Source: a virus | DNA length: 31,683 nt | Virus record (IMG/VR): IMGVR_UViG_3300007280_000011 | Location: 1-31,683 of that record | Reading direction: 5' to 3' (one strand) | Shown: in pieces, positions 1 to 31,683 of the stretch | How the letters are laid out: the number at the start of each line of letters is the position of its first letter | Numbering within the stretch: the first letter of the stretch is position 1 | Position numbers and translations under genes: made by a program | The notes under the pieces: model-generated | The model's database searches: none | Told to the model about the DNA's origin: nothing | What the model saw: the letters and a program-made list of their open reading frames with translations, nothing else

Positions 1-365
1 TCTTCAGTGTAGAACTGACGGAGGCTGTTAAGCGCCTGTACTTCGACGATGTCTTCGATAAGACGTGAGTACTCGAAGTGACGGTCAACAGCAATCTGCA
101 GTTCTGACTCTAGGTTTGCTTGGATTGTTACCGCAGTGGCTTCAGCTTTTGCAGAAGCAGATCCGCGTGTTGGCTTAGGAATGTGAATTACATCACCTTT
201 CTTACCAGACATTTGGATACGCTTTACAAGAGGTGCAAGCTTGAGGTTCTTTTGGTAAGCTGCAATTACTTCGTCACTCCAGATTTCTGGGATGAAAGTA
301 CCAGCAGCAGTTTTGTCAACTACAGCATTCGCTGTAAAATAAGTTCCAGAGGTTTCGTTAGCCAT
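1..365 (-). CDS. Major capsid protein, N-terminal part (cut by window edge)
   Basis: The first 121 residues of a capsid protein that assembles the phage head; the rest lies beyond the left edge. The visible part starts MANETSGTYFTANAV and contains FIPEIWSDEVIAAYQKNL, LAPLVKRIQMSGKKGDVIHIP and a PTRGSASAK stretch. This is the usual N-terminal pattern of major capsid proteins in marine podovirus-like phages, recognised from memory. The ATG at 363-365 has a strong Shine-Dalgarno (AAGGAGAT) about 6 bases upstream, fitting a highly translated gene. It lies 23 bases downstream of the scaffold gene, the classical scaffold-then-capsid order. The assignment is firm from context; the exact capsid family cannot be settled from the fragment. 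Confidence 0.85.
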   Translation of the reverse strand, partial: MANETSGTYFTANAVVDKTAAGTFIPEIWSDEVIAAYQKNLKLAPLVKRIQMSGKKGDVIHIPKPTRGSASAKAEATAVTIQANLESELQIAVDRHFEYSRLIEDIVEVQALNSLRQFYTE

Positions 366-388
366 GATAAATCTCCTTGATAATTAGG

Positions 389-1198
389 CTACTTAACTCG
401 ACCCTCTTGGTACGCCTTAAATATCTCGTCTGACATAGACTGATAGCGTTCAGGGTCGGTTCGCATAAGTTTAATTATGTCAGCCCGACGATAAGTCTTC
501 TTACGAGATCGCTCTGCTGTTCCTCTGGCAGTTCCGGTAGTTGCAGCTTTGAGAGATTGTTTACGTGCTGTTCGTTCTACTTTGGCTGTCTGCTTAACCA
601 TTTGGTTACGCTCTTTCCAAAGACTAAACAACTCGTTAGCAGCGTCATAGTCATATTCTTGGTCTGCTGCTACAAACATCTGAGTCCTATATTTAGAAGC
701 CTTAATCCACTCAGCAAATTTAGCGTCACCTAGTATGTCTTGCATGTCAGGATGTTCTGACTGTAGTTGTGCAAGTGCGGTTTGCTTCTTGTACTGAGTA
801 GTGTATTCCTGCGCTTCTTTAATCTTAGGATGATTCTCAATAGCTTTACTAACGGCTGATTTTGGATCAGTAAAGAAATCAATGTCGTCATCTTCGTCAA
901 CGGGCTGTTGAACAGGTGTGTTTTTTTGTTCGAGTTGTGTATGTATGAAGTCGTCTACTACCTTACGTAACTCGCCAACTTCGGAAGACTGACGACCAAG
1001 CATCTTTTCAGCTTCTTGGTGCATCTGTACAATTTCTTGTACTGACTTTCCTTGGTACTTATCAGGCAAGTCTTCTTCTTTAGGTTTAGCTTTCGGTATA
1101 GGGTTTTCTTGAGTTGGCTCGTCAAATGATTGAGTTTCAAGATCAGTAGTTGTTGAGTCGTCTTCAATACGCTCGTCAATTAGTGTCGCTCTTGACAT
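389..1198 (-). CDS. Head scaffolding protein
   Basis: A 269-residue, strongly charged, mostly helical protein directly upstream of the capsid gene. It would act as the internal scaffold during prohead assembly. The N-terminal 50 residues are acidic and disordered-looking. Next comes DLPDKYQGKSVQEIVQMHQ (about residues 44-62) with EAEKMLGRQSSEVGELRKVVDDF, a pattern I associate with scaffolds of marine podoviruses. Residues 100-112 are a run of Asp and Glu. The C-terminus is basic (SRKKTYRRADIIKLM) and ends in a short helix, as expected for a capsid-binding tail. The Shine-Dalgarno AAAGGCGGAG lies just upstream. Role rests on position plus this pattern. Confidence 0.75.
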   Translation of the reverse strand: MSRATLIDERIEDDSTTTDLETQSFDEPTQENPIPKAKPKEEDLPDKYQGKSVQEIVQMHQEAEKMLGRQSSEVGELRKVVDDFIHTQLEQKNTPVQQPVDEDDDIDFFTDPKSAVSKAIENHPKIKEAQEYTTQYKKQTALAQLQSEHPDMQDILGDAKFAEWIKASKYRTQMFVAADQEYDYDAANELFSLWKERNQMVKQTAKVERTARKQSLKAATTGTARGTAERSRKKTYRRADIIKLMRTDPERYQSMSDEIFKAYQEGRVK

Positions 1199-1256
1199 AT
1201 TAAACTGCTCCGCCTTTTATTATGGTTATGGAGATTAATGTAGAAAGGATTAGCCT

Positions 1257-1481
1257 TTAGGCGTCCTTCTTTTTATTACGGCCTGCTTTTTCATGTTCCC
1301 TAACCCATTTCATGTGCTGACCTGGAAAGTCTCCAGAAGCACCGTCAAGGTGGAAAGATGGGGCAGAAACCAATCGTTTAGCGTTAGCGCCGCAACCACA
1401 CCTACTAGTTGTGACGTTAGGCTCTACGAATTCTTCAAAGACATGTCCGTTAGTGCAACGGAAGTCATAAACCTTAAACAT
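1257..1481 (-). CDS. Small zinc-ribbon protein (FmdB-like)
   Basis: A 74-residue protein with a one-ended zinc ribbon: C9 and H13 (RCTNGH) pair with C28 and C30 (RCGCG), all within the first 30 residues, followed by KRLVSAPSFHLDGASGDFPG. This resembles FmdB-type regulatory zinc ribbons, which are frequent in phage head operons; their role there is unknown. The C-terminus is basic (KAGRNKKKD). Its ATG overlaps the end of the upstream gene by 8 bases, so the two are probably translationally coupled. Zinc binding is inferred from the Cys/His spacing. A regulatory role is only a family label. Confidence 0.6.
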   Translation of the reverse strand: MFKVYDFRCTNGHVFEEFVEPNVTTSRCGCGANAKRLVSAPSFHLDGASGDFPGQHMKWVREHEKAGRNKKKDA

Positions 1482-1728
1482 CTAAAGGTTCTTCTTCTTC
1501 TGCTTCAGCTTGTTCTCTAGCAGCAGTAATAGTGTTTTGTAAATTAATAATAGTTGCGAAGGCAGCTACTTGTCCTTTACGATAATGTAGATCTTCTATA
1601 TCTTTTACTGTTTGAATATCAGCAAGCTGAGTAGCATTAGTAGAGAGTTCTTGTACGAGTTGTTTGAAACCTTCGTGGTTGAAGAGTTCGTTATAATTAT
1701 TAAAATAAGTTTCAAGCTCGGGAGTCAT
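1474..1728 (-). CDS. Small acidic hypothetical protein of the head operon
   Basis: An 84-residue helical protein that I do not recognise by function. It begins MTPELETYFNNYNELFNHEGF and continues with a helix around residues 48-70 (LHYRKGQVAAFATIINLQ). It ends in an acidic tail (AEAEEEEPLDV). It is the first gene after a strong sigma-70 promoter at 1758-1786 and has the leader AGAGGAAACT before the ATG, so it should be well expressed with the zinc-ribbon, scaffold and capsid genes downstream. A structural accessory role is a guess from that position. Confidence 0.6.
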   Translation of the reverse strand: MTPELETYFNNYNELFNHEGFKQLVQELSTNATQLADIQTVKDIEDLHYRKGQVAAFATIINLQNTITAAREQAEAEEEEPLDV

Positions 1729-1757
1729 AGTTTCCTCTAATGTTTAACTATAGTTAT

Positions 1758-1786
1758 AGTATAGCATATTTTTAGTCGTTTGTCAA
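1758..1786 (-). promoter_or_regulatory. Sigma-70 promoter for the scaffold/capsid sub-operon
   Basis: Read on the minus strand: -35 TTGACA at 1781-1786, exactly 17 bases of spacer, then -10 TATACT at 1758-1763. The -35 lies inside the end of the QueC-like gene. The -10 is about 30 bases upstream of the ATG at 1728. The perfect 10-base palindrome AACTATAGTT (1746-1755) lies just downstream of the -10. The promoter would boost the 84-residue, zinc-ribbon, scaffold and capsid genes. It is near consensus and matches the promoter at 7777-7805 in its -10 and spacing. Confidence 0.75.
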
Positions 1787-2461
1787 GTCTTTTTTTATAC
1801 TTTCTTGCATTGCTTTTTGTCGTTCACAAGCATGGCAGTCACCACACACAATAAAATTACCTAAAGCATCAGTAGGATGTCTACAGGACCAGTACGTCTC
1901 ACGTAGCTCTTCTGGCATACTCAAGTAAATACCTTTGCTACGTTCTACAGAGTTGTACGTCATGTGTTCAAAAGGTGCTAACCAAATAGGCTTAACACGA
2001 CGTGTAGTGCATAGTGCATTTAACACACCTTGTGCTTCAGCACCTTCGTCTCTGCCTATGTTGTAGTCGCCTGTATAAACAATGTTAAAAGCTTTGCCTA
2101 AACCAGAAGCAGTCCTCATAGCTTGGAATAGTGCAAGCACCATATCCTTACCGCCTGGATACTTAGCTTTCCAAGAGTACACTGAGGAAGAAAACTCAAA
2201 GGGTCTTTGGTTCTTTCTCATGTAGTTGATCGTGTTTTCTATAGCTTTTGCTTCTGCTTTAACACGGCCTTCAGAGTTGTCAATATGTATTGAGTGTACG
2301 TGTATGTCTTGTTCTGTATGTTCCAAAAGATTCCATAGTAATGACACACTGTCCATACCACCTGAGTACATTACTATGGCTGTTTCTTTATCGTTTCCTT
2401 TAAAGTAGTTTTTGTTTAAACATATATCTAAAGCTTGCTTTACTTTAGTTTCGTAACTCAC
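1772..2461 (-). CDS. queC-like: QueC-like PP-loop enzyme (7-cyano-7-deazaguanine synthase family)
   Basis: A 229-residue protein with the ATP-pyrophosphatase loop SGGMDS (residues 33-38) and a C-terminal zinc site formed by C193 (YWSCRH) and C206, C209, C212 (VCGDCHAC), the arrangement of QueC. The middle motif GDYNIGRDEGAEAQG occupies the place of QueC's substrate loop. QueC converts 7-carboxy-7-deazaguanine to preQ0, precursor of queuosine or of deazaguanine DNA modification. No other queuosine or Dpd gene lies in the window. The start is GTG at 2459-2461, overlapping the upstream stop as GTGA. A different PP-loop activity cannot be excluded, since the middle is divergent. Placement in a head operon is unusual. 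Confidence 0.7.
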   Translation of the reverse strand: MSYETKVKQALDICLNKNYFKGNDKETAIVMYSGGMDSVSLLWNLLEHTEQDIHVHSIHIDNSEGRVKAEAKAIENTINYMRKNQRPFEFSSSVYSWKAKYPGGKDMVLALFQAMRTASGLGKAFNIVYTGDYNIGRDEGAEAQGVLNALCTTRRVKPIWLAPFEHMTYNSVERSKGIYLSMPEELRETYWSCRHPTDALGNFIVCGDCHACERQKAMQESIKKDLTND

Positions 2462-2736
2462 TTTTTTCTACGTCTCCCTGAAGCAGTAACTGCATGTTTA
2501 ATTTTAGCTGGTCCTGTCTTACGCTGTGCAGAAGAAGCCTTTTCACTTTTGGTCATTTTAGCTGCAACTGCTTTAGGCCTACAAGAAGGGTAAGGACGTT
2601 TACTCTTGGTAGCTGACTTACGACCACAAGGCTTACCCGTTTTAACGTCCACCCAGTCTTCTTTAAACCATTTCTTAAGGGCTGCACCCTCTTTACTTTT
2701 TTTTACGGCCACTTTTGTTACCCCAGTTTTTAGCAC
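2458..2736 (-). CDS. Small basic protein, DUF5872-like
   Basis: A 92-residue Lys/Arg-rich protein with the core GAALKKWFKEDWVDVKTG, KPCGRKSATKSKRPYPSCRP and TKSEKASSAQRK. I recall this as the DUF5872 pattern (WFKEkWVDvktgkpCGRks), found in phages and giant viruses, with unknown function. The two cysteines (in PCGR and PSCRP) may form a metal site. The annotated start is GTG at 2734-2736, which makes the gene overlap the end of the upstream gene by 44 bases; a GTG at codon 9 (VAVKKSKEG) is an equally reasonable start. The high positive charge suggests nucleic-acid contact, perhaps inside the capsid; this is inference. Confidence 0.6.
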   Translation of the reverse strand: MLKTGVTKVAVKKSKEGAALKKWFKEDWVDVKTGKPCGRKSATKSKRPYPSCRPKAVAAKMTKSEKASSAQRKTGPAKIKHAVTASGRRRKK

Positions 2737-2854
2737 CTACCTTACGGCATTTGGCTACAGCACCAGAAGCGTACGCAGAAGGCCAGACCTTGTATCTGGA
2801 CTTGACCTTTTTTGCACAAGCGTCGTTAGCTTTTTTACTTTTTGCTTTTGCCAT
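2693..2854 (-). CDS. 53-residue basic protein (RYKVWPSAYASG motif)
   Basis: A tiny gene encoding MAKAKSKKANDACAKKVK, then SRYKVWPSAYASGAVAKCRK and VGAKNWGNKSGRKKK. The motif RYKVWPSAYASGA plus CRKVGAKNWG is one I have seen in many marine phage proteins of similar size and in giant-virus proteins; its function is unknown. About a third of the residues are Lys or Arg. It starts at the ATG 2852-2854, overlapping the previous stop as TAATG (translational coupling), and ends inside the next gene. It has two cysteines (residues 13 and 36). A DNA-binding or virion-packaged role is inferred only from charge and neighbours. Confidence 0.65.
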   Translation of the reverse strand: MAKAKSKKANDACAKKVKSRYKVWPSAYASGAVAKCRKVGAKNWGNKSGRKKK

Positions 2855-3093
2855 TATGGGCGACGCGTCCTTGATCCACGCCTTGTAGTGCTTTGTGTAC
2901 CTCGTCTAGCACGATTAGCTCTTTCACGCCGTTCTGCAGGCGTAAGTGGTGAAGGTCTTGGTGGATTAGAAGGCGGCCTAGGCGGACTAGGTGTGCGTGG
3001 TGGTGTCCGACTTGGTGATCTATTAGCTGTTGTAGTACGCTTTTTAGGTGGCCGTCCTACTTTACTTCCGTATGTTCCTTTTCCTTGTGGCAT
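2854..3093 (-). CDS. 79-residue Arg/Pro-rich protein
   Basis: Starts MPQGKGTYGSKVGRPPKKR and continues with a low-complexity section of Pro, Arg, Ser and Thr (TPPRTPSPPRPPSNPPRPSP), then an Arg-rich end (ERRERANRARRG). The ATG at 3091-3093 is chosen because AAGGAGAT sits 6 bases before it; the frame stays open further upstream but without a comparable ribosome site. GRPPKK resembles an AT-hook core, so minor-groove DNA binding is possible. The protein is almost certainly disordered. It belongs to the run of four basic mini-proteins between portal and QueC-like gene. Function unknown. Confidence 0.6.
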   Translation of the reverse strand: MPQGKGTYGSKVGRPPKKRTTTANRSPSRTPPRTPSPPRPPSNPPRPSPLTPAERRERANRARRGTQSTTRRGSRTRRP

Positions 3094-3103
3094 AGCTATC
3101 TCC

Positions 3104-3388
3104 TTACCATTTAGATTTATTAGCCCAATAAGCGGCTGACATCTTTCCTTTTGAAATGTTCTTAGCATGTCTTGCCTTGAACGACTTACGTCTTGCTTTT
3201 TCTTTAGCAGTAGTAGGGTTTTTACCTGCACCGCTAACACCCTGCTGTCCATACCTAATAGTCTTTACTTTGTCACCTTCTTTAGCAACAACTACGTGAG
3301 ACTTCTTAGGATGATTAGGAGTCCTCTTTGGTTTGTTGTACCCGCTTACGCCCGCTCGTGCTAGTCTTGGGTCTTTCTTTGCTGGCAT
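3104..3388 (-). CDS. 94-residue basic conserved phage protein (MSAAYWANKSKW end)
   Basis: Begins MPAKKDPRLARAGVSGYNKP, then KRTPNHPKKSHVVVAKEGDK, TIRYGQQGVSGAGKNP, KARRKSFKARHAKNI and ends SKGKMSAAYWANKSKW. I recognise this as a widely conserved small protein of marine phages, possibly Pfam DUF6321 (number from memory). The KSFKARHAKNI and KMSAAYWANK segments are the conserved core. Its ATG overlaps the portal stop as TAATG, so its translation is coupled to the portal. It is strongly basic. Its persistent position beside the portal suggests a virion or packaging-related part; that is inference. Confidence 0.7.
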   Translation of the reverse strand: MPAKKDPRLARAGVSGYNKPKRTPNHPKKSHVVVAKEGDKVKTIRYGQQGVSGAGKNPTTAKEKARRKSFKARHAKNISKGKMSAAYWANKSKW

Positions 3389-3500
3389 TACTCAACTCCT
3401 CTACTTGGCGTTCCAAGCGGTCCAGACGGTCGAACTGGCCTTTGAAGTTGTTGTTGATCTGGTCTAGAAGGGTTTGCATTTCTTTCTGGGTTATTAGCAT
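3315..3500 (-). CDS. 61-residue coiled-coil protein overlapping portal and next gene
   Basis: Encodes MLITQKEMQTLLDQINNNFK, then GQFDRLDRLERQVEELSNAS and a basic tail (GRKRVQQTKEDS). The heptad pattern of Leu, Ile and Phe from residue 5 to 38 is typical of a short coiled coil, and I recall proteins of this pattern beside portal genes in marine phages. An AAAAGGAC Shine-Dalgarno precedes the ATG at 3498-3500. The gene overlaps the last 113 bases of the portal and the first 74 bases of the 94-residue gene in another frame. Such double overlap makes a spurious frame possible, but the heptads and the ribosome site favour a real gene. Confidence 0.5.
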   Translation of the reverse strand: MLITQKEMQTLLDQINNNFKGQFDRLDRLERQVEELSNASKERPKTSTSGRKRVQQTKEDS

Positions 3501-5427
3501 TAGATTGTCCTTTTTGGTCTATTGCTTTTTCTTTGATAAGCGTTTCAGCTACTTTAAGACGACGTTCAAACTCTTTGTCCTCTTGGTCACCTTCACGCAA
3601 GTTACGGGTAATAGCGTTAATCTTGTCAATCTCAAGCTCTTGCGGTACAACAGCAGCTTCTGCAGCGAGTTTAGCAGCACGTGCTTGTGACTCTTGAGCC
3701 TGAGCAGACAGAGCAGCTGTTTGTGACTGCTGGAACTGCATTTGTGCTTGCTGAGCCTCCATCTGCATTTGTTGTGCTTGAGGATTAGGCTGTGAAGCTT
3801 GTTGCATAGCCGCAAGTAGTTCTTCACGGTTAGACAGATTCATGTTGTCAATAACTGATTCTATTAGTGTACTGTACAACGGTGAGTCCTGACCCATAGT
3901 TTGTAGTAGTTGTACAAGCTGAGTAACTTCGTACTCACGAGCAATAATACCTAGAGTAGAACTAGCGTTGAACTTATAGTCAGCAACAGGGTAGTTCTCA
4001 GGGTCAAACTGCATGTACCGATAGGCTGCTTTTTTAACAAAAGGAATTAAGAAGGACTGCTGGAAGTTAATTAGTGTACGCTTATGACGTTTAATAATAG
4101 CGCCAAGAGACATACTAATGCCAGCGGCAGTACTCTCGCCATTAACTTGACCCGCAATTCCTGCTGAGTCCACTGCTCCTGTTGCTTGCTGTACCATCTG
4201 CTGCAGTGCTCCGGCTTGAGCAAAAGTGATTTGACTAACTTGACCAAAGTTAAAGGGTTGAAGTACTTCACGTGGATCACCATTTGTAAGAATCATTTTA
4301 CCAGGACGTACTTCTGGTTTTGCACCACGTGGTAAACGAGTAGCGTCAATAGCCATCATAGGATGAATTGTGAGGCTTAAGGCGTCAATACGAGCACGTA
4401 GTTCTGTGTCCAAAGCTTTCTGACTGTTGTAACCTTTTTCACAAACTCCACGACCCCAAAAGCGACCAGGTACTACGTCCCAAGGAAAAGCTACTACAGG
4501 ACGATCAGACATCATGTAGGGGTTAGCTTCTGCCTTCAAAAGTATACCGCCGTTAGCAACCACTACAACGGCCTCTACGTAACGAGAATCTGACTCTACC
4601 TCACCTACCAGTTCTTCGTCTTCGTCGCTTGTAGCGGCATCTAGAAGCTCTCGTGGCACTAAACCGTAGTACTTAGTCAAACGTACCTTGTCGTCATTGT
4701 AAATAGTTAGGTCTTGGTCAGGCTCTAAGTCAGTATCAGGAGCAGCAGAACCAACGTACACGTCACGGTACACGCCTTGTTCCTGCAGAAGTTCTACTTG
4801 GTGTTTGCTAACAAACTCGTCAATAGCTACACCCATAGCGTCTTCAACATTAGTTGCTACAGGATCAATTAGGAAGTTCTGAGGCATTACTGGCTTAAGC
4901 TTAACAACCACACGGTCAGTAATGTTTACGCCTACAGCTTGCAACTGACCTTCCATAATAGGCTCAGTAGCAGGAACCATTTCCTTCATTTCTTCAATAA
5001 CAATCTCACCAATGCCTGTACCAAATACTGCTGAGTTAATTAGACACTCTGCAACAGCTTTACGTACCATGCAGTTTTCAAAGTCTTCCGTAAGCTTATT
5101 ACGAAGGAACTGTACGTCTTGTCTTTGAGTATCTCCAAAGTTGTCACTAACGTCAAACCACTTACCACGACCAAACGTAGCCTCTTCTAGTTCCGCTACA
5201 TTAGACTCAACAGCCTGTTGAAGTGCAGGAGAAATAATACGGGAACGCTCAGACCGACGCTCGCTGTCAGAAGGGTCCCACTGACCACGCCAGAGTCGAT
5301 AATATTCTTCAAATTTACTTTCATAGTTGCTTTCGTAATGGTCTCTCCAGTCTTCGCATTTAGTCATGACCCAGTCTTCAAGTGCTTCTTGGATCATCAG
5401 TGGGTCTTGTTCGTATAGTTCACTCAT
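3388..5427 (-). CDS. Portal protein (head-tail connector)
   Basis: A 679-residue protein of the size and pattern of P22/HTVC010P-type portals, which form the dodecameric ring for DNA entry and for docking the terminase and tail. Seen: the N-terminal section DWRDHYESNYESKFEEYYRL with RSRIISPALQQAVESNVAE; NSAVFGTGIGEI around residue 135; VMPQNFLIDP; the wing motif VAFPWDVVPGRFWGRGVCEK; QQATGAVDSAGIAGQVN; and SAGISMSLGAII-type residues. A long Gln/Ala helix lies at about 555-600 and a Pro-rich disordered end after 640. It ends as TAATG with the next gene. The Gln-rich helix probably lines the portal barrel; this is inferred. Confidence 0.85.
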   Translation of the reverse strand: MSELYEQDPLMIQEALEDWVMTKCEDWRDHYESNYESKFEEYYRLWRGQWDPSDSERRSERSRIISPALQQAVESNVAELEEATFGRGKWFDVSDNFGDTQRQDVQFLRNKLTEDFENCMVRKAVAECLINSAVFGTGIGEIVIEEMKEMVPATEPIMEGQLQAVGVNITDRVVVKLKPVMPQNFLIDPVATNVEDAMGVAIDEFVSKHQVELLQEQGVYRDVYVGSAAPDTDLEPDQDLTIYNDDKVRLTKYYGLVPRELLDAATSDEDEELVGEVESDSRYVEAVVVVANGGILLKAEANPYMMSDRPVVAFPWDVVPGRFWGRGVCEKGYNSQKALDTELRARIDALSLTIHPMMAIDATRLPRGAKPEVRPGKMILTNGDPREVLQPFNFGQVSQITFAQAGALQQMVQQATGAVDSAGIAGQVNGESTAAGISMSLGAIIKRHKRTLINFQQSFLIPFVKKAAYRYMQFDPENYPVADYKFNASSTLGIIAREYEVTQLVQLLQTMGQDSPLYSTLIESVIDNMNLSNREELLAAMQQASQPNPQAQQMQMEAQQAQMQFQQSQTAALSAQAQESQARAAKLAAEAAVVPQELEIDKINAITRNLREGDQEDKEFERRLKVAETLIKEKAIDQKGQSNANNPERNANPSRPDQQQLQRPVRPSGPLGTPSRGVE

Positions 5428-5428
5428 A

Positions 5429-6679
5429 TTAGTATCCTGCTACTACGTCTAAGATTTCGTGGTCTTCAATCTCGTACGTATAGTCGTACGCCACATTAGC
5501 TAACTGGTCGATGTAAGCTAAAGCGTCAACCAAGTCATCGTGAGTTAATGGATCAGGGAATTGAAACAACTGGTCAAGAAACCTAGCATTCCACTCACCT
5601 TTATTTAACGTAATGTAGCCGTTTTCAAATCTACCTTGCAACGCCCACATAATTCTGTCAGTTTTCTTTTTGTTACCGTGCGTTAACTCTTCTACTCTAA
5701 AGAACGTACCGTACTTCTTTTGTAAGTCCACTAAAGGAGACATTACGGCTTGTTTAGCAATACCTCTTTCGATTCCAACCGATATGGGACGGTAATCTCT
5801 GACGGCCTGAAAGATTTTAGTAGCCGTTTCGTCAAGACTCCATCGTCCATATATGATATTGTCAACAAACCAACCATGCTCACTAACTTTAACGACGGCG
5901 ATGGCAGTTTCGTCAAGCTTAGAATTCTTTGTTCGTTTCTTATTGACTTCTTCAAACCCTGCCAAGTCAACAGCAATGTAATAATCTCCTACTTCCGGCT
6001 TAGACTTACTAAACTTAACCCAATCTTCCTTAAACATTTCTGACCCACGCGCTTCAAACGACGCCATAAACTCCTGACGAAACGCATAAGAAGACATAGA
6101 CTTTTTAGCAATATTGATTTCGTCGGGGTCCAACAACGGATTGTCATAGCTTGTAAAATGCCAAGATTTGTACGTAGGGTCATCATCTAACTCTGCATAT
6201 TTGTAAAGTTCGTAAAAGTGGTTGCGACCCATTGGCGTACCAATAAACATCGCACATCCCTTCTGATCCGCCAAAGCAGGTCTCAAGATTTGCTCAAATA
6301 CGTCAGGTTTCATGTCTGCGTATTCGTCCATGACTAGAAACTTGAGGCTGACACCTCGCATAGTCTCTGGTCTGTCTGCACCTTTGAGGCTGATTGTGGC
6401 TCCGTTGACCAGCTTAATTTGAAGATTATTAATGTGACTACCAGTAATAACAGGATTTCCCAGTTCCAAAAGGGTTTGCCACATAATGTCTCTGGCTTGT
6501 CCTTGAGTAGGTGCGACGTAAAATACATGGCCTCTGTCCGCCTTAAGTGCGTTTACTATTAACATCCACGCTGCTAATCTAGACTTCCCTGTACGTCGCC
6601 CAGCAGCTACTATTTTAAATCTTGTGTCGTCTGCCCAGACATCTTGTTGCCAAGGCAGTAACTCAATATTAAGATCCAT
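5429..6679 (-). CDS. terL: Terminase large subunit
   Basis: A 416-residue packaging motor and nuclease. ATPase part: Walker A AAGRRTGKS (residues 25-33), VFYVAPTQGQARDIMWQTL (motif after it), and Walker B LKFLVMDEYA (112-121, D118 and catalytic E119), then FIGTPMGRNHFYELY as coupling motif. The RNase H-like nuclease has D238 (YYIAVDLAG), E304 (VGIERG) and D381/D382 (THDDLVDALAY). All key residues are present. It lies one base upstream of the portal gene, and its start overlaps the preceding gene by 11 bases. It pumps genomic DNA through the portal and cuts it. Identity is firm. Confidence 0.93.
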   Translation of the reverse strand: MDLNIELLPWQQDVWADDTRFKIVAAGRRTGKSRLAAWMLIVNALKADRGHVFYVAPTQGQARDIMWQTLLELGNPVITGSHINNLQIKLVNGATISLKGADRPETMRGVSLKFLVMDEYADMKPDVFEQILRPALADQKGCAMFIGTPMGRNHFYELYKYAELDDDPTYKSWHFTSYDNPLLDPDEINIAKKSMSSYAFRQEFMASFEARGSEMFKEDWVKFSKSKPEVGDYYIAVDLAGFEEVNKKRTKNSKLDETAIAVVKVSEHGWFVDNIIYGRWSLDETATKIFQAVRDYRPISVGIERGIAKQAVMSPLVDLQKKYGTFFRVEELTHGNKKKTDRIMWALQGRFENGYITLNKGEWNARFLDQLFQFPDPLTHDDLVDALAYIDQLANVAYDYTYEIEDHEILDVVAGY

Positions 6680-7022
6680 TAAAATTATTTAACACTACTG
6701 GTGCTTCTAACAAATCAAACGTAACTACTACTTCTACGTTACCTGAACCACTCGTCGATGCTTTAATGATGTCTCCCGGTTGTAGAACAAACACTGCGTT
6801 ACCGTCAAGCAGTAGGTTTTCTTTTGACGATATGTTAGTACCGTTGTAGATATATACATCAGAAGTAGGACTAGGCTTGTCTACAAACAACGTAATACTG
6901 TTTGTTGCGTTATGTAGATTAGCTACAAATGCCATGTTCCAGTGTGCAACGTAACCGTTAGGAATAGTTACAATTGTTTGCGTACTGGTGTCTGTTAAGT
7001 TTTTATTCTTTGTGTATAACAT
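6669..7022 (-). CDS. Beta-rich virion-type protein, 117 residues
   Basis: Starts MLYTKNKNLTDTSTQTIVTI and continues PNGYVAHWNMAFVANLHNAT, SITLFVDKPS and FVLQPGDIIKASTSGSGNVE. The alternating hydrophobic pattern, with many Thr, Ser, Asn and Val and no cysteine, suggests a beta-sandwich such as a head-decoration or tail-accessory protein. I have seen similar proteins next to terL in marine phages, without known function. The ATG at 7020-7022 is chosen because it overlaps the preceding stop as TAATG; an in-frame ATG 12 bases upstream is possible. It overlaps terL by 11 bases. Confidence 0.6.
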   Translation of the reverse strand: MLYTKNKNLTDTSTQTIVTIPNGYVAHWNMAFVANLHNATNSITLFVDKPSPTSDVYIYNGTNISSKENLLLDGNAVFVLQPGDIIKASTSGSGNVEVVVTFDLLEAPVVLNNFNGS

Positions 7023-7372
7023 TAGTACGTCCACATAACAGGTGTTGTACCACGCGTGTCCACATGTACAAAACCCTTGTCAATACCAATGCCAGTAAAC
7101 TTAAGTTCAATGGCTTTGGTTACAATAGTAAGGCGATCAGCGGCATTAGTTATTTTTATGTCTGCCGCGATGCCTTGTGCGTGAGTACCAGGTACATCTT
7201 TTTTAGCCTCTATAGGATGCTTAGTTGGATGCCTATAGCCACTCGTGACTTCAAAAGGAAAACCACATGCCTCACGTAACTCGTCTAACTTTTCTAGGAA
7301 CTCTCGTTCCATGTTGTTTGTACCAGTAACCTGACAGTCAAATTCTTCTCTAGTGAAGTACTTAAGAGACAT
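7022..7372 (-). CDS. M15-family peptidase, probable endolysin
   Basis: A 116-residue single-domain zinc peptidase (Peptidase_M15_3 type). Motifs: VTSGYRHPTKH (42-52), zinc residues H64 and D71 in GTHAQGIAADI, and H103/D105 in FVHVDTRG. These form the His-Asp-His site of D-Ala-carboxypeptidase and endopeptidase domains that cut peptidoglycan cross-links. No signal peptide or membrane segment is visible, so release would need the holin encoded far away at 30942-31340. It lies between the small-terminase-like gene (11-base overlap) and the beta-rich protein (TAATG). Most likely the lysis endolysin; a virion-borne cell-wall enzyme is the alternative. Confidence 0.85.
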   Translation of the reverse strand: MSLKYFTREEFDCQVTGTNNMEREFLEKLDELREACGFPFEVTSGYRHPTKHPIEAKKDVPGTHAQGIAADIKITNAADRLTIVTKAIELKFTGIGIDKGFVHVDTRGTTPVMWTY

Positions 7373-7748
7373 CTTCTACTTCTCCTTCAATAATATCGTC
7401 AGGTGTTGAGACTTCAGCAGCGCCTACGCCACTAATGTTGATCTGAATAGCGTTTCTACCAGTGTCTTTTACTACGTCTTTTTCAAAAGCACCTACAGGT
7501 AATATACGATCCATCACTAGTTTCCAAGCAGCAGCCTGATTCTTATGGTCGTTGTCTAAAGCAGCATCAAAAATAGTCTCTAGCACCCTACGTGACTTAG
7601 GTGAAGCCAACATACGTGCTTTGTATTCATTGATTATCGCTGCGTCACCCTTTGGTCGACCTACTACACCTTTGTTTCCAGGCTTTACAGCAGCTACTTC
7701 TGACTTACGGGGTCTACCACGACCTCTTTTTTTAACAACATCGGTCAT
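7362..7748 (-). CDS. Terminase small subunit-like DNA-binding protein
   Basis: A 128-residue protein opening the leftward operon. N-terminus: two AT-hook-like cores, RGRGRPRK (about residues 8-15) and GRPKG (30-34). The middle is helical: INEYKARMLASPKSRRVLET and NDHKNQAAAWKLVMDRILPV. It ends in an acidic tail (IIEGEVEDVS). The position, first gene before terL and with DNA-binding motifs, fits the small terminase that recognises the packaging site; similar marine phage proteins carry this label. Sequence alone does not prove it, and a regulator of the late promoter just upstream is an alternative. Confidence 0.55.
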   Translation of the reverse strand: MTDVVKKRGRGRPRKSEVAAVKPGNKGVVGRPKGDAAIINEYKARMLASPKSRRVLETIFDAALDNDHKNQAAAWKLVMDRILPVGAFEKDVVKDTGRNAIQINISGVGAAEVSTPDDIIEGEVEDVS

Positions 7749-7776
7749 AACATAAATTATCCCTAATTACAACTAT

Positions 7777-7805
7777 AGTATAACATAAGTTTACTTAAAA
7801 GTCAA
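7777..7805 (-). promoter_or_regulatory. Strong sigma-70 promoter for leftward late genes
   Basis: On the minus strand: -35 TTGACT at 7800-7805, 17 bases of spacer, -10 TATACT at 7777-7782. It lies about 30 bases upstream of the first leftward ATG (7748). ACTATAGT (7772-7779) is an 8-base palindrome overlapping the -10. It should drive the packaging and head operon with host RNA polymerase. The -10 and spacing are the same as in the promoter at 1758-1786. Confidence 0.75.
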
Positions 7806-8051
7806 GTTATTTTTTAGTTATTTTACAAAGTAGTAGTTTTACTAGTGTAAACAAGAGGTTACATAAGCAGTAATTACCCTTCTTTTTTCTAATTTTGCCC
7901 TATTTTGTGCCTAGGTAGCTACAACTATAATTATACAGCGGCAACATGGGCCCCCGCCTCAAGTTTACAACAGCAAACCAAAGAAGTCAAGCCGTAGTTT
8001 TTACAGTTGACACGGGTTGCAACTCATGTTAGCCCTTGAAGCTGGCATGGT

Positions 8052-8070
8052 TGTTGCATGAGGTGCAACA
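8052..8070. repeat. Inverted repeat TGTTGCA-5-TGCAACA
   Basis: Two perfect 7-base arms (TGTTGCA at 8052-8058 and TGCAACA at 8064-8070) flank the 5-base loop TGAGG. A related palindrome GTTGCAAC lies about 35 bases upstream. It is 11 bases from the DnaA box at 8082. It could be an operator or an origin element; function unknown. Confidence 0.5.
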
Positions 8071-8081
8071 TGGGGACAACC

Positions 8082-8090
8082 TGTGGATAA
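8082..8090 (-). promoter_or_regulatory. DnaA box (perfect consensus)
   Basis: The minus strand reads TTATCCACA, the consensus binding site of the bacterial initiator DnaA. It lies in the non-coding divergent region beside an inverted repeat. A single 9-mer can occur by chance, so origin function is suggested by context only. Confidence 0.45.
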
Positions 8091-8317
8091 CTTTTGTTGG
8101 TGTGCTGTGTTGACAAGTGTGTGAGCTTATGTTGGACCCTCTAGCTGCTACCTTTGTTTACGTACGCGCACGCAAGTACACCAAACACCAGGCATTGTCA
8201 ATAGTTATTTACCAGGTGAATGACTTTGTGATTCAGTATTCAAAACTAATATTGGACTTAGAAAATAGTATTACCTAATCTAAACACATGGCGAGACAGG
8301 GACCGAAGCCACCCTAA

Positions 8318-8533
8318 ATGAGAATCATTATCATGAATAGCATAAGCATAGACATTTTGACAAACCTACACAAATATTCAGATAAGGAGTTAAGTATTTT
8401 ATTGGGTAGATTAACCCTTTGTATGTACGGCGAAGATGTAAGCAACGACTGTGCAGAGATCGCTTTAGCAGAACGCAAGCGACGTAAGATGCTAGCAGAA
8501 GCATACGGAACAAAAACCGAAGAGGCTGCGTAA
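8318..8533 (+). CDS. Early hypothetical protein, 71 residues
   Basis: The first rightward gene after the divergent region. It encodes a small helical protein: MRIIIMNSISIDILTNLHKY, SDKELSILLGRLTLCMYGED and ALAERKRRKMLAEAYGTKTE. I do not recognise it. No good Shine-Dalgarno precedes the ATG at 8318; the second ATG (8333, MNSISIDILTNL) is possible. The SDKELSILLGRL helix followed by an Arg/Lys-rich helix could bind nucleic acid or a host protein, as many first-expressed phage proteins do, but this is speculation. Confidence 0.5.
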   Translation: MRIIIMNSISIDILTNLHKYSDKELSILLGRLTLCMYGEDVSNDCAEIALAERKRRKMLAEAYGTKTEEAA

Positions 8534-8564
8534 GCGGCCTTTACCACAACAGGAGCAACACAAC

Positions 8565-8822
8565 ATGACTACAACATACAACGGATACGAATCATACGAT
8601 CACTGGAACACTGCATTGTGGATCAACAATGACCATAGCTTTTACAACTTACTCAAGAACAAGGCAGAGCTAGTTGTCTACATGGCTTGCACAAAGTCTC
8701 AAGCAGTCTACGAGATACTTCGAGAGTTGCCAGAGAAAACACCAGACGGCGCAACATGGGAAGCAGACACAATCCTGGACTTAATCGATGAACACTATCA
8801 AGAACAGCTGCAGTACAGCTAA
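8565..8822 (+). CDS. Conserved early protein (YNGYESYDHWNTALWI motif)
   Basis: An 85-residue protein with the N-terminal motif TYNGYESYDHWNTALWINND, which recurs in many small phage and bacterial proteins (I recall DUF7249) of unknown function. The rest is helical and acidic, ending EHYQEQLQYS. The ATG follows CAGGAGCAACACAAC, a good ribosome site. It is part of the string of closely packed early genes between 8318 and 11934, likely host-takeover or metabolism-adjusting proteins. Confidence 0.65.
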   Translation: MTTTYNGYESYDHWNTALWINNDHSFYNLLKNKAELVVYMACTKSQAVYEILRELPEKTPDGATWEADTILDLIDEHYQEQLQYS

Positions 8823-8834
8823 GGAGACAACACA

Positions 8835-9047
8835 ATGATCGTATGCTATGCAAACAGACCAGACGGTTATAACGGACACACAGCAAGAGTCAAACTAGTG
8901 TTAGACAACGGCAAGCTTTACGAGTATCACAAACATGGTCACCATATGTCACCAGTGTTAGACATGTACATATTCAACAATGAAGAAGAGGCGTTGTGGT
9001 ACGTCAACAGAAAATCAGACTTTTACACTGGAGTAGTTACAGCATGA
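8835..9047 (+). CDS. Early hypothetical protein, 70 residues
   Basis: Encodes MIVCYANRPDGYNGHTARVK, LVLDNGKLYEYHKHGHHMSP and an end resembling a small alpha/beta fold (NNEEEALWYVNRKSDF). I do not recognise a family. The ATG has an AAGGAGACAACACA leader, nearly the same as the neighbouring gene's. Its stop overlaps the next start (ATGA). The several His residues (HKHGHH, 33-38) could bind metal; this is only an observation. Confidence 0.55.
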   Translation: MIVCYANRPDGYNGHTARVKLVLDNGKLYEYHKHGHHMSPVLDMYIFNNEEEALWYVNRKSDFYTGVVTA

Positions 9048-9280
9048 AACTCAAGCAACTAGGAAGCAACACAACACAGGTCACCTACGATCTACACACT
9101 GGACCAATGGACATTCTATTTAGTTACGAAACACCGGTAGCAGCATGGCTACCAAACAGAGGGTACATACGTACACAAAAGAAGTTTAGTCCAACTACAA
9201 CCAAACACATCAACCAATGGTTACAAGGTGCTGAAGCTTACGAGGTGCCACAGTCAGACATAGAGGAACTAGTACAATGA
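9044..9280 (+). CDS. Conserved early phage protein, 78 residues (DUF8033-like)
   Basis: Starts MKLKQLGSNTTQVTYDLHTG and contains ILFSYETPVAAWLPNRGYIR, then FSPTTTKHINQWLQGAEAYE. The combination of a beta-rich start, the FSYxTPVAA core and TxKHINxWL is a pattern I know from many phage early regions (DUF8033 from memory), with unknown function. The ATG at 9044 is preferred over an upstream in-frame ATG (8996) because it overlaps the previous stop as ATGA and matches the family start. Its own end overlaps the next ATG by 4 bases. Confidence 0.65.
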   Translation: MKLKQLGSNTTQVTYDLHTGPMDILFSYETPVAAWLPNRGYIRTQKKFSPTTTKHINQWLQGAEAYEVPQSDIEELVQ

Positions 9281-9498
9281 AATCATCAGTCGACTACTTT
9301 ACAAGCTTTGACATGAACAACGGCAAAACAAAGGTTTACTGCGGCTACTCAGACATAAACAGTGCACACATAGTGTGGAGACAAGACGGTGACTACGTGG
9401 GTAATATGTTGATTTATAGCGACGTTGGTGACGCCTTAGAGGACTTCAACACACGTAGAGAGTTTGCACAGGCTATAGGAGTTTTGGACGATGTTTGA
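9277..9498 (+). CDS. Early hypothetical protein, 73 residues
   Basis: Encodes MKSSVDYFTSFDMNNGKTKV and YCGYSDINSAHIVWRQDGDY, and ends FNTRREFAQAIGVLDDV. It looks like a small mixed alpha/beta protein with a C-terminal helix. I do not recognise it. It overlaps both neighbours by 4 and 8 bases, showing tight translational coupling within the early operon. No membrane segment or metal motif is visible. Confidence 0.55.
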   Translation: MKSSVDYFTSFDMNNGKTKVYCGYSDINSAHIVWRQDGDYVGNMLIYSDVGDALEDFNTRREFAQAIGVLDDV

Positions 9499-9616
9499 AC
9501 AATGGCAGCCATGTTGGGACATAGCACTACTAATAATAGGTGTGGGCTTTTGGTGGGCTATGTGCTCACTCTATGAGAGATTCACAACTAAACCAAAGGG
9601 AGCAACCAGGAAGTGA
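9491..9616 (+). CDS. 41-residue single-pass membrane protein
   Basis: A tiny gene encoding MFEQWQPCWDIALLIIGVGF, WWAMCSLYERF and TTKPKGATRK. Residues about 10-27 (IALLIIGVGFWWAMCSLY) form one membrane-spanning helix, followed by a basic tail (positive-inside). The start overlaps the preceding gene by 8 bases and the stop overlaps the methyltransferase GTG as GTGA, so it sits inside a coupled chain. Function unknown. Options are an early membrane modulator or a superinfection factor. A holin role is less likely, as it is expressed with early genes and a 3-TM holin exists elsewhere. Confidence 0.55.
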   Translation: MFEQWQPCWDIALLIIGVGFWWAMCSLYERFTTKPKGATRK

Positions 9617-10485
9617 AAGTTTTAGACTTATTTGCAGGCATTGGCGGCTTTACTCTAGGTTTAGAAAAAGCAGGATTTGAAACAGTAGCTTTCTGTGAAA
9701 TTGATCCGTTCGCACAGAAGGTTTTAAACAAGAATTGGCCAGGAGTACCAATTTATGACGACGTTAAAGAAATCACAGCAGAACAACTCAGAACAGATGG
9801 AATTGAAGTTGACATCATTACAGGAGGATTTCCCTGTCAAGACATCAGTGTCGCAGGGAGACAAGAAGGACTTAAAGGAGAACGATCTGGACTCTGGTCT
9901 GAATGCGCTCGTTTGCTTAGGGACATTCGCCCAAGATATGCCATATTTGAAAACGTCAGAAACTTACTCAACGGCAATAATGGAGACTGGTTCCGACAGG
10001 TACTCTGGGAAATTTCCGCCATCGGGTATGATGTTGAGTGGCACTGTATACCAGCTTCCGCGCTTGGTGCCCACCACAAAAGAGACAGGGTCTGGATTGT
10101 GGCCTACTGCAACAGCGATGACAGGCGGCGAAGGAGTAGCGCCCAGTCACATCAACGGGAAACACGGTTGGAATCTAGGTGCAGCAGTACAGGACAGCAT
10201 ATCAGAGAAACCGCACAGAATGTGGCCGACTCCTCAAGCATCCGACAATCGAGACAGGGGCAACTTAAGCAATCCTTGTTTGCAAAGGAGAGTAAAGAAG
10301 GGAAAACAACTTATGCTCTCACAAGTGGTGCACCCGACATCTGGAAAACTGAACCCAACGTGGGTCGAGTGGCTAATGGGGTTCCCGACAGGACACACCG
10401 ACTTAAATGCTTAGGTAATGCAGTAGTGCCTCCTATTCCTGAAATGATAGGCAGAGCAATTATGCAGCGGGAGATTAACCTATGA
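9613..10485 (+). CDS. dcm-like: C5 cytosine DNA methyltransferase
   Basis: A 290-residue Dcm-type enzyme transferring methyl from S-adenosylmethionine to cytosine C5. Motif I DLFAGIGG (5-12), the acidic CEID (28-31), motif IV GGFPCQDIS with catalytic C75, motif VI FENV (112-115), motif VIII HHKRDRVWIV (154-163), and motifs IX/X RLKCLGNAVVP (263-273) are all present. The section between VIII and IX (about 166-250) is the short target-recognition region and looks odd, rich in Arg, Ser and Gln. It starts with GTG, coupled to the upstream gene. It probably protects phage DNA from host restriction. A second long ORF occupies another frame of the same DNA. Confidence 0.92.
   Translation: MKVLDLFAGIGGFTLGLEKAGFETVAFCEIDPFAQKVLNKNWPGVPIYDDVKEITAEQLRTDGIEVDIITGGFPCQDISVAGRQEGLKGERSGLWSECARLLRDIRPRYAIFENVRNLLNGNNGDWFRQVLWEISAIGYDVEWHCIPASALGAHHKRDRVWIVAYCNSDDRRRRSSAQSHQRETRLESRCSSTGQHIRETAQNVADSSSIRQSRQGQLKQSLFAKESKEGKTTYALTSGAPDIWKTEPNVGRVANGVPDRTHRLKCLGNAVVPPIPEMIGRAIMQREINL
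9755..10414 (+). CDS. Overprinted ORF inside the methyltransferase gene (+1 frame), 219 residues
   Basis: An open frame of 219 codons lies wholly within the methyltransferase gene. Its ATG is preceded by AGGAG (9741-9745) at 9 bases. The product contains EDFPVKTSVSQ (24-34), KENDLDSGLN, FPPSGMMLSGTVYQLP (87-102), GSGLWPTATA, RMWPTPQASDN (155-165) and the end KLNPTWVEWLMGFPTGHTDL. These resemble a phage protein pattern I remember as standalone proteins or as C-terminal parts of larger methyltransferases (SGMMrnGxVY, WPTPxASD, LNPxWVEWLMGFPxGWTDL). The same bases encode GGFPCQDIS and VGRVANGVPDR in the methyltransferase frame. It may be a real overlapping gene, or a conserved by-product of that frame. 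Function unknown. Confidence 0.4.
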   Translation: MTTLKKSQQNNSEQMELKLTSLQEDFPVKTSVSQGDKKDLKENDLDSGLNALVCLGTFAQDMPYLKTSETYSTAIMETGSDRYSGKFPPSGMMLSGTVYQLPRLVPTTKETGSGLWPTATAMTGGEGVAPSHINGKHGWNLGAAVQDSISEKPHRMWPTPQASDNRDRGNLSNPCLQRRVKKGKQLMLSQVVHPTSGKLNPTWVEWLMGFPTGHTDLNA

Positions 10486-10646
10486 AGAAACGGAGCCACG
10501 TAGGCGACTACTTTATGACTCAAGAGGAAGTTGCAAAAGTGTTAAATATTACACGTGCTGAAGTTCAACAAACTGAATACCAGGCATTGAAAAAGCTTAA
10601 ACAATGTGATAGGCTCAAGAAGTACGTAGGAGCAAAGGAGAACTAA
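10482..10646 (+). CDS. 54-residue helix-turn-helix protein like sigma factor region 4
   Basis: Encodes MKKRSHVGDYFMTQEEVAKV, LNITRAEVQQTEYQALKKLK and QCDRLKKYVGAKEN. The section MTQEEVAKVLNITRAEVQQTEYQALKKLK matches the layout of sigma-70 region 4.2 (LxEVgxxxgvTRERvRQIExxALrKLR), the helix-turn-helix that reads the -35 box. The rest of a sigma factor is absent. The protein could steer host RNA polymerase or act as a small regulator. It is coupled to the methyltransferase by ATGA and has the ribosome site of the next gene at its end (AAAGGAG). Confidence 0.6.
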   Translation: MKKRSHVGDYFMTQEEVAKVLNITRAEVQQTEYQALKKLKQCDRLKKYVGAKEN

Positions 10647-10648
10647 AG

Positions 10649-10906
10649 ATGACAAGAGAAACAGCGGACGTTTGGCATGACGACTATTATGACAGGTTAG
10701 AAGGCAAAGGCATCTATAGACACTATGTAGAACCTGAGTACGAACCTAACGCTGAACCTGACTACAGCCGTATGAATGCTGCTATGGCTAAACTAGAGCT
10801 GACAGTGGAAGATCTAAACGAGCAACACCGGCAAAAACTAGAGCGAATGCAACAACTGGCAGACGCTATAAATCACCTTAAGTACTTAACAAGAGGCAAC
10901 AAGTAA
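10649..10906 (+). CDS. Early coiled-coil hypothetical protein, 85 residues
   Basis: Starts MTRETADVWHDDYYDRLEGK and has a Tyr/Glu/Pro-rich acidic middle (HYVEPEYEPNAEPDYSRM). It ends in a long helix from about residue 42 (NAAMAKLELTVEDLNEQHRQ, KLERMQQLADAINHLKYL) that fits a coiled coil. I do not recognise a function. AAAGGAG precedes the ATG at a good distance. Its stop overlaps the next ATG (TAATG). Confidence 0.55.
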   Translation: MTRETADVWHDDYYDRLEGKGIYRHYVEPEYEPNAEPDYSRMNAAMAKLELTVEDLNEQHRQKLERMQQLADAINHLKYLTRGNK

Positions 10907-11103
10907 TGGTTGAACAAATGATACCACCTGACCCAACGGACTACTTCAGTGCTGCTGAGATGGACTACATGATGGCTATGATTGAGGAGTACGAAATAGA
11001 AATGTTTCGCCTTAAGGTCAAAGGGGACTTACAAAAGATGTCCAAAGCTGATCTTGAACGTAATATGCTAGATATTTATGGGGACAACTGGAAAAACATA
11101 TGA
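10906..11103 (+). CDS. Early acidic hypothetical protein, 65 residues
   Basis: Encodes MVEQMIPPDPTDYFSAAEMD, YMMAMIEEYEIEMFRLKVKG and DLQKMSKADLERNMLDIYGD. It is unusually rich in Met (nine) and acidic residues and is mostly helical. No family recognised. It is coupled upstream by TAATG and downstream by a 4-base overlap. Small acidic early phage proteins often bind host enzymes, but nothing here identifies a target. Confidence 0.55.
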   Translation: MVEQMIPPDPTDYFSAAEMDYMMAMIEEYEIEMFRLKVKGDLQKMSKADLERNMLDIYGDNWKNI

Positions 11104-11288
11104 GATGTAAAGCATGCGATAGAATCTTAGAAGAAAAAGAAATGTTAAAAAAAGACAACCACGGAGAGTTTCTAGACCTATGCAACAACTGTTTGTTTTC
11201 ATCCATAGATACTAATGTTGACAGCATTGGTACTATTACTGAAGATTTATTCTTGACAAATGACGATGATTCTGATACCCTCTACTAA
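11100..11288 (+). CDS. Small protein with a CxxC...CxxC zinc site
   Basis: A 62-residue protein, MRCKACDRILEEKEMLKKDN then HGEFLDLCNNCLFSSID, with Cys pairs at 3/6 and 28/31. The pairs are placed as in a zinc ribbon or treble-clef knuckle. The second half is acidic (LTNDDDSDTLY). Similar mini zinc proteins occur in early regions of many podoviruses; their function is unknown. It ends the first group of coupled early genes, and a 111-base gap rich in TAGTA repeats follows. Confidence 0.6.
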   Translation: MRCKACDRILEEKEMLKKDNHGEFLDLCNNCLFSSIDTNVDSIGTITEDLFLTNDDDSDTLY

Positions 11289-11357
11289 AGTAGTACTAAG
11301 GTATTACCTAAGTAGTTAAACTAAAGTAGTAAAACATAGTAGTAAACTACATAAGTA

Positions 11358-11388
11358 CTCCTGTAGTACTTCTGTAGTACAACAGGAG
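11358..11388 (+). promoter_or_regulatory. Hairpin that would hide the ribosome site of the next gene
   Basis: Arms CTCCTGTAGTAC (11358-11369) and GTACAACAGGAG (11377-11388) pair over 12 positions with one A-A mismatch and a 7-base loop. The 3' arm ends in AGGAG, the likely Shine-Dalgarno for the ATG at 11400. When folded, the arm would cover that site. It has no T tract, so it is not a terminator. Possible translation control or RNA stability element. Confidence 0.45.
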
Positions 11389-11399
11389 ACAACTTAAGT

Positions 11400-11654
11400 A
11401 TGATTAGAGACGAGTTTAGTGTGTACGAAATAACCGGTGGTGACTACTCCATTTACCGACTAGGCTTCAGTGAGGCCAGAGAGGTCGCTAACGAGATTAT
11501 GAGGTGTGACCCTTATGGTGGTATACCTTTTGTTTTTAAGCTTGAGATGGACACTAGAGAGGCTCCTAGCGACAGTGTAAAGATCAGTAGGTCTGACTTT
11601 GAACTGTTCCTGGAGAAAGCCAGTGATCCATTCCCAACACCAGAGGACGACTAA
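11400..11654 (+). CDS. Early hypothetical protein, 84 residues
   Basis: Encodes MIRDEFSVYEITGGDYSIYR, LGFSEAREVANEIMRCDPYG and ends ELFLEKASDPFPTPEDD. The beta-beta-helix-like start and acidic C-terminus suggest a small soluble domain. No family recognised. The ATG is 11 bases after the AGGAG in the hairpin at 11358-11388, a long spacing. It begins a second early group after a 111-base gap. Confidence 0.55.
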   Translation: MIRDEFSVYEITGGDYSIYRLGFSEAREVANEIMRCDPYGGIPFVFKLEMDTREAPSDSVKISRSDFELFLEKASDPFPTPEDD

Positions 11655-11655
11655 C

Positions 11656-11934
11656 GTGAAACAACCAGATAACAAACAGGCAAAAATGTTTGGTAATGAC
11701 GGTCCTGTAGGTAACGACGCAGAGATAATTGTGTACTACGAATACAACGGACCAGCTGAGCCAGTCCTACGCATACCCTTTTGGTACTACAAAGAGGAGC
11801 TAGGAATGTTTGAACACTTTGAAGCTGCGGTACATCGAACAGCAAAGGCACTTAAGGAGTCCTACACGTATTGGCCTGAAGGTTACATCCATGTGCAGAC
11901 AATCATTAACGACGAATATGTAAATATGATTTGA
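11656..11934 (+). CDS. Early hypothetical protein, 92 residues
   Basis: The frame is open from 11599, but the GTG at 11656 is the best start: it follows the previous stop by one base and has GAGGA in front. The product begins MKQPDNKQAKMFGNDGPVGN and has a beta-rich section (DAEIIVYYEYNGPAEPVLRI), PFWYYKEELGMFEHFEAAVH and YIHVQTIINDEYVNM at the end. No family recognised. It is the last gene before the promoter for the ssDNA-binding protein and replication genes. Confidence 0.55.
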   Translation: MKQPDNKQAKMFGNDGPVGNDAEIIVYYEYNGPAEPVLRIPFWYYKEELGMFEHFEAAVHRTAKALKESYTYWPEGYIHVQTIINDEYVNMI

Positions 11935-11960
11935 TTGCACACGCAGTGATGTGGTATAAT
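11931..11960 (+). promoter_or_regulatory. Extended -10 promoter for the replication genes
   Basis: Perfect -10 TATAAT at 11955-11960 with an extended-10 TG at 11952-11953. A weak -35 TTGATT lies at 11931-11936 with an 18-base spacer and overlaps the stop of the preceding gene. The promoter is about 55 bases upstream of the ssDNA-binding protein ATG and would serve it together with primase-helicase, polymerase and nuclease genes. Confidence 0.55.
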
Positions 11961-12015
11961 ATTAGCATGACTAGACATGATCTAGTTGCAACCCAAGTAA
12001 ACGGAGATTATTCCA

Positions 12016-12387
12016 ATGGCAGTAATAGAAGGCATTTGCAACTTTAGCAACCTAACTCAACATGACATTTTCAACGGTCAGGATACCGGTCAATTCTCTA
12101 TGACCATTACGATGACTGAAGACGACGCCAGTGAGTTAGCTGCTCAAGGTGTTAAGATCAAGGACTACCAAGGCGCTAAGCAACGTAAGTTTAAAAGTCG
12201 TTATGACGTTAAGACTTTTGACGCTGAAGGTAATCCTTACGGTGGTGAAGTACCTTACAACTCAAAGGTACGTCTCAAGTACAAGCTAGGTCAACCACAT
12301 CCTGTTCATGGTGTGTCAACTTACCTGGAAGCAGTAAAAGTTTTAGAGGAAGCAGAACTTGAACTAGGAGAAGCTGCAGACTTTTAA
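12016..12387 (+). CDS. Single-stranded DNA-binding protein (T7 gp2.5-like role)
   Basis: A 123-residue protein immediately before the primase-helicase gene. It has a beta-rich body (GICNFSNLTQHDIFNGQDTG, QFSMTITMTEDDASELAAQG, KVRLKYKLGQPHPVHGVSTY) and a short acidic C-terminal tail ending EEAELELGEAADF. An acidic tail closing with an aromatic residue is the hallmark of gp2.5-type proteins, where it contacts polymerase and helicase. It would coat single-stranded DNA during replication. The fold assignment comes from pattern and position, not a strong motif. It has its own promoter. Confidence 0.7.
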   Translation: MAVIEGICNFSNLTQHDIFNGQDTGQFSMTITMTEDDASELAAQGVKIKDYQGAKQRKFKSRYDVKTFDAEGNPYGGEVPYNSKVRLKYKLGQPHPVHGVSTYLEAVKVLEEAELELGEAADF

Positions 12388-12389
12388 AC

Positions 12390-13997
12390 ATGGCTAACTT
12401 TGTGAGACATGAAGGGTGTCCCAAGTGCAATTCTTCGGACGCCCTTGCTATTTACGACGACGGTTCTACGCATTGCTTTAGTTCCGTTTGTGACTACCAT
12501 ACACACGGTGACAGTACTATGTCCGAAGTGATACCGATAGCCAAAGCTAAGCCACTACAAATGTTTGGTACAGTGGCAGCAATACCCAACAGACGAATAT
12601 CCAAAGAAACCTGTATGCGCTTTGGCGTAACCGTTGAGTACGGTTCTACAGGTGAAATCGAAAAGCACTACTACCCTTTTTATGACGTTAACACTGGTGA
12701 AGTGTGTGCAGCTAAGATCAGGGAAGTAAAGACTAAGAACTTCTTCAGCAATGGAGACCCAAAGACAGCAGGGTTCTTCGGACAACAACAGTGCACCACT
12801 AACAAGTTCATAACCATTACTGAAGGTGAACTGGACGCTTTAGCAGTGTACGAAATGTTCAACAAGCAGTACGACGTGGTGTCACTACGTGCTGGTGCGT
12901 CCTCTGCAGCCAAAGAGATCAAGGAACAGTTAGAGTGGCTTGAGTCCTATGACCAAGTGGTTCTCTGTTTTGACAACGACAAAGCCGGTGACGCTGCTCT
13001 GGAACAAGTTAAGGACCTCTTCAGTCCTAACAAGTTAAAAATAGTAAAGTTACCACTCAAGGACGCCAGTGACATGCTCATGGCGAACCGTGTTAAGGAC
13101 TTTACGCAAGCATGGTGGAATGCAAAGGTTTATCGTCCTGACGGCATTGTAGCAGGGACTGACACATGGGACACACTGGTACAAAAGCGCCAGGTGAAGT
13201 CCATACCTTATCCTTGGAACGGCCTGAATGAGATAACAAGAGGACATAGGCCCTATGAGTTGGTCACGATCACAAGCGGCAGTGGTATGGGAAAGTCCCA
13301 ATTTATCAGAGAAATCGAATATGATTTACTACGCCGATGCGAAGGCAATATTGGAGTCTTGGCGCTTGAGGAAGATTTGGCCCGAACAAGTCTTGGCATC
13401 ATGTCGGTGGCAGCAAATAGGCCCTTACACTTGGAAGAGGACACGCCAGTGGACGAGCTTCGGCCATTCTGGGAAGCCACATTGGGAACAGGACGTTACT
13501 ACTTATTTGACCATTGGGGGTCAACTTCAGCAGATAACTTGCTCGCCCGTGTTCGCTACATGGCAAAAGCACTTGACTGCCGGTACGTCGTACTGGATCA
13601 CTTGTCCATCGTCGTCAGTTCCCAAGAGTCAGGAGACGAGAGAAAAGCCATTGACGAGATCATGACACGTCTCCGTACACTCGTGGCTGAAACAGGCATC
13701 TGCTTGTTCCTCGTGTCACACTTACGCAGGTCACAAGGTAAGGCACACGAGGACGGAGCGCAGATCAGCTTAGGTGAACTACGTGGTTCACAAGCTATCG
13801 CTCAGTTGTCCGACATTGTCATTGGTATGGAACGTGACCAGCAGAATGAAAACGAAGACGTAAGAAATACTACTACTGTTCGTGTCCTCAAAAATAGGTA
13901 TACAGGTGAAACTGGACCCGCTTGTTGGCTGCAGTACGAAAAACAAACAGGGAGGTTACAGGAAGTCGCAAATCCTAATGTTGGCGAGGATTTCTAA
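12390..13997 (+). CDS. Bifunctional primase-helicase (T7 gp4-like)
   Basis: A 535-residue enzyme that makes RNA primers and unwinds the fork. Zinc finger: C10, C13, C29, C34. Toprim primase: TITEGELDAL with E145 and VVLCFDNDKAGD with D195 and D197. Helicase: Walker A SGSGMGKS (296-303), ALEED near 326, Walker B YVVLDHLSIV (399-408), LVSHLRRS (441-448) and motif H4 ELRGSQAIAQLSD (463-475). Domains appear in the order of T7 gp4 and all catalytic residues are present. It starts two bases after the SSB stop and overlaps the HNH gene as TAATG. Confidence 0.93.
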   Translation: MANFVRHEGCPKCNSSDALAIYDDGSTHCFSSVCDYHTHGDSTMSEVIPIAKAKPLQMFGTVAAIPNRRISKETCMRFGVTVEYGSTGEIEKHYYPFYDVNTGEVCAAKIREVKTKNFFSNGDPKTAGFFGQQQCTTNKFITITEGELDALAVYEMFNKQYDVVSLRAGASSAAKEIKEQLEWLESYDQVVLCFDNDKAGDAALEQVKDLFSPNKLKIVKLPLKDASDMLMANRVKDFTQAWWNAKVYRPDGIVAGTDTWDTLVQKRQVKSIPYPWNGLNEITRGHRPYELVTITSGSGMGKSQFIREIEYDLLRRCEGNIGVLALEEDLARTSLGIMSVAANRPLHLEEDTPVDELRPFWEATLGTGRYYLFDHWGSTSADNLLARVRYMAKALDCRYVVLDHLSIVVSSQESGDERKAIDEIMTRLRTLVAETGICLFLVSHLRRSQGKAHEDGAQISLGELRGSQAIAQLSDIVIGMERDQQNENEDVRNTTTVRVLKNRYTGETGPACWLQYEKQTGRLQEVANPNVGEDF

Positions 13998-14314
13998 TGC
14001 GGAAAAGAAGAAGAATAGATGAATTAATTAAGAAAAAGCACATTAGGGATTTTAAAGTTAGCAGAGGTTGTCAAGAGTGTGGTTACAATGAAATACCTGA
14101 AGCGTTGGAACTTGACCATGTTGACAGAACAAAGAAAAACTTTAAGATGTCAAAAGGACATCATTATTCATGGGAAAGAATACACAGAGAACTAGAAAAC
14201 TGTATCGTCCTTTGCTCCAACTGTCACAGAAAAAAGACAACGGAAGAAAAGGACTACTTAGAAACTGACTACGTGGAGCCTGAAGAACTGCAGTATGATT
14301 TATTTGGATCTTGA
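13997..14314 (+). CDS. HNH endonuclease
   Basis: A 105-residue nuclease with zinc cysteines C25/C28 (GCQECGY) and C73/C76 (LCSNCHRKK) and the HNH core LELDHVDR (D40, H41), N68 (ENCIVLC) and H77. The N-terminus is very basic (MRKRRRIDELIKKK). It lies between primase-helicase (1-base overlap) and polymerase (20-base overlap), a favoured site of free-standing homing endonucleases in phages. Its A/T-rich codons differ from those of the flanking genes, consistent with later arrival. It may be a homing enzyme, or a nicking HNH with a replication or packaging role. Confidence 0.85.
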   Translation: MRKRRRIDELIKKKHIRDFKVSRGCQECGYNEIPEALELDHVDRTKKNFKMSKGHHYSWERIHRELENCIVLCSNCHRKKTTEEKDYLETDYVEPEELQYDLFGS

Positions 14315-15932
14315 AGCTGACGGTTTAGAACCAACGACCATCTGGTGTGTCGTAACCAGGGAAAATGGTGTTAGTACCGTACATACCACTCCAGACAGCC
14401 TCTGTAAGGCTCTAGAAGGCTCTGTGAGCGTCGTTGGACACAACCTGATAGGGTACGACATACCTGTCCTAAAACGTCTCTGGAGCGTTTCTATAGCCTC
14501 TGAGCGTATAGTCGATACTTTGGTAATTTCACGTCTTTTTGACCCTAGCAAGTCAGGTGGTCACTCTTTGAGGAATTGGGGGAATGAGTTGGGCTTTCCC
14601 AAAGGTGACCATTCTGACTTTTCTTGTCTTTCACAGGAGATGATTGATTACTGTATACAGGACGTAACAGTCACTGAAGCAGTGCACCAAAAGCTCCTAC
14701 AGAGTATGCAGAACTGGGAAAATAAGGACTGTATTGAGTTAGAGCATAAGGTTCAATGGATCGTGCAGCAGCAGGAGAACAACGGTTGGCTTTTGAACCA
14801 AGAGCTAGCCAATGACTTATGTGCAACCTTTAAGGAAGGCATGAATGACATACAGTATGAACTACAAGAGATGTTTCCACCCATTGTCGAAGAGAGGTAT
14901 TCTGAAAAGACCAAGAAGCGCCTTAAAGATAAGGTTACGGTTTTCAATGTCGGTTCACGGCAACAAGTGGCAGAGAGACTTGAAACAAAAGGTGCAGTAT
15001 GGTCGGAACTCACGCCAAGCGGAAAGCCCGTTGTTGACGAAAAGACGCTTAAGCAAAACGATCATGTCCCTGAAGCGGCAAAAGTTTTGGAATATCTGTT
15101 GCTTCAGAAGCGCCACGCGCAGGTACTCTCGTGGTTGGAAGCTGTCAAGGAGGACGGTAGAGTACACGGAAGAGTCATTAGCAATGGTGCTGTTACTGGT
15201 CGCATGACCCACCAGTCACCTAACATGGCTCAAGTACCTGCAGGTCATAGCCCTTATGGCAAAGAGTGTCGCTCCTGCTGGACTATACCCGAAGGTAAAA
15301 AATTAGTAGGTTTTGACGCTAGTGGCCTTGAGTTACGGATGTTGGCACACTATATGGACGATAAGGAGTTTACCAATGTCCTCCTCACAGAAGACATACA
15401 TACAAGAAATCAGCTGGCTGCAGGACTTGAAACAAGACCTCAAGCGAAAACTTTCATCTACGCTTTCCTCTATGGAGCAGGAGATGCAAAGATCGGAACT
15501 ATCGTTGGCGGAAGCGCAGCTGACGGCGCAGACCTTAAACGGAGATTTTTATCAAATACACCTGCTCTTGAAAGTTTACGAGAGCGTACTATTAGAGCAG
15601 CTAAACGAGGTTATCTCAGAGGACTTGATGGTAGACATCTCAGAATTCGATCTGAACATGCTGCACTAAACACACTACTACAGGCTGCCGGTGCTATAGT
15701 TATGAAGAAGGCTTTAGTTATCCTTGACGACTATGCACAACAGTGGCATCTTAATTACAAATTCATAGGTAACATACATGATGAAGTACAATCGGAAGTG
15801 GCTGGAGAACAAGCAAAGAAGTTCGGTTGGCTTGCAGTCGAGTGCCTCAAGGCGTCAGGCGTACACTTTAATCTCAGATGTCCATTGGACGGAGAGTACC
15901 AAATCGGAACTACGTGGGCAGAAACCCACTAA
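14295..15932 (+). CDS. DNA polymerase, family A (T7-like)
   Basis: A 545-residue replicative polymerase, shorter than T7 gp5 (704). Exonuclease: Exo I LDLEADG (D5, E7), Exo II NLIGYDIPVL (D55), Exo III YCIQDVTVTEA (Y119, D123), so proofreading looks intact. Polymerase: motif A LVGFDASGLELR (D341), motif B RPQAKTFIYAFLYGAG (R381, K385, Y389) and motif C NIHDEVQSE (H495, D496, E497). Y389 aligns with T7 Tyr526 and E. coli Phe762. The insertion that holds thioredoxin in T7 is not apparent. It starts inside the HNH gene. Confidence 0.93.
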   Translation: MIYLDLEADGLEPTTIWCVVTRENGVSTVHTTPDSLCKALEGSVSVVGHNLIGYDIPVLKRLWSVSIASERIVDTLVISRLFDPSKSGGHSLRNWGNELGFPKGDHSDFSCLSQEMIDYCIQDVTVTEAVHQKLLQSMQNWENKDCIELEHKVQWIVQQQENNGWLLNQELANDLCATFKEGMNDIQYELQEMFPPIVEERYSEKTKKRLKDKVTVFNVGSRQQVAERLETKGAVWSELTPSGKPVVDEKTLKQNDHVPEAAKVLEYLLLQKRHAQVLSWLEAVKEDGRVHGRVISNGAVTGRMTHQSPNMAQVPAGHSPYGKECRSCWTIPEGKKLVGFDASGLELRMLAHYMDDKEFTNVLLTEDIHTRNQLAAGLETRPQAKTFIYAFLYGAGDAKIGTIVGGSAADGADLKRRFLSNTPALESLRERTIRAAKRGYLRGLDGRHLRIRSEHAALNTLLQAAGAIVMKKALVILDDYAQQWHLNYKFIGNIHDEVQSEVAGEQAKKFGWLAVECLKASGVHFNLRCPLDGEYQIGTTWAETH

Positions 15933-15941
15933 GGATAAACC

Positions 15942-16805
15942 ATGAAAAACATCTACACATTAGTAGACGACATTTACAACCTGGTTGAAACAAAAGAGGT
16001 AGCTGAAGGCATAGACATAGAGGACTGCATTGAGACCTTTGGTGAAGCCGTGAAGCAGCTTATGCGTAACGAATTTACACGCAAGCGTGATGACTCACGT
16101 AAGCTACGCATGTCCAACATTGGACGCCGTGATCGTTACCTTTGGAGCGTCTGGAATGACGTAGAGAAGGACGACGACATGCAGGGACACACGTACGTTA
16201 AGTTTCTCTACGGTCATCTTATAGAAGAACTACTTCTATTTTTAACACGAGCAGCAGGTCACGAGGTGACAGATGAACAGAAAAAGTGTGAAGTTAACGG
16301 TATTAGTGGCTCTATGGACTGCAAAATTGACGGCGTTGTCACTGATGTTAAAAGCGTGTCCACTTTTGGGTTTAGAAAATTCAAAGACGGAAATCTCGCT
16401 TTTGATGACCCGTTTGGCTACATTTCTCAAATTAAGGGATATGCAAAAGCAGAAGGCCAAACTCAGTACGGATGGTTAGCAATGGACAAACAGAATGGTC
16501 ACTTGACGTACCTCATGTATGACGACGAGGACACTCAAGCACCTGTCCATGAGGTTATTGGTTATGACATTGGTGACCGCATAGACCACATTAAAACAAT
16601 GGTAGAACAGCCAGAGCCACCAAAGCACTGCTATAAGCCGAAGGAAGACGGCAAGAGCGGCAACATGAAGCTGGACACTGGTTGTTCCTACTGCGCCTAC
16701 AAGAAGAACTGCTGGCCTGGCTTAAGAGCCTTTGCCTACTCTTCAGGTCCACGCTATTTAACAGAGGTGTTCAATGAACCGAAGGTCCAAGAAATCCAAA
16801 TTTAG
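15942..16805 (+). CDS. PD-(D/E)xK exonuclease with a probable Fe-S cluster
   Basis: A 287-residue nuclease, in the place of the T7 gp6 exonuclease. Motifs: H92 and E95/E96 in LYGHLIEELLLFL, D126 in GSMDCKIDG, D135 and K137 in VVTDVKSVS, and Q163 in YISQIKGYA. This is the RecB/Cas4-type active site. Cys 230, 248, 251 and 257 (HCY, then CSYCAYKKNC: CxxCx5C) match the four-Cys iron-sulfur site of Cas4 and AddB nucleases. It probably degrades or processes DNA during replication, recombination or host DNA breakdown. It overlaps the endonuclease I gene by 32 bases. Confidence 0.8.
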   Translation: MKNIYTLVDDIYNLVETKEVAEGIDIEDCIETFGEAVKQLMRNEFTRKRDDSRKLRMSNIGRRDRYLWSVWNDVEKDDDMQGHTYVKFLYGHLIEELLLFLTRAAGHEVTDEQKKCEVNGISGSMDCKIDGVVTDVKSVSTFGFRKFKDGNLAFDDPFGYISQIKGYAKAEGQTQYGWLAMDKQNGHLTYLMYDDEDTQAPVHEVIGYDIGDRIDHIKTMVEQPEPPKHCYKPKEDGKSGNMKLDTGCSYCAYKKNCWPGLRAFAYSSGPRYLTEVFNEPKVQEIQI

Positions 16806-17187
16806 AAGCACGTTTGAAGACGATGTTAGCAAAGTACTAAAGGGTTTTGATTATGAACCATTCACGGTCCCTTACATTATTAGTCGGTCTTATCGTCCTG
16901 ATTTCGTACATAGTGCTTCCAATACTCTTGTTGAATGCAAAGGATATTTTCGGGACGGAGACACGAAGAAGTACACCAGTATCAGAGACAGTCTCCCCAA
17001 AGGACAAAAACTAGTCTTTGTACTAATGCAACCCAATAAAAAAATAAGAAAAGGCGCTAAGATGACTATGTCACAGTGGTGCGACAAAGAGGGAATACTA
17101 TGGTACACTTTAGATACGCTGCAGGAGTTAATTGACTATGTCACTAACTTTGGGGGAAATGAAGGAAAAGCTACTGAAGCTGTATGA
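16774..17187 (+). CDS. Endonuclease I / Holliday junction resolvase (T7 gp3-like)
   Basis: A 137-residue enzyme with the Phage_endo_I active site: E15 (RSTFEDDV), D43 (YRPDFV), E54 and K56 (LVECKGYF), corresponding to T7 E20, D55, E65 and K67. Further matches are KKYTSIRDSLPKGQKLVFVL and the Trp-rich MSQWCDKEGILWYT. It cuts branched DNA and helps degrade host DNA and resolve concatemers before packaging. The basic N-terminus (NRRSKKSKFR) would contact DNA. It is coupled by overlap to the exonuclease upstream and to the next small gene. Confidence 0.9.
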   Translation: MNRRSKKSKFRSTFEDDVSKVLKGFDYEPFTVPYIISRSYRPDFVHSASNTLVECKGYFRDGDTKKYTSIRDSLPKGQKLVFVLMQPNKKIRKGAKMTMSQWCDKEGILWYTLDTLQELIDYVTNFGGNEGKATEAV

Positions 17188-17317
17188 TCCTGACGACTTA
17201 CTGGAAGCGTTAGAGATTACTTCTGAACAGTTGCTTGACAGGTTTGAAGACAAACTAATCAACAGGTTTGACTTCTTTGAAGAAGAGTTTAAAGAGGAAG
17301 AGGCTTATGAGTATTGA
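17138..17317 (+). CDS. Small conserved acidic phage protein, 59 residues
   Basis: Encodes MSLTLGEMKEKLLKLYDPDD, LLEALEITSEQLLDRFEDKL and INRFDFFEEEFKEEEAYEY. The pattern KLLxxYDPDDLLExLxIxSExLLDRFED is one I recall from many marine phages downstream of endonuclease I; function unknown. The ATG at 17138 is preferred to an in-frame TTG at 17132, with AGGAG 11 bases upstream. It overlaps endonuclease I by 50 bases and the next gene by 11 bases. It is helical and strongly acidic at the end. Confidence 0.65.
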   Translation: MSLTLGEMKEKLLKLYDPDDLLEALEITSEQLLDRFEDKLINRFDFFEEEFKEEEAYEY

Positions 17318-17600
17318 CCAAGCTAGTCCTGAAGAATGGGACACATTAACAGCACTAAATAACTTGTCCATAAGGAAACCTAAGAAGGTAGACCCTGTAG
17401 AACAACCTGACCACTACAACAAAGGTGCTGTCGAAGCAATAGAAGCAATCAAGGCGTCCATGCCTGAACACGAGTTTAAAGGCTACCTAAAAGGTAACGC
17501 ATTGAAGTACCTCTGGCGCTATGACTACAAAGGAAAACCCATCGAAGACTTACGCAAGTGTCGGTGGTACATTGAACGACTGATAAAGGAAATAAATTAA
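17307..17600 (+). CDS. DUF3310 protein (putative nucleotide kinase-like)
   Basis: A 97-residue protein containing the DUF3310 core: VEQPDHYNKGAVEAIEAIKA, EFKGYLKGNALKYLWRYDYK and KPIEDLRKCRWYIERLIKEI. This family is common in phages and is sometimes labelled a nucleotide kinase, but no reaction is established. The ATG at 17307 follows an 11-base overlap with the upstream gene; the frame is open further upstream only as overlap. Its last base overlaps the NrdJ ATG. Its place directly before a ribonucleotide reductase fits a role in nucleotide metabolism. Confidence 0.8.
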   Translation: MSIDQASPEEWDTLTALNNLSIRKPKKVDPVEQPDHYNKGAVEAIEAIKASMPEHEFKGYLKGNALKYLWRYDYKGKPIEDLRKCRWYIERLIKEIN

Positions 17601-19471
17601 TGGACGCATACCAACAGTACATACACAAAAGCAGGTACGCAAGGTACTTGCCTGAAGAGCAACGGCGTGAAACCTGGGAAGAAACTATCGACCGTTACCT
17701 CAACTTCTGGATAGAAAAAGGTAAGCTTACTCTTGAGGACGCTAATGGTATCTTTGCAGACATCCATGACATGAACGTAATGCCCTCCATGCGAGCCTTA
17801 ATGACTGCAGGAGAGGCACTAGACCGTGACAATGTAGCTGGTTTTAACTGCTCTTACTTGCCTATAGATCATCCTAAAGCGTTTGACGAAATGATGTACG
17901 TACTTATGTGTGGCACTGGCGTAGGCTTCAGTGTTGAACGCCAGTACGTATCTAAACTACCTGAAGTTGCGGAGGACTTTCATGACACAGATACCGTTAT
18001 ACACGTCGCTGACAGCAAAATTGGATGGGCTAAAGCCTACAGAGAACTTGTTAGCTTGCTCTATTCGGGTCAGCTTCCAAAGTGGGACGTATCTGGAGTA
18101 CGACCTGCAGGGTCAACCCTTAAAACCTTTGGAGGTAGAGCGTCTGGTGCGGATCCTCTTGTTGACCTCTTTAAATTTACCACCGAAATCTTTAGGGAGG
18201 CTGCTGGACGTAAGCTTTCCTCTATCGAGTGTCACGATATCTGCTGTAAGATTGCACAAATCGTTGTCGTCGGAGGGGTCAGGAGAAGTGCTCTTATCAG
18301 TCTTAGTAACCTCACTGACGATAGACTACGACGGTGTAAGTCAGGACAATGGTGGCAAGACAATCCACAACGAGGACTAGCCAACAATAGCGCCTGTTAT
18401 ACAGAGAAGCCGGACTTTGAGGCATTTTTAAATGAGTGGACAAGCTTATACGAGTCACGATCAGGAGAGCGAGGAATGTTCTCTAGGATTGCAAGTCAAA
18501 AGCAAGCTGCAAAAAATGAGCGACGAGATGCTACCTATGACTTTGGAACTAATCCATGCTCAGAAATCATCCTCCGACCCAATCAATTCTGTAATTTGTC
18601 AGAGGTTGTTGTCAGGGCGTCCGATAGTTTGTCAGACCTTAAACGAAAAGTACGTACTGCGACTATCCTTGGAACTTTACAGGCTACCTTAACTAACTTC
18701 CGCTACTTACGTAAGGTGTGGCAGAAGAACACTGAAGAAGAAGCACTTCTTGGTGTCAGCTTGACAGGCATCATGGATCACCCAACGCTATCAGGAAGGA
18801 GGGACAAAGGTGTTCTCAAGACTTGGCTTACTGAACTCAAGGAAGAAGCGATTAACACTAATAAGGAATGGGCTACTAAGCTTGGTATTAATATCAGCAC
18901 TGCCATTACTGCTGTTAAACCTTCCGGTACTGTTAGCCAGCTGGTTGATTCTGCATCTGGTATCCATCCTAGATACTCAGATCAATACATTAGACGAGTT
19001 AGAGCGGACGCAAGAGACCCACTCTGTCAAGTCTTAGAAGCGGCAGGAGTGCCTGTAGAGGAAGACGTAATGTCGCCTAGTACTAAGGTATTCTCCTTCC
19101 CAATACAATCTCCTGAAGGCGCTGTAGTGGCCTCTGAGATGGGAGCAATGGAACAACTTGAGCTATGGGAAATTTACCAGGATTTCTGGTGTGAGCATAA
19201 GCCGTCTATGACCTGTTACTACCGTGACGAAGAGTTCTTGGAAGTGGGTCAGTGGTTGTACAACAAGTTCGACAAGATAAGTGGAGTTAGTTTCCTCCCT
19301 TATTCCGAACATACGTATCAACAAGCGCCTTATGAACCCATAGACTTAGAGACCTATGAGAAGCTGAAGAAAGAGTTTCCTGAGACCATCGACTGGACAA
19401 TCTCAGAAAACTCAGACATGACGGAAGGGTCTCAACAGTTAGCCTGCACTGGTAATAACTGTGAGTTGTAA
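17600..19471 (+). CDS. nrdJ: Ribonucleotide reductase, class II monomeric (B12-dependent)
   Basis: A 623-residue enzyme reducing ribonucleoside triphosphates to deoxy forms with adenosylcobalamin. Motifs: GFNCSYLPID with C84 as redox partner, LMCGTGVGFSVE (102-113), GGVRRSALISL (225-235), the finger-loop TNPCSEIILRPNQFCNLSE (N318, C320, E322, C331), AVKPSGTVSQL and a C-terminal swinging-arm pair C616/C621 (ACTGNNCEL). It resembles the Lactobacillus RTPR type (739 residues) but is shorter, as in marine podoviruses. It supplies dNTPs for phage replication and depends on host B12. It is the last early gene, followed by a terminator. Confidence 0.93.
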   Translation: MDAYQQYIHKSRYARYLPEEQRRETWEETIDRYLNFWIEKGKLTLEDANGIFADIHDMNVMPSMRALMTAGEALDRDNVAGFNCSYLPIDHPKAFDEMMYVLMCGTGVGFSVERQYVSKLPEVAEDFHDTDTVIHVADSKIGWAKAYRELVSLLYSGQLPKWDVSGVRPAGSTLKTFGGRASGADPLVDLFKFTTEIFREAAGRKLSSIECHDICCKIAQIVVVGGVRRSALISLSNLTDDRLRRCKSGQWWQDNPQRGLANNSACYTEKPDFEAFLNEWTSLYESRSGERGMFSRIASQKQAAKNERRDATYDFGTNPCSEIILRPNQFCNLSEVVVRASDSLSDLKRKVRTATILGTLQATLTNFRYLRKVWQKNTEEEALLGVSLTGIMDHPTLSGRRDKGVLKTWLTELKEEAINTNKEWATKLGINISTAITAVKPSGTVSQLVDSASGIHPRYSDQYIRRVRADARDPLCQVLEAAGVPVEEDVMSPSTKVFSFPIQSPEGAVVASEMGAMEQLELWEIYQDFWCEHKPSMTCYYRDEEFLEVGQWLYNKFDKISGVSFLPYSEHTYQQAPYEPIDLETYEKLKKEFPETIDWTISENSDMTEGSQQLACTGNNCEL

Positions 19472-19477
19472 ACTTAT

Positions 19478-19499
19478 GGGGGCTTAGGCCCCCTTTTTT
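19478..19499 (+). terminator. Rho-independent terminator after nrdJ
   Basis: Stem GGGGGC (19478-19483), loop TTAG, stem GCCCCC (19488-19493), followed by six T. It lies 7 bases after the nrdJ stop and ends the rightward unit. Read leftward, the stem lacks a following T run, so it would stop late transcription less well. Confidence 0.9.
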
Positions 19500-19500
19500 A

Positions 19501-21813
19501 TTACTCCGTTAACATTCCTGTTCTAGCACCAGTAACACCGCCTGCTCTTTGTAGTAATTCAGCAGTTCTGCCTGTTCTGTCAGACTGAAGCATACTTTGT
19601 ATATTTTGTTGTGTAGGGGCCTGACCAGCGATAACTCGTTGTGCTTTAGGAGTTGCTAAAGTTCTTCCTAAACCAAAAGCACCTGCTGCAGTTACGGCAG
19701 CGCCTGATAAGCCTCCAGAAATTCCTCCCGCCGCTAAAATACCAGTAGCCGCTAGTGTATGGAACCATGAAGGATTTTGAGGAGACCGCAACTGCTTAAG
19801 CTGTTCTAGTTCTTTGTTAAGTATTTTTAACTCAGCTTCTATTTGGCCTTTCCTGTTAATGTCACTACTAATTTCAAGAGCTAGTTCAGGTTTCCTAGAA
19901 ACCGCTGCTTTCTTAGCACTAAGGTTGTTATCTATCTTGTTCAAACTAGAAGTAAGTTTATCTTTATGAGATCGCATTTCTTTTTCAATTAAACGGGCTT
20001 TTGTTTTTCCTAAATTAGCAGCACGCTTAGCAATGCTTTTCTCTGCTTGACCTAAGTTAGCCTCTAAGATTCTTGCTGTTTTATTAAGTGGACCAGTGCC
20101 ATATCTAGAATCCCAACGATTGTTTTTACTTACCTCTTTAATCCAGTCAGATTCATTAAAGACACCTCGTTTCTTAGGATCTACTTGAGTACCTTCAATA
20201 GATTCACGTAGAACAACAGTTGTTTTCCACTTACCGGCTTCTTTGTCTAATTTTATTCTGTCAGCACCTGTTAGCTGCGCCTTCATAATTTTGTCAATTT
20301 CGTCCTGAAGCGTGTATAACGCTCTTTTATTTTGAGGGTCAGCAGCGTTATTCGCCAAGGTACCAACTTTAGAACGTAAAGACGAAACTAGAGAACCGTC
20401 AACACGCCCACTCTTGTCTCTAAAAAAGTTGGTAGTTTCGATTGCATTTTCAAATACCTTCATGACTGAAGGAACGTCTACTGTGTTTACAACAAAGTAA
20501 GGGTCTTTTACTAAAGCCTGCTCTAGATTTTTTTGCAGTTCTCCTGCCTTAAACCTAAATTTTTTGTTGTTAATCATGGAGTAACCTTTGACTTTCCAAA
20601 GGTCATCAAGTGCTTTAGCTCTTTGTCCTATTTCAGGTTTTTCCATTACTCTTTGGATGTCTCTTTGTGTAGCGCCTTCTGGAAAAGAACGAAGAAAAAC
20701 TTCATTTCTAAAATCAAACCGACGAGCGTCTAATAGTTTTCTAGTCTCAGTAGTTGCTCTGTTTACTATTTCTTCGGCTTTACCTGATTTCAAAGCTTTA
20801 AACTTTTCTTGTAAAGGAACAACAATGTCAGCAGTCTCTCTTTTTTTAATCTCTGTTAAAGCTTTGCTTTCTTCTTTTAAAGCATTTACAGCGTCTTTCA
20901 TCGCTTCGTTGCTTTGCTGTTGCTTTGTTTTAATACCTTCGTCAAGCTTTTTAGAAAAAACCTTCTGAGACTCTAGATAGTCTTCAGCTTTATTAATAAT
21001 CTTTTCTTCTTGTTCTTTAATTACACCCTTTGCTCCAAAAGAAGGAGCAACAACGTCCCTATAAAAAGTATGAATAAGTCCTTCAGAACCTTTAGGATTA
21101 CTAGCGGCTAAAGTCAAAGGCACAAAGTCACCGTCAATATCTACTAAATCTCCTTCAACTCTTCTTCGACTAACTACATCAAAACCTTTTCCAACTCCTG
21201 CTGTTACGCCTTTTACGATACCAAAACCGGCAGCGCCTCCTGCTGCACCTGTAGCCGCACCTTCAAGCCTTTGGCCTTGTTCAGCAGCACCAGCACCGTA
21301 CACAGCACCTTCACCAGAGGCCAAACCAAGCCTTCCTAAAGTAGTGCCTGCTTTCAAAGCCATAGCAGGAGAAACAACACCGCCTGCAATATCAGCAGCT
21401 AGTGCAGCACCTTGTTGTCTTTCTGCAAACTCTCGTTGCTTAGCGTCGTACTCTTCCTTAAGCTGTAGATACTGTTCTTTAGTGGTTGTTTCTAAATCAT
21501 AGTAAGGGTAAGTAATATTGGCGTTAATCGCAGCAGAGATCCAAAGACCCATTTCGTCTCCCCAGCCTAAAGCCGCACTAGAAAAAAATCTCTGTGATGC
21601 TGCTAAAGAGTCTTCAGAAGTCCAGGCAGTTTCTTCTACCTCAAGATCTTCCCTTGACTTTGACGAAGCTTCCATTTCCTCGTCCATCTGTTTACGTAAG
21701 TCTGCCAAATCTTGAGGACTAAAACCAGAAGGAGCAGGAGTAGTGGTTGTTGTAGGAGCAACAGTAGTTCTCGCTGCCATCCCAGCTAATCTTTGAAGGT
21801 CATCGTTTTGCAT
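19501..21813 (-). CDS. Large ejection-type internal virion protein, 770 residues
   Basis: The last gene of the late unit. The N-terminus has TTVAPTTTTTPAPS and an acidic section. Residues about 137-217 are Ala/Gly-rich and hydrophobic (LAADIAGGVVSPAMALKAGT, GAATGAAGGAAGFGIVKGV). The middle (250-670) is long, charged and helical. A second hydrophobic Gly/Ala segment lies near the end (AATGILAAGGISGGLSGAAV). P22-like ejection proteins have this mix and are injected with the DNA to form a channel through the envelope. Position after the gp10-like and two other such proteins supports this. No lytic transglycosylase motif seen. Confidence 0.6.
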   Translation of the reverse strand: MQNDDLQRLAGMAARTTVAPTTTTTPAPSGFSPQDLADLRKQMDEEMEASSKSREDLEVEETAWTSEDSLAASQRFFSSAALGWGDEMGLWISAAINANITYPYYDLETTTKEQYLQLKEEYDAKQREFAERQQGAALAADIAGGVVSPAMALKAGTTLGRLGLASGEGAVYGAGAAEQGQRLEGAATGAAGGAAGFGIVKGVTAGVGKGFDVVSRRRVEGDLVDIDGDFVPLTLAASNPKGSEGLIHTFYRDVVAPSFGAKGVIKEQEEKIINKAEDYLESQKVFSKKLDEGIKTKQQQSNEAMKDAVNALKEESKALTEIKKRETADIVVPLQEKFKALKSGKAEEIVNRATTETRKLLDARRFDFRNEVFLRSFPEGATQRDIQRVMEKPEIGQRAKALDDLWKVKGYSMINNKKFRFKAGELQKNLEQALVKDPYFVVNTVDVPSVMKVFENAIETTNFFRDKSGRVDGSLVSSLRSKVGTLANNAADPQNKRALYTLQDEIDKIMKAQLTGADRIKLDKEAGKWKTTVVLRESIEGTQVDPKKRGVFNESDWIKEVSKNNRWDSRYGTGPLNKTARILEANLGQAEKSIAKRAANLGKTKARLIEKEMRSHKDKLTSSLNKIDNNLSAKKAAVSRKPELALEISSDINRKGQIEAELKILNKELEQLKQLRSPQNPSWFHTLAATGILAAGGISGGLSGAAVTAAGAFGLGRTLATPKAQRVIAGQAPTQQNIQSMLQSDRTGRTAELLQRAGGVTGARTGMLTE

Positions 21814-23159
21814 TAGTAAAATCCTTTAAGGTTTTTTCCTTTGGAAAAGTCTTCCCATTGATTTTCAGCTATTGCTAAATCATTCATAATCCCTACAATT
21901 TCAGGAAAAGTTTGCTCTAGTGCTGCTAAAGCCGCTTGTCTTTGTTGTGGGTCTTGTAAAGCATTTGCTTGAGCAATTTTTTGATTAAAGTTTTGCATTG
22001 TTGCTGGAGCCGTAGCTTCTAATTCTTTCAAGTCTCTTGTTAAAGCTTCTTTTTTAACCCAAAAATCATAACCTCTTGCGTTAGGGTCTCCTGTTTCTTG
22101 GATAAAATCACTTTTCCTATTAAAATACTCAGCTTCTGCTCTAGCAATTTTAGCCATACCACGTAAGTATGATTCTGCATCTTCGTTTGCAAGATTATTA
22201 GGATCAATACTAGCGTCTAAAGCAAGCTGTACGTCTCTATCCGAAGCAGGTCCAGCAGGCAAAAGTTCTAAAGCACCTGACATACGTATTTCATTAATTC
22301 TTCTTCTGTGTATTGTAGCTTGTCCTGCAACACCAAAAGTTTCTTCAATGTTAGATAGTGTACGACCAACAGCACCTCTTTCTAAAGCACTCCTTTTTAC
22401 TGCTTCATCAGCCAATTCGTCATATGTTGAAGCATCTATCGTTGCTTGCCTTCCTTTATCTCTAGATTCACCAAGTAAAGCAGAACCCCATTTAGTGTCT
22501 AAACCTAAATCAGCTTCGTTAGCTTCTCCGTCTTCGTCGTCTAATTTAGTTGGGCCTATTGGTGTTTTAACAATATTTCCTTCGTCGTTTCTAGAAATAG
22601 CGTAGTCTATATTCATTTCCTTTTCGGGATCATATAAAGACCTAATTGTGGGTTTAGCTGGAGTTCCTTTTTTAACAGTAGGTCTAATAGCTTCATAAAT
22701 ATCTCTAGCTTCTTGAGGACTTATTTTGTAAAAAGAAGCTTCACGTAAAAATGACCTTCTGTCTTTAGGGTTTTCATCTATATTAAAATCAGAAATTGAA
22801 GCCAAAGCAGTAAGAGCCTCAACACCTTCTTCTTTTTTACCTTTTAGTCCTTCTTCTTCAGTTCTCTTTTTAGTAGCTCTACCACGCTCTTGTGCAGCCG
22901 TTATCTGCTCAGGTGTAGCACCTAAACCAACAAGAGAACCAATAGCGTCTTGATAGTCACGACCTTCTGCTGCTGCCTGTTCTAAACCAAATAAGCCACC
23001 AGTAACGCCACGCTGAGTTTGCTCACGCTCCTCTTGCATCCGCTGTGACGCTCTAGTCATAGAAGGACCAGCTGCCGCTGCTCTACCTACTTGATACAGG
23101 TTCTGACCAAATGCAGGCTGCATAAGACCCTGTAGTAGTCCTTGTGAAAACCTAGCCAT
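21813..23159 (-). CDS. Internal virion / ejection-type protein, 448 residues
   Basis: A mainly helical protein: MARFSQGLLQGLMQPAFGQN and LYQVGRAAAAGPSMTRASQR at the N-terminus, repeated amphipathic helices (EQAAAEGRDYQDAIGSLVGL), then a charged middle (TKKRTEEEGLKGKKEEGVEA). No enzyme motif is visible. It lies between two other Ala/Gln-rich proteins and overlaps the next start as TAATG. The N-terminal LLQGLMQPAFGQ style is seen in ejection proteins of P22-like marine phages, from memory. Assigned by pattern and position only. Confidence 0.55.
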   Translation of the reverse strand: MARFSQGLLQGLMQPAFGQNLYQVGRAAAAGPSMTRASQRMQEEREQTQRGVTGGLFGLEQAAAEGRDYQDAIGSLVGLGATPEQITAAQERGRATKKRTEEEGLKGKKEEGVEALTALASISDFNIDENPKDRRSFLREASFYKISPQEARDIYEAIRPTVKKGTPAKPTIRSLYDPEKEMNIDYAISRNDEGNIVKTPIGPTKLDDEDGEANEADLGLDTKWGSALLGESRDKGRQATIDASTYDELADEAVKRSALERGAVGRTLSNIEETFGVAGQATIHRRRINEIRMSGALELLPAGPASDRDVQLALDASIDPNNLANEDAESYLRGMAKIARAEAEYFNRKSDFIQETGDPNARGYDFWVKKEALTRDLKELEATAPATMQNFNQKIAQANALQDPQQRQAALAALEQTFPEIVGIMNDLAIAENQWEDFSKGKNLKGFY

Positions 23160-23160
23160 C

Positions 23161-24015
23161 TTAGCCTCCTATGCCTAGTAGATCAAACAATGGGTTAACA
23201 ATTTTAGTGATACCGTCACCCATACCGACTTGCTGTGGTGTCAACAGTCCTGACAGGAGACCAGTACCTAGTTGACCATAGAGGTTAGCTTGTCCAAGAC
23301 CTGAACCAAGCAGTGCCTCAAGTCCACCCATTTGTGCTTCACCAAACAAACCAGCACCTTGTAGCTGACCACGTTGCGCCATTTGTGCAGCTGGTAGACC
23401 TGCTTGCAGGACGTTCAATGCTTGCGCTTGAGGTGTGTAACTAGCGCCCATGAACTGACCACCCAATTGTGCCTGTTGCATCTGCTCAGCTTGCGCCTGT
23501 TGCATTGCACTTAGCATCGCCTGGTTACGTGCTTCTTCCTGAGCTTTAGCCAAAGCAAACTGCTCAGGTGCACCTCCGAATTGCGCTGTACGCAAACCTA
23601 AGCGTCCTTGTGCCGCTAAACGCTCTTCAGTAGCAAGACGCTGTCGTTGCTCTTCAGGACGCTGTGCTTCCCTTATGCGCTCAAAGACAGCCTGCTCACG
23701 TGCCTGCGTAGGTTGCATAGCCTGTTGATAAAACTGACCTGCACCTCCGAACATCTGTTGTTGGAACGCCTGCTCTTCTGGAGACATGCCTACAGTAAGA
23801 CCACCTTGAGGAGTAGTAGTTAATGCTCCTCCTGTTCCTGTCGTTACTGTGAAAGGCTGGAAACGTGTTTGCTCTACACCAGTAGTAGCAATGTCGCCTG
23901 CTTCCCTTCTTGCTTGTTCACCTATTTCACCAAGACGTTGATAAGCTTTACCTGTAAGTAAACCACCAGCGCCTATGGCACCTAAACCCAATAGTTGTCT
24001 TAATGTGTCGCTCAT
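23161..24015 (-). CDS. Ala/Gln-rich internal virion protein, 284 residues
   Basis: Begins MSDTLRQLLGLGAIGAGGLL, a hydrophobic Gly-rich segment. It continues with Gln/Ala/Met-rich helices (EARNQAMLSAMQQAQAEQMQ) and ends in Gly/Leu-rich text (LLGSGLGQANLYGQLGTGLL, FDLLGIGG). This composition fits the smallest ejection protein of P22-type phages (gp7-like). No catalytic motif is present. It overlaps the gp10-like gene by 4 bases (ATGA), so it is coupled to a tail gene. Function inferred from position and composition. Confidence 0.55.
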   Translation of the reverse strand: MSDTLRQLLGLGAIGAGGLLTGKAYQRLGEIGEQARREAGDIATTGVEQTRFQPFTVTTGTGGALTTTPQGGLTVGMSPEEQAFQQQMFGGAGQFYQQAMQPTQAREQAVFERIREAQRPEEQRQRLATEERLAAQGRLGLRTAQFGGAPEQFALAKAQEEARNQAMLSAMQQAQAEQMQQAQLGGQFMGASYTPQAQALNVLQAGLPAAQMAQRGQLQGAGLFGEAQMGGLEALLGSGLGQANLYGQLGTGLLSGLLTPQQVGMGDGITKIVNPLFDLLGIGG

Positions 24016-25520
24016 AGTAATTTACCCATTAAAGCCATTACATTGATCTCCTGTAGTGACAGTTGTGAACCGTCAATCTCTGCTTCTAAACCTACAACAA
24101 TACTAGTTCCGTAGCCTGTTGCGTTTAAACTTCTTTGGTTGGTCAAAGCGCCACCTGTGAACTCCACAGTTGTGTACTCGCTTTCGCCGAAGAAACCAGT
24201 GACTTGGTCTCCTACCGTAAACTCTGCTGTTGCGTACGTACCTTTGAAGTCATACGCCCACTTCATAAATACTGTTGCGTTGTTAGCGCCCACTAACGTA
24301 GGCTTAAGCTTCTTAAGAATCTTAACTCTAGAACTATCGCCAAATGTTAAGCTTGGGCTGTAGTACTTAAAGCGATAGCCTAAACCGTTGTCTTGGTAAC
24401 CGGTGTACTCACTAATGCCTTCAGACGTGCCTATGTAAAAGTCACCGTTGTCTAAACGTGTGTAGCAACTAAAGCCGGTAGAAGGCCAACGAGTAACACG
24501 GTAGGAACCATTCTCTGTTGTTCCTCTAACGTCAAAGCAGTAAGTGTTGTCCTGACCTACAAAAGTTAGTAGGTAAAAACCTTCTTCAGGACTATAAGCA
24601 GACCTAAAGAACGTGTTTTCTGTCTGCAAGGCGTTAATAATGTCCTTACTAATGTTTGCTGACAAACTACTAACAGGCATGGACTTTTGTTGTATTGTAC
24701 GTCCAAAGCTCTTTAAACCAGTGTGTGACAGGAACAGTACGTCCGTACCAGTGTACTGAACAGTGTCCCTGTCTACGCAACCGATACCAGCTACAGTGTC
24801 CTGAAGAACCATAGTTGCTGGTGCTTCTGCTCCTTGGTACACAATGATGCTGTGCTTACCAAAGATAATTAGGAAGCCGTTATGTGCAGCCAGTGCAACA
24901 ATCTCGTCGTAACCGTCAGGCCAAACTTTAGACACGTCAATGGAGCCACTAGTACCGCCTGAGAAGTCATGGCCTATCAAAAGGTCAGACCAGTAAACAA
25001 TAGAAGGACTACCACCAACTCCTGTTACCCAGAGACGACCGTAAGCTGACAGTACTTCGTTACCTAGCACAACACCGGCAGCACCAGCTACTGAGTCTAG
25101 ACGTACCACTGACGAACCGTCGTACACTAAAGGTTCGTGAGAAGCTTGAAACAAGTAGGCTTTGTCGTTAAAGTTAACAATCTTCCAGTTGTCTGCTGTC
25201 ACCGTGTAACTGCCAGGCGTAGCGTCAGTGAGCGTAGTAGTACCTGTGAATATCTTGTTATTGCCTACAGACAGCACTACGTTGCTACCGGTACTTCTGT
25301 CGAACTCTTTTACAGCCCTGATCGTACCAGAGCCTAATGCTGTTTTATTAGTTGTAATGACACTATGACCCTTACGTGCCGCAATACGACCACGTTTGTC
25401 AATCACAGCGTTGTCTGCTATTTCAGCAAACGACGGGTCCTGCGCCAACGGTGAATCTTCGGTGTTAATACCTTTGAACGCTGGCGCTACAAGATTAATA
25501 CTCTTTAGTTCTTGAGCCAT
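24012..25520 (-). CDS. Tail hub/stabilisation protein (P22 gp10-like)
   Basis: A 502-residue beta-rich protein starting MAQELKSINLVAPAFKGINT and EDSPLAQDPSFAEIADNAVI, then RGRIAARKGHSVITTN. The N-terminal GINTEDSP...A..ADNAVIDKRGRIAARKG pattern is typical of the P22 gp10 / tail-nozzle family (Phage_stabilise). Later blade-like segments (KAYLFQASHEPLVYDGSSVV, RLWVTGVGGSPSIVYWSD, LFLSHTGLKSFGRTIQQK) suggest a beta-propeller-like fold. It closes the tail and carries fibres or the needle. It is one base downstream of the adaptor gene. Confidence 0.75.
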   Translation of the reverse strand: MAQELKSINLVAPAFKGINTEDSPLAQDPSFAEIADNAVIDKRGRIAARKGHSVITTNKTALGSGTIRAVKEFDRSTGSNVVLSVGNNKIFTGTTTLTDATPGSYTVTADNWKIVNFNDKAYLFQASHEPLVYDGSSVVRLDSVAGAAGVVLGNEVLSAYGRLWVTGVGGSPSIVYWSDLLIGHDFSGGTSGSIDVSKVWPDGYDEIVALAAHNGFLIIFGKHSIIVYQGAEAPATMVLQDTVAGIGCVDRDTVQYTGTDVLFLSHTGLKSFGRTIQQKSMPVSSLSANISKDIINALQTENTFFRSAYSPEEGFYLLTFVGQDNTYCFDVRGTTENGSYRVTRWPSTGFSCYTRLDNGDFYIGTSEGISEYTGYQDNGLGYRFKYYSPSLTFGDSSRVKILKKLKPTLVGANNATVFMKWAYDFKGTYATAEFTVGDQVTGFFGESEYTTVEFTGGALTNQRSLNATGYGTSIVVGLEAEIDGSQLSLQEINVMALMGKLL

Positions 25521-25521
25521 A

Positions 25522-26169
25522 TCAGATAGTCCTAAAGTACATCTCTTCTGGATGCTTAGCTGCGTCTATTGCGATAGCGTCAGACAAATATCTATCAGCA
25601 ATACCAAAGTACTCAGCAGTAGAAGTTCCTCCTGTTTCTCCACGTTCACGAGCCAACAAAGCAACAGCTAGGTGTACTACAGGTTGCGAAGGTATTAGCA
25701 ACGTGTCAGTATTAGCACTCAAGTCACCTTGTCGTTTAATCACGTCAAACCGCAAGCTGTAGACACCGTCAGGAGTCGGGCCTACGAGCACTTGCGTGTC
25801 ACCACTAGCGTCAAGGCCGTTGTACGTGTAGTACATAGGTGCGCCTGTAGCAGCATTATTAATGTACAGTTGCTCGTTAAACCAGTCCTTACTTTGGTAC
25901 TCCATAAAGACATTACTAGTGTCGTTAAGAACACACATAACCTTTACGTTGTCACCGCAGTCCGTCAAGGAATAAGTATTGTCGTCGGCTGTAGTAGAAA
26001 CAGTAATAGTGCTTCTTAAGGCTGACCAGTCGTTAGACTCCTCTACTAACTTCTTAGCGTCGTTAATAAAGTCACCAACCATCTTGTTGTAAGTAGTGCT
26101 AGTAACCGACGTAGTTTCTTCTTCACGCAGCCTACGTAGCACGTTATTCATAAGGTTCAAGTATGTCAT
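25522..26169 (-). CDS. Head-tail adaptor protein (gp4/gp11-like)
   Basis: A 215-residue protein beginning MTYLNLMNNVLRRLREEETT, then SVTSTTYNKMVGDFINDAKK and DWSALRSTITVST. An N-terminal helix pair followed by a beta domain (YYTYNGLDASGDTQVLVGP) is the layout of the adaptor ring under the portal in short-tailed phages. The pattern L..vlr.lre...tsv.ss.Y.k.v.dfIN.AKr.ve....W..LR is common in marine phage adaptors. Overlap ATGA with the giant gene upstream, one base before the gp10-like gene. Assignment is fairly good. Confidence 0.7.
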   Translation of the reverse strand: MTYLNLMNNVLRRLREEETTSVTSTTYNKMVGDFINDAKKLVEESNDWSALRSTITVSTTADDNTYSLTDCGDNVKVMCVLNDTSNVFMEYQSKDWFNEQLYINNAATGAPMYYTYNGLDASGDTQVLVGPTPDGVYSLRFDVIKRQGDLSANTDTLLIPSQPVVHLAVALLARERGETGGTSTAEYFGIADRYLSDAIAIDAAKHPEEMYFRTI

Positions 26170-29100
26170 CCGATATATTCCTTAAACAAACTGCTTGTTA
26201 TTCCGGTTGGTCCTAATGTGTCCTGTAAAGACGCTACGTAGTCAACTTGAGGTGCTTGACCTATTTCTTCTAGTGTAGGCAACTCGTAATTAATGCCTGA
26301 CATGAAAGGAGTAAAGTCAGTCTTCTTAGGTGCTGCCGCAGCTGCCATCATGCCTATTCCACTACCAACACCAGGTCCTGAACCATCACCAGTACCAGTC
26401 CCTGTTCCAGCACCTGAACCACCTCCAGTTCCAGTACCGTCTCCTACACCAGTTCCTTCACCAGTTCCGTCACCGTCGCCGTCTCCAGTTCCAGTAGTGT
26501 CTTTGGCCTGCTCTTCAGCGTCCTTCCTTACTTCTTCAGAAGACTGTAGATCCTTCTCTAGCTGTTCGTCAGCAGCGTCCTTGTTGGCCTGTTCAGCATC
26601 CTTAGCTTCGGTTTCAGCACTAGTGTCTTTCTGAGCATTTTCGTCCTTAGTCGCTTCCTCAGCCGCCTGTTGTTCCTTAGCGGCCTCTTCTGCTGCCTGT
26701 TGTTCCTTAGCTTGCTCTTCGGCAGCTTGTTCCTTAACAGCTTCTTCAGCAGCTACTTCTTCTTTACGAGTTTGCTCAGCTTCTTCCTTACGTACCTGCT
26801 CCGCTTCTTCTTTTTCTTGGGTCTCTGCAGCAGCTTCCTTTTCTGATCTTTCTGCAGCAGCCTCTTCCTTTTCTTGAGTTTCAGCGTCAGCTTCCTTTTT
26901 AGCCTCTTCAGCGTCCTTGGCTTCGTCCTCAGCTTCTTTCTCTGCTGTTTCAGCCTCAGCGTCCTTCTGAGCTTCTTCGGCAGCTATTTCTTCTTTCTCT
27001 TTAGTTTCTGCAGCAGCGTCCTTAGCTGTTTCTTCGGCGTCTTTATCTTCCTGTTCTGCAGCTGTTTCTTCCTTAGTTTTATTTTCGGCGTCCTTGTCTG
27101 CAGTCTCAGCAGCAGCCTCTTCTTTACGTTGCTCTTCTGCAGCAGCCTCTTTATCTTCCTGTTCTGCAGCAACATCTTTATCTTCCTGTTCTGCAGCAAC
27201 ATCTTTATCTTCTTTTTCAGCATCTTTGTCTTGTTGTTCTGCAGCAGTATCCTTGGCTTCTTTCTCAGCATCTTTATCAGACTGTTCAGCAGCTACTTCT
27301 TTATCTTCCTTTTCTGCATCTTTTTCTTCTTGTTCTGCAATAGCGTCTTTATCTTCTTTTTCTGCGTCCTTATCAGCTTGCTCTGCAGCAGCGTCTTTTT
27401 GTTCCTTTTCGGCTTCTTCCTTTTGAACTTCTTCAGCAGCTTCTTTAGCTATTTCTTCAGCTTCTTCTTTTCTACCCTGTTCTGCTTCTTCCTTCTGCTC
27501 TGTTTCAGCTTGAGCATCTTTTTCTGCAGTCTCAGCAGCTACCTCTTCTTTCTCTTCGGTTTCAGCCTGAGCGTCCTTCTCAGCAGTCTCTGCGTCCTTA
27601 GATTCAGTTTCAGCATCGGCTTCCTTCTTAGCTTCCTCAGCTGCTACCTCTTCTTTCTCTTGGGTTTCTGCAGCAGCTTCCTTAGCTGTTTCTTCTGCAT
27701 CCTTATCAGACTGTTCAGCAGCTACCTCTTCTTTTTCCTTAGTCTCAGCATCTTTGTCAGCCTGCTCTGCCGCTTGCTCTTCCTTAGTTTTGTTTTCAGC
27801 TTCTTTATCCGCTTGTTCTGCAGCAGCATCTTCCTTTGCTTTATTCTCAGCATCCTTATCTTGTTGCTCAGCTTGAGTTTCTTTTGTTTCTTTTTCCGCG
27901 TCTTTTTCCTGTTGTTCAGCTACGTCCTTTTCCTGAGTCTCAGCCTCAGCGTCCTTCTTAGCTTCTTCAGCAGCTACCTCTTCCTTTTCCTGAGTTTCTG
28001 CATCAGCGTCTTTCTTAGCTTGTTCTGCAGCTTGTTCCTCTTTCTCTTGAGTTTCTGCCTCAGCATCTTTCTTAGTTTGTTCAGCGGCTACTTCTTCTTT
28101 TTCTTTAGTTTCAGCTTCGGCGTCTTTTTCTACTTGTTCCGCAGCAGCGTCCTTTTGCTCTTGTTCTGCTTGCTGTTCCTTTTGAGTTTCCTCAGCGTCC
28201 TTACCTTCAGCTTCTGCTAACTCTTTTTTATCTTCTTCAGCCTGACGGTCCTTCTCTGCTTTTTCTGCAGCAGCCTCTTCCTTTTCTTGAGTCTCTGCTT
28301 TAGTGTCCTTTTTAAGTTGTTCTGCAGCGGCCTGTTCTTTTTCCTGAGTCTCTGCAGCAGCGTCCTTCTCTGCCTTTTCAGCAGCAGCTTGTTCTTTTTC
28401 TTGGGTCTCTGCAGCAGCTTCTTTTTCAGCAGTCTCAGCCGCAGCTGCTTCCTTCTGTTGTGTTTCTGCTGCAGCTTCCTTATCTGCTTTTTCAGCAGTC
28501 TCTTTGTCAGCACGTTCAGCAGCGTCTTTAGAAGCTTCTGCAGCAGCGTCCTTAGATGCACGTTCGGCTGCAGCATCTGCATCCTTCTGTCTCTCAGCTG
28601 CAGCAGCGTCCTTCTGTCTTTCTGCGGCAGCATCTTGTTCTTTCTGCTGTCTTTCTGCAGCAGCTTCAGCCTGATCCTTTTGTATTTCTTCAGCCGTGTC
28701 GTCAGCAGAAGGAACAGTACTAGCTAATGGGTCGTCTTCATCAGTAGGAGTAGTAGAGGAGTCGCCTCCGCCACCACCACCGCCACCTATTTCAGGCTCA
28801 GGTTCAGGCTCAGGTGTTTCTTCAGTAGGGTCGTACTCAGGGTCTATAAAAATTTCTGTTGGTTCGTTAGGGTCTCGTACACGAATAATGTTTCCAGATT
28901 CGTCTACGTCATTAATCTGACCGTACTCTTCGCTTCTATCGTAGTTAAAGTCTATTACTACTTGAGAACCGTTAGTATTAACTGTATATCCTGACTGAGC
29001 TAGTGCTTCAACTAATTCTTCTTGAGTTGATACACCAAACAAACCCATTAAAACTTCTTGGTCTGAATCGGAGAGACCAAAGAAACCGTTAGCGTCTACA

Positions 29101-30941
29101 CCTGTTCCAATGCTTGTCATATGATCAACAATGGAACCAATGTCTTGTTGATCTACTGCACTATCAATAGCAGATTGAAAATCAGTGTCTGAAAACTGTC
29201 TAGGATCATAAGGAACCTGACCTTCAGTTAAACCTGTTAGTTGATCTACAACAGTAGGGTCACTTACTACGTTACCGTCTGCATCGAACCACTGACCTTC
29301 TTCTTGGTAGTAAGCAAGGTTGCCTTCAGAGTCATAAAGACCGTCCTGACCTAACTGAATTTCTCCTGTAGCAATAATAGACGCGCCGTCTTCAGCAAAG
29401 CCGTCGTAGTAATCAACAGTGCCGTCTTCGTTTACTGCAGCAGTGCCTCCTAAATCATAGACATTACCGTCAGCGTCAACATAAGTTCCGTCAGAAGTAT
29501 ACCTAAGTCCTTCTATATCTTGACCTAGAATTCTATTACCGTTTTCGTCGGTATAGTAGTAGTATGAACCAGGGTCTATGTAGCCTTCACCTGCTCTGTA
29601 CTCTAGTTCTTCTTCATCTATTTCTTCTACAGCACCTTCTACAGCATCACCAATTTGACTTACAATTTCTTCAAACTGTTCTGTGTACTCAGAGATGTCA
29701 GTATCAAATAAACCTTCTGCTTGTGACAAGAAGTCTTCAATAGCACTAATGTCTGGTACGTAGCCTCTAAAGAATTCCTCAAGCTGGTCTAACTCAGTTT
29801 GTGCTAAGTCTTCTAGGTTTTCTAAGTACTCACCAAACTGGTCCGTAAGACCTGCTCTAAGCATTGCTTCAATAAGCTGTTGTGGGTCTAATTCACCGCT
29901 TGTCGCTAACTGAGTAGCTGAGTTAATAACACCTGCTTGGACAACAGCGTCAACAAACTCATTACCTGTTTCTAACGCTTGGAGTGCTTCCTGTGCAATG
30001 TCGGTGTCTAACAAACCACCAGTAACAGCAGCTTGTATAACACTTTCAAGACTTATGTCTAAGTCACCGCCTGTTAAGACACTGGTAGCTGCCTGTGAGA
30101 TTACTGAGTTAACAGCAGCAGAAAAAGCCGCAGCAGAAGCACCACTTAAACCTACTGTAGAAGAAAGAGCAGATCCAACTCCAGCACCACCTAAAGCTAA
30201 ACCTACAGCAACTTGAAAGCCTGCTTTAAATATGTCTCCGGCACCAGAACTTTGGTCCTCTACTTTAACGTAGGCTGATCCATTCCATCTAAAGCGGTCT
30301 CCCGAAGTAGAATAAAGGTCAGTAACAACACCGTACTTACGTAGTAATGCTTGGTTGGCTTCGGAGTTAAGCCAGTTGTTGTAAGCACCTTGCTGTGTGC
30401 TAGTTTGTTGTCTACGTAAGTTTTCTAAGTTTTGACCAGGGTCGCTAGGATCAATAGTTAAGTCAGCGTCACCCTCAAGAATCATCTCTTGATCTTCGGT
30501 AAAGCCGGTGTCGGCGTCAGCCCACTCTCCAACAGTTAGCTCACCAGACTGAAGTAACTCTTCACGTTCGGTCATGTAAGCAAGGTAGTTATCAAACGTA
30601 CCAAATACTTCAGGTAGTCTGTTTACTTCGTCGCTTTCAAAGTACTCACGTAGTTCGTCTACAGTAACCTGTCGAACTTCTCCTTCCTGACCATAAAGAT
30701 AGTTCTGTTGTGCTCCTCCTCTTTCCCTACCTTCTATAAACGTAAAGGTCATTTCTTCTGGCTCTGGAGTAGGAGCAGGTTCTGAAGTAGGCGGTGGTCT
30801 AACTATAGGGGCTTGCTTTGTGGGACCACCTTTGACCCCACCAGTTGGCATTCTTGGTTGGCCGGTAGTTTCATCAAAGGTAGGCGTACCTCCTGAGTAC
30901 ACGCTCCCACCTGTAAACATTCCTCGAGAACTTTTAGCCAT
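26166..30941 (-). CDS. Giant 1591-residue protein with a charged repeat rod
   Basis: Not recognised. Residues 1-75 are Pro/Gly-rich and disordered. Residues 75-700 contain a mixed domain (FIEGRERGGAQQNYLYGQEG), a hydrophobic Ala/Gly section (VAVGLALGGAGVGSALSSTV, about 240-330), acidic helices and ENGNRILG / DADGNVYDLGG-like short turns (470-580). A Pro-Glu and Gly8 linker follows near 705-725. About 740 residues of repeats of Glu, Lys, Ala, Asp and Gln come next. Then a Gly/Asp/Thr linker (about 1480-1525), MMAAAAAPKKTDF and a short conserved-looking end. The order holin, this gene, adaptor, gp10-like suggests a virion part such as a fibre or internal protein. Its frame is intact. Confidence 0.75.
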   Translation of the reverse strand: MAKSSRGMFTGGSVYSGGTPTFDETTGQPRMPTGGVKGGPTKQAPIVRPPPTSEPAPTPEPEEMTFTFIEGRERGGAQQNYLYGQEGEVRQVTVDELREYFESDEVNRLPEVFGTFDNYLAYMTEREELLQSGELTVGEWADADTGFTEDQEMILEGDADLTIDPSDPGQNLENLRRQQTSTQQGAYNNWLNSEANQALLRKYGVVTDLYSTSGDRFRWNGSAYVKVEDQSSGAGDIFKAGFQVAVGLALGGAGVGSALSSTVGLSGASAAAFSAAVNSVISQAATSVLTGGDLDISLESVIQAAVTGGLLDTDIAQEALQALETGNEFVDAVVQAGVINSATQLATSGELDPQQLIEAMLRAGLTDQFGEYLENLEDLAQTELDQLEEFFRGYVPDISAIEDFLSQAEGLFDTDISEYTEQFEEIVSQIGDAVEGAVEEIDEEELEYRAGEGYIDPGSYYYYTDENGNRILGQDIEGLRYTSDGTYVDADGNVYDLGGTAAVNEDGTVDYYDGFAEDGASIIATGEIQLGQDGLYDSEGNLAYYQEEGQWFDADGNVVSDPTVVDQLTGLTEGQVPYDPRQFSDTDFQSAIDSAVDQQDIGSIVDHMTSIGTGVDANGFFGLSDSDQEVLMGLFGVSTQEELVEALAQSGYTVNTNGSQVVIDFNYDRSEEYGQINDVDESGNIIRVRDPNEPTEIFIDPEYDPTEETPEPEPEPEIGGGGGGGGDSSTTPTDEDDPLASTVPSADDTAEEIQKDQAEAAAERQQKEQDAAAERQKDAAAAERQKDADAAAERASKDAAAEASKDAAERADKETAEKADKEAAAETQQKEAAAAETAEKEAAAETQEKEQAAAEKAEKDAAAETQEKEQAAAEQLKKDTKAETQEKEEAAAEKAEKDRQAEEDKKELAEAEGKDAEETQKEQQAEQEQKDAAAEQVEKDAEAETKEKEEVAAEQTKKDAEAETQEKEEQAAEQAKKDADAETQEKEEVAAEEAKKDAEAETQEKDVAEQQEKDAEKETKETQAEQQDKDAENKAKEDAAAEQADKEAENKTKEEQAAEQADKDAETKEKEEVAAEQSDKDAEETAKEAAAETQEKEEVAAEEAKKEADAETESKDAETAEKDAQAETEEKEEVAAETAEKDAQAETEQKEEAEQGRKEEAEEIAKEAAEEVQKEEAEKEQKDAAAEQADKDAEKEDKDAIAEQEEKDAEKEDKEVAAEQSDKDAEKEAKDTAAEQQDKDAEKEDKDVAAEQEDKDVAAEQEDKEAAAEEQRKEEAAAETADKDAENKTKEETAAEQEDKDAEETAKDAAAETKEKEEIAAEEAQKDAEAETAEKEAEDEAKDAEEAKKEADAETQEKEEAAAERSEKEAAAETQEKEEAEQVRKEEAEQTRKEEVAAEEAVKEQAAEEQAKEQQAAEEAAKEQQAAEEATKDENAQKDTSAETEAKDAEQANKDAADEQLEKDLQSSEEVRKDAEEQAKDTTGTGDGDGDGTGEGTGVGDGTGTGGGSGAGTGTGTGDGSGPGVGSGIGMMAAAAAPKKTDFTPFMSGINYELPTLEEIGQAPQVDYVASLQDTLGPTGITSSLFKEYIG
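26480..28690 (-). repeat. Coding repeats of the charged rod
   Basis: About 2.2 kb of imperfect in-frame repeats. The translated units vary between 9, 16 and 19 residues, for example VAAEQEDKD (9), VAAEQSDKDAEKEAKD (16) and AEAETQEKEEQAAEQAKKD (19). Two perfect 27-base tandem copies lie at 27148-27174 and 27175-27201, with a partial third. Hydrophobic residues other than Ala are nearly absent, so it is more like a single alpha-helix or disordered polyampholyte than a classic coiled coil. Confidence 0.8.
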
Positions 30942-31340
30942 TTACTTTTCCCTTGATACACCCTTGGTTTTTTCATAAGAGCGCATAGCACCAAGACCAA
31001 GCATACCCATTAGTACAGGCATCATAGTCTCTAGGTCAATGAGCGGTATAGTAACTTCAATAGCTAACAAAGCTAAAACAAAGTTGGTAAACGGTATGAC
31101 CATAAAGTTGCCCATCATACCTAGTACACAACACCAGCCAACAGCAGGTCTCCAACCAGAAACAAACAAAGACTTGTGTGCTGCTTCTACCTTGTTAACC
31201 TCTAGTTGTGACTTAGCAAGCTCCTGAGCGTGTCTCTGAGCCATTGTAGCGACTTCATGAGCTAACCTAGCCTTCTGGTCCTTGTCCTGTACAAACTTGT
31301 CCAGAAGCCCTGTAACAGGCCCTATGAGCGACTCAATCAT
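30942..31340 (-). CDS. Holin, 3-TM GTA type
   Basis: A 132-residue membrane protein of the GTA_holin_3TM kind. The N-terminal cytoplasmic helix reads LLDKFVQDKDQKARLAHEVA and TMAQRHAQELAKSQLEVNKV. The motif EAAHKSLFVSGWRPAVGW precedes membrane segments at about 63-83, 84-101 and 107-121. The end is basic (SYEKTKGVSREK). Holins form lesions in the inner membrane that release the endolysin (here the M15 peptidase at 7022-7372). It overlaps the upstream gene by 4 bases (ATGA). Confidence 0.8.
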   Translation of the reverse strand: MIESLIGPVTGLLDKFVQDKDQKARLAHEVATMAQRHAQELAKSQLEVNKVEAAHKSLFVSGWRPAVGWCCVLGMMGNFMVIPFTNFVLALLAIEVTIPLIDLETMMPVLMGMLGLGAMRSYEKTKGVSREK

Positions 31341-31534
31341 CTAGCAAACTCCAAGATAGCAATAGCCATAGTCACAATAATAGCAATAGAAGCAAAGCCA
31401 CCTGTCATCATCTTCTCTAGTTTGTCAAAGCGTTGATTGTGTGCATCCAGTTGCATCTGAATCATTTCATAACGAATACTACACTCACGCTCATGAGCTT
31501 CTAACCGACTTAATGCTTGCTCTAGGTCTGACAT
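31337..31534 (-). CDS. Coiled-coil protein with C-terminal membrane anchor
   Basis: A 65-residue protein: MSDLEQALSRLEAHERECSI and RYEMIQMQLDAHNQRFDKLE form a charged heptad helix, followed by KMMTGGFASIAIIVTMAIAI and LEFAR, one membrane span (about 44-62). Such N-in/C-anchor mini-proteins next to holins are frequent in phages and are thought to assist lysis (haemolysin XhlA-like). No enzymatic motif. The stop is coupled to the holin start by ATGA. Role inferred from topology and neighbour. Confidence 0.65.
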   Translation of the reverse strand: MSDLEQALSRLEAHERECSIRYEMIQMQLDAHNQRFDKLEKMMTGGFASIAIIVTMAIAILEFAR

Positions 31535-31536
31535 GA

Positions 31537-31683
31537 CTATTCCTTACCACTCTGATGATCCACAGTTATCTGTGCATTCAACTTACCTATCTCTACTTCT
31601 ATCTTATTTAGCTGCCTACGTAACTCGTGTATCTCTACGTTGCGTTCTTCCAGAGCCATGATCTTAGCGTTCTGTATAAGATC
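31537..31683 (-). CDS. Small coiled-coil protein, probably cut by the right edge
   Basis: An open frame enters from the right edge and ends with TAG at 31537-31539, two bases before the next ATG (31534). Readable residues include MALEERNVEIHELRRQLNKI and EVEIGKLNAQITVDHQSGKE, a charged coiled coil. The frame is also open before the Met at 31659, so the true start may be that ATG (40 residues, weak ribosome site) or outside the window. Position in the lysis gene group suggests an accessory lysis or virion role. Not recognised. Confidence 0.5.
   Translation of the reverse strand, partial: DLIQNAKIMALEERNVEIHELRRQLNKIEVEIGKLNAQITVDHQSGKE

Follow-up and report, generated by a model that had tools for sequence, protein, structure and literature searches.

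The analyzed window, a viral DNA stretch of 31,683 bases that forms an IMG/VR virus record, contains a C5-cytosine methyltransferase (MTase) gene within which a second gene is nested in the +1 frame. Together, the two genes very likely encode a two-polypeptide C5-cytosine methyltransferase whose subunits are read from overlapping frames of one DNA stretch. The frame 0 polypeptide, composed of motifs I-VIII, a poorly conserved linker, and motif X, would provide cofactor binding and catalysis. The +1 polypeptide, presumably translated from an internal ATG that has a ribosome-binding site of its own, would supply the target-recognition region with its PTP repeats as well as motif IX, and is predicted to dock onto the catalytic chain and thereby complete the enzyme. 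Target recognition by the nested product and methylation by the pair are predicted, and the enzyme might benefit the phage, for example by hiding its DNA from restriction.

Distribution of methyltransferase motifs between two reading frames

The proposed catalytic (alpha) polypeptide of 290 amino acids is encoded on the plus strand from a GTG start (positions 9613-10485) and matched PF00145 (E = 8e-58) and TIGR00675 (E = 7e-47). All motifs by which membership in the C5-cytosine methyltransferases (PF00145) was assessed are present in frame 0: motif I (LFAGIGG, 9628-9648), motif IV with PCQ (GGFPCQDIS, 9823-9849), motif VI (ENV, from 9949), motif VIII (KRDRVWIVA, 10078-10104), and motif X (RLKCLGNAVVP, 10399-10431). 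In C5 MTases, the target-recognition domain (TRD) and motif IX sit between motifs VIII and X. Inspection of the sequence from 9613 to 10485 revealed no motif IX in the MTase frame, and the alignment of M.HhaI to the window MTase spanned residues 2-168 only, i.e., through motif VIII. Instead of residing in one chain with the catalytic motifs, as in PF00145, both the TRD and motif IX were assigned to the +1 chain. The variable region and motif IX of C5 MTases belong to the small, DNA-recognizing domain (PMC3404938).

The nested gene, whose product is referred to as OLP (the proposed beta subunit), extends over 219 codons from an ATG at 9755 to position 10414 on the plus strand. Its start is preceded at a distance of 9 bases by the Shine-Dalgarno-like site AGGAG (9741-9745, plus strand), which lies inside the WPGVP codons of the MTase. 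The open frame and this site had been reported in a preliminary description of the sequence and were recovered at these positions, and all motifs quoted there occur in the frames to which it had assigned them. The N-terminal part of OLP (9755-10090), which includes the conserved motif KFPPSGMMLSGTVYQLP (10010-10060), is overprinted on MTase motifs IV-VIII, with both frames being constrained. It is followed by a segment at the place of the TRD (SGLWPTATA ... MWPTPQASD, 10091-10342), where OLP is conserved by dN/dS and the MTase frame encodes a weakly conserved linker. Based on dN/dS and a tail-only hidden Markov model (HMM), the final segment (10343-10405) was assigned to motif IX (GKLNPTWVEWLMGFPTGHTDL), overlapping VGRVANGVPDRTHRL of the MTase. 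OLP matched phrog_1008 of the PHROG collection along its length (E = 3e-23; residues 10-217 on 29-281 of 329). No match to OLP was obtained in Pfam and NCBIfam, and sequence searches of PDB and Pfam with OLP returned nothing usable.

At the place of motif IX, the +1 frame of the window contains LNPTWVEWLMGFP. When the OLP profile was compared directly with canonical MTases by hhalign, no significant similarity resulted (P about 0.1), the best place being motif IX; the proposed link between OLP and the canonical enzymes runs through single-chain relatives. In these relatives (L341/L380, L375/L404, L406, L407, L421, and L504-L506; L-numbers are labels of related loci), motifs I-VIII are followed in one and the same frame by LPTP repeats, a segment like RLSPRFVEWMMGLPDGWVTD, and motif X. 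The C-terminal parts of large methyltransferases mentioned in the preliminary description were thus confirmed, in rarer relatives whose MTase frame carries the OLP modules. The tail-only HMM, built from window-type OLPs, matched the segment preceding motif X in every chain of alignment A6 (36 chains; E = 1e-8 to 4e-4), and in a comparison of the A6 chains with canonical C5 MTases (hhalign, 1.7e-33) this segment fell on motif IX. An AF2 model of the single chain L504 was confident in the catalytic part and mostly reached pLDDT >90 in residues 300-384, which comprise motifs IX and X, while the PTP region was unmodelled; the best PDB matches of this model in Foldseek were M.HhaI. The HMM matches, the A6 alignment, and the L504 structure together indicate that the tail of OLP corresponds to motif IX. 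The AF2 model of OLP alone was poor (pLDDT 60, pTM 0.26) and gave no Foldseek match. Judged by position, the PTP repeats of OLP stand where the TRD belongs, which suggests that they may recognize DNA.

It is unlikely that OLP, although encoded by a real gene, is a separate protein, be it a regulator or inhibitor of the enzyme or an unrelated product. Such a protein would be in line with an N-terminal part that is conserved on its own and lacks known relatives outside the family, but OLP contains the motif IX and the TRD-position segment that are missing from the MTase frame, and relatives have the OLP modules within the MTase chain or linked to motif X. The modulator of the enzyme that had been suggested initially is too vague, because the evidence points to the missing recognition and motif IX part of the enzyme itself.

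Selection on both frames and predicted translation of the nested gene

For 48 independent pairs, aligned on the internal ATG, substitution rates were determined at MTase codon position 3. They dropped from 0.38-0.52 upstream of the OLP ATG to 0.25 from the ATG on and were back at 0.42 directly after the OLP stop, so that the substitution pattern reveals where the nested gene starts and stops. A relaxed stretch at OLP codons 30-50 (0.38-0.40) is probably a linker. In a dN/dS analysis by frame, as had been proposed in the preliminary description, changes were classified by their effect in both frames for 32 disjoint pairs. Upstream of OLP, the +1 frame was neutral (0.78-1.13) and the MTase constrained (0.11-0.16). 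Both frames were constrained in the overlap with motifs IV-VIII (OLP 0.29-0.77, MTase 0.12-0.32). Over the TRD segment, OLP was conserved (0.19-0.29) versus a nearly neutral MTase frame (0.80-1.23), and over the motif IX segment values were 0.09-0.28 for OLP and 0.20-0.59 for the MTase. Downstream of OLP the +1 frame was neutral again (0.90-1.32). The rates across the TRD were 0.283/0.100/0.095 by MTase codon position, and thus the wobble position in this segment is that of the +1 frame. Here the MTase frame was free of stops in all 145 cases, with 3.9 stops expected and completeness having been a selection criterion, as expected for a linker to motif X.

Shine-Dalgarno-like sites preceded candidate internal ATGs in 49% of 139 relatives compared to 23% in a synonymous resampling null, and an evident Shine-Dalgarno sequence was missing in about half of the relatives. 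In one branch (e.g., L004, L005, and L009), OLP starts with MSWLFS no more than a few bases from the MTase start, so that the gene is almost entirely double-coding there. The sharp constraint boundaries at start and stop, the purifying selection on the second frame, the enrichment of Shine-Dalgarno-like sites, and the universal co-occurrence with this MTase clade show that the +1 ORF is a real gene and agree with the true overlapping gene that the preliminary description had considered.

Along the DNA, the modules follow one another as in a normal C5 MTase, which would also suit programmed ribosomal frameshifting that yields one trans-frame protein with motifs I-VIII joined to the TRD and motif IX of the +1 frame. 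We regard this explanation as improbable, because constraint on the +1 frame sets in abruptly at its own ATG, a long way before the TRD, because Shine-Dalgarno-like sites are enriched before the internal ATGs, and because genes of the window type would need a second shift back to reach motif X.

The likelihood of such an open frame arising by chance was assessed by synonymous recoding of the MTase over positions 9755-10411 with the codon usage of the window. None of 5000 recoded sequences lacked +1 stops (mean 10.4 stops), and the longest +1 run among them was 169 codons. Recoding with the MTase gene's own codons left the +1 frame open in 0/5000 trials, and permuting these codons did so in 1/5000. 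In the other large genes of the window, which comprise 229-1591 codons, the longest +1 runs measured 43-168 codons. A passive by-product of the constrained MTase frame, the initial counter-view, is hardly credible and was rejected: the motif positions shared by both frames force some +1 similarity, but recoding never kept the +1 frame open, constraint changes at the ATG and stop, the MTase is close to neutral where constraint on the +1 frame is strongest, and the neutrality of the +1 frame on both sides of the ORF (0.78-1.32) provides a built-in control.

Distribution and frame arrangements among relatives

A tblastn search with OLP retrieved relatives in 73 phage records, and the hosts of OLP-bearing phages include Microcystis, Synechococcus, Mycobacterium, Salmonella, Lacticaseibacillus, and Paenibacillus. 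Across phages, plasmids, viral contigs, and the bacterial genomes scanned, OLP was located in the +1 frame over a C5 MTase at all 245 loci examined, two of which (L080 and L197) showed an additional partial same-frame joining. The same held true for six of six records that had been picked partly for a "hypothetical protein" or an unannotated feature. A standalone OLP gene, as in the standalone family postulated in the preliminary description, was not found in phages, plasmids, viral contigs, or bacterial genomes. When loci were fetched by MTase similarity, OLP was present in 80/80, and six near relatives with 64-92% MTase identity had all kept OLP without any stop; as far as sampled, OLP is thus fixed in this MTase clade. 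Frequent +1 stops next to an intact MTase, which had been named as evidence against an overlapping gene, were not seen, with a +1 stop in none of 147 relatives.

This nested arrangement is widespread in phages and bacteria and mostly missing from gene annotations. Gp56 of Paenibacillus phage Shelly is a +1 OLP relative over an MTase and was annotated by one author group as 'g55 internal gene'. In a Pseudomonas plasmid (L161, NZ_CP124656), Stenotrophomonas phage S72 (L163), and Vibrio phage 1.236.O (L164), only one frame is annotated; the retained frame is called 'hypothetical protein' and the partner frame is lost. Loci L161, L162, and L166 form a sub-branch from Pseudomonas and Klebsiella with a differing OLP middle (WVLTTxGxDxGxLHTPTTKANY) and an ending of the usual kind with a WLMGWP-like motif.

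An automatic classification was applied to 537 loci, which are not all independent and 118 of which remained unclassified by the patterns. With stricter boundaries, the window type with motif IX in the +1 frame and motif X in frame 0 (T1) counted 282, and the type with the repeats in +1 and motifs IX and X in frame 0 (T2) counted 88. All modules were in frame 0 in 14 entries (T3), several of which are the same gene, and motifs IX and X were both in the +1 frame in six entries (T4). In the five T4 loci examined (L080, L340, L384, L396, and L425), the catalytic chain stops shortly after motif VIII and the +1 frame contains PTP, IX, and X, which indicates that the linker in the TRD frame is dispensable once motif X has moved.

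The constrained frame follows the location of the module. For motif IX, rates by codon position were 0.216/0.098/0.136 in T1 and 0.110/0.092/0.344 in T2, and for the TRD, based on few pairs, 0.369/0.246/0.229 in T1, 0.317/0.206/0.234 in T2, and 0.203/0.256/0.385 in T3. In a tree of the catalytic part, T1 formed one side of a branch, and T3 and T4 were scattered, mostly in the other half. This tree used older T2/T3 labels and an older cut, and some of its T2 rows, such as L405, L408, and L507, are T3 by the stricter count. The distribution on the tree required about six changes for T3 and about four for T4, with bootstrap not settled, and its scatter suggests that re-framing was repeated. On balance, we favor the view that a large family of C5 methyltransferases in phages and bacteria is a frame-mobile split enzyme, in which motifs IX and X and the recognition region moved repeatedly between two frames that are both translated, the products assemble, and each module works from either frame. 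Slippage or recombination at the repeated LPTP units might be how modules switch frame. At L405 (2486-3748), LPTP units occur in both frames beside a +1 stop.

Comparison with known enzymes and other reading frames of the window

Two-polypeptide C5 methyltransferases include M.EcoHK31I, whose small gene reportedly lies inside the large one in another frame, and M.EaeI. To our knowledge, it is very rare for one gene to encode functionally linked subunits in overlapping frames. By motif placement, M.EcoHK31I is the closest known enzyme. It consists of a larger polypeptide with motifs I-VIII and X and a smaller one with motif IX (PMC3404938), and in the window, judged from the sequence, motif IX is likewise on a separate small polypeptide and motifs I-VIII and X are on the large one. 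However, the TRD of M.EcoHK31I was predicted on the larger subunit (PMC3404938), whereas the TRD position in the window is constrained in the small chain. Moreover, M.EcoHK31I is known as a single restriction-modification enzyme rather than as a broadly distributed family of phages that occurs in several frame arrangements. M.AquI, with motifs I-VIII on the large subunit and the distal variable region, motif IX, and motif X on the small subunit (PMC3404938), resembles the five T4 relatives examined; in contrast to M.AquI, the window keeps motif X on the catalytic chain and its genes are nested.

The catalogue entries for phrog_1008 and Shelly gp56 state no function other than 'DNA methyltransferase' or 'hypothetical protein'. 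In the mostly open-access literature searched, no account of such an arrangement in phages was found, and within this scope the breadth of the nested arrangement and the repeated re-framing of its modules appear to be undescribed. Hundreds of loci in several bacterial phyla and in their phages share the nested arrangement. If the two-polypeptide enzyme is real, many annotated 'orphan' phage cytosine methyltransferases would, in their annotated form, be half of an enzyme and would seem inactive if the internal frame were disturbed in cloning. The methylation predicted for the pair is directly testable, and the alternative frame arrangements represent natural experiments on the movement of modules between frames.

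Downstream of the MTase gene, the window contains a T7-like gene set (primase-helicase, DNA polymerase A, and endonuclease I), and it also carries a ribonucleotide reductase-like gene. The longest +1 runs in the ribonucleotide reductase-like and primase-helicase genes were 151 and 142 codons, respectively, both shorter than that of the MTase gene. Plus-strand ORFs of 149 codons (17931-18380) and 136 codons (13255-13665) lie inside the ribonucleotide reductase-like and the primase-helicase gene, respectively. A further plus-strand ORF of 448 codons with a TTG start (26874-28220) is antisense to a gene for 1591 amino acids on the minus strand (26166-30941) and may be a composition effect.

Follow-up and report, generated by a model that had tools for sequence, protein, structure and literature searches.

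TolA domain II is a bacterial Ala/Lys/Glu helix that spans the periplasm. Single alpha-helices have a persistence length of ~15 nm and are usually 40 to ~200 residues long, and some designed Ala-rich E/K helices dimerise (PMC5347031). In phage SU10, the adaptor bears the long tail fibres, and the fibre gp12 is numbered beside the adaptor gp11 (PMC9509320). Ejection proteins, in turn, are known for their mosaicism (PMC8954989). The locus described here carries a giant phage gene that bears likenesses to each of these systems and belongs to a family that our search of the literature did not find described.

The window, meaning the whole stretch of DNA that was analysed, is a 31,683 bp contig from IMG/VR, and the sequence that would connect its two ends is missing. 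Nearly complete relatives measure 35-37 kb, and the contigs of several of them bear direct terminal repeats of 160-190 bp. The phage, small, short-tailed and of marine type, devotes about an eighth of its genome to the giant gene. The first-pass annotation had proposed an intact gene of nearly 5 kb between lysis genes and the head-tail adaptor, and both points are borne out. The reading frame at 26166-30941 on the minus strand starts with ATG, is preceded by a Shine-Dalgarno-like AAGGGA, and encodes 1591 residues with no internal stop. A holin gene lies on one side and an SU10-type adaptor gene on the other, the giant gene's stop codon and the adaptor's start sharing an ATGA overlap. The features, with the evidence for each, are as follows.

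30942..31340, minus strand: holin (GTA_holin_3TM; PF11351 E=8.6e-21, phrog_3427 E=2.7e-36)
26166..30941, minus strand: giant gene, 1591 aa (open reading frame; homologues in the same slot in >100 IMG/VR loci)
30912..30923, minus strand: N-terminal GMFT motif, residues 7-10 (GM[LF] is enriched at N ends)
30237..30755, minus strand: N-terminal core domain, residues 63-235, NYLAYMTERE ... WNGSAYVK (common to the L003-L062 families, whatever the spacer type)
29622..30236, minus strand: Ala/Gly-rich, mildly hydrophobic, predicted helical region, residues 236-440 (DSSP of a low-confidence model; weak IVP/tape-measure profile matches in some members)
29202..29621, minus strand: acidic, strand-rich repeat region, residues 441-580 (sequence and AlphaFold2 strands)
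28782..29201, minus strand: swappable domain, residues 581-720 (48% identity to L005, with adjoining segments at 92-98%)
28707..28781, minus strand: Gly-rich linker, residues 721-745 (sequence)
26499..28706, minus strand: charged, predicted helical rod, residues 746-1481 (composition, autocorrelation, dN/dS, AlphaFold2 helices, i,i+4 pairing)
26355..26498, minus strand: Gly/Asp/Thr-rich linker, residues 1482-1529 (sequence)
26169..26354, minus strand: C-terminal segment, residues 1530-1591, GMM at its start, proposed dock (same C end with several spacer types)
25522..26169, minus strand: SU10-type head-tail adaptor (PF24175 E=7.8e-16; overlaps the giant gene's stop codon)
24012..25520, minus strand: nozzle/stabilisation-like tail protein (phrog_5107, phrog_3287, phrog_578; distant matches to HMO-2011-type phages)
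23161..24015, minus strand: putative ejection protein A (ejA), 284 aa (position only; no family match)
21813..23159, minus strand: putative ejection protein B (ejB), 448 aa (position only; exchanged among close relatives)
19501..21813, minus strand: putative ejection protein C (ejC), 770 aa, ending ...GARTGMLTE (position; GM[LF]T at the C end)

Close relatives supply the gene order around this block: a charged, scaffold-like protein of 269 aa, the major head protein (phrog_267, E=2.2e-52), a tail fibre of 1066 aa (phrog_21412, E=2.3e-64 in L015), small genes, a 65 aa protein and the holin, followed by the giant gene, the SU10-type adaptor, the nozzle-like protein and three large genes at ejection-protein positions. 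The window itself has no tail fibre gene, as the contig breaks off at that point. In every examined relative that spans the region, the giant gene lies between the holin-type gene and the adaptor, its stop codon overlapping the adaptor's start as it does here. The portal and nozzle proteins are distantly HMO-2011-like and the capsid protein shows a distant resemblance to its counterparts in cyanophage A-4L and pelagiphage HTVC011P; no close isolate was found, and HTVC103P and CRP-738 have no comparable large gene between their capsid and nozzle genes.

A Lys/Glu/Ala rod of about 740 residues between Gly-rich linkers, some 46% of the protein, had been noted in the first pass, and it is delimited here to 736 residues, which are indeed 46% of the total. 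Glu (207 residues, 28%), Ala (194, 26%), Lys (107, 15%), Asp (70, 10%) and Gln (69, 9%) dominate, with only 23 residues in all from the set ILVMFWY, two Gly and no Pro. The net charge is -158 (-0.21 per residue), and autocorrelation reveals a quasi-repeat of about 9.5 residues (9+10=19).

Between this phage and its relatives, dN/dS is 0.05-0.12 for the rod and mostly 0.25-0.43 for the N-terminal half, which reaches 0.08 for L010/L012, a very close pair. In more distant pairs dS is 1.1-1.4, near saturation, and 75-86% of rod residues are still identical. That the residues are conserved despite near-saturated synonymous sites indicates that their order matters. Part of this order is seen in the spacing of charges: acid(i)-base(i+4) pairs number 89, compared to 44.8 +- 4.9 in shuffled rods, whereas pairs in the reverse orientation, base before acid, show no excess (44 vs 45). 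The rod has no amphipathic stripe, the helical periodicity of Ala plus hydrophobic residues being 0.417 against 0.415 +- 0.072 after shuffling, and a coiled-coil rod was rejected on this ground. In the AlphaFold2 model of the C-terminal 501 residues there are two long helices, of 141 and 185 residues, most of each at a pLDDT of about 82-92, and between them lies a low-confidence stretch of 66 residues.

A long predicted helix, an excess of oriented i,i+4 pairs and the lack of a hydrophobic stripe, by which single alpha-helices (SAHs) are recognised, are all seen for the rod, and they fit a candidate charged single alpha-helix that would be a monomer, although some designed Ala-rich E/K helices dimerise. 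As a continuous alpha-helix, the rod would have a contour length of ~110 nm, close to the ~100 nm first suggested. However, a persistence length of ~15 nm against such a contour would make it a flexible chain and no stiff 100-nm rod, and a worm-like-chain estimate with that persistence length gives an rms end-to-end distance of ~53 nm. The rod would rank among the longest charged single helices that have been inferred for phages, and it is under strong purifying selection.

Comparison of the giant protein with its relatives reveals a modular family. Searches of IMG/VR matched 61 loci with the N-terminal part as query and 43 with the rod, and a short-member query listed at least 79 loci, with 164 confirmed. 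In loci that share the N core, the rod is replaced by collagen, proline/alanine (PA), VPEV, TPED-type or coiled repeats, or by almost no spacer, which gives members of 523-602 aa. The collagen repeats are genuine (PF01391, 70.7 bits against a cut-off of 27.2), and the relatives that carry them also match PHROG tail-fibre and minor-tail families. In L158-L184, the rod and C-terminal segment are joined to unrelated N-terminal halves; L158 and L160 are without the N core and its Ala/Gly-rich region. The C-terminal segment is 82-100% identical in most rod relatives.

Exchange within the N half has left blocks of identity with sharp borders between relatives and the window. L005 is 97-98% identical across residues 63-580 and 48% at 581-720, and L006 is 50-55% identical at residues 1-235 and 93-100% beyond. 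These blocks are exchanged among phages whose adaptors are 97-100% identical. Rod-bearing loci form one clade in the adaptor tree (100/100) and are split in the N-core tree, where one row is a long branch. Protein length in the slot ranges from 523 to 2042 aa, while the adaptor and nozzle are essentially constant. All examined members are acidic, with net charges of -51 to -430, or -0.07 to -0.24 charges per residue. Judged from these sequence comparisons, several kinds of spacer, the rod among them, can take one another's place in the slot, and the N-terminal half is exchanged just as readily.

What recurs at the ends of these proteins is a short motif. GM[LF] is present within the first 60 residues in 32 of 37 distinct N ends and within the last 15 residues in 14 of 26 distinct C ends, compared to 21 of 1344 interior 60-aa windows (1.6%). 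The N-end motif is kept even where the remainder of the N half has been replaced, and the C-terminal ~60 residues can be loosely aligned across several spacer types. The ejC protein of this phage also ends in the motif, as GMLTE, and in each of the 12 relatives whose ejC has a complete C end the protein closes with GM[LF]T and one or two further residues; in relatives with an unrelated ejC, the motif is not at the ejC end. The presence of GM[LF] at the ends of both the giant protein and ejC suggests a common docking partner, for which the motif may be the docking peptide. The link to ejC is supporting rather than decisive, as it is confined to one ejC lineage.

Known families offer little guidance. 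No Pfam or PHROG family describes the giant protein, and neither collection revealed an enzymatic domain in it; a search of 50,697 phage records and a scan of genome contigs yielded no relative, and there was no isolate relative for the N part, the short member L056 (E<0.01) or the C end. The AlphaFold2 model of the N part is poor outside residues 63-230 (block pLDDT about 56-92 for the core domain), and fold searches with it returned nothing at E<=0.001. A PDB profile search gave weak matches such as designed armadillo repeats and helical bundles, the best at E=0.02, and a TrAA12 Pfam match in the Gly-rich linker fell below the curated cut-off and was taken as composition. Matches to phrog_342, a T7-type internal virion protein (E=0.0017), and to Tape_meas_lam_C each occur in 4 of 31 N-core members, and phrog_2335 matches at E=6.7e-6 with an alignment extending into the low-complexity rod; these internal-protein and tape-measure matches are weak and located in low-complexity sequence. 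Neither end of the protein matches a known fibre or internal-core family, in keeping with the first-pass view that it is unusual among the parts of short-tailed phages. It is a new protein family whose plausible roles are those of known kinds of virion part, and as neither Pfam nor PHROGs has an entry for it, such genes go unannotated today.

Taken together, these observations give good support to the giant protein being a spacer. It probably represents a hitherto undescribed family of strongly acidic virion spacers, with exchangeable stalks and a dock at either end. The first pass had listed a fibre, an internal protein and a packaged spacer as options; of these the spacer stands, while the recognisable tail fibre turns out to be another gene. 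In the layout that we propose, an N-terminal GM-motif peptide would be followed by exchangeable N domains, an exchangeable extended spacer (in this phage the 736-residue charged single alpha-helix), a Gly-rich linker and a ~60-residue C-terminal dock carrying GM-type motifs. Both ends would dock via GM[LF] on an oligomeric neck or tail ring, or on the ejection-protein assembly. The tail channel is wide enough for a single alpha-helix, and the spacer would be a long, thin, non-globular element of the virion able to pass through the portal and nozzle channel and to span the host envelope during genome delivery.

We hypothesize that the protein sits inside the head and is ejected, as an extra ejection-type (pilot) protein for genome delivery, and tentatively give this role a probability of about 0.4. 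The giant gene heads the block adaptor - nozzle - ejA - ejB - ejC, the end motif common to the giant protein and ejC speaks for an internal role, and the classic part of a fibre is already taken in relatives by a recognisable tail fibre of their own. The predicted Ala/Gly-rich helical region, with the weak internal-virion and tape-measure matches in N-core members, also supports an internal role, and the variation in size and domains fits the mosaicism of ejection proteins (PMC8954989). Against this role, relatives contain collagen-like modules of a kind typical of external fibres, and strong acidity would be awkward beside packed DNA. Moreover, L158 and L160 do without the N core, other ejC lineages do without the GM end, ejA-C are named from position alone, and the giant protein's own profile matches are weak and in low-complexity sequence.

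Many of the same data could be read with the protein on the outside of the particle, which is possible, albeit doubtful. The protein would then be an accessory second fibre or whisker, its C-terminal segment docked on the adaptor or neck, its exchangeable N half forming the outer, surface-binding end, and the rod, collagen or PA modules serving as stalk. Stalk-type modules, including collagen repeats that match phage tail-fibre and minor-tail families, are what such an appendage would be built from, and a very acidic, soluble protein would suit it. The gene lies directly upstream of the adaptor gene and overlaps it, and it is the adaptor that carries the long tail fibres in SU10 (PMC9509320). 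A conserved C end beside an N half swapped in blocks among nearly identical adaptors is also the pattern of host-range parts. However, the separate fibre gene of the relatives rejects a tail fibre as the sole identity, and the GM motif stays at the N end when the rest of that half is replaced. In the podovirus fibres known so far, the N end is the fixed end, whereas the conserved end here is the C end. Pfam, PHROG and fold searches revealed no trimerisation or receptor-binding domain, and fibre families do not match the window protein, with relatives matching only through their collagen repeats.

It is unlikely that the giant protein is instead a tape- or scaffold-like acidic helical factor for head-tail joining or packaging, which leaves the particle or stays only in traces. 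Its gene adjoins those for head-tail joining, its sequence is helical, charged and extended, and the coiled member L041 matches the tape-measure family phrog_167 (E=7.2e-9). Yet a charged scaffold-like gene already precedes that of the major head protein, and a protein so variable in length beside an essentially constant adaptor and nozzle cannot be the ruler for any fixed dimension of the virion. A short-tailed phage lacks a tube that could be measured, and no tail-tube gene was recognised here, the portal and adaptor being SU10-type. A tape measure was rejected on this length variation and on the weak, low-complexity matches.

We consider it very improbable that the protein acts as an injected or intracellular polyanion, a DNA-mimic-like titrant of host DNA-binding defence proteins with the modules as charge carriers. 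The acidity of every examined member, and of the rod in particular, would suit such a role, but charge density varies about threefold across the family, collagen, PA or coiled spacers are no DNA mimics, no early genes adjoin, and the conserved end motifs and adaptor-coupled slot indicate structure. Neutral low-complexity expansion by repeat slippage or an assembly artefact can be dismissed: quasi-repeats, rod lengths from 736 to 1153 aa among relatives and a broken rod frame in the L002 and L003 contigs might suggest it, but the rod's low dN/dS at saturated synonymous sites rules out neutral slippage for the family, the i,i+4 pairing is ordered, and the rod is intact in many independent contigs.

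Returning to the doubly docked spacer, a broader reading, which we find distinctly doubtful, is that it represents a new class of virion protein: a linker in a conserved slot whose spacer is swapped as a cassette, which shares a GM[LF] plug with an ejection protein, and which is tuned to the host envelope or surface layers, so that its modules would set the reach of the virion during genome delivery. Spacer cassettes in that class would include single alpha-helices of up to ~1150 residues, collagen, proline-rich and coiled types. If the protein is in the virion, these phages show that docks at the two ends and a thin spacer of any kind are enough to build such a part, and that a single slot can take helical, collagen or proline-rich rods in exchange for one another. 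If the GM end motif is a true docking peptide, it would provide a handle on attaching extra proteins, possibly cargo, to a short-tailed virion.

Among known systems, the giant protein resembles the podovirus ejection proteins (T7 gp14/gp15/gp16, P22 gp7/gp20/gp16) in its closeness to putative ejection genes, its large variation in size and domains and the Ala/Gly-rich, predicted helical region of most N-core members, although profile similarity is weak and limited to few members, with no homology beyond it and no fold match. It differs in its huge acidic spacer and in gene position, as its gene precedes that of the adaptor, while the ejection positions after the nozzle are filled by three other genes. 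Exchangeable stalks, collagen in relatives and an adaptor-adjacent gene recall long tail fibres and collagen-like minor tail proteins (SU10 gp12/gp13; phrog_1806), which differ from a protein that is conserved at its C-terminal end, in which searches revealed no domain for receptor binding or trimerisation, whose relatives have a further gene for a tail fibre, and whose rod is a charged helix. With SAH domains such as that of myosin-6, the rod shares Glu/Lys richness, few hydrophobic residues, an E(i)-K(i+4) bias, a predicted uninterrupted helix and a place joining domains, but at 736 residues, and up to 1153 in L008, it exceeds the typical 40 to ~200 (PMC5347031). It is also Ala- and Gln-rich, net acidic and part of a phage protein. 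Like TolA domain II, to which no homology is claimed, it is a long, Ala/Lys/Glu-rich, predicted helical spacer between terminal domains; unlike TolA domain II, it is about three times longer, strongly acidic and encoded by a phage gene.

Exchange of the putative ejection genes is evident among relatives of the window phage. In loci such as L007 (genome G011) and L015, the SU10-type head-tail adaptor is 100% identical to that of the window, yet ejB and ejC are replaced wholesale. The window features considered here are as follows.

19501-23159, minus strand: ejC and ejB, putative ejection genes, swapped among relatives with an identical adaptor
1772-2461, minus strand: 229-aa ORF with a GTG start, head genes around it
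9613-10485: C5-cytosine DNA methyltransferase
17600-19471: ribonucleotide reductase

Two further observations concern the giant gene in relatives. In two near-identical relatives, the rod reading frame is interrupted within the repeats, and the giant ORF stops at 5713 (L002) and 4063 (L003); this reflects either a sequencing or assembly error or a real frameshift. A portal family, phrog_1289, matches the middle of the giant protein of another relative, L135 (residues 837-1005, E=5e-12), which may be a composition effect or a fused domain.

Both contig ends (1-389 and 31534-31683) fall in the capsid gene region. Judged from L015 and G011, an absent stretch of ~5 kb would hold this phage's genes for the tail fibre and the major capsid protein, along with several small ones. 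Both of these relatives keep the 229-aa ORF, whose YSGGMDSVSLL motif is PP-loop/QueC-like by appearance, making it a possible nucleotide-modification gene. The methyltransferase and the reductase are both encoded by this podovirus-type genome of ~36 kb.
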